Positions 1 to 64,000 of a stretch of DNA of 64,000 bases are shown piece after piece (positions within the stretch are counted from its first letter, which is position 1; each line of letters begins with the position of its first letter). The notes beneath the pieces were generated by a model. It worked only from the letters and a program-made list of their open reading frames with translations, ran no database searches and was not told where the DNA came from. The stretch comes from Bryoerythrophyllum caledonicum (Eukaryota; Streptophyta; Bryopsida; Pottiales; Pottiaceae). The stretch spans positions 34,607,856-34,671,855 of the forward strand of contig OZ020515.1 of the NCBI GenBank assembly GCA_963971425.1, read 5' to 3'. Made by a program: the position numbers and the translations under genes.

Positions 1-940
1 GAACTTTGGCCACGGATGTCTTACCAGAACGCAAGATGCGGGACTTGTGGGGCATGTGGTCAGCATTCCTATTAAGGATGACACCTAATGCTGCGATAGC
101 GACTACTATGTGATTTCTAGGTTTCCGTTTCCCAAGATTACCATGGGGCTGCGCGACTACACCAGCCGCTGCATCTTTAGCATATTTATAGAACGAGGTT
201 TCATTGACGCCCATGATGTGCTGCCAGGCAGCTGCGCACACATCAACACCCTCAATGGCTACCACATTTCTACCGTTATTGTCCACATGAAACTGTCCGT
301 GAACATCTAGCTTCATATGCCTTCTAAATTGAACAGAAGCACCAAAATACATCCTCATCCGCAATACCTTAATCTTCAATCATGGGAAGCGTTGAACACA
401 ACTCCTGGAGCAACAACGGTTTCCAGCAACAGAGTTGATAGATTCGTCACAGAGGAAAAATGATGATTTTGTTGAAACCATTGTTGGAGGGATCCTAGAT
501 GAACTTTCACAAGAGCGAGTCCTCACTCCAAGAGACCGGGTTCTCATTGCCATTAGAGAATTGTAAGTATCACACTCCTGGTGATGCAAGAGACTGACAC
601 TAGTATAGAAAACTTGACCAACAGGTCAAATCTTAACACAATAATGCCATTCGTCCGGTGCTTCATCTTCAACTAATGTCCTCGAGACCTGAATGGCAAC
701 GTGAGTATCACCTAATGGAGCATTAATCCCAAGAATAGCCGTGGTGTGAAGGTTACGAAGTATTCTAGTGGCAATTGTAACACCGGACAGGTTTTTCATT
801 TCGACTATCTTACCAACCCAAGAATGCCTTGGGAGAACTTTGAATTCCATCAAATTAGCATCTACTAGATCGTGGAAAGACGAGTCGTCACTTGACAAAT
901 CAAAATCATCGTCGATTGAGGCACCGGTTGAAGTGTCCAT
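1..940 (-). pseudogene. Transposon-type ORF, 5' part, two in-frame TGA stops
   Basis: A single minus-strand frame runs from an ATG at 938-940 to the left edge. It is broken only by TGA codons at 626-628 and 380-382. The protein starts with an acidic, serine-rich stretch (DDDFDLSSDDSS). A cysteine cluster follows (FLCDESINSVAGNRCC, then SRSCVQRFP) that could bind zinc. Next is a segment ending VCAAAWQHIMGVNETSFYKY, which looks like a helix-turn-helix module, and a basic tract. I see no catalytic domain, which would lie beyond the left edge. Both stops would be arginine CGA codons after a single C-to-T change, as expected from deamination of methylated CpG. I read it as the N-terminal half of a transposon protein from memory of similar repetitive plant ORFs. 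The family is not certain. Confidence 0.5.
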
Positions 941-1074
941 CTCGGCACTGCAAAGTTAAGGCGAAAGTGTAATTAGTTGACGTAGTACGATAGTACTCCA
1001 AGGTTCATCCCACATCAATCAGAGTGAACAAAAAAATAGCATCATGGTTCATCTCCACGATTAGGTGAAAACAA

Positions 1075-1152
1075 AGCACATTCAGCTCGAGTCAAGCTGA
1101 ATGTGCACATCACATACTGTGCATATTCAGCTCGAGTCGAGCTGAATGTGCA
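1075..1152. repeat. Pair of 33-bp palindromes upstream of the 1-940 ORF
   Basis: Two odd palindromes have centres at 1091 and 1136, 45 bp apart. The second has left arm TGCATATTCAGCTCGA and right arm TCGAGCTGAATGTGCA around a single central G. The first has CACATTCAG on the left and CTGAATGTG on the right, so both arms differ together from the commonest form. They lie about 135 bp upstream of the ATG at 940. They belong to the same family as the array at 11503-12071. Confidence 0.85.
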
Positions 1153-1721
1153 CAACATATTCTATGTTCAGAATTTACGGCAACAATATCGGGCACAATT
1201 GATGATTGCTTAAACCAAGAGTACTGAATCAAAACCTGAAGCACTCATACCAATAAAAACTACGCATTTTGACATTTGCAAGAACATATATGTCATACTG
1301 ACGTACAAATAAAAAAACGAATCCCTAAACCTGTACTGAGGAGGCGATTGTGTCGATGCCAAAGTATCACCTCCTTCCTACAACTTTTTCATTACATTGA
1401 AAATGATAGCATCAAATGTGCGAACCAAATGCCAAGTAAATCACGATAAAGTTTAGACAGAAGTCACTTACAAATGGTCCGATTGCGTCTTGAATGAAGA
1501 AGGAAGAGAAAACCCTACTCTTTGTCAGGGCCGCAACAACCATTCACGACCACACACCTCCGCATCTCTAGAAATTCCAAACACAACTAAGTTGATCTAG
1601 AAGAAAGCCATCCACTTCTTGCAGAGAAATTTGACTTCAAATGCAATAGGTCTTTCAAATGTCAAGGCGTACTTCGAGACAGTATAGATTCACGAAGGCT
1701 TGCCGAGTATTAGAAAGGTGC

Positions 1722-1725
<4 letters not shown>
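1153..1725. other. Region without recognisable gene
   Basis: No open frame or motif that I can support. It may hold 5' flanking sequence of the minus-strand ORF at 1-940. Confidence 0.5.
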
Positions 1726-1787
<62 letters not shown>

Positions 1788-1789
1788 GA
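1726..1789. repeat. (GA)n microsatellite
   Basis: About 64 bp of GA dinucleotides, interrupted by one GAAA. Confidence 0.95.
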
Positions 1790-2139
1790 GGTTGGGGTGT
1801 ATTGACCACGTCGAACAAGTTGCCGTTAAGAAAAGAGCGGGAGTGACATCACGTTTGGCGGGGAGGAGCTATTCGAAATAAAGCATCTTCCAAAATTGAC
1901 CAAAAAATTAACAACCACATAAGTTTCTCCTCATATCTCGATGTAATGGAAGTTTTTGTTTACATGATCAATTAAAGTTATGGATTGGGATTATGAGTAT
2001 CAATTTAAATCTGCAAGAATCAATTTAAATTTAAGGTATAGAATTATGTATCAATTTAAGGTTATCAATTGGGGTTATGGGTATTTCATTACGGTCATTT
2101 ATTTCCATATTAAGGATATTGATTATGACTAGATTTTTA

Positions 2140-2435
2140 AAGTAAGGATTTAGGTTTAGGGTTCAAATTACATTTTGACATTGAGGGTTTAGGGTTTAAG
2201 GTTTAGGATTGCAAGTCCATGGTATGAAGTGTAAATTATAGGGTTTAGGGTTTTGGACTAGACAGTTCTAGAATTAGATTTACGGATTAGGGTTTAGGAT
2301 TTAGGTTTGAGGGTTTAGTTTTTAGGGTTTAGGGTTTATAGTTTATTGTTTAGATTTAATGATTTAAAGATTAGGATTTAGGATTTTAGATTTTAGTATT
2401 TGGGGTTAAGGATGAGGGTTTAGATTAGCATCGAG
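2140..2435 (+). repeat. Degenerate interstitial telomere-like repeats (TTTAGGG)
   Basis: Many copies of GGTTTAGGG and GGGTTTAGG, with variants such as GATTTAGG, stand in the same orientation. This is the plant-type telomere unit in degenerate interstitial form. It is not a chromosome end, because ordinary sequence continues on both sides. Confidence 0.8.
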
Positions 2436-4155
2436 ATTACCACTGAATCAAAATGTCCTTTCTATAGGATTGTTTATCGTATCAAAATTGAATTGTGCCT
2501 TGCTATTGATTTAAGAAAATTCATTACATATCACCTAAAGATAAGATTTAAGAACTCACTACTTCATCTCATTTGTTATGAATTAATATTTACTCCTTTG
2601 AGTTGACTTTGCAAGATGATATTGTCTCATGCGGTATTGATCCACTTGCTATTATTAATTTATGTGTTTTATAATTCAAATCATCTTTGACCCCAAAGGC
2701 ACAAGAGTCCCCTCGAAGGATTCTAAGAATTTTTGGAAGTTCCTATAGAGTCAATTTATAAGTTTTTTGGTGTCGGCTCTAATAGCGCATCCGTATCCAT
2801 TGATCGCAACATTATGCAATTGTTGCCATTATGGACATAAGTTTGAGTGCCTTCAAAAAGTTATGATCGCAATGTTTTTTAATGTCATTCAAATATATTG
2901 CAAGTTGATGTGTAATTTTGCGCACTTGCAAAAGTTTGGTTCCATCACTCTTCCCTTTATTGCAAAGGATACTACCTTACATATGCATTCTTTCACACAA
3001 AATTCATGCGTTACATATTATACATAAGTATTTTCTACTATCTTTTCTTCCACATGAATAAGGGTCAAAGATCACATGCATATGTAAAAACATTTGTTTA
3101 AAAAACTAAAGTTCATTATCTACAACTATACTCGTATCAATATTTTCCATTGAAAACCACTAGTACTCCGGTTGAAAAACAATGGTAGAGTTTTCAGGGG
3201 AGGCCTCCCCTGTTTCAACAGTAGAGTGTTACACATGTTTACAAAATTAATTTGAGTATTAGATTTGCATCAATAATTTTTATTTTTTTTGTTCTTGTTC
3301 ATCAACAACCATACTTAGTTCACCTAGTATGTTAACGACAAGCTTACATGTCCATTTTAATATTTCAAAATGCTCCAACACCCTTGGTGGTAACTCAATA
3401 CAAATTTGGCTTTGACCTCATTGATAATATCTAAAGGCAATCAAAAGAATAAAAAACTATCAAATTCTTCAATAATTATTGACATGTTTTTTGTATCAAT
3501 ATTGTTCTCCATTGTACTATCATGTCTTAGCAAGGGACCCTATGTGGGTATCATCTAGGTTTTGGCTTCATTAAGTATATGGTGAAAATTTTTATATATA
3601 GAGATAAATTATGATATGATATAAATTCATAAATATTGATAGAGTCAATTGATAGAAATTAAATACTTGGAGGTTCATCAGGCTAATATCATTCATTCAA
3701 AGATATTCAATGTTAAGTATATTTTCAAAATCTTAAGCGAATAACTATCAATTCTATGTGTAACATTTAATCCATAGAATTTATACTTAGTGATCAAGCT
3801 TCTATTATATTTTTTAAATATTTTAATGTATTTTTAAAATTATATTTTTAGATATTCAATGATTACTCTTGTAAAAATATTCAACTAACAAAATGACAAT
3901 TATTAATGACTCTTTGGATTTAAAAGATGACCTTTAAAAAGAAGTGTACAACAAGTTTAACTTTATTTATATTTTCATTTATCAATAGTGCAATCAAATG
4001 TGTTGAAATAAAATAAAGATCATGAAATAGATAATTCAAATAATGGAAATGGTTTGTTGAATTTGACCAAAACTATGTAATGTGGTTGCTTTTGTACATA
4101 ATTTATATAAAATGGAGAGTTGTCCAAAATTTTGGAAAGTATAAACTTTTTGTCC

Positions 4156-4244
4156 AGGTGATTATCCATGTAATGTTAAGGTGCTACCCCTATAATGCAT
4201 AGGTGATACCCATTTAATACTTAGGTGAAACCCATTGTGTCCGA
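4156..4244 (+). repeat. 22-23 bp tandem repeat, four units
   Basis: Units start at 4156, 4179, 4201 and 4223. Each begins AGGTG and continues with an ATnCCCATnTAAT-like core. Confidence 0.7.
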
Positions 4245-5903
4245 ATCATTGGGACAAAGAAAAATAATTCTTTTGACTTAGAGGTGTTGAAGCGACCACT
4301 AGGTACGGTAATGATAATCAATGATTATAAATTCTTGATCAATTGCACATTTTTTCCTTTTAGAAATCTATAGTTAAATTTCAAATAAATTTGGAGTCCT
4401 ATTGTCCAACCGTAGGAATTTGATATATCCTAGGAATAAATAGTGATCATTTGAGGTAGCTTTGATATGATTGAAGAACCTTCAATTTCAAAATCAATGA
4501 CTTATTGCATATGTATTTAAAAATACAATCTCATTATTCAAGTTTCGTTTCACAATAGATTAGGATTCTCAATCCATGAAAGATATTTGATAGTTTTCAA
4601 AATTAGATTTTTAATTTGAAGCCCCCTCATCCAATCACTAGATTCCAATCTACTTAGATATTTATTTAAACTCACTATTTTATCCATGATATTGCCATTA
4701 GGCCAAAATCTATGCATGTCTTTTAAATAATATTAATTATTTTGAACATATACAAACTTTGGAATTATATTTTTGGTTTTTATGCATGTGCTATCACAAA
4801 AAGAAGAAGATTAAATACTGTAACTCAATTGTTTAGTCATAAATCTTCCAAAAACAAGAAATTAAAAAAAAATTATTGTATAATCCCAGTGTCTTTGATA
4901 TGCGTTCACTACAGGAAGTTTTTGAGTATGATATATATAAGCCTATAGAGTAGGTGCAAAATGTATATAACACAAATTGTATATAGTAATGGCAATTTTT
5001 TTTCATATTGTAAGATTGTCATTCATCATGTAAAGTTGCAATGGGCCCATTCAATAACATGTCCAAAATAGTCTTCACCATCACTTCAAAGCCATAATCT
5101 TCCAAATTCTACTATGAAGGAATAAATAACATTTGTATTAATACATATATTCATTTAAAACGTAGAGGTTGGAGACCCTCTCTATTGATACAGTTGAAAA
5201 TCAATTAAATGATTGTTGTTTAGCTTTTCATGAGGTTCTACAAAGACTTGACTTGTAGTGGAAATAGGCATGAAAGAATCTAATTAAGTTGGAATGGAGT
5301 GAAAGGAAGTGGTCCTTAATTCTATTTCCTACGGGTGTGGTCTTATTTCCATTGGCCTAAAAAGTTGGAATGTGGGTTACAAATATCGTACTTAGGAGCC
5401 AAATTATGTACTTTATTTCCAATTAACTAATTAAATTTCAAAAAATATTTTCTAGAAAGAGAAAGTATTACCAATAGATAGTATTTTTTAAAAGTATAAT
5501 TTAAAAATGCTATATATCTATTTATAGACATTTATTTTCCACACATTTTTTAGTATATAGTGGAGTTTTCCTGAAAGTGCTTTCCAAAGAGGAAAGATAG
5601 AATGGTAGAGGTGCCAAACATGGTGAGATTTTTTTAAGCACCACAAAAGACTCTCAAAAATTGCATACTCTTTTTCTTTTGCACCAATGAAATGCATGAG
5701 TGGTAATGACAATCAATGCTCATGAGCCCTACCCCATGCAAACTAAAGCTCCCCCGTAGTACCCCAAGTTTCCAATGTGGAAATTTATATTGGAGATGTG
5801 GAGAAGTAGTACCTTTGTGGAGAAATGTTTTTTTTAAAACAAACGCTTGAAGCTAAATTTACATGGTTTTAAATTACAAACAAGGAACGCAAGCATGGTA
5901 CTA

Positions 5904-5967
5904 TAGAGCTGAATAGTGCTGTTGTAGAGATTGAGTAGTACTATTGTAGAGTTGAATAGTGGCAATG
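5904..5967 (+). repeat. 21-22 bp tandem repeat, three units
   Basis: Three units start at 5904, 5925 and 5947. Each has the pattern TAGAGnTGAnTAGT followed by G/T-rich sequence. Confidence 0.7.
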
Positions 5968-7059
5968 TTTATGTCAGTTAGCATTGAAAGAAAGTTTTTA
6001 GCAATCTTCACTATTTTCACTTAAAAACACATAGAAATTAAGGATTTCACTTTTTCTTTTTCTTTTTAAATTTTGCAGATAGGGGAAGCATGATGATTAT
6101 ATCTATTGCTTGGATATTAGATAAGACAAAAACAAATTCAAACAAACTTGCTTATAATTGTATTAGATCCAACAATTATTTAGAAAATTAAAATATTTAC
6201 GTAAATAAATGGCTACTTTCTATATCCTTCCTCATTGCAAATTTATCATTTTTATCCAAACCTAAATTGCAATTTTTAAGTCCATCTCTCTTATCCTAGA
6301 TACCTCCATTACTTGTGATTTTTGGCGTGCAATGACTTAAGACATGATAATATATAGATTCATCAATTTTTTGCAATGTGTAGTGGAAAAACATGTCATT
6401 GTCTTGAGTCAAAGTACAATGACCATGGTCGTGAAGGAAAGAAAAAAACAATATTGCACTCTTCAAATGCATGTATCTTACAAATTACAATTTGTGTTGT
6501 CAAAGTTCACAAAACGTTATGAGTGTCTTCTTGTAGTATTAAATTAGAAGATCCTATGATTGAAAATAGTCCCAAAAAGAAATTGTCTTCAAGCAACATC
6601 TCATTTTAAAGAGGCAATTTTGGGGTGGTATAAGTGAAACATCATCTCGGCCCTTTAGAGTTCATGTCTCCATACAAAGTTGGTGATGTTAATATTAAAT
6701 AGTTGTCTCTTGAATATTACTAGGAACTCCCTCTTTGGTCACAATTATGCACAAAGGTCTCACTTTTGAAGATGACATTATAACCATTTGTATACCATGT
6801 GTCAAGTTCACAAATATTTTGTTGATATAAAAAGACCATCATCAATCACATAGTCCTTTATTAGCACACAATCATTTCCATTTTAACCCCTTAAGGACCA
6901 AGTATCCCTTGGAAGGACAATTTCTCTTGATAAGAGCTTTGTGGAGGTATTTTTATTATTTTTTTGGATTCATGGTCTAAAAGTTAGTACCAAGCAAAGT
7001 TTGAAATAGGGAGTCCGGGTAGCTCCAAAATTTTCCTAGAGGTTTCTACTGACATTGAG

Positions 7060-7735
7060 ATTTTTCGTATGCATAAAAAATATTACCTTCTTTGGAATTG
7101 TCGAAAAAAGTTCTTGTCTACAGTGTAAAAAAAACATTTTAACCGAAGTCAAACATTTTTACACATTTTGGCTATGCGGGGCTAAAAGCTTTTTTTTCTA
7201 CATAAAAGCTAGAGATCTTCATATTTTTTAGTCTTTGATGTTTCAAAAACAATATGTGGCGAGAGCCGTCTTATTGACCATTTAGATTATCATTCTAAAA
7301 CATATTAGCTCACAAAAAAATAAAACGTAAAATGGCAATTTTTGAACCTCCACTTCTTGCACACTTGTTTTGAATATGCCACACCTCTTCTTTACGTCTA
7401 AAAATTTGGTGTGTAGGGAACTAACTTCATGCTCAACACAATGGTAAGAGATGTAGACCTTGTGTAGTGTAAAAATTTGATACCGAGTGAAGTCAAAGTC
7501 TGCTGATTCACTCAACGCAGAGTAGAAAATGAACTATTTTCTTGACTTCAAATAGTATGATATTTCAATCTGTGCACTCAAAGTTTTGAAATTTTGTGAG
7601 TATGTTACTTAGTAAGTCTTCATTGAGATTTTATGGTCGAGACTATAAATGTAAAGTTTTGTTTCCTTCCTTACTCATTGCACCAGAGTAAAAAAAATTA
7701 ATGTGTTTTTGGTGTGAAATTATCAAGGTCCTTTA
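7060..7735 (+). repeat. Dispersed repeat R1, copy a
   Basis: A non-coding repeat of roughly 0.65 kb that recurs at least six more times in this window. Landmarks in order are an AAACATTTTnACACA-type segment, TTATTGACCATTnGGA-like sequence, the conserved block TTTTGAACCTCCACTTCTTG, AATATGCnACAC, a CTTGTGTAGTG block, AAGTCAAAGTCTGCTGAT, and an end near GTGTTTTTGGTG. No ORF is conserved between copies, so it is probably non-autonomous. Ends are approximate. Confidence 0.7.
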
Positions 7736-7781
7736 GGGGTCAAGTAGAATTAGGACAAGCGTGAAGGACCTTGATAATTTC
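7716..7781. repeat. 18-bp perfect inverted repeat (stem-loop) at the end of R1a
   Basis: GAAATTATCAAGGTCCTT at 7716-7733 is matched by its reverse complement at 7764-7781, with a 30-bp loop. Confidence 0.85.
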
Positions 7782-8266
7782 AGGTGTGTGCTTCACGCTG
7801 AGGACATGTTCACGCACCTGAACCAGGATCAACCTCTACTTTTGATGCCCTCGGACTTTGAGGTTCAACCTCTACTTTCATGCCCTTTGATTTTTTCCTA
7901 AGGAAAGTCTACCTCTACTTTTGTGGGTCAGGTTCACACTTCAGATACGCAACCTGGTTCGGCGCACGCTTCATGCCCTCGGCGCAGACGGCGCGGACAG
8001 GACGTCCCCCACGCTCGGACTTAGCCGAGGTGGGCCCCCGTCTTAATTGCATGGGTTCATTTTTCTGGCCCTTCCATTTTGGGGGGGTCAGAGGCTTTTT
8101 TTGGCTTTTTTTTACAAAAATGGGGCCTACGGTCTTAATTTAGTCTGCAGGTCCCCCTTTGGCTAAATTTAGGCCCCCATTCAAAAACAAAATAGGGGCC
8201 AGGTTTTGGCCCCACCACCTCATCCCCACCCGGTAAGTCCAAGCGTGGGATGTCCTGTCAAATCGG
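7782..8266. other. GC-rich non-coding segment
   Basis: Base composition jumps to GC-rich compared with the flanks. Short phrases are duplicated, such as CAACCTCTACTTT and TCATGCCCT. G- and C-runs occur near 8090-8220. I see no convincing gene. Confidence 0.45.
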
Positions 8267-8396
8267 GCGCAGACACCCCTGCTTGCGCTTACCCTCGGCG
8301 CTCACCCCTGCTCGCGCTTAACGTCGGCGCAGACACCCCTGCTCGCGCTTACCCTCGGCGCACACCTCTGCTCGCGCTTACCCCTGCTTCGCGCTT
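8267..8396 (+). repeat. GC-rich minisatellite, ~30-bp unit
   Basis: Four units of 29-31 bp start at 8267, 8298, 8327 and 8358. Each has GCGC, CACCCCTGCT, CGCGCTTA and a CCTCG or CGTCG end. Units 1 and 3 are nearly identical. Confidence 0.85.
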
Positions 8397-9747
8397 CATC
8401 AGTCAAAACATACGCAACAGTCAAAACATGCCGCACAGGTAGACTTTTTCCTAAGGATCTTACTCCTAGGTGGTCCCTGGTTTCTGAAGGTGCTGTGTCA
8501 GAATTTGGTATTTTATGTATGTTTATCTTGATGAAGTTGTGCTAGGTGACCACGAGGACTTCAGAGACTCCGAGTGAATGCTACAGTGCACGTCTGGGCT
8601 CTTGAAAACGTGAGGACAACGTCATTAGCACTCTCGATCAGAAGGTGTGTCACTTCGTCACGGCTGCGCTGCTGTTTACGGTTTCTTTTGCGGTGCAATT
8701 CGAGGACGGGAGCTCTGGAGATCAGGAGGTGAGGGATTCGCGGCTCTGTTGTATGTTGCCGTTGTTTGCGGATGTTGGCGGGGTGTCCTGGTGATGCGAT
8801 CTGCGGGGCCCGGTGCGTGTGACGTTGAATCGTCCATCAGTATAATCCTAGGTGTTTGCGTTTATGGAGTTCCTGTGTGTGGATGTGTGAAGGTTTGCTT
8901 TTAGGCGTCGAATGATGTGTGTGCGTCTAAAATTCTTCCTCTGAACGTGCCTGCAGATTAGATTAAGACACGCGAATGCTAACTCCGAATCACGTACCAA
9001 CAGACAGCCAAAAATCGTAACAGCACCGATCACGTTGGGGTTTCGGAAGTCGAGGGTGGTCGCGAGCACAGAGCGGTCGCCATGTCGAAGCGCGGTACGT
9101 TGCGCTTCTTCTCCCTACTGCATCGTACTAATGTCTCTGCAATCATGTCTAGAAAGCACTCGTAGAATCTTGGGAAAGCTGGTTGAACGGTTTTGGTCGG
9201 GGAAACGAAATTAGGGTTCCTTCTTTTGGTTAGAGTGTGCGGTCTGTGATGGTTCCTCGTCATGCTACATCTGAACTTGAACGCAAAGCATGTCTAGAAA
9301 GTGGCCTCAAAATGAAGGCGAAGATGGTTTAGGGCGTGTTGGAGTATGCTGTTTCCGATGGTAGCGCATCGTAAACTATTATGATAGTTGCTCTTTCTTG
9401 CAAGTATGCCGAGAAAGTATGTCTAGAAAGATATGTATGCCATGATGCTTCAATCTATCTGTCAAAGAGTTTGGTCTAGTAGTAGTTAGGGTTTCGTTTT
9501 GTGTTTTGTGTTCATCTTTGAACGTCAGTCGGTCTCCGGATGTACAGGGACGTATTTTACTCTGTTGAATATAGACAATGTACCAATTTTTAGCAAGCAA
9601 CTTGCATATTTGAATTGAAGATTCTTCAACTAACATCTTTTATTCTAGAGGTCATTTCAATCAATCTTAACCTTATCATGACATCGTACATGTAGAATAC
9701 CGTGATACATCCCTGATACACTAGTTGGATTTATTGCTTGTTTGCAG
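8397..9747. other. Moderately GC-rich stretch, no supported gene
   Basis: Open frames are short and conflict between strands. TATGTCTAGAAAG-like and CATGTCTAGAAAG phrases recur near 9145, 9289 and 9418. It could hold decayed 5' exons of the leucine-rich-repeat gene that follows, but I cannot place them. Confidence 0.4.
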
Positions 9748-11156
9748 CTCGATGATCTACACTTGGTGGCTCCATATTTGTAGACACTGAACCTGTCAAA
9801 CTGCATGAAGCTCATCCGTCTTCAGCTCAAGTGTCCGGAGCTGCTTTCCTGCAACCTCTCCTTTTGCGGTACGTTTTATATATTTGCTGAAAAGTGAGTA
9901 GTTGGTGGCAGATATTAGAGATGTTTCTAATGTCACCTTATGTTCTAATACATACCCCTTTTTTCTTTCATAATAAAAATCACCTCTAAAAGGAAAGAAA
10001 AGCAGCTAATATAATCACATGCAAATTCTTTCTTCACAAATATCTCTAATGTTCTGTTTTCTTGAGTTCACAGGATGGTGATATTCTATTTGCTTCCTGT
10101 GAACCTCAGGATCTTTGATTTAGTATTTTAAGGTTCCTAGCATGTCTGACTTCATGTACAAGTTAGGACTCAGACTCGGAACTTTGGATGAATTCTTTTA
10201 GTGATTTAATTGGGATTCGGTTAGGGACATGAATAGAAGTAGCCCAGCGTCGATTGATTACTTGTTGCCGATGTAACTAACAACATGAGTATCTTTGCTT
10301 GCAGAGCCAGCTGGATGTCATCAAATTGGATCATGGCGTGTAAAAATTAGACCTTGTCTGTACGGAACACTCTGGTATACTCGTGCATCTTAGCCAAGCG
10401 ATTGACGCATTTGTGATTGAGATTGTCGACACCAGCATTGTTTTCATCACCTCTGCTAAGATAACCTACACCTTCATTGTCAAGGTAAATACTTATCTGG
10501 CTCCGTACTACAAGAGGATCCTTTAGTGTGGCAATTCAGCTTTCATATATAGATTGTTGCATATTTTGTTCGACACAAGTTAATGGATGTGAGGCTCATA
10601 AACTCATGGTTCTCACTGCAGTGTGTACGGGTGGGCACTTGTGCAGGTGAGCAGCTGGAATGACATGACACTTGAAGACGTTAGAGCTGACGTCAAAATT
10701 TTATTTGGAAACTCTGGACTGCAATTTTCGCGATGGCGCTTTCAAGGGCTCTTTGATCAAAGGAGGGTCACATCTCAACTTAACCAGCGCAAAACTAAAT
10801 TGTAGGATCAATTGAGCATGAGTTTGCTTCAGGGGTACGTTTTATATTAGAAGTCTATGCATTCTCTTAATTTAATTCTAGTTCTCTTGAGCATCTAATA
10901 GATTCATTGGTGGATTATCTCAAGTAGGGAGGAAAACATTTCTAGAATTTATTGCAAGATTCACATGCGGTTCACTCCAAGTTGTGAATGTCTATGGATG
11001 TTGCTTATTGAGACCAGTAAGATTCTCCACCATTTTAGACTCATCTGTTTCATTGGGAGAGCTTCGCTGTGGAGGTTGCGATAGGCTTGAACATTTGGAG
11101 ATCCCTCAACCGTCGTTAATGCGACTGGAAGCTCAGGGTTGCTCTTCTCTCAGAAG
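9748..11156 (+). pseudogene. Leucine-rich-repeat protein remnant (F-box/LRR type)
   Basis: Two exon-like pieces carry the signal. At 9748-9868, between TTTGCAG and GTACGT, the frame reads LDDLHLVAPYL, stop, then TLNLSNCMKLIRLQLKCPEL and LLSCNLSFC. At about 11015-11156, ending at the donor GTATGT, it reads SLGELRCGGCDRLEHLEI followed by PQPSLMRLEAQGCSSLRR. Both are cysteine-type leucine-rich repeats, as in F-box/LRR substrate receptors of SCF ubiquitin ligases. The spacing and wording recall the FBL15 group, but I see no F-box. An in-frame TAG in the first piece and lack of a continuous frame between them indicate a pseudogene or a captured fragment. The segment 10653-10802 is also open (60 residues), with no domain I recognise. 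Confidence 0.4.
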
Positions 11157-11502
11157 GTATGTAATGAGCATCTCTTATGTTATAGCTTTTCATAGTAATC
11201 CATTGTAATTGATAAGAATCCTCATAGGTCATGTCACAGTTTCAAAATGAGTTTAGATTGTAGTATTGATTCAAATTCAATTGCGTAGTTCAAGGAAGGA
11301 TTGAAATTGATGAGTTTGGATTTGTGTTGATACGTTCCATATCTTCATCTGTGAAGGGTGCCAAAGAGTTGTGGAATCTCAATACCAACGAATCGAAGAG
11401 AAAATCCAGGAGACGTTGAAGCAAAAAATGGAAACGAGTTAGGCAGACTCCCATGGAACTTGCAATTTGAATGAATTTGTTATTTCTCATTCATATAATT
11501 CG
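11157..11502. other. Short gene-free stretch before the palindrome array
   Basis: No feature can be supported. A short plus-strand stretch near 11360-11440 could encode a coiled coil (VESQYQRIEEKIQETLKQ), possibly an unplaced upstream exon of gene P. Confidence 0.35.
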
Positions 11503-12071
11503 TGCATATTCAGCTCGAGTCGAGCTGAATATGCAATCCACGTCCAGAGCGTGGTGCACATCTTGCTCAAGTCGAGTTGAATATGCACAATTGGTTGATC
11601 ACGAGGTGCATACTTAGCTCGAGTCGAGCTAAATGTGCACTTTCAGTTTTGAATGATCTGCATATTCAGCTCGAGTGGAGCTGAATGTGCATGGTGGGTT
11701 GATAAAGTTAGCACGTTTGGATAATAAGAATGTGCATATTTAGCTCAACTCAAGCTGAATATGCACAATCTGATGAGCTTTTCGTACACATTCAGCTCAA
11801 CTCGAGCTGAATATGCACTTCCGGCTCATTAGTATGTGTGCAATTGATTGATCATAATGTGTACATTTAGCTCGATTCGAACTGAATGTGCATCTTAATT
11901 TTAGCTATGTGTGTACGTTCAGCTTGATTCGAGTTGAATATGCACGTTCGATTCATTAATTCATGCGCGTTACATAAATAGTAATCTGCACATTTAGCTC
12001 GACTTGAGTTGAATGTGCACGGCTAAACAAGCTTCGCGTACACATTTAGCTCGAGTCGAGTTAAATGTGCA
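11503..12071. repeat. Phased array of ten 33-bp palindromes
   Basis: Each unit is an odd palindrome of two 16-bp arms, typically TGCATATTCAGCTCGA and TCGAGCTGAATATGCA, around one central base. Centres lie at 11519, 11571, 11623, 11675, 11749, 11801, 11876, 11928, 12003 and 12055. Centre-to-centre distances are 52, 52, 52, 74, 52, 75, 52, 75 and 52 bp. The 19-bp or 41-42-bp spacers are unlike one another. Arm substitutions often occur in both arms together, for example TTAGCT with AGCTAA in the unit centred at 11623. An eleventh copy is centred at 12232. Confidence 0.95.
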
Positions 12072-12215
12072 CTAAAAATGATAAAAATCTAAAATCTGTT
12101 AGGAAAAGCAATTGTAAATATTAAAAAAAAGATACTTCAAATACACGTAGATTGTAATACAAGACTTACTTGAAACTTCTTGACGGAACCACACGTGTGC
12201 AATAAATTGTTGTAT

Positions 12216-12248
12216 TGCATCTTCAGCTCGACTCGAGCTGAATATTCA
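12216..12248. repeat. Palindrome upstream of gene P exon
   Basis: The unit centred at 12232 has left arm TGCATCTTCAGCTCGA and right arm TCGAGCTGAATATTCA. It is 177 bp beyond the last unit of the phased array and about 75 bp before the likely acceptor of the first visible gene P exon. Confidence 0.85.
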
Positions 12249-13767
12249 CAATCCAGGAAAAATTGTGACGCATTAAGCACCCATAGAAAAATTAACTTCA
12301 CGTATTGCTTCCATTGCAGAAATTTAATGAACGACTAAAAGGTCCTGGAGCAATACTATAAACCAACAAGTATTGCGATCGAGTCCGACGGTCGAGAGGA
12401 TGACGAATTACTCAACTAGTATGAGCTTTGAGATCCAGAGAGGCATGAGGCGTGGGGGTTCGAACATATCGATCACTCTAACAGCCTGGTATTGGCTCAC
12501 AAATATCAAGGCATGGATATGTTCTTGCACGTTTTAGCAGATGAAAAGATAATCGAGTTTGACCACCACAAAAAGTTCCTCGTGGTTAAATGTGAGACGA
12601 CAATTGAAAGCAGTCTTCAGTACACGGTTCACATCGACTGCATGACTCAAGTCTTCAGCCTTGATCCCTTTCTCGGCAGTATCGAGAATTCATTGTTTGA
12701 GCCAATAAAGAAAGACATCCTCAAACAGTAGGACGAAGATTACTGGAAGAGCAGCATTGGTGGGCCTCTTTGCGTTAAAGCTTTGTCATCGCAGTTGACA
12801 AGTCTCTCCCATGCAATGGCGATGAAGGTTCTTCAAAACTCACAGACCTCATCCAAGATGACTCCGGTGGAAGTCTCTCGGAGGACCAAGAGTGGCAACG
12901 TTAGTCAAGGCGGTAACAGTGGACAGAGGACTGTAGCGGCTTGATCTAGCAAAGCAAATCCCATGAAGTCGTTGTCTACAAACCCAACGCCACCAAAGAG
13001 GCAGCGTCGATGACTTGTTCCGGAGGCTTCAACTCAAAGAGCACTAAAATCTAGTGCAAAAAACCAAAAAGTTGGTAAGCCAGACCGTAAGGCGAGCATC
13101 GCCTCTACGATCACCGATCTACTGCACGAGTTGCGTCCCGGAGAAGCCATTGACTACGGGAATGCATTGGAGATGTACGAAAAGTTTTCAACAAATTGCG
13201 AGGGCTGCTTCCTCTACAACCCTGACATGAAGAAGGAGCTAGACGTGCGGCAGTTAACACCAGCACAAGAGGATTGGACAATTCAGGCCTTTGAGAAGAA
13301 GGGCATGGACATGGTAATGAATTACCTCATCCACATGCCCGATAAATCCATTAAACAGACGCTTTGCGTAATGCCGATAACAAAGGAGAAGCCTGATGGA
13401 GACTGGGAAGACATTTTGAAAGGGGAAGTTCTACATCATAAATGGCCAACATAGTGTGGCGGCAAGCAAAGCGATGATTGAAGATGAATCTATTGATGAG
13501 ACCACGGTGAGGCACTTTTGCGTGTGGATGTGCTATGTCGTATGGTCCGATGACAAAGAGAAGCTGCGAAAGATCTCGGCATTCTACAACCGAGTCAATC
13601 ACTTGTCCGTCTTCAAGCCAACGTGGTCGACCAACATCCTACCTACACGGTCAACCTGCACCAATCTATGTCGCCCAACACCACCATAGAAGAAGAATAC
13701 GTTGGGTGGCCGTGGAGCTCCAAGAGCCAACGACAAGGAGTATGAGGTAAACAATCATGATTGCAAT

Positions 13768-13843
13768 TGCATATTCAGCTCGAGTCGAGCTAAATATGCA
13801 AACCCTTAAATGCATATTCAGCTCAAGTCGAGTAGAATATGCA
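13768..13843. repeat. Two palindromes inside an intron of gene P
   Basis: Units are centred at 13784 (TGCATATTCAGCTCGA with TCGAGCTAAATATGCA) and 13827 (TGCATATTCAGCTCAA with TCGAGTAGAATATGCA), 43 bp apart. Both lie between the inferred donor at 13747 and acceptor at 13898. Confidence 0.9.
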
Positions 13844-14267
13844 CACCCTTGTCACCAGTTGTTCACTTTTACCAATACAATCGTTGCGCCTCCTGCAGGA
13901 ATCCATTCAACGTCGGTTTGCTTTCATTGACGTTGCGAAGAACGAGCAGTATGCTAGCAAATCTAGTCAGGTTCTTCAACTGGTTCTCACGAATGAGGTC
14001 AAGATTATCACGTCGCCTGATTCTACTTTCAATCTCTGGCGAGATGTGATGGCCGCAAGTGCTCAACGGGACTTGATTGACGTTGACACCAACCCCCTTC
14101 GTAAATTCAAAGACAACCTGAAGTCGACGCCAACGAAGAATTGTGGTGTGAATCAAGAGTTCTTCAAGTGGCTCGGTAGCCTTAGCAATGCAGACCATGT
14201 GAAGCTATTGAACGACATTTTGAACCGCAACGGACCAAAACGGCCACTGTAGTATCCGAAGGTGGTC

Positions 14268-14275
14268 ATCAAGAC
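14268..14275 (+). repeat. Target-site duplication, left copy (ATCAAGAC)
   Basis: The octamer ATCAAGAC directly precedes CAGGGTTG. The identical octamer directly follows the other end of the element at 32593-32600. Eight base pairs is the duplication length of hAT-superfamily elements. Confidence 0.9.
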
Positions 14276-14545
14276 CAGGGTTGTCAGGACGCTCGACGTC
14301 CCTGACGTTCGGACATTCGGACGTTCGGACGTCCTCGGGCCTATCGGGACGTCCGGTGACATAACGAGTTTCGTCAGTTTATCCAGGGGTAAATAGCCGT
14401 CCGTAGCCCTAGCCGACCACCCATTCCATCCGTCTGGGCCAACCGCACGGCCGTCCGTTGTCCGCCGAGGCCAACCGCCGTCTGCCAGGCTGTCTGTTCG
14501 GCCGTCCGTCGCGGCGGACAATCCTCTCACGACAACTCCTCCGCC
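14276..14545. promoter_or_regulatory. Left terminal GC-rich region with GACGTCC and CGTCCG repeats
   Basis: GACGTCC occurs near 14297, 14329 and 14348. GCCGTCCG occurs several times between 14395 and 14515. A TATA-like AGTATAAAG lies at about 14593, some 195 bp before the hAT start codon. I infer a combined transposase-binding and promoter region. Confidence 0.6.
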
Positions 14546-14787
14546 CGCTATTAGATTGACAATCTATCGTCTCCCAACGGTTAGAATCACCGTGAGTATA
14601 AAGAAAACAGCACATAGAGCCTCACTTTTGTTTTCCAAGAGCTTTGAGTTGCATTATGTATCCATTGTTTGGTAATCATCCAGTTCGGAAGTCTTGAATA
14701 TCAGAGTTTCTTTCGGAAATCCTGATATTTCTTCTACATACTTAGACCTCTCTCATTCGTTCATTTCTCGATACTACATCAATCAGA

Positions 14788-17123
14788 ATGGCCACCAAAC
14801 CTTGGTCTCTTTGGTATATCAAAATCACTGAAGTACAAGGCAGGAAGACCGACTTCCTCCGATGCAATCTTTGTCACCGCATTTTTGCTAGAAGGCTAGA
14901 ACGACAGCTAAGTTATCTCGGGTACGAAGAACTCCCTAGCAAGCGTAACAGCGGTGTCGGCCTCTGCACCAAGTTGACAACCCATATATAGACTTTATTT
15001 AAAAATTGTCGTGGCCACTACTTGAAACACAATGGAGAGCTTTTCTCCGAACATTGCCCCACTCCACCATTGAAATCTGCGCCTGCCTCAGAATATAGCA
15101 CGCCCAAGTCCACTGGTGGAGATTCTTGTGTAGGGTCCACTCAAGCCCCTCCCGCGTGATTTTACCATCAACCATGGTTAAATCGACTTCCACCTTCCAC
15201 GACTTCACTGAACAAGGGAGTATAAGTGCCACGTTCCCCAGATTGGTGAGGCAATCCGTGCTCGAAGAGGGCTTTCAAGAAGTGGAGCGGCGGGAGCTAG
15301 ACAACATGTGGGCGAAGTTTTTCTGCGAAGCAAACGTGCCGTTTGCTATAGCACGGAATGCTGCGTTCAAGGAAGCTGTGATGAAGACTACCTCTTTCAA
15401 AAACCATATGTCCCATCCTCTTACCATGACATTCGGACAAGGTTGTTGAGACAAGCGAAGGCTGATTTGGAAGCACAGCTCAACAAAAGATTGTTCAAGA
15501 GTGTTCGGAAGTTTGGAGGAACTCTAGCCATAGATGGGTGGACATCTGTGACTAGTCGCCTTTTGTTCAATGCAATGCTCGTGTCTCCCGCTGGAGAGCT
15601 CTTCTTGGGAGCTGTAGATACTACAGGCAAAGAAAAGAACGTTGCGTAATTGGCATCCATCATGTTCAAGTTCATTGAACAAGTTGGCCCCCACAACATT
15701 GTTCAGGTGTGTACTGACAATGCTCCAGTCATGTTCAATGCCTCAGAATTGGTCGTGAAGAAATATCCACACATATACATTCAAGGATGTGCCGCGCATG
15801 CCATAGACTTATTGTTGGAGGACTGGGGCAAGGCTACATAGATAAAAGAAACTCTCGAGAAGGCCAAGTTCTTGGTTAAGTTTGTCAAGAATCGGCAAAT
15901 GCCCCTCGCCGTGTTTCGTAAACACGAGGCCAAGTTCAGCCTATTGCTACTCGGGCAAACAAGATTTGCAAGTAATTCCACAATGATAGATCGCCTGTTG
16001 AAGGACAAGGAATCATTGGAGCAAACCGTCGTTAATCCTGAATGGGGGGCATACGCCTCCAAGAAGTCACTCTCGGCTAGAAATAAAGTAATCATTCGAG
16101 CCATAAAAAGAGTGGTTCTACATGAGCGTTTCAAGGAGCGGTGCACGAACTTCGAGGAGATGGTAGCCCCTGTAGTGTATGCGCTTCGGGAATTCGATGC
16201 CAAGGAACCTTGCATGCCCAAGGTTTTACACATCATTTACGACCTCAAGAAGCATGTCCTAGCGTTGCGTAATCAACCATTTTGTCTCGATAGCGATTTT
16301 GCGGTCATTGGTGAGGACGGGTTCTACGCACGGAAACAGATGATGACAACGGATTTACATTCGGCCGGTGCACTTCTCAATCCTTATTTACTCCCTGACA
16401 AAGAGTTGGTCGATGATCCCGATGTCATCACGGCATGCAAACCAGTACTACAAAAGCTATGTAATCCTAAGACTTACCCGGACGTGGTGAACGAGTTCCT
16501 CGCATTTCGGAACAAGGATGTACTATTCCATGACATGTTGGATCTTAAGGACCAAAAATGTTCTCCGTATGCTTGGTGAGATTTTTAAGGTGCTTGTGGA
16601 AAGCTCCTTGCACCAATTGCAAAGAGAATACTAGCGCAGACAGTGTCATCTTCTTCTTGCGAACGTAATTGGAGTAGCTACTCTTTTGTCGATGACAAGA
16701 AACGGAATCGGTTTATTATTGGGAAGGGCTGATGACTTGGTCTTTGTGTATACGAACTCAAAGTTGCTCGTGAATGCAAAGTTGACGGATGAGAAGAGGT
16801 GGTACACGGACAACTTGGATTTAGAGGATCCACAACCACGTGAGTCGGATGACCCGGACTACTCCGACGATTCAAGCGCCCGTGCCCTTGCCGATTACGA
16901 TGTAGAGCATCTAGACGATGATATCAACAACAGCCCTTCTCAACGTATGGATCATACTCACAACGCTCCAATCACCGAGTATGATTTTGTCGATGACGAC
17001 GTTATTGCACATAAAGAAGATGACTTGTTGCCCATAGCGCGGTACTTGAATGGAGACGGCATGGTCCATAGCAATAATATCCTTCGTCGTGAACCGACTC
17101 CGCTTCCGGAAGACACATTTTAG
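14788..17123 (+). pseudogene. hAT transposase remnant (BED-like finger, DUF659, dimerisation motif)
   Basis: The ATG at 14788 opens a frame with a BED-like start (LRCNLCHRIFA) that stops after 67 codons. A later frame (about 15126-15415) shifts near 15415 into one that runs to 16579 with stops at 15647 and 15839. The latter carries hAT landmarks: YHDIRTRLL, GGTLAIDGWTS (Asp codon at 15533), VCTDNAPVMF near 15713 and CAAHAIDLLL. The C-terminal dimerisation motif SSSCERNWSSYSFVD lies at about 16646-16690, after another frameshift, followed by RADDLVFVY and an acidic tail ending at 17123. The order matches plant hAT transposases of Ac/DUF659 type. It would cut and paste the surrounding element, but the frame breaks make it non-functional. 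Confidence 0.85.
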
Positions 17124-17255
17124 ATTGTAAAAGTTTAGGTTTACAAATTGTGAACCTTTATTTCAAAAAGTATGCCTCACCACGGCATGCTTCCAAGTTC
17201 TTGCCACACCATACCTCAAACAACTATGCTAAGCTTTACATTCATCTACCCCATT

Positions 17256-20200
17256 CTATTGCTTTGAAGAAGAAGGCTCGTCGGTATGATCCGTTCGAGT
17301 GCTACTACGAATCTTCGGTCTCTGGCTTGGCCTAGCAATCCTCCCCCCCTCTTTGTACTCTCGATCTACGGCTATAATTTTTCTGTGCATCTCCGACCAC
17401 CAACTATCATCGCTGTCATTGCCATCATCCCTCTTCCGCTTCCCGCCAGGATCCACCTTCTTCGCCACAAAGATTTCCATGGCCTTCTTTATTCGTTCCA
17501 CCACATTGTTCACAAAAGCGTCATTCTTTGGGAATGACACCAATAATTTCCATTCGGGTTTCTGTAGCATGTTCCGCCAATAGCCAATGATGTCCCCAAT
17601 CCTCCGATCAAATGCTTGCACCGCATCCCAATAAGAACACTCTACGTCTTTAAAAGAATCCTCTTCCTTTGAACTCCGTAGCTTTGCGGCCTCTTCCAAC
17701 TTTGCAAGGACCATGGCTTTTCCCACCAAAGTAAGATTGCACTTCTTGTACTCACCTTTCAACTCAGTGCCATCGTTTATCTCATGCCATACACCATCAT
17801 TGAGTCCCTTCTCAGCTCTCCTTGAAAAAAATCGGAAGAAACGTTTGTGCTCAGTGCTCCAATGCCCCCAAAGTTGCGGTAGAACAACTCTCGTTGCTCG
17901 CCATATTCAATCTCTCGCGCTCCTATTTCCACCTCATAGTCTTGTGTCATCCAAAATAATGGATCAATTTCCATCCCGTACTCTTCGTATAGTTGGTGAC
18001 AAGAAAACTCACTATTCCACATAAGTGGTTTTCCCCACTCACAATATTTCAAGGATTTCTTCGGAAGTTGATTCTAGGGGAGATTCCATCGGTTGAACTC
18101 TTGCCCCAGTGGCATAACATCTCTTATCCTCATCATTTTGTAGAATCTTGTGCTAATTGGAAAGCGACACATAGGACATGCCGATTGTATCATACAACCT
18201 ACGGAAATGCAAGTTATATGAAAGTTATGGCCACATTGGCAGCTTGGCCTAACGTATACGCTCCCTCCGGACCGAAATGATCTTGGCACAAGCTGCATTT
18301 ATCATTGAGGAATGCCGGGACATGGTCGCAAATATGGATTATTCTTCGCTCCAATTCTACAAAATGTGATGAAAAGGTATTGTAGGGCATCCATCCTTCC
18401 TTCACTTCTAAAGCCCAGTCAATGCCATGGCTCTTTCCCTTCCGATGATAGTTTGTGCAATCCATCATCTCCGGTACATCACCGCAAATAGTAAACTTCG
18501 TGGACTCATGTCCACATTGTCCAACGAATTTCTTCAATCTCTCCAATGAGATATCCACGAGTTCACATGATTCTTGTGATTTGGCGGCAAATTTCTTGAG
18601 ATCATGTTGTGCTTTTGAGACCATGGTCTCCTTGTCCTGAAGGGGATGAACCCAACCCAAACAAGGCATTGTATTCTCGTTCCATGGTGTGTCGTCCACC
18701 GATCTCAATGTCCTCCACAGTGTCTCTAGTTCCGCTCGTGCCTCGTCCCTCTCCTTATTTGTCACCTCCAACTTCTGTGAAATTGATTCCATCTCTCCCT
18801 CACATTCCATTATTGCCTTTCCTTTTCCAGGCGTTTCTGGCAGTACTTGGCTACTCCCACCTGGTACTGCCAATTGAACAGAAAAAGGTCCGGCGGTTCT
18901 GCTAGATTTGACCGGTGTGGCATCCTCAGCATCATTCCCTACAAACTTGGAAAGAGCGAGGTCGTCCGAAGTTTCCTCGTTGTCCTCAATGACCACCACA
19001 TCCACCTCATGCACCTACGCATTCATCTTCTCCGACATCTTGTTATGGAGTCTCCTATTAGCCTCCAGTTCTTGCTTGTTCCCTTCCAATTCCCATTTAA
19101 AGTCTCTGATGAGGATTTTATTTTTATAGGCCTCCTCCTCCATATCCATCACTTTCTAAGTTAGCACGACTCTTTCTCGTAACATTGGCAGTATACAGGA
19201 AGCCAATGTGTCGAAGCCATTAGCGCCTCGTAGTACATACGGAGTGATACTTGAAAACACATGAGCCATTTTTAGAAGAGAAGAAGCCATTGCTGCAAGA
19301 GTTTCTGCCCCGTTCTTCAAATCATAAGCCACTCCCAATACTTCATGTATTTCGGCCCATTTCCTCGAATCACTTCGCAGATCGACTCGATCACTCAATT
19401 CCTCTGCTTCAACGCACGCTTCAATCCACTTAACACTGAAGTCGAGCAAGTCTTTGAACTTATCCTTGTTTGGCATGGTTCGAAGCATTTCTTCAATATC
19501 GGAAATCAAAGTACCCTTGTCAATCATCGAGTCATTGGAAATTGGTTCCAATATTCCCCGCGTTGAAGTGTTTGGTCCGGCATCCATTGTCTCTGGTGCC
19601 ATGCCTTCCAAAGTTTGAACATTTGGAACAACGGTTTCTTCTCCATCCATATTCTCCCTCCCCCTCGTTTGGCGTTACCATCGTCTTCACCTCTTACAAT
19701 CACAGTATTTGGAATATCTAATTGTATGGGGTCTTCTACCGTCGTTACCTCCAAAGTCTCTTTGGGGATTGTGGTTGATAATATATTGTCGACCACAATG
19801 TCCAAATGTTTGTCAGACTCCATCACAACGGCAACCTCCTCCACGGATGGTTGTATTTTCGGCAAGGTATCCACCGCGCTCATCTGACGAGGCTTTTTCT
19901 TCAACTCCTCCAAAATAGCCTTGATCAAGGTCGATTCAGGATTGAATAAATCAGGAATATGCTTTTGATTTCGCCCAATCCTAAGCGGATATTGTGTAGT
20001 GGTCGGAAACATGCTCCAATCCATCTTTCGTTTCAACACAACCTCGGTATATACCATTGATAGTAGGCTGTAATTGAAAATTCCTTTTCTTTTTGGGCGA
20101 TTTCCAAACAAAGCCCGCCAAACCTCCTCCGCATGATAAATGAAGTGGTCATCTTTGCACATCCACGGCTTGCAAGCAAAGTAAGTTGTATGACTTATGT

Positions 20201-20438
20201 GGCAATCTCTTGGCCAAAGTTTATCGATGTGGTACATCTTCACGTATTTCTTGCATGTCTTGGATACCCAGTAATCCTCCATTTCAGCCTCCCAACCTTC
20301 CTCCGCTTGAATGTCTTCATTGTCCAAAACCTCCCACCGTAGATCATGAGTAGCACTTTTCTGTTTGAACCGTTTCTTCGACCCTCCTATTCCAATTTCA
20401 CTCACATCCTCCCCCACGATCCCCTTCTACGTCGCCAT
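17256..20438 (-). pseudogene. Long RING-finger passenger protein of the hAT element, decayed
   Basis: The likely ATG is at 20436-20438, with a TAG four codons in. The N-terminal module (CKKYVKMYHIDKLWP, DDHFIYHAEEVW, MVYTEVVLKRKMDW) is homologous to the ORF at 25171. After a frameshift near 19665 there is an acidic, helical region with stops at about 19158 and 19015 and a probable coiled coil (SQKLEVTNKERDEARAELET). The RING-H2-like motif is split by a frameshift near 18260: KCSLCQDHF, then CGHNFHITCISVGCMIQSAC, then PMCR. The basic C-terminus (GGKRKRDDG) follows further breaks and ends at 17256. Total length would be about 1050 codons. RING fingers usually mark ubiquitin ligases. Its role in a transposon is unknown. 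It converges on the hAT gene, leaving 132 bp between them. Confidence 0.7.
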
Positions 20439-20639
20439 GATAACGCTTGTTTTTAAAAAAACAAGCGCGGACACTCCGGTATTAATTCGTGAGTGAATGA
20501 TTCGGGAAATTAAGAAACGGTTTATCCGGTCACAATTAAAGGACCCCCGTCTCCTCACCTAGTAAGAGCAACAAGTACAGAAAATTGTAACTGCAGCACA
20601 TCCAACTCGGCATGAGAGGAGAGGAAGTGAGGAAAAAAG

Positions 20640-20822
20640 AAGTGGTCGTCTGCATGTATATGCGGACAGCCGCCTAACCTAACTGGGCGGCCGTCCGAAC
20701 CGGCTGTCGGCCAAGCCTGGCCTACCGCGCCGGCAGGCTGTCCGCCTGGCTCGCGTCTGCCAGCCTCCTCGAGCTGTTTTTTTTTTTCTTTTTTTTTCTT
20801 TTTTTTTCTTTTTTTCCTTCTA
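20640..20822. promoter_or_regulatory. GC-rich CGTCCG block and T-rich tract upstream of the RING gene
   Basis: GC-rich sequence at 20640-20770 contains GGCCGTCCG and several GCGGACAG or CTGTCCGCC variants, like the blocks at the element ends. Directly beyond it, 20776-20820 is a tandem T(8-9)C repeat of about 10 bp. The block stands about 200 bp upstream of the minus-strand ATG at 20438. I infer a promoter. Confidence 0.5.
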
Positions 20823-20879
20823 TTTACCATTTTTTCTCCTTTATTTTTTCCTTCGTTAAAAGTAATGTAAGGTGTTAAT

Positions 20880-21560
20880 CTCGAAGTACCATGACAGTTT
20901 TCCACCAAAAATACTTCAAAAGTATTGGATTATAGTGAAATGAACAAAGAAGGAAACAAGAACTTCAATTTTTAGTTTTGACCGTAGGATTTCAATTAAG
21001 ACTTATTAAGTAATGTACTCACAGAATTTCATAAACTTTGAGCACACGGTTTGAAAGTTTATAATGTTTGAAGTCAAGCAAATGGTTCATTTTCTTACCT
21101 CCACTCAATGGATCACCAATCATTGACCCAGTTGTTGTCAAATTTTTGCACTACACAAGGTTTAAATCCATTACCATCTTGTTAAACATGTTGATAGTTC
21201 CTCATACGCCAATTTTTAGAGGTAAAGGACGAGTGTAGCATATTCAAAACAAATGTGCAAGTATTGGAGGTTCAAAACTTGCCAATTCACACTTTAATTT
21301 TTTGTGAGATAAATATGTTTTTGATTGATAATCTGAATAGTCAATAGGAAGGCTTACTGCAGATGTTGTTGTGGAAAAAATAAAACATGAAAATTATGAA
21401 GATCTCTACATTTTATCTCGAAAAGAAGAATTTATATTTCGTACCTTGTCCAACAATGAGTGACAATGTGTGAAAATGTTTGACTTGGGTTGGTATGCTA
21501 TTTTTTAGTAAAGACAAGACTTGTTTTTTTACAATATCAAGGGAAGCAATATTATTTGCG
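20880..21560 (-). repeat. Dispersed repeat R1, copy b
   Basis: Reads as R1 on the minus strand. The block matching TTGAACCTCC lies near 21270, and the segment AAAATGAACCATTTGCTTGA lies near 21090. The end is at CCACCAAAAATACTTC near 20910. It is nested in the hAT element. Confidence 0.65.
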
Positions 21561-22171
21561 AGTATTGAAAATCTCACTTACAATAGAGTGTCGTAGCAAA
21601 AGTGTTTCCACGTTCCCGAGGTGGCCGCTCTCCCCATTGGAAATTCAAAACCCTATAATTTTTTCGTCAAATGTCCAATTTAAGAAAAAATTGTTTTTCC
21701 ACAAAATTATCGGTAATGCCTTTCTATAGTAAAAATTTCAAAGAAGAATGTTGGAAATTCACACCATAGAAACCTCACCAAACATTCAAAAAGCCCACTT
21801 TTCACACTTGATCCTTTAGGAGTTAAGATGGACCTATATACCGTAAGATAATAGAGCTAAATACTCTAAAGAAACCAAAATATAAGAGGGAGAGACAGCA
21901 AATATAAGGGAGAGACAACAAATAACACAAATATATTTGAAATATATTTGCTAGGGTGAAGCTTTTTCAACTTCGTAGGAGAGTTGTCTTATATACATTA
22001 TACTTTCCTCCTACCGTAGAATGTAAAGTAAACTACAAGCTCACTTTACTTTGAGCGAATACAGAAACATAAGTTCATTTTACCTTATGCGGATATAGAA
22101 TCTACTCATTGTTTCTAAGTTGACTTTCACTTTAACAATAGGCACAAAGGCTTTCATTTCTTTTTGCCAAT
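21561..22171. other. Gene-free stretch inside the hAT element
   Basis: AT-rich, with short repeats such as GGGAGAGACA(G/A)CAAATA. Nothing else is supported. Confidence 0.45.
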
Positions 22172-22394
22172 TTAACCCCTGTTAGCCCAAGTATCTCCAT
22201 GGTATAGAAATGCATACTTTAACAAGCAATTAGCTTTCAATCCGTACAATCAGAATTCACAAAATTTTGACCACATTATCTCATATTAGTTTAGAAGGAA
22301 ATCCTATAGTTACAATTTCAATAAGTTCTTCTTTGTAGTTATTAATCAACAAAGTAGAGATTAATCTAAAATCGCTTAGACCATTAGGGGTTAA
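22172..22394. mobile_element. TTAA-bounded MITE, copy 1
   Basis: 223 bp, starting TTAACCCCTGTTAGCCC and ending AGGGGTTAA. The interior matches the copies at 52085 and 59835: an AGCTTTCAATCCGTACAATC-like segment, CACAAAATTTTGACCACAT and a TTAGAAGG-AATCCTATAGTTACA segment. Short CCCCT/AGGGG terminal inverted repeats and TTAA boundaries suggest a piggyBac-type non-autonomous element. Confidence 0.65.
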
Positions 22395-22989
22395 AGGAGT
22401 CGGGATGAATTTTAAAAAACCAAAGAAATACAAAACGAATAAATAAATGAAGAGGACAAAAGGAAGAGAGTGACAATCCACAAAATTCCAGATCTGAACT
22501 AAAACGGAAAGAGAAGGGAGGGAGAGAGAGAGGGACATTTAAAAATGTAGATCTCATTTAATTTAGATGGAGTGAGTGGAGACGGGAGAGATGGACAACC
22601 GTTCAAGAAGATCCTAGTTAAATTAGAAGAAGAGGATCCAAGGCAAAATAATTCCACCTTCTTATTATTGGAAGGAGTGGAGAAGAATGAAAAAAATTAT
22701 AAATAAAAATAAAGAAGGTTCTTCAAAAAACAAAAAAAAAGGAGGCAAGAATGAGAGATGGACAATAATAAATGAAGTCTTCAGTAAATTAGAAGGGAAG
22801 AAAGAGGGTTTAGGCTTTAGGGACAATTATTGATTTAGATATTAAGTAATTTAGAAGGCATGAGTCTGGGAAGGAACATCCCTATTTTATTTTTAAAAGA
22901 CAAAAGGAAGAGAGGGACAACCAAATAAAAATTAAACTGTCAAGTAAACTAGAAAGAGAAGAGAACCAGAGAGAGAGAGAGGGACAATT
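22395..22989. other. Gene-free stretch inside the hAT element
   Basis: Purine-rich sequence with repeated GGGAGAGA and GGGACAA phrases. No gene. Confidence 0.45.
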
Positions 22990-23360
22990 ATAAATGTACA
23001 CCTTATTAAATTTGAAACATCTTGTTTTCTCTTGTACAAGATGTGTTATAAACCTTCTCATTGATTGTTTGGATAAACATTCTAAAAGATGCCTTGTGCA
23101 CAAAAAAGTGAAATGTGAATTGGCCATGTTTGAACCTCCACTCCTTGCACAAATTTGTTTGAATATGCTACTCCCGTTTCATACCTCTACAATTGGTGTA
23201 TATGGAATTAACATCAAGCTTCACAGAACAATATAAATTTACGAACTTTTGGATTGGATCAGGGTTTATAAAAAGCAAAGTCAAAGTCAAAGAATACCAA
23301 TCAACAATGGAAGAAAATGAACACTTTTTTTTACTTTACACACTATAATCTATCTATCCA
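22990..23360 (+). repeat. Dispersed repeat R1, copy c (partial)
   Basis: Contains TTTGAACCTCCACTCCTTGC at 23129, AATATGCTACTCCCG and AAAGTCAAAGTC at about 23277. It lacks the R1 3' part. Confidence 0.65.
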
Positions 23361-23639
23361 TGTGGTGGATTGCAACCATAAGAGCATGGTGTGTTCATAT
23401 GGAAGTCTACTTTAGGATCTTACGGTTTAAATTCTAAAGATCACTTGAAAAATGTGATTGCTATGCCTCTTTTTTGATGTGACGGTTTTGGACTAATTTT
23501 TTAGCTAAATTGACCATGTTCCTTTAGAGTTTCAAACAAGGGTAAAATATTTAGACCTTGCATATTACATAAATATGATACGAAGTGTTGTCAAAGTCTC
23601 AGTGTCCCATGAATATGGATCAACGCAGGGAAGGGAATG

Positions 23640-24250
23640 AGTTGTTGTTTGGATTGCAAACCCCATGATTTATCTATCCGTGCCGTTGATAGGAACCAAA
23701 TATATGAACACGCCATACTGTATTAGTTGCAAACTATGGCACGAATCAATAGATTATAGTGTCTATGTAATGTTTGAAATACAGAAGTTCCAAATCTTTT
23801 ACCATTGTCTTAAAAGTTAGGCATCATGTTGATACCCAATATACCAATTTCTAGAGGTAAAAGAGGGGTGTAGCATCTTCAAAAATATTCAACAACAAGT
23901 GGAGGTTCAAGAATGGCCAATTCATGTTACAATCACTTGTGAACTAAATATCTTTTAGAATGCTTATCCATATTCCAATTGGTCAATAAAAGGGTGTATA
24001 TCACATCTTTTAGGAGAACAAAAGAAGAAGTGGAAAAAAAAAAAAAATTGTAAGTTTTATTGAGGAAAACTTGAAAAGAAGAAGTTTTGTTGCACATTGC
24101 ACAAAAAATGGTGAAATTACTTTACTTCAAATAAAATGCGAATTTACAATGAAGACCATCATTTTTTGGGAAATCTTTAAAGAAAAAATATTTGAGATGA
24201 GTATGAAAAACCTCAACGAGTGAATGTCAATAGACAATTCTATAAAAGGA
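23640..24250 (-). repeat. Dispersed repeat R1, copy d
   Basis: Minus-strand copy. TGGAGGTTCAAGAATGGCCA near 23901 is the reverse of the conserved block, preceded by TAGAGGTAAAAGAGGGGTGT. With copy c it forms a rough inverted pair inside the hAT element. Confidence 0.6.
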
Positions 24251-24869
24251 TTTTAGATGCCCGTGCTCCCCATTTTTTACTATGGGTGGTACTAAATTTG
24301 AAACCACAAATCCAAAAAAAATTAAATTAATACATTCAAATAGCTCTTCCCATGGTCAAAGTAACATAAAATTTTTGAAAGTTGTTTCTTCATACTCGCA
24401 ATCTAGAAACCTGCCCAGAATTAAAAACTCGTCGCGAAGCAGATTTAGTCATGTAGAGGCCAAAAATCCTCCCATACAAAGTTATACCTATGCCGTGGGC
24501 AATGTACCCTTGGCCTTTCGAACATTGTGCCTGTGGGTCATTCCAATTTTCTCGTCGTGAGTCAAACATAAAAAAAGGAAACGAGCAACTCTTACATGTT
24601 ATGTAAGATATTTTAAGTGGAACCATTATTACAAAACTATATAAATCTGTGCTTCCACGCGCACAATGGAATATCCTCGTGAATGAGCATAAAATCTTCC
24701 CGGCATTCTTCCGACCATTAATACACGTGACTGGATCTCCAAATTTGGATTGCACGTGCAAAGTCAACCGTCCCAGAAAAGAAAGTGGAGGACAAGGGAA
24801 GGGAGTTGAGAGGGGAGAGAGTTGGAAGGGGAGGGAGCGTAACGAAGTGGAAGAGCGAAGAAAGGAGGC

Positions 24870-25040
24870 CGACCGATCGGGGTCGGCCGCAATCGTCCGT
24901 GGCGGCATCGTGGCCGTTCGATCCGGCGATACGCCCGAGGCCGTCCGCCATCATACGGCTCGGACGATTCGCTAACCGTCCACCGAGGCCGTCCGCCACC
25001 CGCGGTCGGCATAAAAGGCGGACGACCAACCATTCTTCCA
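24870..25040 (+). promoter_or_regulatory. GC-rich CGTCCG block with TATA-like box
   Basis: Repeated GGCCGTCCGCC, CGGCCGCAATCG and related phrases end in GGCATAAAAGGCGG, with ATAAAAGG at 25011-25018. This is about 155 bp before the ATG at 25171, the spacing expected of a core promoter plus leader. Confidence 0.55.
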
Positions 25041-25170
25041 CACTTTAGTGGGCGAGTTGGTCGCTTTGGCATATTCTGCCAAATCGCTTGCGCCCCCTTG
25101 AATGGCTCATTATTTTTTAATACATTTAATTCCCATTCATTCATTTCATTGTTTGTTCTAGTTAGGGAAG

Positions 25171-26098
25171 ATGCCAAGGTCTAACCGGCCCGTTGCTCCA
25201 AAGGGGAAAGCCCCCGAGATGGATTGGGACGCAACGAATGATCCAGATGTTGTTGCGGAGTACGGATGGCAGGATGAGGAAGAGAGGCTGTGGAATTGCA
25301 CCATGTGCAAGAGGTACGTGAAGATGAAGCACCTCATGAAGTTGTGGCCTTGGGCACAAACGAGGTTATGGGGGCCGCGGCACGAAGGTCTAGCGAGCAG
25401 TTGTCAGAGCGACCATTTCCACCATCGATATCATGAGGTCACTGCTGTAGTGGGTGTGCGCAACTCAAGGGCGGAGATCATGTTGTATCCGAACATGGCC
25501 ATGGTTTGGGCGGAAATTGTCCTACACAAGGATGTGGATTGGCGCACCGTGGTGGGTTGTAATATCGGCCTGATGGATTGGACCGCCCATTTTATACCAA
25601 CCACCTAGAATCAACCGAGTGATTGTTAGCCACGTTGGTCAAACCAAAGATCCGGGGACGATCCCGATGCCCCCAACAACGGCGGACACCTCCACAAAAG
25701 TACGGGGGCCATAACTACAACGACTACAACCGTGACAATGATATGGGACCAACACCCCTCAGAGCTATACGCCAACGCATCCAAGGGATACGTACGAGTC
25801 TGGTCGTAATTTCCCCGAAAAAGAGGAAGAACACTACACCCCAAGCTCTGCACACGTCTATTACGACGGATATAGCCATGCTTACGATGGATATGGCCGG
25901 AGCTTAGATGGGAGAGACAACACGCCTCCATCAACGTTTCCACCTCGTCAGAACGAAGATGCCGAGTTTGAGAGAAAAATGCATGAAGCCACGATACAGA
26001 GCCAGAAGGACTACATCCACAGGCTCGAAGATGAATCTCGCTACATGAATAGGCAGTACAATAACTTGTATGATGTTTATTCAAGCGGGCCGTACTGA
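25171..26098 (+). pseudogene. Passenger protein homologous to the N-terminus of the RING gene
   Basis: The ATG at 25171 opens 145 codons ending at 25608. The core reads CTMCKRYVKMKHLMKLWPW, SDHFHHRYHEV and MVWAEIVLHKDVDW. It matches the first 150 residues of the minus-strand protein at 20438 in order and spacing, including a tryptophan/acidic stretch before the core. After frame breaks, a further open stretch from about 25795 carries an acidic and tyrosine-rich part (EKEEEHYTPSS, YYDGYSHAYDGYGRS) and a helical end (RKMHEATIQSQKDYIHRLED), stopping at 26096-26098. I do not recognise the domain. The pattern C-K-x-Y-V-K-M...K-L-W-P...D-H-F...M-V-x-x-E-x-V-L...D-W defines it. No catalytic motif is visible. 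Confidence 0.65.
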
Positions 26099-28327
26099 AG
26101 TGGCGCTCGGCCAAGTCAAAGACGTGATATTGACTCAGATTCCGATTAATCATACATGGTCTTTGTGTAATGTATTCCATGTGGATAATGTCTTCATGCG
26201 AGAACAATGTTGACTATTTTGTAAATTTAGAAGGTCATTTTTTAAGATCTTCAAATTGATGTTTATTAAATATTTCTACGTTGCGGCTATGTCAATGTGG
26301 ATGATGAATGTACAATGCATGTTACGCGTTTCCAAATGAATTTTATTGATAATTTTTTAGTATGAGTAGATGTGTGGAATGAGAAATTTTTATACATTCC
26401 AACTTTTCATTCACCTCATATAAGTTCAAGAGTATTTCATATCATTACATGTTCAACAAATTTCTTTTTACAACTTGTACCCCTAAAGTTCCTTGAGTAT
26501 TTCTCACCCAAAAGTTAAAGCAAGAAGACGAACGCCGGTCCGCGAAGGGGCCAGCGGAATAAAGGGTCTGTTCGTTCAATCACTAAGACCATGCCCACCA
26601 GACCCCGTGTCGGGGAGGGCTTGGTTTGTTTTCAATTTTGCGTTGGTGTAGTAGAATGGACATGGCCTGTTGAATGGCAACGGTGTTAATAATATTGAAA
26701 GTGTGTGAAATTGTTTCGATGGAGATTTTAAAGGTAAATCAAAGGATATTTATAGATGGAATAAAGGTGGTGGCACGAGCACCGGCAGTGATTACAACAA
26801 GCAAGTCCATTTTCCATCCGAGGGCAACGATGTCATTAATAAGGGGTTGCCCGATTGGTATTCAATTATTTTGTTTTCAATTGTTTCCGGGGAGAATCTA
26901 TCATAATTACAATATGTGAATTCGATGAATTGAATGGTATACTCTTGGTTAATGTGGTGGGGTGCAGGGTCATTGTATGGTAGGCCCCGAATGCAAAGTA
27001 TGTCGGCTTTGAGTCTAGCGTTACAAGGACAGCGCTAAGTTGCGCATGTACATGTGACTCGGGAGTAGCCAAGGGGGGACCGTATTTCTTTGTGGGTTGT
27101 AACTTGTTATTAAAAGTGCCCGCATTTATGAGGACAAATCATCGTGATTTGTTATGGGAGGTAAATAGTTTTCGAATTTCCCATACTGCTTTGTTATGTC
27201 TTGTGACAATTAAGGAGTGTATGTGATGGTTTTGGCATTTTCAGTAGAACATGGAGTGATTTGTCGAGGTCTGAGAAAGTGCATATGGGGCATGTTACAT
27301 ATGGGAATTTTCTATTCCAAATAAGAGTTGATTTCGGGCGTTTCCCATATATCGACTATTACGGAATTTGATGATGCATGTTATTTGTGAGTTTGGGATG
27401 ATGGGATTCTTCCAAGAATTTGTAGAGAGTTCATAGTCTATTTTGTTGTTGCCAACCCATTATTCTATATTAGGGAAGTTTTCTTCGATTGTGTCAAGGT
27501 TGTTATAGAGGTCTTGATTCTTGAGATATTTGTTCAAGAATAAAACCGGAACCTTAATCGGGGGTATCCTCTTTAGGAGGCCAATCTTCTTTTTGGAAGT
27601 AGTATGGGGTAGCATGTGCATGTTCGTACGAGTCTTTGGCATTTTCATGTGTTTTTTTGCGGACCTCTTTTCCAAGTTTATTTGCTTGTTCGTTTCCAAC
27701 AATATTTGCATGAGCAGAACTTTGTAAAGGGTTGTTTTATGTGTTCAGTTTAGTAACATGTGGACCAACGACATTAAAATAGTTTGGTCGAGATGGCTAT
27801 TGTAGAAGATAGGATTTGTTATTTGGATGTTTAATCGATAAAGTGCATTGATACAGTCAGTGAATATGTGTGCGGGTTTGTTGTTGTATTGTGTTGTGAT
27901 GATTTGTAGTGTTTTGTGTATGGCCATAAGTTCTGCTCTAAGGATATTTTAGTGTGTGGAAATTACTCCATAGAGTACACAAAATAGTAGACCAAATACC
28001 TTATACAATATCAATGAATACAACAAAATCTTCCTATAAGCATTTTTGCTATTCATATTTGAATGCCTCTACATTTTAATGTATGCATGTTTTTATTAAT
28101 GATTGCATATACTTCATTGCTTAAAATTGTTATGGTTCTAGATGACCGAGTAAATATGCCGTAGCAATCTACCTACGGAGTTAGCCATTGAACTTCCTTA
28201 AAATGCTTTATAAACACTCACAAGAATGTGGTTTTTGGAAAACCTTCTACGCAATTTATTTTTTCTACTAAATCAAAACCCTACTTAGAGATCCGATATC
28301 CACTATTAATATAAATTGGCCAATTAT
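26099..28327. other. Gene-free stretch inside the hAT element
   Basis: No conserved frame or repeat that I can name. A short GC-richer patch lies at 26520-26640. Otherwise AT-rich. Confidence 0.45.
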
Positions 28328-28936
28328 AGTTTCATCCACTGTGGATGAAAATAGTCAGAGGATGGAAAAGCAGTCCGTGGTTGAAAAAACAGTCCTCGGA
28401 CGAAAAACAGACTTCGGAAGAAAAATCGTCCGCAAATGACTATGGCTAAGTGTTAAGAATCATCACGAACACTATTAAGAAACACTTAATGTTTGTAACC
28501 CACTCCCTCTCTACTCTTCCAATTTTTTTAAGTAATTTTGAAATGAATCTTTTTCTTAATATTCGGAAATATAGAAAATTCATTAAAATGGATGTTATAA
28601 TGCGTTGCAGAACAAGCGCGAACCACTACTAAACTTCTATAGATGCAAACTAGCGGTTGGTGCTTGCTTTGCAACGCATTAGTCCAACCATTCTAATGTA
28701 GTTTAATATTATAATTTGTTTTTCAAAATTTGTTTCGCAGTCTAATTTTCATCCGCTGCAAAAATTCCATCTGCAGTCTGATTTTCATCCGCAGTATGAT
28801 TTTTCATCCACAGTTTGTTTTTTCATCCGCAGCCTATTTTTGTTCTTTGCGTTGTTTTTCATCTGCTGCAGAAATTTTCATCTGCTGCGAGATTTTTCTT
28901 CCGCCGTATAGAATTTCATCCACAGTGGATGAAACT
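28328..28936. mobile_element. 609-bp MITE with 23-bp terminal inverted repeats
   Basis: The left terminus, 28328-28350, runs AGTTTCATCCAC then TGTGGATGAAA. The right terminus, 28914-28936, is its exact reverse complement. Each terminus is itself nearly palindromic. Subterminal parts are packed with TTTTCATCCGCAGT-like units on the right and mirrored GGATGAAAA/GGACGAAAA units on the left. No coding potential and no clear target duplication were seen. Confidence 0.65.
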
Positions 28937-29429
28937 GTTTTTTTGCAAAATAAACTTAACAGGGAGTTAATAACTTCCAAAATATTCATTTTTTGGAATT
29001 CCGACTTCGGATTTCGGCTTTTTAGGTGCGTTTTCATCTAGTAGGTTAGCAAAAAAATTATTACAAAAGTTTTGAAAATTTGACATTTTGGAGTGTATTT
29101 CAAAATAACATTTTAGGGACTAAACTTTGGATGTAGATTATGGCTAGAGAATATGTTCGTCACATTCGATCTCATGCATGTTTTTTGTGTGTTAGTGTTG
29201 GTTGTGTTTTCAAATTTGTTATATATGGCGATATTCATTTACAAGACATGTGAGGTGTCTCATTTGAAATCTCATTTGAAACAATAATATGATGATGGAC
29301 ACCAAAAGAATACAATTGGATGGAAGGGGACGTCGCCAAAGCGTGCATGAACCCTAAACATACAAAGTTTGAATCAAACTTTTAACTTTTCTGTCCACCT
29401 GATTCACATGTAAATATTTAGAAGAATGT
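28937..29429. other. Gene-free stretch inside the hAT element
   Basis: AT-rich. Nothing identified. Confidence 0.45.
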
Positions 29430-30130
29430 ATATGACAATGTCATGGAAAACCTCATGAGAAATGATGTTTTTCACCGTTACCTTGAAAAAACAAGTCTTC
29501 TCTTTACTGAAAAATAGCATACCAACCCAAATCAAACATTTTCACACAATGTCACTCATTGTCGGGCAAGGTACCAAAAGATCTTATTAATTTTCACATA
29601 AAACCTACATATCTTTGTATTTGTTACGTTTTATTTTCTCCACATTAATATGTGGTGTAAACCTTCTTATTGACCATTCGGACTAGTAATCCAAAACACA
29701 TTAAGTTCACAAGAAATAAAAGTTTGAATTGGCAAATTTTGAACCTCCACTACTTCCACAGTTGTTTTGGATACGCTACATCTGTCTTCTACCTCAAAAA
29801 ATTGTTGTCTAAGGAACTAACATCATGCTTAAGGTAGTGGATTTAGACCTTGTGTAGTTTTAAATTTTGACACCAGGTAAAGTCAAACTCTGCCGATCCA
29901 CTAAACGTAGTGAAGTAAATGAACCATTTGCTTCACTTCACACACTATAATCTTTCAATCTGTGCGGTCAAAGTTTTTGAAATATTGTAAACATATTTTT
30001 TAATAAGTCTTAATTGAGATCCTACGGCCAGAACTAGAAATCAAACTTTCGGTTTCCTTCTATGGTCATTGCACTAGAATCCAACAACTTTGAAGTGTTT
30101 TCGGTGCAAAACTGTCAGGATAACTTTGGG
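29430..30130 (+). repeat. Dispersed repeat R1, copy e
   Basis: The fullest copy besides a and g. It has TTTTGAACCTCCACTACTTC at 29743, CTTGTGTAGTTTTAAATTTT, AAGTCAAACTCTGCCGATCC, AATGAACCATTTGCTTCACT, and an end near GTGTTTTCGGTGCAAAACTG. Confidence 0.7.
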
Positions 30131-30289
30131 GATATAGGAGACATCTTGTATGAGTAGGGAGTCGGGCCTGAGGAGGCGTTTCAAATGGGGGTAATTTTTA
30201 TAAATGCTAAATTATATTCAAGAAACATATAATGGTTGAGGTTATGTATGATTTAGTGCCATGGGCACTATGATCTGTCCAAAAAATTC

Positions 30290-30570
30290 GAACCCAAACT
30301 CATAAAATATGATATACGTCTTCTCTACATAAAACCTAGAGATCATCATATTTTACACATTTTTCTTTTTTAACATGTAGTGAACACTGAAAACCTTCCT
30401 AAATATAGGTTTGAATTATCATTTGAAATCAAATTTAGTTTACAAAAAAATAAAACGTGGAATGCCAATTTTTAAACTCCAGTATTTGCGCACTTGATTT
30501 GAATATGCTACAGTTCTTCTCTACCTCTAAAAATTGGTGTGTAGGGAAATATCATCATAAGGTTGGATTT
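30290..30570 (+). repeat. Dispersed repeat R1, copy f (partial)
   Basis: Middle part only. It contains AAATAAAACGTGGAATGCCA, AATATGCTACAGTTCTTCTC and AAAATTGGTGTGTAGGGAA, matching copy a. Confidence 0.6.
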
Positions 30571-30861
30571 GGATATTTTGAGGTAATTTAAAAAAAAATC
30601 TGAAATACAAGAATTCTGAAATAGAACACATTGATAAGTTAAAAAATCGGAACTATGCCACAAGTAAAACCATATAAGATACAAAAAATATCGGTCTTTG
30701 CATGGCTGTATGAAAAAAGATTTTTTTACTTCTTGTGCCTAAATTTCAAAGGCATGCAGTACATATTAATTTAAGACTATTTCTATAGTCACTTTAAAAT
30801 GTGCATGCTATCTAGTACAGTCTAATAATGCCGAAAGAAATAAACTAAAACCTATGTATAA

Positions 30862-31760
30862 CTAATACGTTGATCGAAAATGCTCATGAGGCGTGGGCCA
30901 GTTGTATGTGTTGCTAAAGCGTGTAATGATATGAAACAACCCTCCAGCGCCGTCTCGGTTTTCGTTGCAGACTCTCTCCATGTACATATGAAATGTATCC
31001 GCAAATTCTTGATTTGAGAATAGCACGGAACTCCGAGATTCGCATTGCAGATTCTCGTAGTCTATGGACATTGTCCGCCCGTTGATTCGTTGCGCTATTA
31101 GGGCCATAGCGAGCTCCTCCAAAGCCATTGATAACTTCAGAATCATTTGCACATCTGCATCTGGTTTGTGGAAGTACGCAACCCGCGGATCCACCCACCA
31201 TCGCTTTCGTAGAGTCTCGGCCATGTCTTCACGTTTCATGAACGTATAAAGAGACTGTATTGGTTCGTTAACCTTCGTGGTCATGCCCCAATCGCATACT
31301 CCAATATACACTCGCGATTCATCTGGAGGGAAGTGGAGGAGGATATTGTCCGGAGACAAGTCGTTGTGGAGATTGTTGCTCTTGTGGACCTCGTTCATGA
31401 TGCGCAACAACGTCCACGCAAGCTCGGTCAGTTTTTTGCAAAAACGAACCAACTGATGAACTCGAATAACCTCATCATCAGGGAATCTCCCATAGTTCAA
31501 ATGTGTGATGACATCGTCACCAAACTCGATATCCCGGTTCAACATCTCTCGAATTGTCCCGCCATTCCACCAATACGCATAGCCTTCGTACTTGTCCGGA
31601 TGACGTACTTGCTCTCCAATAATCGAATAGAATTTTCTTCATAGAATCTGACGGTCAGTTCTATGAGGAAAGTCTTGCAAGCCTCAGATGGAACGTCGTG
31701 GATTGGATGAAGCTTCACTCCGAAGTCCGCAACCTTCTGCTTCTTCTTGTCCTTCGGCAT
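30862..31760 (-). pseudogene. Protein-kinase-like passenger protein of the hAT element
   Basis: The ATG at 31760 opens a lysine-rich start. A frameshift near 31555 moves into a frame that runs to 30862. The kinase signature is the catalytic loop LHNDLSPDNILLHF (about 31335-31373), followed after 17-18 residues by VCDWGM at 31282-31299. This gives HND for HRD, D-x4-N spacing intact, and DWG for DFG. The preceding EVIRVHQLVRFCKKLTELAW suits helices before the loop. I see no clear glycine loop or VAIK lysine in the short N-terminal part, so it may be a truncated kinase, pseudokinase or aminoglycoside-kinase-like fold. Function in the element is unknown. It is transcribed inward from the right end. 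Confidence 0.6.
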
Positions 31761-31778
31761 CTTCTTAAAAGCGCGGCC

Positions 31779-32068
31779 GTTCGAAGTTTTAAAAAAAAAC
31801 TTTTTAGAACAAGTTTTAAAAAAATCTTTTAGAAAAAAATTGTTTGGAATAAGTTTTTAAAAAAAACTTTTAGAAAAAAACTGTTTGGAACAAGTTTTAA
31901 AAAAAAACTTTTAGAAAAAAACTGTTTAGAACAAGTTTTAAAAAAAACTTTTAATAAAAAATTGTTTGGAACAAGTTTTTAAAAAAAACTTTTAAAAAAA
32001 AACTGTTTGGAACAAGCTTTTAAAAAAAACTGTTTGGAACAAGTTTTTAAAAAAACTTTTAAAAAAAC
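31779..32068 (-). repeat. A/T-rich minisatellite, ~40-bp unit, upstream of the kinase-like gene
   Basis: About seven units of roughly 40 bp, each with GGAACAAG, a poly-A stretch, CTTTTAGAAAAAAA and CTGTTT. They lie between the TATA-like box near 32222 and the ATG at 31760, so they would be in the transcribed leader if that promoter is real. Confidence 0.8.
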
Positions 32069-32204
32069 GGCAAAAAATCCCCCCAATGTGAATCACTTTT
32101 CCCTCCCAAAGATGAAGAACCAATGGATGAAAAAATGTCAGCCAAGCCACTCCGCATCCACTCAAAAATATATTTTGAGAGGGAAAAGAAAAAGTGCGAG
32201 AAAA

Positions 32205-32592
32205 GGACAGCGGACGGCCTTTTATAGGGTGGCGGACGGCCATGAGGCCGACCGCCACTACAGCCGTCCGATCGGCCGTCCGATTGGTCGGCCGCCCGAT
32301 CGGACGGTCGGGCAGATGGGCGGCCGTCGTGCGCCCGCTCGATCAAATCGTGGCCGTCCGATCGCTCCGACGGGAGCGACCGATCGGACAACCTTTCGCA
32401 ACTTGACGACTGCGATGTCGCCGCATGGCACTTCATTGAATCTGACGGTCCAGAAAACTTATTAGGGCCTTCCGTAAATGCATTTTACCCCCCCCCCCCG
32501 GATGGTGCGTCCGACGTGACATCAGGACGTCCTCGTCATAGGACGTCCTAGGACGCTCTCAAACCCCCAAGGACGTCGGATTGGTAACCATG
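32205..32592 (-). promoter_or_regulatory. Right terminal GC-rich region: TATA-like box, CGTCCG and GGACGTCC repeats
   Basis: TTTATA at 32221-32226 reads TATAAA on the minus strand, followed upstream by dense CGGACGG, GGCCGTCCG and CGATCGG repeats to about 32395. A run of 12 C lies at 32488-32499. GGACGTCC at about 32534 and 32549, with variants near 32514 and 32571, mirrors the left end. I infer promoter plus transposase-binding sequence. Confidence 0.6.
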
Positions 32593-32600
32593 ATCAAGAC
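32593..32600 (+). repeat. Target-site duplication, right copy (ATCAAGAC)
   Basis: Identical to 14268-14275, directly after CCATG at the right end of the element. Confidence 0.9.
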
Positions 32601-34802
32601 ACCAAACAGTATTGGATAGTAACTACACGGCTTTGAAATGGATCGAGCCGCGCAAGAGGAAGAACGTCGTCCGTAGGGAGTTGCAGAAACTAAAGCCTAG
32701 TCTTGCATTTTTTGATGCAAACAAAAATTTTGTTCCTGGAAATTGGAAGCGTTTTGAGCTTGAATATCACGTCTCATCCGTAACCCTGAGGGTGCTTGTC
32801 GATCAACCAGGTGAGGCATTCTTCACTGAGGCGCGACAGCTTCGGAGCAAAAAGAAGTTTGCGGAGGAGCTATCGCCGTACGCGAAAGCTTGGTTTAAGT
32901 TGTTCTTGGACAAGCGCCAACACTTTGAAGAAGTGTTCGGGTCTGCATACATCTGGAAGTACAACATCATCAATGATGCGTTGAGTGTGTGGCCCAAAAA
33001 CACATGGGATCCCCGCGGCGAAAAGCCTCGGCTTGCATTGCTTTATTTCATATCAGCTTCCGGGCAAGATTTGAAGCCATCATCAACCGTGGCTGACCCA
33101 TTCTTCAAGGACTTCATAGAGGAATTGCAGACTGGAGGCAGCCTTGGACTGACAGACCCAGATGTCTGGCTATGAATTTGTGGGACCAAGACAGAGGAGA
33201 GGCAAGTCTTCTCCCTAACCGAGAAGTTCCCGTTTGCGGACGAATACGTGACATATAGTTCCGCATACATTCCTGGCAAGTATCAGCGGCTCGAAGATCT
33301 GCCAATAGGCAACAAGTTGTCAAAAGATTATGTGGAACTTCTTTGGCTAGTCCGTAAGCGGTTAGCTCGCCCTAACTTAGTTACAAAGGAGTATGTCTAT
33401 CCGCTTCATGTTGCAAACACTGAGGTCCGCAAATACAACGAGTTGGAGTATCGTGTGAACACTACTAAGTTCACGATGGAGTTCTACTTTTAAGTACTCA
33501 AAGAATGGTGCAAACCCGAGGACTTAGTCTTCACTGCCTTTGGAGGCTCAAAGTTTCTTATTGCATCAATGGTAAGAATTTCTGCCAAGCTCTCTTGTTT
33601 GCATATTCAGCTCGACTCGAGCTGAATATGCAAGTGTTTATCGATCATTAGTTCCGAGTTGCATATTCAGCTCGAGTTGAGCTGAATATGCAACTTGAGA
33701 CTATTGATGGATAAGTACTTGCATATTCAGCTGAAGTCGAGCTGAATATGGAAGTCGTGTAGTTTCATCGAATGCAATTATACGCCACTTGAGTTAGTTT
33801 AATTGATTGCCAGTGTCTCTCGTGTACCTTGCAGATCAAATCTCTAGGGCGTGCCTGCATCTGCGAGACTTCTAAGAGTGATCGGTTCGAAAGCAAGGCC
33901 TTGTTGGCTTTGTCTCTATGCAAAGCGGATTTCGTTGCCGACGGTTATCCAGTTGACGAGACAAAATATCCTGTTAAGCCTCCTCGTAATAAGGATAAGG
34001 GTAAGAAACGAGTTGATGACGACGATGATGATGAGTAAGATGATGATCAGCAGCCTACTGTGGATGTTACGAGCTCAGATATTGCGGTTGCTGAGCCATC
34101 AGACCCCGCTTCTGCTCGCGTAAATGAAGGCGCAGATACTCGTGCATTTTGTGCGAATGATTATGAGGATCTTGCTCTTTGGCGGTGTAGTGTGATTGCA
34201 GATGGTGCTGGTCCATCCAACCATCGCTTGTAGAGTAGGGTTGATTCCTCATATGGAAATATTGACGATGACGTTGAAGTGATGGCTTCTGCACCAACGC
34301 CCCCGCACAAGCGCCAACGAACTCATCTGATGGTTAATTTACCCGCGCTATCTACGTCCCCTCCCACTGCACAAGCCGATATGGCATTGAAGGTCGAGAT
34401 GCTCTTAAAGAAGGTTGAGGAGCAAGAGAGGCTCAACCAAGAGTGTCAAGACGGCAGAAAGAGCGCCAAGATGAGCTCCTTGCAGCGCAGAGAGCCAACA
34501 TGGAGCAGAACACGCAAGCGATGATCGCTTCTATGTTTGCAAGGTTTGAACAGATGTTGCCATCGCAGTCCAAGCCGATGGAGCATATTTTAGGTGATAC
34601 TCCTGGGGCAGCTGCAAGACCATCGTCTCCAAGCCCTACTGTTATGGAGGCGGTCCCCTTGTTTGGAGAGGCGTTTGTTCAACAATCTTTGCTGACATCG
34701 GATCCGAATTCGTCTTCTCCTCGTTCTCCGCCACAAGCGACAACCTATATTGCAGCCGAGCCCTTGGTTTCCGCCGATCCCAGTGTTGACCAATCAATGT
34801 GA
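32601..34802 (+). pseudogene. Gene P, 3' part (possible methyltransferase-like segment, coiled-coil tail)
   Basis: The frame LDSNYTALKWIEPRKRKN starts near 32614 and runs to 33571 with stops at 33173 (TGA) and 33491 (TAA). The last exon part reads KEWCKPEDLVFTAFGGSKFL. A donor GTAAGA at 33572 and acceptor TTGCAG ending at 33834 bound an intron with three palindromes. The next exon continues IKSLGRACICETSKSDRF. The joined pattern of hydrophobic strand, F-GGS, helix, LGR, strand and acidic residue vaguely recalls a SAM-dependent methyltransferase, but no DPPY-type motif is seen. The tail has an Asp-rich run, basic PPHKRQRTH, and a coiled coil across a frameshift near 34450 (MALKVEMLLKKVEEQERLN, then ERQDELLAAQRANMEQNTQA), ending at 34802. 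Decay is by scattered stops. Confidence 0.5.
33600..33752. repeat. Three palindromes at exact 60-bp spacing in a gene P intron
   Basis: Centres at 33616, 33676 and 33736. The first two have near-perfect arms (GCATATTCAGCTCGA with TCGAGCTGAATATGC). The third has CTGAA in the left arm and a G near the right end. All lie inside the inferred intron 33572-33834. Confidence 0.9.
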
Positions 34803-35209
34803 TCCCGGTGGAAGAGACAGAAGTTGCTAATTAAGTCAACACACCGAGCAACACTCGAGCATCTCTAGAACACTCTTCAGGTGGAATTCTTGATGAGGAC
34901 TAATATATCAAGATTTCTTGTTCTTGTTAAAAAAAAATTCTCAATTACTTTCGTACATTAACTTGTGTTCTAAATAATCTTCGATGTTTATTGTCCGTTT
35001 TAACCTTGGCACAGTAAATTCAATGTTGTTTCCATTTCCAATCTCCTTCATCACTTCCCTCCGTTGTATGTTGTTTACGTCTTGATCCTTTAATTTTTCC
35101 TTTTTAGACTTCACTTAAGTTGAAGTAAATCTACTGCAGATATGTTGTAGTATATCTCTCTATGTTTTGTTGTGTTCGGTCCTTCTCCTAAAGCCATTGT
35201 TGCGGCTAT
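34803..35209. other. Gene-free stretch between gene P and the phosphatase-like gene
   Basis: AT-rich, probably 3' flank of gene P. Nothing else is supported. Confidence 0.45.
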
Positions 35210-35436
35210 TGCATATTCAGCTCCGCTCGAGCTGAATATGCAATACTTCTGTATATCTTGTTGTTCTCCCCCTGTGTGCATCCTATTGTGTAGTAAACGT
35301 TCACTAGCACAATCAGCTCGGTTCAAGCAGAATATGCATTATTCTTTGAAATTCAAGTAGTCCTCTCCCTTGTGTGTATCATGTTGTGCAGTACTCATAC
35401 ACTTGCACAATCAGTTTGAGTCGAGCTGAATGTGGA
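35210..35436. repeat. Three palindrome-family units, increasingly degenerate
   Basis: Centres near 35226, 35322 and 35420, spaced 96 and 98 bp. Only the first keeps GCATATTCAG and CTGAATATGC in full. The other two have GCACAATCAG on the left and lost symmetry. Confidence 0.75.
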
Positions 35437-35507
35437 TCTTGATTAGTATCAACTGTCGTTGCATTTTTTGGGCATGTTTGTTCATAATCAAATTTGCTGA
35501 ATTTCAG

Positions 35508-36563
35508 ATGCCATTAGCCTCGAATTCGATTTCATCAAAGATGATGCTTGCTCTTCTAAGCATCCTCCTATGGTTGGTGCAAAGCCCATGGATGCTACTT
35601 TGGCCATCAACTCACAAGTATAACTTTAGTTCTCACTACTTCATGGCTAAAAGTTTGTGCTGTCTTTTGTAGTGCTTTCTTCTTCGTATCATACTTTGTG
35701 CTCTATTGTTATATATTGTTTAATGTTTAGTAACATGTACCTCCACTCTTTCCCATCTGAATTCCAAGTGGTCGAGCCACTGGAGAGCGTTCATAGCGCC
35801 GTAGTCCGTGTTCCTCGATCAACCCCTAGAATGGTCAAACCGTGGTTAAACAATGTGTTTGACTTGAACGGTATATTGTGTGTGTGTGAGGAATTCTGCT
35901 TGAGGTCTGTTGCGCAAGCCTTCAATGCATGTTCTCTGCCACACTCAGTAAAAGTTCCAGCCAAGGTCGGCCCAAAGCTAGTGTATGTTCATCTAGGGAT
36001 GCAAGGCATTTTTGGACGTTGTTTCCAAGTTTGCATCGATGTCGGTCTCGAGCTCGATGAAATTGAACACCACGAGTAGCATCGTCAATTACCTCTTCCC
36101 GAAAGCGGCCTCACCAAAAGTCATATTTGGGCAAGAGCATTGTAGGAGAGTCGTAACTACTGTGATCCATAATGTACCTCAATATCTGAAGGTTATGAAC
36201 TTGGATGAGGAGGTATTTCTGAAGACGTTGTCGAAAGACCTTTTTACTGAAAAGGGTGGATCCTTTACGAAAGAGAATACCATCATCATAGATGACAGTC
36301 CGTACAAGCTCGTCCTTAATTATCCGGAGAACGTACTTCTTGCGGATACTTGGTCTTACAAAGGGGATGGATGGAATGATAAGTTCCTCCTCAATGTCTT
36401 GCTTCCGTGGCTCCAAAAGCTCCACAATAGTGCAGAGTTAGGGCTGCAATCTTTTCGGCCAGAGAATCCCTTTGGTCGTCCGACAATTTTCTCGGATCCA
36501 TATATTTTAGAATACATGGAATTAACACACGCGATTATGATATCTGATGGGCTCGCAAATTAG
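35508..36563 (+). pseudogene. FCP1/NIF-like HAD phosphatase (DLNG type), decayed
   Basis: A likely exon at 35508-35617 (after TTTCAG, before GTATAA) and an intron to 35768 precede the phosphatase part. The nucleophile motif VFDLNGILC keeps the first Asp and has Asn-Gly in place of the second Asp, as in plant DLNG-type FCP1-like proteins. A frameshift near 36000 leads into AFLDVVSKFASMSVSSSMKL and NTTSSIVNYLFPK. The second half, open from 36012 to the stop at 36561-36563, has NTIIIDDSPYKLVLNYPENV and FLLNVLLPWLQKL, the conserved acidic motif of the family. Family members remove phosphate from Ser/Thr, for example on the RNA polymerase II tail. The substrate here is unknown. It follows gene P in the same orientation and could once have been part of the same unit. 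Confidence 0.65.
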
Positions 36564-36828
36564 TAGTTCACTGGCATCAAACATAATTGTGTTGATGTGT
36601 TATACTGTACATATCTTCTAATTCAAGTGGCAGTTGCCAATTTTTTTATATTTGTTTGTAATTTTTCGTTTGTTATTGTTGGATTTGTAAGTTTTTGTTT
36701 TCTCTTTGCTTCCATGTTTGAAAAAGAGCCGTTTACCATTTTCTCAAATAAAATGTTGTATTGCCACCATGGATTCTCTTTTGAAGTTAGAAGATTGTGG
36801 ATATTGAATTCCACGAAAACAGAATGAT

Positions 36829-37710
36829 TTGTACTCCCTCAGAACAACTGATTATTTGATGGACTCTTCGATGGCTCCAATTGAAGAAGATGAAGTAAAC
36901 AGGCCCCCACCAAATATTTGCATTCGAAAGGCTGCCTCTTGTTCTATTCTTCAACCTCGTCGAATTTTGGGGTCCCCCAGTGTTGATAGGTTTTGTAGGA
37001 AAGGTGATCAAGTTCTTGTTTGCGGACGTGAGGAATCATTGTCTCTTTGCAATTTTAACTCCCTTTGTCCCTACGTCATAGGATCACGCGCTTCAAACAC
37101 TTGCTGGTATAATTCAACCACCTACAACAGTGCCATCAGAGAAAATGCCCTCAATTCCTACTACGTATCAGCCTGTTGCAACGATCGGAAATGATGAGAA
37201 CAAGCTCCAATCTCTAAGTGGGAAAAACGCATTCTACTATTGAGGTTGGTCCTATTGTTTGTTATTGTTTAATATGTGTTGTATCTTCTCCTCTTAATCA
37301 ACATTGTTTTGATTTTGCATGTTTCACGAACACCTTAATTGGACATAATTATTTGAATGGATTCCACATCATGGTGTTTGTATTTTTTTGACATGTGTGG
37401 CTACATATTTAGCTTGGTTTAAGCTGATTTTCATGGTCTCTTTTGCTAGGTGCTTCAACCGACTATACAGCGTCAAAGTGCTTCCCCAAAGCATGGTTTA
37501 AACCAAAACTCGAAGCGTCACTCTCGCAGTCGCCACTCACTTCCTGTCCCTGTTGTTACTTGGAATCAACAAATGCAATGCCAACGACTGCAAGAACATA
37601 TACGTGCTAGTCAAATGCCATATACCGGTTACAGCTGCAAAGATGAACTTCAGAGAGGTAGGGATGAACTGAGGAAATCTAATTCTGGTGACCTGGAGAA
37701 GAACAAGTAG
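36829..37710 (+). pseudogene. Exon-like fragments of unknown protein
   Basis: 36829-37194 is open, with PPPNICIRKAASCSILQPRR near its middle. 37450-37710, after a TTGCTAG acceptor-like site, is open with QRLQEHIRASQMPYTGYSC and a charged end. I recognise no domain. Orientation and position suggest 3' parts of the phosphatase-like or gene P unit. Confidence 0.3.
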
Positions 37711-38149
37711 ATTTAAGATTTGAGTGGTACAAGTACGCATTCAACTTGGTTGTACCTGAAAGTGCATTGACTAGGAATTAATGTGTATGTTTTGGGTCGT
37801 AGTAGAAGCTTTTTTTGGCATGGAAAGGATGATGCATGTTTTGTATATGGATTACTTCTATTATATTATAAAAAAAAATCTCCAATTAAAGATATTATTT
37901 CATTTGATTCTCCAATTTGGGTACTGTTGCCCATACATCTTCATATTATCTTACAAAAATGGTGTTGTACTTCTATTCTAATCATGTTTTGCTTCATCAC
38001 TACGGTAAAATATTTGGATTACTCAAGAGCGTCTACCTCCTAAATCCCTGGAAATCTCCCAATATAATGAATGTGGTGTTGTATTGATGAGTGAACTGCA
38101 CAATTCCTTCTATTAAATGTTGTGACTCATGGTTAATTTGCTTCAAATA

Positions 38150-38930
38150 TAACAGTAAAGTTGAGAAAAGACATTGAGGATGCAATCGTTAAGAACCTCT
38201 CATTAGGTGAAGGTCTTCATACTAAATGGCCAATCGTCTTTTACAAGTAGGCATTTTATCCATTAAAGCATTTTCTTAGGATTTAGGTTTTAGAAGCGCG
38301 GTAGTTGACATTTTTATTCTTTTTGGTATTGTAAAGGGAGATATGGTCAGCTTAAAGACGCCATTGTTGCCACAGGTGCAAGTCTCACTTATTTAAAGTG
38401 AAGTTTTTATGCACTCATTTTCCATTTAATTGTTTCTAAATCTATTTTTTTTAAACTTCAAGAGCTTCTATTTGTGCAAGAAAGACGCTAGATCGATGTG
38501 TTATTGGCTTTGAAGCCGATTTACTTATTTTTTAGGCTGTTCTTTCTTCTCTGTAAGAAGAAGCAACAATTTTATTAATTCCACTTGGATCAAATATTGC
38601 CATTGGTGAAGATGAGGTTCCAATTGGTCATGTAGCAAAGCGCAATCATTGAAGTAAGTAAGTTCATTCCTCTTTAATTTTACCATCTTTATACTGGAAT
38701 CATTTATCTTTTTTAATATTAATACATGTTCTTTGGCAAATTGATGGCCTACGCCACGTCTCCTCCAAAGTCATGTACACTTCTGACATATGCCGAGACT
38801 ACTGCACACATTTTTGCTACACCACATTCTCCACCGTCTTTTCACAATTGCCGTAGTTTCAACCCCAACGTTTATCAGTTTGTAGATCTGATAGGAATAG
38901 AGGGTAGTGAAAGTTCTTCAACTTAGATTT
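38150..38930 (+). pseudogene. Exon-like fragments, possible methyltransferase-like piece
   Basis: About 38159-38248 reads KLRKDIEDAIVKNLSLGEGL and HTKWPIVFYK. About 38342-38375 reads YGQLKDAIVAT before GTGCAAG. About 38462-38650 reads ASICARKTLDRCVIGFEADL with later TAG and TAA stops. The last piece has the helix-GR/DR-strand-acidic pattern of the gene P segment LGRACICETSKSD, so the two may be distant copies. 38726-38926 is also open. Assignment is tentative. Confidence 0.3.
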
Positions 38931-40139
38931 TTTATTGTAGTCGTGATGGTTTATACGGCTTTGGTTTTGCGAGTATTATTCGTCTATCTTATTTATATAT
39001 TTTGTATTTCATTCATTGGCTTTCTACAAAGTATTGAGATTCTCCAGCCTAGATTTTGATTTATAGCAAATGATATATCCTATATATTTTTTTTTATTGG
39101 TGATTGGTTGAAAACATGAACTAAATTTTCCTTTAGTATTGGCAGTTTGTTTTTATCTTGGTGTATTTGAAATAGTTCAATGTTCCATATTCTTGGTCTA
39201 GGACTCGAGGATAACTAAATCATGTATATGGAGCAAGAATAGACACATCTTATTAGGAACTACAATTATTCTAACAACCTTGGGGTGACAACCCTCTATC
39301 TTTTGGAAGTTTGAAACTCTAAAACAAAAAAACAGTGTTCATCTTGCCGGAAGCTATAATTATATTTCTCATTTTTAGAAATTTTATTTTTGACCACATA
39401 GAGTAAAAGAAGTTGTAGGAAATAATAAGATAAAGAAAAAATAGAAAGTAACATAAATATACTCACACATAAAAGATACTTACTTTCATTCTTATCCACA
39501 TATAGTAAAGGATATTGGTGGGTAAAAGTACGAGCATGGGATAATAGAGAAATGCCCAAACAATATGAGTTACTAGTGTTTTTTTTTAAATCACCCTTGC
39601 AAGAAGTGCCAGTAAGTTGGTAACAGTGATCCTACCGTGGCATCTTGTCACAAGATATCTAAACATGCCAATGTCCCATATCATTTTTCAAGGCAAGTAA
39701 GTAATGCACTCCTTGCTCAACTTCACCCACATATATTTATCTATGGTTATATGCATCATTTTCACCCTCTCTTACTGTACTTGTCATTGTAAGGATTTCT
39801 TAATTGCACTTATCAATATTTTGTGACGATTAATTCCACGACAATAGGATATTATACTCTAGTATGAATATTTATATTTCTTTGGAAATATAAATATCGC
39901 CCGGCGGTTATAGGATTACAAAACAAAAATCAATAGTTGAACTTGATCAATTTCCACGGCTTTAGGCTCCAACTGTTAATAGTTCCAAAGGCAAAACTAA
40001 AAATTTGCCTACATTTCTCTACTCACCGCTCACCGCTCACATCAACTGCTCTCTAACCGCTCACATGGTTAAGTTCTTGGACTCCATAAGAGAGCAGACG
40101 ATCCAACAGACCTCATCTATGTCAGTCTTTAGTTAGTAG
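38931..40139. other. Gene-free stretch
   Basis: AT-rich. CCGCTCACCGCTCACATC-like short duplications at about 40027-40065 are the only structure seen. No 5' LTR for the following retroelement. Confidence 0.5.
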
Positions 40140-40140
40140 T

Positions 40141-43100
40141 CCGAGTTCTCATTTGGAGCTGGTAGATATGCAAATTGACGCAATACGTGTCAAAAATCTT
40201 ACTCCGAAAGAGAAGAAGCGTCAGATGGACGAAGGACTATGCTTGTATTATGGCGAAGGAGGTCACAAAGTCCCCAATTGCCCGAAAAAGCCAAATCAAT
40301 GTATCATCAGGACCAAAGCTGCCAAAGTCCAGGAAAACAAAGATGCCCAATCACAATAGGAACCGCGCAGTTGGTCAACTTAGTTTCACAACAACATTTA
40401 GGTTCCTCTCTTTCTGCTCAACCCGCACCTTGTTTTACAATTCCCTTGTCTTTTGGTCCTAAAAAACTTAAAACCATTGTTTTGTTAGATTCAAGAGCAT
40501 CTATTTTTTTTTTAAATGAAGAATTTATCAAGAGTCACAAATTTCCTCTAGTCGAGAAATCTCAACCCGTTTATGTAGAAGTGATAGATGGATGACCTTT
40601 GTCCTAAGGCAATGTTACTTGTGAAACAATGCCTTTAGAAGTGACATTTGAAGGCCATAATAGCCAAATTATCTTCAATGTCATTAGAACCCCATCAAAC
40701 CCTATTATTCTTGGTCTCTCTTGGTTAGAAAAATACAACCCATCTATAGACTGGAAGTTACAAAAGATAACTTTCTCCTTTCCTTTGGAATGTTAAGACA
40801 ATAACCCTATTAGAAAACCTATTAGCAAACGTATTAGAAAATCACAAATGAAGAAATCCCTCGTCATTGAAGCAAATGTGTTCGTTAAATTGTCCAAAGA
40901 AGGCACATCATTTGTCATCTATGCGGCTCCAACCAGCAAAGAGAGGACCTCAAGAGCCAGTATTCCGGAGCAGTATCAGGATTTTAAAGATGTGTTTTTG
41001 AAGAAGAATGCCGACATACTCCCAGAGTACCGTCCATATAATTGTGCAATTGATTTGGAAGGAGCGCAACCGCCCTTTGGCCTGATCTACAACCTATCGC
41101 AAACGGAGTTGGCGGAATTACGGAAGGGTAGAAGTCCACTAAGGTTCCTTACTTTTGGGCAAGAAACATATACTCCGAAGTACATTTGTTTTGGAGCCCT
41201 TTGTTAAATTGTTGTTGAATGCCAACCGTCCATTGATTAGGTGTGAAAAAATCATGGCCAATAAAACGTTAGGTGAACAAAAAATATCTTGAAGATGGTT
41301 CTAATATTTTGGACTTTGTGTTGTCATAACACATGACGTTCTATAGGTGGTCCAACCCTTTCCCGAGATGAGTATATTGCATACTGCAAAGACTGAAAAT
41401 ATACCAAATATACTATGCAGTATATATGTTGAATCAAGGCACCAAAAACTAGGTTTTGAAGATTTCATGGAAGATAAAAGTTTTATTGAAAACAATTTAT
41501 GTATCAACATAGATTTTTGTATTCTAAAGAAGGTTGGATAAGAACTTGGAGCCAAAAACAACATTAATTTCTTATTTAGACTTCTTGGAAAAATAACTTA
41601 TTTTTACCAATAAAAGCCAAATTAAGTTTTGAATCTAGAATTTTCAATTACAATGTGGGAGCACATTATGGTATGAATGTCTTCCAAAATTTTCAAAGTA
41701 TTTTACATCCTGAAACTCTCAAAAAAAGTATATTTGTCTGATTTGAGATACTTGTGACATGTACGTAGTGATGAAATATATACTTTTATTGGCCAAACCA
41801 TGAGCCAAAATTCTATTTTTTGGGGATTCTCATACTGCTATTGAAGTAAGCAATTACATTCCATTAGAAGAATTCCAAAATCAAACCTACATTGGCACTA
41901 GGTAGCAAACGAAGACTCGTGACTTGTCCCTACACCATTTGTGACAGGTTTTTCATTCTAGCTTAGTCGACCAAGACCCGGAAGTATATTGACGAGAATT
42001 TGGCCAACAACTTCATTTGCCACTCCAAGTCACCAACTAGAGCATCTATTCTATTTGTGAAGAAGAAAGATGGCTCATTACGAATGTGTCTCGATTATCG
42101 AGGTCTCAACAAGGTGACAAAAAAAATTTGCTATCCATTGCTCTTGATCTCTCAACTTTTGGAACAACTCGGAAGTGCGAAGGTCTTTACCAAGATTGAC
42201 TTACGTGGAGCTTATAACCTCGTACAAATCAAGGAATGAGACAAATAGAAGACAAATTTTTGTACAAGATATGGCCATTTCCAAGACAATGCCATGCCTC
42301 TTGGCCTTACAAATGCCCCAATAGCTTTCGGCATATGATGAATGGCATTTTTCAAGGGCACCTTGTCAACTTTGTTGTCATGTATTTAGATGATATTTTG
42401 ATAATTTTGAAGAATGAAGAAGATCAATGTGGGAAGAAAGTTCATTTGGTCCTTGAAAAATGGTTTATTTCACCAAACCAAGATGGAGCTTTTGGAATTC
42501 ATCGCAACTACGGAAGGCTTGAAGATGGACCCAAAGAAGGTGGAAGCTATAAAGTCTTTGGAATTCCAAAGACGGTTCAAGACGTACAGTGTTTTCTTGG
42601 CTTTGCTAACTTCTATTGGATTTTCATCAAGAGTCATTCACTAGTGGCTACTCCGCTCACGCGGTTGACATGCAAAGACAAGCTTGATTGGGGGTCGTCG
42701 GTAGAGAAGGCATTTCAAGATCTTAAGACGGCATTTACAACCGCGCCAATCTTAGTGCTCCCGGATTTTACAAAAACATTCTATTTGGAGACTGATGCCT
42801 TAGATTTTGCTTTGGGAGCTGTACTTTCATAGATGGGGGAGGACAAGAAGCTTCATCCAATTGCATTTTACTCTCGTAAGTTTCTGATGCCGAGATTAAT
42901 TATGAGATCTATGATAAGGAACTTCTTGCTATCATGGATTCTTTTCAAGAGTGGTGTCATTATCTTATAGGAGCTGCGCATCCAATGACTATTTCTAAAG
43001 ATCACAAGAATTTGAAGTATTCCATGTCGTCTCCTGTTTTGAATCGGCGCCAAGCTCAATGGAATAAGTCACTATCCCGGTTTGATTTTGTTATCACTTA

Positions 43101-44714
43101 TCAACAAGGGAAGCAACAAGGACTATCTGATGCTCTATCGAGAAGATCGTATCTTGGGCCCAAGGCTAGAGAGGCAGCCTTTGATCAAGAATGTATAACT
43201 CTATTGAAGCCAGAGCTATTTCGCCTTTGCTCTACTATTATACCAACACCTATTGAAGTTGACCTCTTTGACCAAGTGCGCATCGCAACCATTGAGGATC
43301 ATGTGGCCGTCGACATCAAGCGTCGCCTCAATAAAGACAAAAATTTGAGGTGGAGGGAGATGAGCTATACTTTGAAGAACGTTTATTCATCCGAAAAGGT
43401 CCAACATGGCTTCAAGCTTTTCAACCCCGCCATGACTTCCCAGCTGCAGGTCATTTTGGATACAACAAGATTTTGGAACTTCTTTCTAGAGATTTTTGGT
43501 GGCCGAAAATGTAGAAGGATGTGAAGAATTTGTTACCTCTTGTGACATTTTGTTCAAGGTCCAAGAATCCTCGGCATCGCCCTTACGATCCCTTACAGCC
43601 ATTGTCTATTTCACGCCGGCCATGGTCTTTGGTCTCTATGGACTTTATTATAGATTTGTCGTCATCAAATTTATTTGACAACATTTTTGTTGTGGTGGAT
43701 CTGTTTACAAAGATGGCGCACTTTGTCTCTTGCAAGAAGTCTTCGTGAAGTGAAGTCTCGGCAAGACTATTTCTTGATAATGTGTATCAATATCATGGTC
43801 TATTAGACAATATTGTATCTGATTGGGGAACCTAATTTGTATCAAAGTTTTGGAGATCTCTTTTTGAGATAATGCAAGTGGATATCATCCTCTCTTTAGC
43901 TTTCCATCCTCACACTGACGGTCAAACAAAATGGCTTAATCAACTTCTTGAACAATATTTACGATGGAGTATCAACTATGAGCAAGACAATTGGACGACA
44001 TACTTGCTGCTAGCAGAGTTTGCTTACAACAATACTCTTCATGCTTCAACTCATCAAACGCCATTTTATTTCAATTATGGTTATCATCCGAAGTTTGATT
44101 TATTGAGTTCACCGGCAAATAGTAGCGCAACAACGGATGACTTTGCACGCCAACTATTGCAAATTCAAGATGTTCTAAAGCTTCAAGTGCAAGCTGCCCA
44201 AGAGTCTTACAAGACATCAACAGAATTTTTTTGCAACCAAGAACTTGCTTTTCAAGTTGGAGATAAAGTATGGCTTCTTCAACGGAATATCAAAACCAAG
44301 CGGCCTTGTGACAAGTTGGACTATCGGAGATTGGAACCATTTGTCATCCATGAGAAATTCAATTCATTTATATTTTGTCTTAAGCTGCCAACTTCCATGA
44401 AGGTACATCCAGTCTTTCATGTCTCTCTTTAAAAACCTAATGGAGGGTCATCATTTCCATAAAGAGTACAACAACCACCACCTAGTATTGAGGTTGAAAA
44501 GCACGAAGAAAATGATGTGGAAAAAGTACTGGACTTGCGACAAAGGTGGGGCAAGTTGGAATATCTGGTACACTGGACCGGTTATAATATCAACAAACGA
44601 ATGTGGGAACCAGCTGAGAACCTTGCAAACACGTTTGAATTAGTACAGGAGTTTCATCAACTTCATCCGGATAAGCCTAGGGCTCCTCTTGGAACCCGTC
44701 GCTTGAGAGGGAGG
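40141..44714 (+). pseudogene. Chromovirus gag-pol polyprotein remnant
   Basis: Landmarks in order: gag knuckle CLYYGEGGHKVPNC (40239-40290, second Cys replaced by Tyr); protease LLDSRAS (about 40481, with Arg where DSGA has Gly) and IILGLSWLEKYNPSIDWKL; reverse transcriptase start QDFKDVFLKKNADILPEYRP, interrupted at 41126 and resuming with [27 protein letters not shown] and YLDDILI (YxDD motif near 42385); RNase H with YSRKF, LETDALDFALGAVLS and YDKELLAIMD; integrase with VSMDFIIDL, HPHTDGQTKWLN and AEFAYNN; chromodomain with KLEYLVHWTGYN and MWEPAENLAN at about 44545-44630. Chromodomains target integration to modified histones. Frame shifts occur at least near 40370, 42240, 43540 and 44430. 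Confidence 0.88.
41127..41978. mobile_element. 852-bp insertion inside the reverse transcriptase region
   Basis: The direct repeat CGGAAG at 41121-41126 and 41979-41984 bounds sequence that breaks the frame exactly between the AELRK and YIDENLA parts. Its ends, GGTAGAAGTCCACTAAG and the reverse complement of its right end GGTCTTGGTCGACTAAG, match at 13 of the first 17 positions. This suggests a small inverted-repeat DNA element with a 6-bp duplication. It has no ORF of note. A GAAAAACCTGTCACAA phrase from its right end recurs near 45122. Confidence 0.65.
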
Positions 44715-44995
44715 TAATGTTAGAGACATGACCTCTGGAACCTTCTAGTTCATTTTACTGTAGATTAGGCTTTAACTTTAGAAATCCTTTTACTTAGATT
44801 AGGGGTCGAGGCTGAAGAGTCCTTCAGCCCTGACAATGCATCTCCTGGAGCCATCCCTTACCCCTCTTGTTGTTTTTGTATAATCATCTTGTTAATCCAA
44901 GTTCATATCAGTTCAAGTTCATATGAGTTTTCCCTCTTCTAGTTCTTCAGGGTTCTAGTTCTTGTCAAGTATCCTTATATCTTGTGTCCCTCACA
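44705..44995 (+). repeat. Polypurine tract and 3' LTR of the chromovirus
   Basis: GAGAGGGAGG at 44705-44714 is the polypurine tract. The LTR would start TGTTAGAGACATGACC at 44718 and end near TCACA at 44995, about 278 bp, with a TATA-like TGTATAATC at about 44876. The right end is uncertain because the 5' copy is missing. Confidence 0.55.
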
Positions 44996-47900
44996 AATGT
45001 CCTTCCTTAGATGATTTATAATTTACCTACTCACTTTTTATAATGCACTCCAAATAAATTAGCTTTTGGTCTATATTTGATGACTAATATAAGATTTAGT
45101 TCATCATCAACTAAACTAGTATGAAAAACCTGTCACAATGTACTTTTTGATGACTTACTACAGTTTTTTGGTTGCTTTAATCCAAACTAGAGTTTGTTTA
45201 CGGTTTATGACCAAGGAATATGATTGTTGATTTGCATACCAATACAAATAATCAATTTTTTTTATTATGTGATATATGGTCTCAATACGAGAAAAATTTT
45301 ATAACCATTAAATACTTGTCACAATTTACAAATATGCTTCTTGCCAAAGATTTCATGCTTAGAATTCTATGTACTTTTGGATACACATTGAATGCATAAT
45401 CTTCATGCATATTATGATTGAAGATACCAAACTAGGTAGTCTAATTAACTTATATTGAAATAAAATAGCCTATTTTGTAATTGAATAAAAATTGGAAAAA
45501 TTGAGGTTTTTGCAAAAAATATTGCATCCTTATAAACTATATATAAAACTAGGTGGACTTTTATAATTTTCACGAAGACTCTGTTATTTATCTTCATTTT
45601 CATGAAACCCTAATTTTTGTGCCGTAGGGCACTGTGAATACTATGCGGTGCATTTGGTTTTGTTTTTGTACAATTGTAGTATGCTACATATCCGGGAAGA
45701 AATGGATAAGGCAAATGAAATTTGTCCATGTGTTATGTCAGAAGAAAGCCCAAAAAATTTAGCACCTTGTTCAAGATGTCTTCAATTCACACAACATTTT
45801 AATTGCCACAAAGGACAATTGACATTCAAGGACGATTTTACAAAGGGCTCTCAAACAAATATGCTACATAGTATATAATTTTGCACAAATTGTATTGACC
45901 TTAGCGTACTTAACATCATTTATCTTATTTGAAAATTTCACTTTACTTTTTTAAAAGTTGAGTAAAAGAATTCTCCTCCTTTTAGTGTCTTTGATAGCCA
46001 ATAGACTTGTGTCGTGCTACAATGGAGGCAATAATGTTGTGTGGAAAATTCCTATGACTAGTGTTCTCAGTGAATGGGTGAAGATTTTTTCTTAATCACC
46101 AATATATGTAAGCCCTACATAGCATAATTGAAAATAGAGAAAACTTACTTGCTTCCAATGTAATCACGTTGCTCATACATGAAGTGCAAAGGGAAGTGAC
46201 AAAGGTTGAATTGGCGAAGAATGTGAAAAAGAAAGATGCATTATTGTGAAGACGTGCCACCATTTTATGAACCTCACATTTATAGCGTCTGGACTCTAAA
46301 AATTGTGGCCCATATGACAACAATTTATTTTACTAGGGTAGAAAAAAAGGACCGTGTAGTTTGCTACCATCTTCCATGTACTTTTATAAAGCATGCCTGT
46401 GTTTGAATACAAGGCTTTGCAAGTGTTGTTTGAATTTTTGAATGTTGTCTTTTAGCCTAAAGCTCATTGATATAATAATAGTTGGCGAATTTTGTTTGAG
46501 TTTGGAAATGACATTGCCTCTGATGAAATTAGATCTAGGTTGTCTTATACAATTTTTTGGCTATAACACTTGATAAAACCACCAGCTATCACAATGGCAA
46601 TTGGCAAAACATGACCAATTTTTTACTACAATTAAGAGTAGATTTTTTACTTTGTAACATTTACAAAAGTCTATAATAGGCCAACTATTGACTACGTGCT
46701 TGATATTCAAAAGAATAGAAAAGGTGGGGTTGGACCGAGGTAATGAAACATAAGTTGTGTCTTGGTGCGGATGGCGTCAATAGATTTAAGGATAAGTAGA
46801 CATGTGTGGCTATGCAACTCCACTAAAATATACGCACCATATTCCATTTGTATGTATTGCTAAGCGCATAAAATCAACCTAGCTATATAAGCTCTTTTGG
46901 CCTAACCAATTTTCAATCTTGATGAGCACTTCATGCAAAGTGTCAGGCTTTTCTCAACTACAATCCATATACTGATGAAAGTTCTAGAAACTTATTAAAG
47001 TGATTGAACAAAAGGACTTTGTTGTGTAAAGAATGTGGTGGCTAGATTGTTGTTGCTTGATTTCTCTCTATTTGATTTTTTACATTCTCTTTATTTTTAA
47101 GTTGCCATGTCCATAGTTCGCATATGTGCTAGCAATGAGGTCAATATTTGGTTTTGATTTTTTTTGGTTTTCTACTCTAGACTAATCTTGTAATAATACT
47201 AGACGCATATTCCATGTTGAAGATTTATATGCTACTTCTACTTTTGAAATTGCAAGATACAATTTCCATATTGGCACAACAATCCAACAATTTTCTTTTT
47301 GATATGATTATAGTGCTATAGGTTTGTGAAAAAAAACTTTTTGTTTGGCATATAAATCCAGAATTTTTTCTCCTAAGGCAAGTTTTAATAGCTAAAGGAC
47401 ATTCTCACCGGACGTGGCGTCGGGGGCCTCACCACATCCTAGTTTGCTTCAACAAATTAGTAAGTTGCTAATCTAGATGTGTTAGGAATGTTGTGCCGTC
47501 ACCCCACATTCATTTGGTAGATGATCTTATCTGTTTAGGATTTGTGTGTATGCGTATAGCAACGCAACAACTTGACATCTCTATCAAGCCAAGCTTTGTG
47601 AGTGAGAGTAAAGAATAGTACTTGAGGAAACTTGCTTGTAAGTCACGGTTTAGTCATTACTAAAGGCTCATGCTTTCTATTCTATCTTACACTCTTTGAT
47701 TCTTGTCTTGTGGAATGAAAGGTGCTTGATTTTAGTGTAAATTACTCTTTTTTCCTTGAAGGTGTACTATGTATACTTGTACTTAATTGTGTTTTTTTCT
47801 TGTTTGATGTTGATTGTGACTCTCAATCTATTGTGATTAGTGATCTCTCTTTATATGCCAACCTAACAAGTTGTAGTCATAAGTTTGTCAACATGAAATC

Positions 47901-49408
47901 AATATGTGATATACACAAAAGTTGTATTGGCATATGATATTTATGGTTAATATGAACATCACCTAGCCATGCATGGGAGGTAGGTGGTGATTTGATAGCA
48001 ATTTAGCAAGCTCCTTATTGAAAGGTACGACAATTAGTATACTGGACTTTCTAAGTCTTCATTGTTTAATACAACTCTTTGATTGGAATTCAAGTTAATA
48101 TCTAAAGCATATGCTAGTTTAGTGCAAGAGAAGCAGCCATATTCCTTAGCAAGCTCAAGGCCTTGTCTTCCACTTAATAGGTACCCAATGCACTTGAAAT
48201 TGTTCACCCTCAATATTTGGGATTTACCTCATGTCCAAAGGAATTAAAAGAACACCTTAAAGTGCTAAAGAGATGATACTCTATGCCTAGGTTTATATCC
48301 AATGTCAAAGAAAGGGACATACAATGGAATTGGTACTAGATAGCTCAAAATTGAATAGTCAATCAATTTACTTCAAGCTTGAGTAACTATTTGACTATGC
48401 TTGAATCACCATTCAAAGTGTCTCTCAAACTCGGCAATGGGCTTGCTAGACACCTATCTTTGCATATACCATGAATACATGAAGGTTTAGATTATTGAGG
48501 CTTACGTTCTAGAGTCTAGTATTCATGATGAGGGATGCTTCAGCAACTTGAGTTTTCTAAAAATAAAGTTGAAGATTTTTTTGGACTTAAACCATATTTG
48601 GTAGTTGTCAAAGTGTATAGCCAAATTCATTTCATCGTAGACAACATCCCATATGACTTGTCACTATGCCAAAGTATGGATTCCGGGAGTTAGGCAAGGA
48701 GTTGGACTTTCAACTCCCGGGAGCAAGCTCCCAAAGTTTTTCCCTTTCGTCAGAATCAATGACCGGTTTGCTTTTCCAATTTTGATTCACTTTTTTACTC
48801 ATCAATATCATAATTCTCGTCCTTGTTTTGACGTCTGACACTCTTTGATGGGACATGTTTTTTGGAGATAAAATTTATCTTACATGTTTAAATAATTATT
48901 CTCTCCTTGTTTTTTTACCAAAAAATCTAGTATTTTGACTTCACACCTACGCCGCTTGATCTGCATCTCCAACTCTGCGCGTCGCCTTGACATTGCATCC
49001 AACTTCATCACCAATTCCTTCCGCTAGACTCCACCCTCAGCTGTTGCATCTTGCACATTAGCACACCACACACATCACCACACGCCCCCGCCATAAAATC
49101 ATAAGAACTGACTCTAATCTCCACATCCACGAATCCTAAATCTATAATCCTAATGGTGAGCTATGTACAAAGGAGCTTGAAAGTCATTGTCACATCTTCC
49201 TTTGTTGACGTTGTCTTTGAGTGTCATTGTGATCAATCAAAGATGAAAATCAAAGTAAAAATCACCTTGACACTAAAATCGCCCTCTAACCCCTTGACAA
49301 ATAGTCTCTCCAATAACAACACTTTCATGCTTTACTCCCTCCTTGCGCTCTTTCCACAACGTGATATATGTTTGAACATTCAATGGATGCACGCAATTGC
49401 TTTGATGT
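44996..49408. other. Long AT-rich gene-free stretch
   Basis: Short open frames on both strands without domains. The 76-codon frame at 45648 has several Cys but no recognisable motif. A CTCCCGGGAG palindrome occurs at 48714. I support no gene here. Confidence 0.5.
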
Positions 49409-49747
49409 GTGGAGCGGCGGAGCTTCCACCAGCACCTAGACGACATCCATGCTATGTACCGGCATGAGTTCGACAACATCACAATCTATCGGCATACGTG
49501 CATGTATGATGCGGTCGACATTGTGGTGGTGAAGATCCGAGAGCTGTACTTGGAGCTCGAAAAGGCAAACTTCTTCTTTGTGATGTTCATAGATGGCGTG
49601 GACAACAAAAGCAAGACATAGACCCTGAACTCCATGATGGACGCTACGGGGGTGGCTACGCAAGCCAACTCAAGGGTGGTTGCGCAACCTGCCAAGACGA
49701 GGGTTTCAAATAACGGAGATGAAGACGACGAGGGTGATGGGTATTAG
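49409..49747 (+). pseudogene. Protein fragment of unknown family
   Basis: The frame reads FHQHLDDIHAMYRHEFDNIT and, further on, VVVKIRELYLELEKANFFF. There is a TAG at 49619-49621 and then an acidic end (NNGDEDDEGDGY) with a stop at 49745-49747. Composition is more coding-like than the flanks. No domain recognised. Probably a remnant exon. Confidence 0.3.
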
Positions 49748-50836
49748 GAGTGGAGGGTGGCGGGTATTGGGGGCGAGGTATGGCGGGTAATATCTCAAAA
49801 TAGGAAGATGCAGTTGCCCGACCAATCTAGCCGGGCAACAAAGTGATGCAGATGCAATAAATTAGCTAACAGGCTTCCAAAGGAAATTCAACTATGGGAT
49901 GTATAAGGTAGAGACACGTGGTGAAGAAGTCACAAAATCGATTGTGAATCAATTCCACGTTTCTATCCCCTTTTGTTTTTTTAAAAAAAAACCCCTTCCA
50001 TTTATTACCACAAAGATAAGTTTTGAGTTGAAACTTCTAGGATTTTTGCTCCTAAAATCTAGAGTGTGTCTTTTTGTAAGTGGAATAGTAGGTTTGAAAG
50101 ATTTTGATATTATCTATATGACTAGGCAAGATAAAGCACGGACAATGCACCCTTTTGTTTCAACCATTGTAGCTAGTTTGTTGACCCTGGAATCCATTCT
50201 TAAACTTTTGGCTACATATTTAATGGCCATGATCTTTTAGATTGAGTTTTGACATTTAGCATGCCACTGTCATGAAATTGCAGTTGGCATGTGTATGTCC
50301 GGTATTGTTTAACCCCTTTAGTACGTTTTGCCCCTTGGAGGACCTTTGCCATATTAAGCGGGTGCCATTTGATGTCAATGTTGATCAGAAACTTTTGAAT
50401 TTTTCTTATGGAGATGTGCCAATATTAGCTCTATGAGTCATAAATTGTTTTCACATTGGACTTCTAAATAAAAGCTATGCTATTCTAAAGGAAAGTTGTT
50501 GCACTTTTAATGACGATTTAGTCAAGGCCCCTTACTTTTGGTTGGCGCTTCTCGGGGGTACCTATTGGCGGCCACCACTTAAACATGGAAACACACTTTG
50601 AAAATTCATTACTAAATCACATTTCATCACAAAAATATGTAACCACTTGGGTTGAAATTAATTCTATCAGTTATTATAGAAAAATAAGTTCATTATTATT
50701 TGTTTTCTCCATATATGTACAGTGCTTAACTTGGCGGTTATGGGGGAGTTTCCTTTACTCCAAAAGAAGGTTTATACCAGGAGTCTAATTACACCTCAAG
50801 TCTCAATAGCAAGTTTGCCATGGTGTCTTTGCAGAG
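49748..50836. other. Gene-free stretch
   Basis: AT-rich. No supported feature. Confidence 0.45.
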
Positions 50837-50981
50837 GATCGTGCAAAAAACTACAAATCTGGACACTTTGGACGAAAGACGTGGCGACTTTACCATGCAG
50901 CAATCAGGTTCCGCATGATCTCCCTGCCACTGGCAATGAGATTGTAGTTTTTGGCACGATCCAAAGTGTCCAGATTTGTAG
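50837..50981. repeat. Rearranged inverted repeat (A B ... A' B')
   Basis: Block A, GATCGTGCAAAAAACTACAA at about 50838, is inverted at 50942-50961. Block B, AAATCTGGACACTTTGGA at about 50855, is inverted at 50960-50977. The inverted blocks keep the order A, B instead of B, A, so this is not a simple hairpin. Confidence 0.7.
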
Positions 50982-51209
50982 CCAAGGTAAAGATAACAAC
51001 AACAACTTGGAAGCGCAAAACTGGCTCCTGATATAACCGCAAAGAGAAAGTACGCAAAGAGAACGGACTGCAACAATCAAGCCCATCTTCCGCAGGGCCC
51101 TCATAGTCAGATGAAGGCCTCAGAAGAAGGGCAGCACAGGAAAATGCAGCGCCTTGCGACGTGATGACTAAAAGTACAGAAAGGCACTCAGCCCTTCCAT
51201 AAGTTACAG

Positions 51210-51405
51210 TCAAATATGGCGTTACACTAAAATTTATGTTTAGTGTAGTATACACTAAATGCGAACCCATACACCAATTGCAAACGAGGCATTTAGTGTA
51301 GTGACATAACCGTACACTAAATGCCAACTATTACACTATTTGTCAATTCTAGTAAAGAGTTGGACATCATTTTTTTCACTTGTGCACATTTAGTGTATCA
51401 ACAAT
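51210..51405. repeat. TACACTAAAT repeat cluster
   Basis: TACACTAAA and its complement TTTAGTGTA occur about seven times in both orientations, including TTTAGTGTAGTATACACTAAA. Similar motifs recur at 56075-56495. Confidence 0.65.
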
Positions 51406-51484
51406 AGAAGTATAAAAAAAAGGTCCACCAGTCAAGGGCTGAAAAGAGGTCCAGTAGTCGAGGGCTGCCAGAGAATCTTATCAG

Positions 51485-51638
51485 CAACTTTCAAATGGCC
51501 ATAACTCATTCAATTTTTATCCGAAGTGGGCGTGTGAGGTGTTTTTTGGCATCTACAGGAAATTTAGATGCCAAAAAACACCTCGTATGCTTAATTTGGA
51601 CAAATTTTGAACAAGCTATGGCCATTTGAAAGTTGAGA
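51485..51638. repeat. ~150-bp foldback with near-perfect arms
   Basis: Arms begin CAACTTTCAAATGGCCATA (51485-51503) and its exact complement at 51617-51635. Near the apex, GAGGTGTTTTTTGGCATCTA faces its exact complement across a loop of about 10 bases. The middle of the stem is imperfect. An RNA of either strand would fold into a long hairpin. Confidence 0.8.
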
Positions 51639-52084
51639 ATGAACAGGAGCATGGGGCTCCCGGTTGGAAATCAAATAATTTAACCCTGAAAGGTCAATAG
51701 GGGACCATGTATATGGTCATGTATTTGGTCATGTATTTTACTCTTTAACATACAAATAATATACTAGAATTAGGCAAGACATACACCTTTGGATTAAAGA
51801 TTTTTCAACTAACATCTTCCATATGGAGGTCATTTCAATATTTGAACCTTATCATGCTCAATTACGGCACCATACATGTAGAATATATGACCATTTTACA
51901 CCTTCTCAAGCATGCAGTAGGTGCAATAATTATCTAAATTTAAATTATTATGTGTCATCATATTGGGCTCGATACAAATACAAATTTATGTAACTACTCT
52001 ATACATCAATTTTTATACCTTGTATGTCAAATTCACAAAAACACCATGTTGCAATCCAAATGTGGCTTCTTAGACCTTTAAGGG
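51639..52084. other. Gene-free stretch
   Basis: AT-rich. The phrase CTAACATCTTnnATnnnGAGGTCATTTCAAT matches 9629-9660, so a short dispersed repeat may be present at both places. Confidence 0.4.
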
Positions 52085-52305
52085 TTAATCTCTAAAGGCC
52101 CATTTGTACCTACGGGGTACAAAAATGTTCACTTTAACCACAATTATCTTTCAATCCATATAGTCATAGTTCACAAAATTTTGACCACATCATCTCGTAT
52201 AAGTTTAGAAGATCCGATGGTTACATCTTTCATAAGTTCATCTTAGCAATTTTTAATGAACAAAGTAGAGAGTCTTCTGAAATGGCTTGGGCCTTTGGGG
52301 GTTAA
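52085..52305. mobile_element. TTAA-bounded MITE, copy 2
   Basis: 221 bp from TTAATCTCTAAAGGCCC to GGGGGTTAA. The interior matches copies 1 and 3, for example GGTACAAAAATGTTCACTTT, CACAAAATTTTGACCACATC and GAAGATCCGATGGTTACATC. Confidence 0.7.
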
Positions 52306-52829
52306 GCACGTTTCTAGGAAATATTGCATTATAATTTTTTTCTACTTGTGGACATTTAGTGCATTAAAAGTGAAGCGGGTTTTATATAATTTTCAAAAAA
52401 AAAAAATTTGCAACAAAAATCTTGAAAACATTTGTAGATATGGAGGAAATGTGAAATTCCAACCTGAAAAAAGAAAAACATTTGGAAGAAACATATTGGA
52501 AAAACAAGAACTTAGAAATAAAAGAGAAGTAGACTAGCAAATTCAAAAAAAGAAAGATTTGGAAAAAATGTATTGGAAAAATGAGAATATAGACATGGGA
52601 GTAAAAGAGAATTGGAACACAAGAAAAAAGAAAGAAAAAGATTGGAGATCGTAAGAGGAAAGGAAAAGTGCACATTAGGAAAAAAAGGAAAAAGTAGAAG
52701 AAGAACCTAGATTTGGAAAGAAAGTAAAATTACAACTAAACTCGGAAATACAAAAACTCTAGAGGTGGGCTTTTGCATCCATGTTTCCATGGTTGCAAAT
52801 TTATTTGAAATTCTTGAAATTTTGTAGAA
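52306..52829. other. Purine-rich gene-free stretch
   Basis: Repeated GGAAAAA(C/T)...ACATTGGAAAAA phrases. No gene. Confidence 0.45.
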
Positions 52830-53640
52830 AGATAAGATAAGAGGTACATGGTTATATAATTTATTGTCATTGGACTTTTGGAAAACAAGTTATGACATTT
52901 TATAGAAAAACTTCTTGAATGCTTGGAAGCTTTTGACTGTTGATAATTCCGAAAACCTTTTTTGCGAACCTTCTCATGTGAAATTTTCAATACAAGTAAT
53001 ATTATTTTCTTTAATATTGTTGAAATAGATATCTTGTCTTCAGTGAAAATTAAAATTTTAAGCCATGTCAAACACTTTATCACATTGTGGGTCATGGTAC
53101 TAGAAAAATTCTTATACTCCGCATAAAACTTAGAGAGTTTCAAGTTTATCACTTTGTACTTTTCTACTACAAGATGTGATGCAAACCTTTAAATTGATTG
53201 TATGGATTTTCATTGTAAAAAATATGAAGTTCACAAATTAATAAAAATGTGATTTGACAATGTTTGAATCTCTATTCCTTGTACAATTGTTTGAATAAGC
53301 TACACCTCATTTATTTTTCTAAGAATTGGTGAAAAAGGAGTTAGTATCATGATTGACATGATGGCAATGAATTTAGACTTTGTGTAGAGATTTTTTTTCA
53401 TGAAATAAAGTCAAAGTCTATTGATCATCATAACGCTAGAAAGGGAATGAAGTATTTTTCTACTTCATTAACATAATCTTTCAATCCCTACGGTGAAAGT
53501 TGATGAATATTTGCAAGCAAGTTAACTAATATAGTTTAAGTAAGATCCTAGGGTTGAAATATTAAGTAAACATTATTTTTGGCTTTTTGTTACTCTTGTA
53601 GTAGAATCAACAATTGTGAATTGTATTTGGTTTAAAATTG
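52830..53640 (+). repeat. Dispersed repeat R1, copy g
   Basis: Has TTTGAATCTCTATTCCTTG near 53260, AATAAGCTACACCTCATTT, AAAGTCAAAGTCTATTGATC and ATAATCTTTCAATCCCTACGG. This copy lies outside the hAT element and is more diverged. Confidence 0.6.
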
Positions 53641-53778
53641 ATAAGAAAATTGGGGGGGTTAGATAAAAGAAACATGTGCAACAAATACATTGGAAAAACA
53701 TAAGAACTTATATATAGGCGGATAGGGAAATAAATCACAACTTAATAATAAATAAAAACATAACATAGGTTAATTTGC

Positions 53779-55343
53779 CTACGGCAAATTTGGCACTTCT
53801 AGTCCATCAAAGTATGGACGATGCTTTGCAATGATATCTTGCAAGTGCGGAAACAATTGGTTAGGAGTCCAAATGCCATCTAACCCTAATGCTAAGCCGC
53901 ATCTTATCATAGATTTCCTAGCGTATGATATGTGATCACAATCGACCTTGCGATTAACATCTTCAACCGAATCTGCCGCTAATTGAAGAAAAAAATGCTT
54001 ACCGGGATTAGAAAGTTTGCCCGACCATTGGCCGTCGCCGCAAGCATTATTTTGCCAAACGCCTTGTTGAAATAACTCGGTTTTCTTGAGCTCCCATCGT
54101 TTGGTCCAAGTGTCTTTGATCTTTGAAATTATAAACGTGTCGGCCGGTTGACATAGGTAGGTTGCGCACGGGGATAAGTATTTCAAAACTGTTCTTTTTT
54201 GTGCTAAAACGGCCGCTAATGTAGGGGTTCAATTGTGCTAAAACGGCCGTTAATGTAGGGGTTCAATTGCCCCGTACAATTGTCCGCCCAAATGAATCTG
54301 ATGCGGTTGTATGGGTCCGCTTGGTATACCCTAGGTTCTTCAAAGTACTATGGGAATATACTTTGATCCATCCAACCCTTTGGTCCCGTTTGGTAAGAAA
54401 CTCCGGGGATGTTGTCATCTAAGCCCTGGATAGGATAATTCCTATTTTCATTGCTGAAAATAAGCATGGAAGGTTCTATGATTGATCTACGCCCCCCTGA
54501 AATACGTACAACCATAGTTATTGTTTCTCCGCCGGCTACAACATCCGCGTATTTAACTGAAATGTCCCCCTGAAATCCTAGAACTCGTCCGTTGTCTATG
54601 TTAATTGTAAAGTGGGTTTCATCTAGGTTTTCAATTAGATTTTCATCAAAAACATCCGATTGAAATCCCCGTTGTAAAGTTCCGAAATGATGTGCGGTGT
54701 TTTTTTCGATTTGCGCTTCTTTTTCCGGGCTACAACTCAAACGGCCTCGTTGAGATAGTAAAACAATGTTGTTAACATCCATGAATTGTTGAATCCACAA
54801 CAATGTCAATTTATCCGTTAATAGCCGTCCATCCTTTGGATCTCTAGATTGGACCGTATAAGGTGAGTCTAATCCTAAGAGAAGTGATTGGCCGAGTTCA
54901 AGAAGAAGGGTTGAAGAAAACTTAACTCCAACGTGTTTATATGCCTCAAAATTTTGTAGGAGACGTGGGTAGAGCCATTGGACCCACTCCGACCATCGTG
55001 GGCCCTGCCCGCTGGCCGCTTTGCTATGAACTCTCTTTCGTTTGCCAAAGTTACTCCTATTGCATGATAAGGCAACGGGTTGAATGGGCTGATCAGTGGG
55101 TAAGAGAGTGTCTCGTAACGCCCACCAACGGGTGGTGCGGACGAGGTTTGTGGCGTGCTGAGCTCTAAAGTGCTCTGGAAATGCCTGGACCGTCCGGCTA
55201 TACAATTCGGGGTTGCCTTGAATTTCCCGATCTTCCACCATCCAGGCGACAACTGTCGTGCGAGTGAGCATAGTGGAGACTTGTTGTAGGGCACGTGGAC
55301 GTCGGTCGCGGGCAACGGGGTCCATCCCTGCAAATGAAAGCAT
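53779..55343 (-). pseudogene. DDE transposase of pogo/CENP-B-like type, dead
   Basis: The ATG at 55343 opens 331 codons. The three catalytic acids are placed as in DDE_1-type transposases: Asp in IENLDETHFTI (codon 54621-54623), Asp in FIWADNCTGQLNPY (54282-54284) and Asp in TYLCQPADTF (54139-54141), followed by a helical end finishing at 53779. The part before the first Asp (about 240 residues) should hold the DNA-binding domain, but I see no clear HTH motif. A TAG directly after DQSIFP, and a 34-bp tandem duplication between the second and third Asp that shifts the frame, inactivate it. The protein would bind and cut terminal repeats. I did not find the ends of its element. Confidence 0.75.
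54201..54268 (-). repeat. 34-bp tandem duplication inside the transposase remnant
   Basis: Two units, 54201-54234 and 54235-54268, begin GTGCTAAAACGGCCG and end GGGGTTCAATT. They differ at one base (C or T). 34 is not a multiple of three, so the duplication itself breaks the frame. Confidence 0.9.
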
Positions 55344-55920
55344 GCGTTCTCGTTAAGGATTCCTACTGGACGTTTGGATGAGCGATGAATTTCATTCGAT
55401 GGCGGTCATGAGCCTGTCCCATAATTTTTGGCACGGCTGTGTCCGCCATCCCACACCATGGGAGTATAAGCCCCCCCTCCCCCGTCCAGAGAATGAGAAA
55501 GAAGAAGAAAAAAGTTCTGTGGGAGTAAATACCTGGCGAGGATAATTCTGTCAGTATATTTCAATTTTTCATGTTCTGTCTGATGAGGATAATCTGAAGT
55601 GCAAAGAGTGCATCAAACTCGTGAGTGGCCAGGTTTTCTCTCCTCATGCACTTCATGAGCACTCATGACAGCTCATCAAACTCATCAAGTGCACCTCATG
55701 CACCTCTTTTTCCAAGGTCTCATTCAAGTCACCATAGAAAATAAACACAACACAACAGAAAACTCATCTTAAACAGAAAACTCACCAGAAACAGCCAATG
55801 ACATGATGGGGGAGTTCAAGAGTGGAAGATGCAAGCATGGAGATGATATAGGTATGAGGATGGCAAATGGGGAGAGTAAAGACATGATGGCCGTTACGTG
55901 GTTGATTGGGGTTAGTTGGG
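55344..55920. other. Flank of the transposase remnant
   Basis: Contains a C-run near 55480 and repeated CTCATGCAC and ACTCATCA phrases at about 55615-55710. No gene. Confidence 0.45.
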
Positions 55921-56098
55921 GGTTGGTTGGAGTTTACATTTATGACATTGGTGACTTACACTATTTTATTGGGATTAGGTGGTTGATTGGGGTTTCATTA
56001 ATGGCATTGATGGCTTACACTATTTTATTGGGATTAGGCGGTTGATTGGGGTTACATTAATGGCATTGGTGGCTTACACTATTTGTCAACTCATTTAC
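55921..56098 (+). repeat. 60-bp minisatellite, three units
   Basis: Units start at 55921, 55981 and 56040. Each has GGTTG(A/G)TTGGGGTT, CATTAATGGCATTG and GGCTTACACTATTT. Confidence 0.85.
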
Positions 56099-56495
56099 AA
56101 ATAGTGTACTAGGGTAAGTACACTATTCGTAACACTACACTAAACATAAATATTAGTGTAGTGGATTAAGGTAGCAAGATTTGAGTAGAGGTTAAAAGTT
56201 AGAAATAGGTTTAGTCGAGGACTTGGTAACTTCCTCTCAATTGCACCTCCATCGAACCACACCTTTAGAGTGTGACACGGAGGCCGGATCACTACACTGG
56301 TATACACTAATTAGCTTGAACATGCTATAAATTTTTATTTTTGATGAATTTTTTTACCAACTATGGTCATGAAGGTACTATGCACTTATCACTATGGACA
56401 TGTTTGTTGGAAGTAAAAAGATTTACCTAGGGTGAAAAATTGTAGCCTTTCCAAAAAGTTAGTGTGGACAACACTAAACATCATTATTAGTGTAG
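56075..56495. repeat. TACACTA-type inverted repeats
   Basis: TACACTATTTGT at about 56075 faces ACAAATAGTGTA at about 56097. CACTACACTAA and TTAGTGTAGTG flank a short loop at about 56138-56164. Another pair lies at about 56472-56497. The motif is shared with 51210-51405. Confidence 0.6.
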
Positions 56496-57127
56496 TGAGG
56501 CCATCATGGGTGTTAATAATTTAGCCGAGGGGATAAGCGAGCGGCATTATAAGTTATAACATTATTATGGGAGGGATGAGTGTAAATAGGAGGGCGGGCG
56601 AGCAAGTCCGGACTCCGAAGAGGCGTGAGTGCCACTCATTCTGACACCCGCACGCCCTCCGAGGCTGCCCTAAGAGCGCGTACCCCGGGTCGGCCAGGCC
56701 AGGCTATCAAGGCCAAGCCCAGCCGCAGCCGCCCCCCCCCCACCTACCCCGGACCCGGCCCCAACATGCGACCCCGGTACCCGTAGTGGCACGACACACA
56801 TAACGCCATTCGGACACGCCCAACGATCTCACTCAGCGCCCGTCGTTACTCACCTTCCGTCTAGGGTTTGTCGGTTTATTCCATTTCGGTCGCCCTCGCT
56901 CCCCATCACTATCCTCATCATCATCACCGCGCGTCGGACCTAGAACTGCTTTTCTATTCCGGTTCCGTCTAGGTTCTTGATTTCTAGGTTCTTGACAATG
57001 CGGCGGGCGGGGCAGCGCAGCGGACGTCGTTGAGCAGGCGCGCGCTCGGTGGTTGCGGTTGCGAGTTGCGTTCACGGTGGCTGGGTCCAGTAAGCGGGCC
57101 AGGCTGGACCTCCTACGGCAGTCCTTC
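56496..57127 (+). promoter_or_regulatory. GC-rich upstream region of the DUF7086-like gene
   Basis: Composition rises sharply at about 56580 and stays GC-rich into the first exon, as in a CpG-rich promoter. A short upstream ORF (ATG at 56998, stop within 12 codons) lies before the main ATG. No clear TATA box. Confidence 0.45.
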
Positions 57128-58487
57128 ATGAGTGATCCTGATGAGGATGAAGAGGACAGCTTGAGGCTCACTCTGGGGCCGCCCGGCTCGTCGGCGACGA
57201 CGTCTTCGCGGCTGTCGTCGTCGTCGTCTCAAGATCTGTTTCGGCCGGGCTCGCTGCAGCTGTCGGCAGCAGCTGCTACGTCCGAGGAGGATGAGCACTA
57301 CCGCCCTCGCCGCACGCCCGTGCGCTCGATACCCCCGGGCGCCATGTGCCCAAGTCAGTCCCCCCACCTCATTCTTTCATCATCTCCAATTTGCAATTGT
57401 TTGTTTTCGCTGCTGTTACTCCAACTGGTGTCCAGAAATATTATCTAGACGACAACGTTACCAGTTGGAGAGCTCTCTGTTAAAGTCTTCCAAGGGTGTA
57501 CGCCTGTAGACGAGACGTGACTTGGTTGTCCTACGAGTGCTCAGATGGTTTTGGAATATTGGACACAGGGTCTGTGTTCTAGTAGATCGTTGTTGAGGTT
57601 TTGGAAGTTGGTACCCGGGGGCAAGTTTGACTTGAGTCAGCTCTAACGGCGCTGGGTATTCTAGGATTTCGATAGAGTGTTTCGATTGGCTGCGATGATT
57701 CTGTAGAGTGCAATTAGCTTTGCTGAAATCCGCTTATTTTCTAGGTCGAACTAATTGTTGGGATAGTATCTGCCATACTTTAAAGAATTTTTTTATGACT
57801 CGGTTGGTCGGTCTCATTTTCTCGTACTTCATGCATGGGGTTGGTTGTAGCAGGTGAGCGGTTGTCAAACAGCGGCAGCTTAACGAAGAAGGGCCCTCAT
57901 GTCCCTGCTCCGTTTCCGTGGTCGACAGAGTATCGTGCAAAGAACCACAGCCTCGAGTGGATATTGAGGCGCGGATTTACCACTATTGCAGGTGAGGTGC
58001 AGTGTAAAAGGTGTGACGGAATGGCAAACGTCGAGGTCAATCTCCAGGTACTACGCTTTCCATGTCTGCAAGCACATTCCTCTTGAGATCATCCTCCTGT
58101 TAAATCCACGTTGGAATTGCCTTCCTGATAGTTGTTGTATGAATGCAGGCGGCTTTTCTGCAGCTGGAAAGGTACTTCATGGAGAACAAGCACTCGATGC
58201 ATGACCGCGCACCCAAGCATTGGATGGTCCCACGGCTTCTGGATTGCACATTGTGCCACCAGAACGACTGCGTGAAGCCAATCATTGCTGAGAAGAAGAG
58301 GGAAATCAATTGGTTATTTCTCTTGCTCACCCAGACCCTGGGTCTGTGCACTCTCGACCAGCTCAAGTTCTTCTGCAAACACAATGATAAACACCGAACA
58401 GGGGCAAAAGATCGCGTCCTTTACTCCACGTATGGGGGCCTGTTGAAACAACTCAATCCGGCCGGTAAATATTTGCCAAATGACTAA
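57128..58487 (+). CDS. DUF7086-like protein, three exons, apparently intact
   Basis: Exons are 57128-57353, 57854-58047 and 58149-58487. The introns have GT..AG ends (CCAA|GTCAGT to GTAGCAG, and CTCCAG|GTACTA to AATGCAG) and phases agree, giving 252 residues. The start is the ATG of MSDPDEDEEDSLRLTLGPPG, an acidic N-terminus followed by a Ser-rich linker. The conserved part begins PAPFPWSTEYRAKNHSLEWI and has GEVQCKRCDG, HDRAPKHWMVPRLLDC, TLCHQNDCVKP, INWLFLLLTQTLGLCTLDQL and FCKHNDKHRTGAKDRVLY. The paired CxxC sites suggest zinc binding. Plant proteins with this layout are grouped as DUF7086, from memory. Molecular function is not known. No stop or frameshift interrupts it, unlike its surroundings, so it is probably a working cellular gene. 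Confidence 0.75.
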
Positions 58488-58956
58488 TCTAATCAATTCT
58501 CTTTCCCTTTTTCTTTTTTCTGTACCCACCTATGTTTGCATCGATGCATCTGTTGTGGAAGAGAGAAAGAGATCAAGGTTGTTGGTAGGTCAAGTTTTCA
58601 CGTCTTTTCTCCGAGAGAGCATACATCATGTGCGTTTTTTGAGGTGTAGTGAATGTAATAAGAACCAAGGGTTTTTCTAGGATCAGGTTCTTCAGCTCTT
58701 GGACGAGCTTGTGTTGCAGCATTAGTTGATTTCAGCTTCCAAGCTAGTGACATCAATAGTGAGGACCTCATGGGCAGCTTCCGTGTTGTTCCAGATGATT
58801 TTCGGTTGATTTGTTCGGGATCATCTTCCCATGATAATATAAACGTTGGATAAATTTCGAGTGTCCTATCAAGTCTCCACTTTCCTTGCCTTTGGTTACT
58901 CAAGATGTCACCTTGCTTTTGTACTGGTTTCATGGATGGTGATCTGGATTAGCTCT
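58488..58956 (+). other. Probable 3' flank of the DUF7086-like gene
   Basis: Contains no conserved frame. Likely 3' UTR and flank. I see no exact polyadenylation signal. Confidence 0.4.
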
Positions 58957-59838
58957 TTAACCCTTTACCGCCCAGGGCAGTTTCTGGAAAAACCAAGTAC
59001 CCTATGCTGATTTTTTTCTTTGAACCGGACTTGATGGAAATATAATGTCTAATATTTATATCTAACCTTACAAAATTGAACTTGACCCATGACCTGAACT
59101 TTGGAGAAATTTTGCATAACATCCAACGGTTGATGGAATAGATTATAGTGTTGAACTTGACCCATGACCTGAACTTTGGAGAAATTTTGCATAACATCCA
59201 ACGGTCGATGGAATAGATTATAGTGTTTAAAGTTATTGTATATTGGTAATGAAAACTGGATTTCGGAGGGTGTACTACTTTAACCATCAATAGATTCTTG
59301 CAAGAGTTTTTTTACCTTGAATAAGAGCGGTTCACATGTGCACTAGGTTGATAGCTTTGCATTGACATATCATATATGAAGAAAATATTTATACACAAAA
59401 TTATTGGTGATTTTTTGCTTTTTTCTACTTGATTGCATACAAAAATGTTCCAACCTTATACAAATCAAAGCGGAAATTTCGTATGTGAGGAGAGAAATCA
59501 ACAATCAAAAAACAATGAAGAATGTCTTAAAGACGAAGTTCAATCAAAATTTAAGACCAAAATCAATGTGCATGTGTGTGAAATACAACATAGTATGTGC
59601 CATGGTATTCATTGTATTCAATGTATTTGAGTGTATTTGATGTATTTTGTGTTGTATTCCTAGCTTTTCCAAGAGTTCTATAAATCCAAATCATGATGTA
59701 ATTGTTGGAGAGTGTTATGTAATGTGTGAACAAATCTAACCTCGTATCTCGAAGCCTAATTCCTCATGGATTTCATGCAAATTGAGTTTCAACACCTTCA
59801 GAGTCCCATTTCGGGCTTCCTGGGCGGTAAAGGGTTAA
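58957..59838. mobile_element. 882-bp TTAA-bounded element with 16-bp perfect terminal inverted repeats
   Basis: TTAA at 58957-58960 is followed by CCCTTTACCGCCCAGG. The right end is CCTGGGCGGTAAAGGG followed by TTAA at 59835-59838, an exact inverted copy. TTAA targets and CCCT-type ends are typical of piggyBac-superfamily elements. No transposase frame is present, so it is non-autonomous. Confidence 0.85.
59076..59225 (+). repeat. 75-bp tandem duplication inside the TTAA element
   Basis: Units 59076-59150 and 59151-59225 both begin TTGAACTTGACCCATGACC and end GATTATAGTG, with one visible difference (GGTTGATGG or GGTCGATGG). Confidence 0.9.
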
Positions 59839-60025
59839 CCCCTACAGGCCCAAGTATACCTACGGGGTACAAAAAAATTCACTTTGACTGTAATTATCTT
59901 TCAATCTCTACGGCTAAAATTTACAAAATTTTAACCACATCATCTCATACAAGTTTAAAAGATCCTATGGTTACATTCTCAAAAAGTTCATCTTGACAAA
60001 TTTTAACTAACGGAGTAGGGGTTAA
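59835..60025. mobile_element. TTAA-bounded MITE, copy 3, abutting the 882-bp element
   Basis: 191 bp from TTAACCCCTACAGGCCC to AGGGGTTAA. The first TTAA is also the last TTAA of the neighbouring element. The interior matches copies 1 and 2. Confidence 0.75.
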
Positions 60026-61087
60026 GTACAACATGCCAATTCGGAAGTGATCTACAATTAGTAGGTCCGCCAATTGATTGCTTATTCAACCTTGCATGTG
60101 CGCTTCCAACGAATGGGGTGAGAATGTGTGTTGGAGTATGACGGGCAAATTATAGTGATTTCCGTGAAGTGGGGTCATGATGAAACGTATCCTATGTGTA
60201 AATGATGTTCTACATGCTCTACTACACTAGTAGACTCTCACAAGCCTCTTGAGCTTGTAGGCTTGAAGGGGGAAAGCTATTTTGCGTGCCTTGAGCCGTG
60301 AGCCGTGAGCCTTTGGTCGTGAGCCCAAAGCCAAAAAGTTAGAGAAAAAAGTAAAAGATAGTATTTTTTAATGAAGATATTTCTAATTTTAGAATAAAAA
60401 TTGGACCTATTACCGTGGATTAAATAGCAAAAGTTTCAGTGCTTATAGTTATGTTTGTAAAAATTTACGATGGAACACTCCGTACATTTGCATGTAAAGA
60501 ACTAAAGGTTTTAGGTTTATGGATCGTTAGGGAGAAGGAGAGGTCCGGATGTGGATGATTACGGTGAGGGAGAGGTCTGGAAAGAGACAATTAAGGAGAT
60601 GCCCTTGTCTAGTTTAGGGACAATTTTGGAGAGGAATATTCTATGGTCGCGAAGAATTAATGAGATTTGTGGATAAAGACAATAAGACAATCGGAAAGTT
60701 CAAGATGGAGAGAATTGAGGATAAGGGAAATTACAATGAAGAGACTTCATGGACGCGGATAAGCAGGTTTAGGGACTGCACAAGAGACAGACTTTGAGAT
60801 TAGTAGAGACATGGAGAGTTTGGAATAGGGATAAATAGGGAGAAGGAGAATTTAGAGTAGGAAGTAGGTATGGGTGGGATTTAGGGTTGAGGATTTAGGA
60901 CGTGATATAGATGAGGGCATTGGCTGTAATGTAGCGGGGAAGTATTTTCCATCATCAAATGGTGCATGCAGGGTTTAGAGTAGTGAGGTATGTTATTTAA
61001 AACTCACTGGCTGTGGCCCTTGTAGTCTCACAGCATTCTCATAAATGAACAGTAGTACAATACAAAGTTCTGATACACTTGAGATTA
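60026..61087. other. Gene-free stretch
   Basis: GAGCCGTGAGCC-type short duplications at 60292-60325, then purine-rich sequence with GGAGAGG phrases. No gene is supported. The last part is the 3' flank of the SWIM-domain gene. Confidence 0.45.
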
Positions 61088-64000
61088 CTAACGACCATAA
61101 TGTTTAAGAAGCAGAACTTGGAGAATCCGCATAATCTCGTACCAGCTAAAACTAGGACTGTGGATGAAGACATCTACCTCCGGATCTAGTCCACAAACAA
61201 TGTTGAGGATGTAGTATAAATGCTTACAGTAGGTCCACGCCCCACGTTTTCCAAGTGACTTCTTCGACATCTCTGTAAACGCTGAACAATCGCAGCTTGG
61301 AAACTGTCCAATGGTAACCAAATACCTTGATACTTGTGATATGGATTTGGACTCGAAGGTGACAATGCAACCCAATGCGTTAGGAGGAACCATACGAATC
61401 CTACAAATCTTACCAACAACAGACAATGCAGAAGCGCAACTGTTGAGCTGCTTAGTAGTAGGTGCATTGGCGTTCCTACGGATATTTTTACCATACCTCT
61501 TTTTAGGGTGCTCGTCAGGGTTGGGAGGAGTAGGATAGGCCTTGAGGTCCAGGGAGGCGACTTCGTCAACAAAAAGCTTTCGAGGGGAAAGCTCCACGTG
61601 TTTAGCTAGGCAAAAACCTGCATTCTCCAAGGCTAAAATCTACTTCTTCGTGAGGTTCGTTCCTATCTTGATAGGCCACACGTCTCGTACTTGTGGCCTG
61701 GTCATTACCCACCTCCGTCTTGTGCCCTTCACACATCGCTCAATGTCGTCGTTGCAAAAGAAAAATTGCATTATCTCTTCTCTTGCCTTCCTGAAGTTAT
61801 CCATGATACCAATGTACGTAGGGGCGGCGGTGGGCTTACCATCTTGGATGATCGTGGCAACGCATTTCTTATTCGTTTGCGCTTGTTGAGCAAAACATTT
61901 TTTTGCAGATCGGCTACGGAGTCTAGCGATATGCCACTGCCTTTCATTGCAGACGGTCTCTTGAACTGCTGTGACATGCTGAATTCGAGGCGAAGAAGGT
62001 GGAGTCTTGGATGGGACGTTGTCTTCAACCTCTGGCACTATATCCAACTCCTGGGGGCAGTCCTCCTTGGTCAGGTCCACTATTTTGCGATTACTTTGTC
62101 GTGTTCTGACCCGAGGCCGTGATACACTAATCTTATCAGGTCGGTGGGAGTCGAATTCTGAACCTGGAGGAAGGTCAGCCTTTCGTTTTAGAGATAGGAA
62201 GACTTCCTCACCTTCAAGATGAGGTTCACAAGTACAGAAGGTGGCAGCGCCAGGCATGTTGGCGAGGGCCGCATGGAGAACTTTTGCATTTCCAGACCGC
62301 TCTGCTGTACGTTGGGCGGTACGTAGTCGAAGTTCTTCCTTGGTTGGTCCGGTCCCGGCCTTCTCACCCTTTAGAAATTGATAGTACGCAACAACTTGCA
62401 TGAAGGCACGTACCATGTCATCGACGGTAGCCACATACAAATCATTGCCTCTCTTGCCTGATTGTTGCAACCACTTGTTGTGGATGGTTTCGGCAAGATT
62501 GCAGGAAGGCATCTCTGCCAACTCTGATAGGGACATATTCTGCGAAGACCACAAGATGTTAGCTCCAAATAATAATTACGTGACGTGGCATACATGTGAA
62601 CAATGTTTGGAAACTCATCCAGCTGCACCGCTCAAGGTTTGTCACCATACACTCTTACAATGACCACCTTGGAGGTGGTGCCGTTAGCAGCACCTTTATA
62701 AAAGGATACACGGAGTAATCATGTTCACAGGAAAAGAGTAAGGCTGAAAAAAATATGAAGGTGAATAACAAGTGCAGAAGACTTACGAGTTCCATAAAGC
62801 CCCCCCATTGTCTGTATCGAAAATGCCAAAACGCCAGCCACAGATCAAGACGTGGGAGGCCCTCCTCTGTTGCTGCTTCTGATGATAACCACCATGAGCG
62901 GATTGCAAGGTACTTAGTTTCAGCCTCTTCCATCGATTTAGAGTCCTTATATTGTTTGCAGAGCCGTTTGTGTTGATCGCGTAGGTCTGCCCTGATATCT
63001 GCCTGTGTGTGTTTTTCCAAAGATTGGACCCAATGGAAAAGGCACGTGCGTTCTCGGTTGGGCATGGGGACCGTCTTGTCGCCATTCCCATAAACTATGC
63101 GCACTGCAATCCAGTTCGATTGGGCGCTGTCAGCCATGAATCCCTTAAAATTGGGATTTTCAACGTCGTGACGAGCAGCAACTGCGTTGAGATTCTTCCT
63201 GAAGAGCACTTGGGCATTGGCGTCTTCGGACATCATGTCGCACACAACAATTGTCATCACTCGATAGTACGTGGAGTCGTACACATGACATGCCATTGTA
63301 GTCCATGTCTTGTGGCGCTTGACGTGGTCAAACATCATCCACGACTCCTCCAAATCACCTCCAGGCTGCATTCGATTCACCAAGTCGACGCCACTCGCTG
63401 GTCCCAATTCTGACATCTTGAATATGAATACCTTGTCATCTTCTTTACCTTGCCCCGGAAAGCGATTTTCCTGTACAAAGGCCTAGTTGCTGGAACCTCT
63501 GAGCTTGGTGATGCTATCCTGTTCACCGTAACGGCGGAGGTGCCTAAAAATAGTCACCTCGTTCCGGATACTGGGAGAAGGCATCTGCTTGAATTTGTCT
63601 AGAAGTGGGACAAGTTCAACAGAACTCAACGTCTTCTTTGTAACACCATCAGGGCAGAGAAGTAATTCTCCAAGATAGTCCTTGCTCGCCTCGAGGACAA
63701 TTGACGAGTTTGTTGCGGTAGGTGTCTTCTCAACTTGCTCTGCGATGCGAGTCTTGAGTATGTGTGCTGATTCCCTGCAAGTTCCCATCCTAACTAAATG
63801 ACTGTGGAATCCCAGATGGACACACGCTCGACTCTGATGACTCTGGCCAAGGACATAGTAAATTTTAGTGGGACACGTTTTTAAGCAAGTAGGTGGGGTC
63901 CGACATATCGAACATACGACAGTGGAGTTAAGAGGGGGGTCACAACCAGGATTAAAAGGAGAGTCAGCAGTGCCTTCCCATTCAGTTTCATTCTTTGGAG
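61088..64000 (-). pseudogene. Transposase-type gene with SWIM zinc finger, two exons, runs off the right edge
   Basis: Exon 1 runs from the right edge to 62787 in one frame with a single TAG near 63483. A 247-bp intron (GTAAGT at 62786-62781 to TTCGCAG) joins it in phase to exon 2, 62539-61088, with one TAG near 61640. The N-terminal part at the edge is Cys-rich (STVVCSICRTPPTCLKTC). The middle reads VFIFKMSELGP, WMMFDHVKRHKTWTTMACHV, NPNFKGFMADSAQSNW (candidate catalytic Asp) and CLFHWVQSLEKHT, as in MULE-type DDE transposases. Exon 2 has MPSCNLAETIHNKWLQ and the SWIM finger CDC (61286-61294), 20 residues or so, then CKH (about 61221-61229). MULE assignment rests on DDE-like region plus SWIM. 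With only two stops it is young or still partly selected. Confidence 0.65.

Follow-up and report, generated by a model that had tools for sequence, protein, structure and literature searches.

The ten evenly spaced palindromes that an earlier note singled out in the 64,000-nucleotide stretch analysed here (the window) belong to a giant, multi-copy DNA transposon that is bounded by terminal inverted repeats (TIRs) and carries the same palindrome repeatedly. What looked like a free-standing periodic array resolves into a cis-element of a ~23-kb DNA transposon with ~30 palindrome copies, which lie out of coding sequence. Comparison of the copies further shows the 52- and 74-75-bp spacing of the array to be the product of tandem duplication of a ~127-bp unit of two palindromes, transmitted with each copy of the element.

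The array, with the consensus TGCAYATTCAGCTCGANTCGAGCTGAATRTGCA, fills positions 11503..12071 (palindromes are given here without strand). Its 33-bp units start at 11503, 11555, 11607, 11659, 11733, 11785, 11860, 11912, 11987 and 12039, and their spacing of 52, 52, 52, 74, 52, 75, 52, 75 and 52 bp is exactly what had been claimed. All ten units are present, but as a set they are incomplete, the whole window holding 21 palindromes: an eleventh follows in the same intron at 12216..12248, and ten further ones start at 1075, 1120, 13768, 13811, 33600, 33660, 33720, 35210, 35306 and 35404. The 21-bp core pattern, allowed up to 3 mismatches, was matched 19 times in the window and never in 100 dinucleotide shuffles. 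A collapsed tandem assembly, which the earlier note had named as a way for its observation to fail, finds no support, as the array pattern is found again at several separate places in the assembly. A known RNA family or tRNA was considered and rejected (0 Rfam matches at the gathering score, 0 tRNAs).

The array lies in the first intron of a gene that we call A1, a placement that follows from the proteins of two relatives, L002 and L003. These match the window at 12315-13743, 13890-14285, 32606-33571 and 33817-34565 (A1), and at 35750-36554 and 36745-37017 (a second gene, A2). Intron borders were taken from alignment together with splice-like letters, and both genes read on the plus strand. 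A short A1 exon bearing the ATG lies directly 5′ of the array's intron. Intron 1 (11439..12319) has TT at its donor in the window versus GT in seven other aligned copies, and ends in the acceptor ...ccattgcag at 12319, the exon-2 protein match beginning at 12315. Exon 2 (12320..13746) is degenerate, with stops and a frame break near 13420-13454, and a protein search with the window's degenerate A1 exon gave 8 candidates and no hits. In intron 2 (13747-13898), two palindromes 43 bp apart occupy 13768..13843, 21 bp past the donor. Exon 3 is interrupted by a hAT insertion into a first part at 13890..14275 and a second at 32606..33571, for which a methyltransferase-like fold is predicted from L002. 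Intron 3 (33572-33834) holds three palindromes 60 bp apart (33600..33752, 28 bp past the donor), and exon 4 spans 33835..34802 (protein match 33817-34565). The spacers of intron 3 are mutual inverted repeats (20 of 27 positions; 0 of 5000 shuffles), and with its palindromes they form one higher-order palindrome of 155 bp at 33599-33753 that is 85% identical to its own reverse complement. Three more palindromes, 96 and 98 bp apart (35210..35436), stand 5′ of an ATG at 35508; we read them as lying in the first intron of A2, with an acceptor-like ...atttcag at 35507 and a donor that was not located. A2 encodes an NIF-type phosphatase-like domain (PF03031) at 35750..36554.

The copy of the element in the window is broken by this 18.3-kb hAT insertion. 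The hAT-like segment (14276..32592, 18,317 bp, without strand) contains a DUF659 fragment at 15212-15649, is flanked by an 8-bp duplication, ATCAAGAC, at 14268-14275 and 32593-32600, and has its empty site in the copy L031, to which the window copy is collinear at 82-93% identity by stretch, except over 14276-32592. Palindromes were found neither in the insert nor in the part of the window to the right of the element. The idea that the array represents subterminal repeats of the DUF659 hAT was rejected: this hAT inserted later and contains no palindromes, and scanning the surroundings of the array for hAT TIRs and target duplications yielded no convincing candidate. The right TIR of the window copy lies at 38054..38080 on the minus strand (1 mismatch of 27; flank GTAT). 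Its left end is missing: no left TIR occurs in L054 at up to 7 mismatches, and the transposase-side homology stops there. Among other features of the window, the hAT insert contains a protein-kinase-like fragment (30862-31638, minus strand; E 1.4e-5, yet below the Pfam cut-off) and other repeats, a dispersed repeat of ~0.6-0.7 kb recurs at 7045-7733, 20884-21587, 29486-30117 and 53032-53655 (66-79% between copies), and pieces of a retrotransposon polyprotein with RNase H and Tf2-type SH3 domains lie at 42236-44432 on the plus strand.

Two copies elsewhere on contig C1 have both ends. E1 (C1:2441102-2474921, loci L055 and L026) measures 33,820 bp and is flanked by the target site duplication (TSD) CTGT/CTGT; E2 (C1:15569639-15592434, loci L060 and L059) measures 22,796 bp, with ATTT/ATTT. 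Both have 27-bp TIRs without mismatches, and TIRs together with a short target duplication recur at several loci, as in a TIR-bearing cut-and-paste transposon. E1 was read except for 8,993 bp and E2 except for ~12.3 kb in its middle; over the parts compared, the two are 98.6-100% identical, which points to recent movement or duplication. E1 is ~11 kb longer than E2, and the homology of L032 to L031 ends inside A1, which makes an insertion or rearrangement in E1 likely. The layout is one of two opposed halves, with a transposase-like gene reading towards one end and A1 and A2 towards the other. The transposase-like gene matches Pfam DUF7869 (E 5.5e-25), a putative transposase core. In the window its 5′ part occupies 1..947 on the minus strand, the DUF7869 part lying just left of the window in L054, and two palindromes 45 bp apart (1075..1152) fall in its apparent first intron (~1470 to 948, minus strand). 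In E1 the corresponding 5′ part, homologous to the window's minus-strand gene, shares its reading frame with the DUF7869 part. The two are nonetheless separated by a stop codon (or an intron) after 164 codons, so that we can only infer that the transposase-like parts are one gene.

The same ends are found on two MITE families, of 163 bp and ~237 bp, recognised at loci with a single site, whose common 27-bp TIR, AACACCATATTCATTATATTGGGAGAT, is that of the giant element. By eye, 4-bp duplications flank the MITEs at L016, L027, L028, L034, L036, L037, L039 and L040, and are not clean at L035. The interiors of the two families are mostly poorly alignable with each other, and each MITE keeps one palindrome (by eye, a MITE1 and a MITE2 copy agree at 31 of its 33 positions). 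That a palindrome is retained when little more than the two ends is left is the strongest argument for the proposed binding by a protein of the element.

Within the genome, the exact core occurs 840 times and its backward control not at all. We examined 47 of the first 50 sites in the list, which are all on contig C1; these 47 cover its first 18 Mb and were assigned by similarity to L031, L032, L033, L026, the window and the MITEs. Forty-six of the 47 belong to the element or its MITEs: 29 lie in introns of A1 or A2, 3 in the intron of the transposase gene, 3 at the transposase end, 5 in MITE1 and 6 in MITE2. The last, L041 (C1:12774400-12775800), stayed unassigned, with five palindrome-like units, no MITE match and a match to the A1 array of only 72.5% over 120 bp. 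The parts of E1 that were read contain 32 palindromes at up to 6 mismatches of 20, three extra matches in coding or non-homologous DNA having been set aside as chance. The first intron of its transposase-like gene holds six of these head to tail, 34 bp apart, and four lie between the stop of the DUF7869 frame and the TIR, with centres ~210-570 bp from the end. The A genes hold 12 in A1 intron 1, 3 in intron 2, 2 in intron 3 and 2 before A2, and three weaker ones lie towards the A2 end, where sites have 2 to 6 mismatches. Across six loci, none of 89 palindromes falls inside the A1 and A2 coding matches, the test being confined to these two genes. The window, L031, L003 and L002 all have the first palindrome of introns 2 and 3 beginning 17-28 bp past the donor.

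Searches beyond the genome bear on where the element belongs. Among 84,980 prokaryote species, each represented by a single genome, the exact core was found 7 times on two cyanobacterial MAG contigs and once in a Rhizobiales genome. The Rhizobiales match, L001, was taken for chance, with ~0.2 expected in 257 Gb at equal base frequencies. The two contigs are L002 and L003 (CADCWO010000243.1 and CADCWO010000269.1), which carry open, intron-bearing copies of A1; a 17-bp core occurs at 12 places in the cyanobacterial MAG, all of them on these contigs, versus none for the control. Since introns mark L002 and L003 as eukaryotic and not cyanobacterial, they are apparently mis-binned, moss-like DNA, and we rejected a bacterial element on this ground and because, within that MAG, the core is confined to these two contigs. 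A viral origin was likewise rejected: no viral contig has the exact core, and a viral peptide-pattern search matched 3 stretches, none coding for an A1 relative. The nearest named protein relatives are from Physcomitrium patens, in keeping with the plant origin assumed in the earlier note. The alignable DNA of L002 and L003 is only 65-68% identical to L031, and the palindrome is kept in introns that otherwise do not align; in their 17 distinct palindromes, the five outermost columns vary, whereas column 6 and columns 8-16 are close to invariant. Public cyanobacterial MAG records hold the transposon contigs L002 and L003 and also the protein P0003 (AVDCRST_MAG94).

For the regular spacing, the earlier note had proposed helical phasing: the spacing itself would be selected, and bound dimers would all face one side of the DNA. 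The values of 52 and 74-75 bp are indeed near 5 and 7 turns, and 52 bp is the commonest distance among the arrays compared. The spacers, said to be unrelated, in fact match each other in register and recur as words in other genomic copies. Summed over their 15 pairings, the six 19-bp spacers agree in register at 100 positions where 71.7 would be expected (p 0.0004, 2 of 5000 shuffles); the two 42-bp spacers have 24 of their 42 positions in common, where chance predicts 11.4; and a repeat search of the array returned a higher-order unit of 126-127 bp. Copy history accounts for the constancy that, according to the earlier note, ordinary drift would not keep: the 52/75 pattern is common to other element copies. 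With spacers that are homologous and distances that other copies share, the spacing was made by tandem duplication and then inherited; in L031, the 52-bp steps comprise duplicated units, and 104-bp blocks are repeated. Palindrome number differs from copy to copy, and some copies have 49, 50 or 51 beside 52 bp, or 77 or 97 beside 75 bp. Other arrays of the same palindrome take steps of 34, 43, 45, 60, 71, 96-98 and 112-127 bp, and the array of the transposase-like gene has 34-bp steps in one copy (E1) and 45-bp steps in others. Over 32 distinct neighbour distances below 200 bp (27 to 198 bp, from 20 loci of the palindrome), there is no 10.5-bp period (Rayleigh R 0.22, p ~0.21), and a smaller set of 18 distances agrees (R 0.28, p ~0.24). 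The same site standing at so many other distances without that period makes the spacing historical, and we rejected phasing on these centre-distance statistics; the spacing is almost certainly not there to align bound dimers.

What the palindromes do is a separate matter from how they are spaced. We think that they are probably recognised by a protein that the element encodes, and that they serve transposition, control of the element's genes, or both. Each would be a sequence-specific double-stranded DNA site, with the half-site ATTCAGCTCGA in two-fold symmetry, and the candidate binders are the element's transposase and the ParB-like A1 protein. Subterminal repeats serve end recognition or synapsis in CACTA/Spm and Ac, and the clusters near the element's end and the single sites of the MITEs may serve transposition in the same ways, while the first-intron clusters would let the same protein regulate the element's own genes. 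In 95 units, columns 8, 10, 12 and 13 hardly vary in either arm, as would be expected of a DNA site with two-fold symmetry. Of 15 copy pairs, 10 show less divergence in the palindromes than in the remainder of intron 1, and 5 (one of them reversed) about the same. This comparison, like the near-invariance of columns 7-16, is biased because the units were picked for resemblance to the core, which comprises columns 7-16 and their mirror. Against a DNA site stands the fact that most palindromes are intronic, not subterminal as classical transposase sites are, and that the sites at the A2 end are weak. If a protein of the element does bind the palindrome, this would indicate how self-recognition over 23 kb may work in a cut-and-paste element of such size.

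It seems unlikely that the palindromes act instead in RNA, as transcribed hairpins that help splicing or feed siRNAs or miRNAs against the element. Their intronic location and their absence from A1 and A2 coding matches would fit, as would the ability of a 33-nt palindrome to fold back, and the constant position past the donor, seen in four copies from two distant lineages, would suit a splicing role too. Covariation is modest: when right arms were shuffled among 95 units, the observed total stood at z 3.0 (columns 5, 6 and 9) and was narrowly surpassed by the highest of the 2000 shuffles. Yet the palindromes have no loop, their sequence is conserved above pairing, and sites occur in non-genic MITEs and past the stop codon of the DUF7869 frame. 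Sense-strand mispairs in the A-gene units of this genome, from a set of 102 distinct palindromes, comprise 71 G-U, 64 A-C and 85 others; G-U is not in clear excess of A-C, which indicates no RNA bias. Functionless repeats, spread within the element by slippage, unequal exchange and gene conversion, purged by exons and tolerated by introns, would account for the plain tandem duplication in L031 and in the 34-bp array of E1, and for spacing and unit number that vary between copies. We regard this as improbable, given that the core is kept in the same place in separate introns of two lineages despite the 65-68% identity of their alignable DNA, that two MITE families retain the palindrome, and that neither the hAT insert nor the DNA to the right of the element has been invaded. 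We find it very unlikely that the 33-mer is the site of a host transcription factor or silencing protein that the element hijacks or is marked by. The first-intron clusters do resemble enhancers, and a large share of the changes by which the palindromes decay is C>T/G>A (159 of 455; another 127 are A>G/T>C, 90 of them at the two-way columns 5 and 29), which would be expected of methylated DNA and suggests decay as in methylated repeats. But 46 of the 47 sites in the 18-Mb sample are borne by the element or by its MITEs, and that sample showed no host gene that uses the site.

Returning to a binder encoded by the element, A1 is predicted to contain ParB-like and methyltransferase-like folds, from models of its relative L002, in which the ParB-like domain is placed in exon 2. 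Foldseek with both A1 models gave no match at E 0.001 and low TM-scores, a Pfam search of A1 found no domain above the cut-off, an NCBIfam search returned only a phosphatase-type match below the cut-off, and PDB sequence searches were empty or gave chance matches. The tetrapeptide [DNS]PP[YFW] is absent from all 40 aligned rows, some of them partial (P0145 has no letters there), and the expected catalytic stretch reads, by eye, DFRxxP in most rows. Because no motif of the DPPY or DPPW type is present in these rows, methyltransferase catalysis by A1 is doubtful. A1 differs in this from the beta-class DNA N6-adenine methyltransferases (M.BceJIV, RsrI, CcrM) and from MTA1/METTL3 in being without the catalytic tetrapeptide. 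GANTC is the recognition sequence of CcrM. The centre of the palindrome (for example 11517-11521) is also GANTC, its middle base free, and CcrM is among the methyltransferases that the predicted fold of A1 exon 3 resembles; this may be coincidence.

The predicted folds allow a long-shot reading in which a eukaryotic giant transposon has a ParB-parS-like system of its own, A1 (PH-like, ParB-like and methyltransferase-like) loading on the palindrome clusters. In this reading A1 would also spread from the introns and ends to join ends 23 kb apart, mark the element's DNA or switch its genes. ParB-family proteins read parS by a helix-turn-helix. The likeness is that one element combines a clustered palindromic site with a protein for which a ParB-like domain is predicted; the difference is that the fold is a prediction only, with no PDB sequence match and no helix-turn-helix identified. 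If true, the palindromes would be an intron-embedded address code by which a mobile element recognises itself.

Among titles and abstract openings of literature on palindromic introns, introners, moss and giant viruses, Sola, ParB with transposons, and DUF7869, and in passages of PMC7466625, PMC4455052 and PMC10741241, none was recognised as an account of the element. In an extract of PMC10741241, Sola DNA transposons are reported in the moss Physcomitrella, mostly at 2-9 kb with some over 15 kb, and the definition of Sola includes a 4-bp target site duplication. Compared by description, our element resembles Sola in its TIRs, 4-bp TSD, moss relatives and transposase-like gene, and differs in its length of 22.8 kb (33.8 kb for E1) and in carrying A1, a phosphatase-like gene and arrays of palindromes. 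CACTA (En/Spm) and Ac/hAT transposons have many short, mostly subterminal sites bound by element proteins, their partial derivatives keep the ends, and their TSDs are 3 bp in CACTA and 8 bp in hAT. The element described here shares with them the many repeated sites near its ends and partial derivatives that keep those ends, but its sites are 33-bp palindromes that lie mainly in introns, and its TSD is 4 bp.
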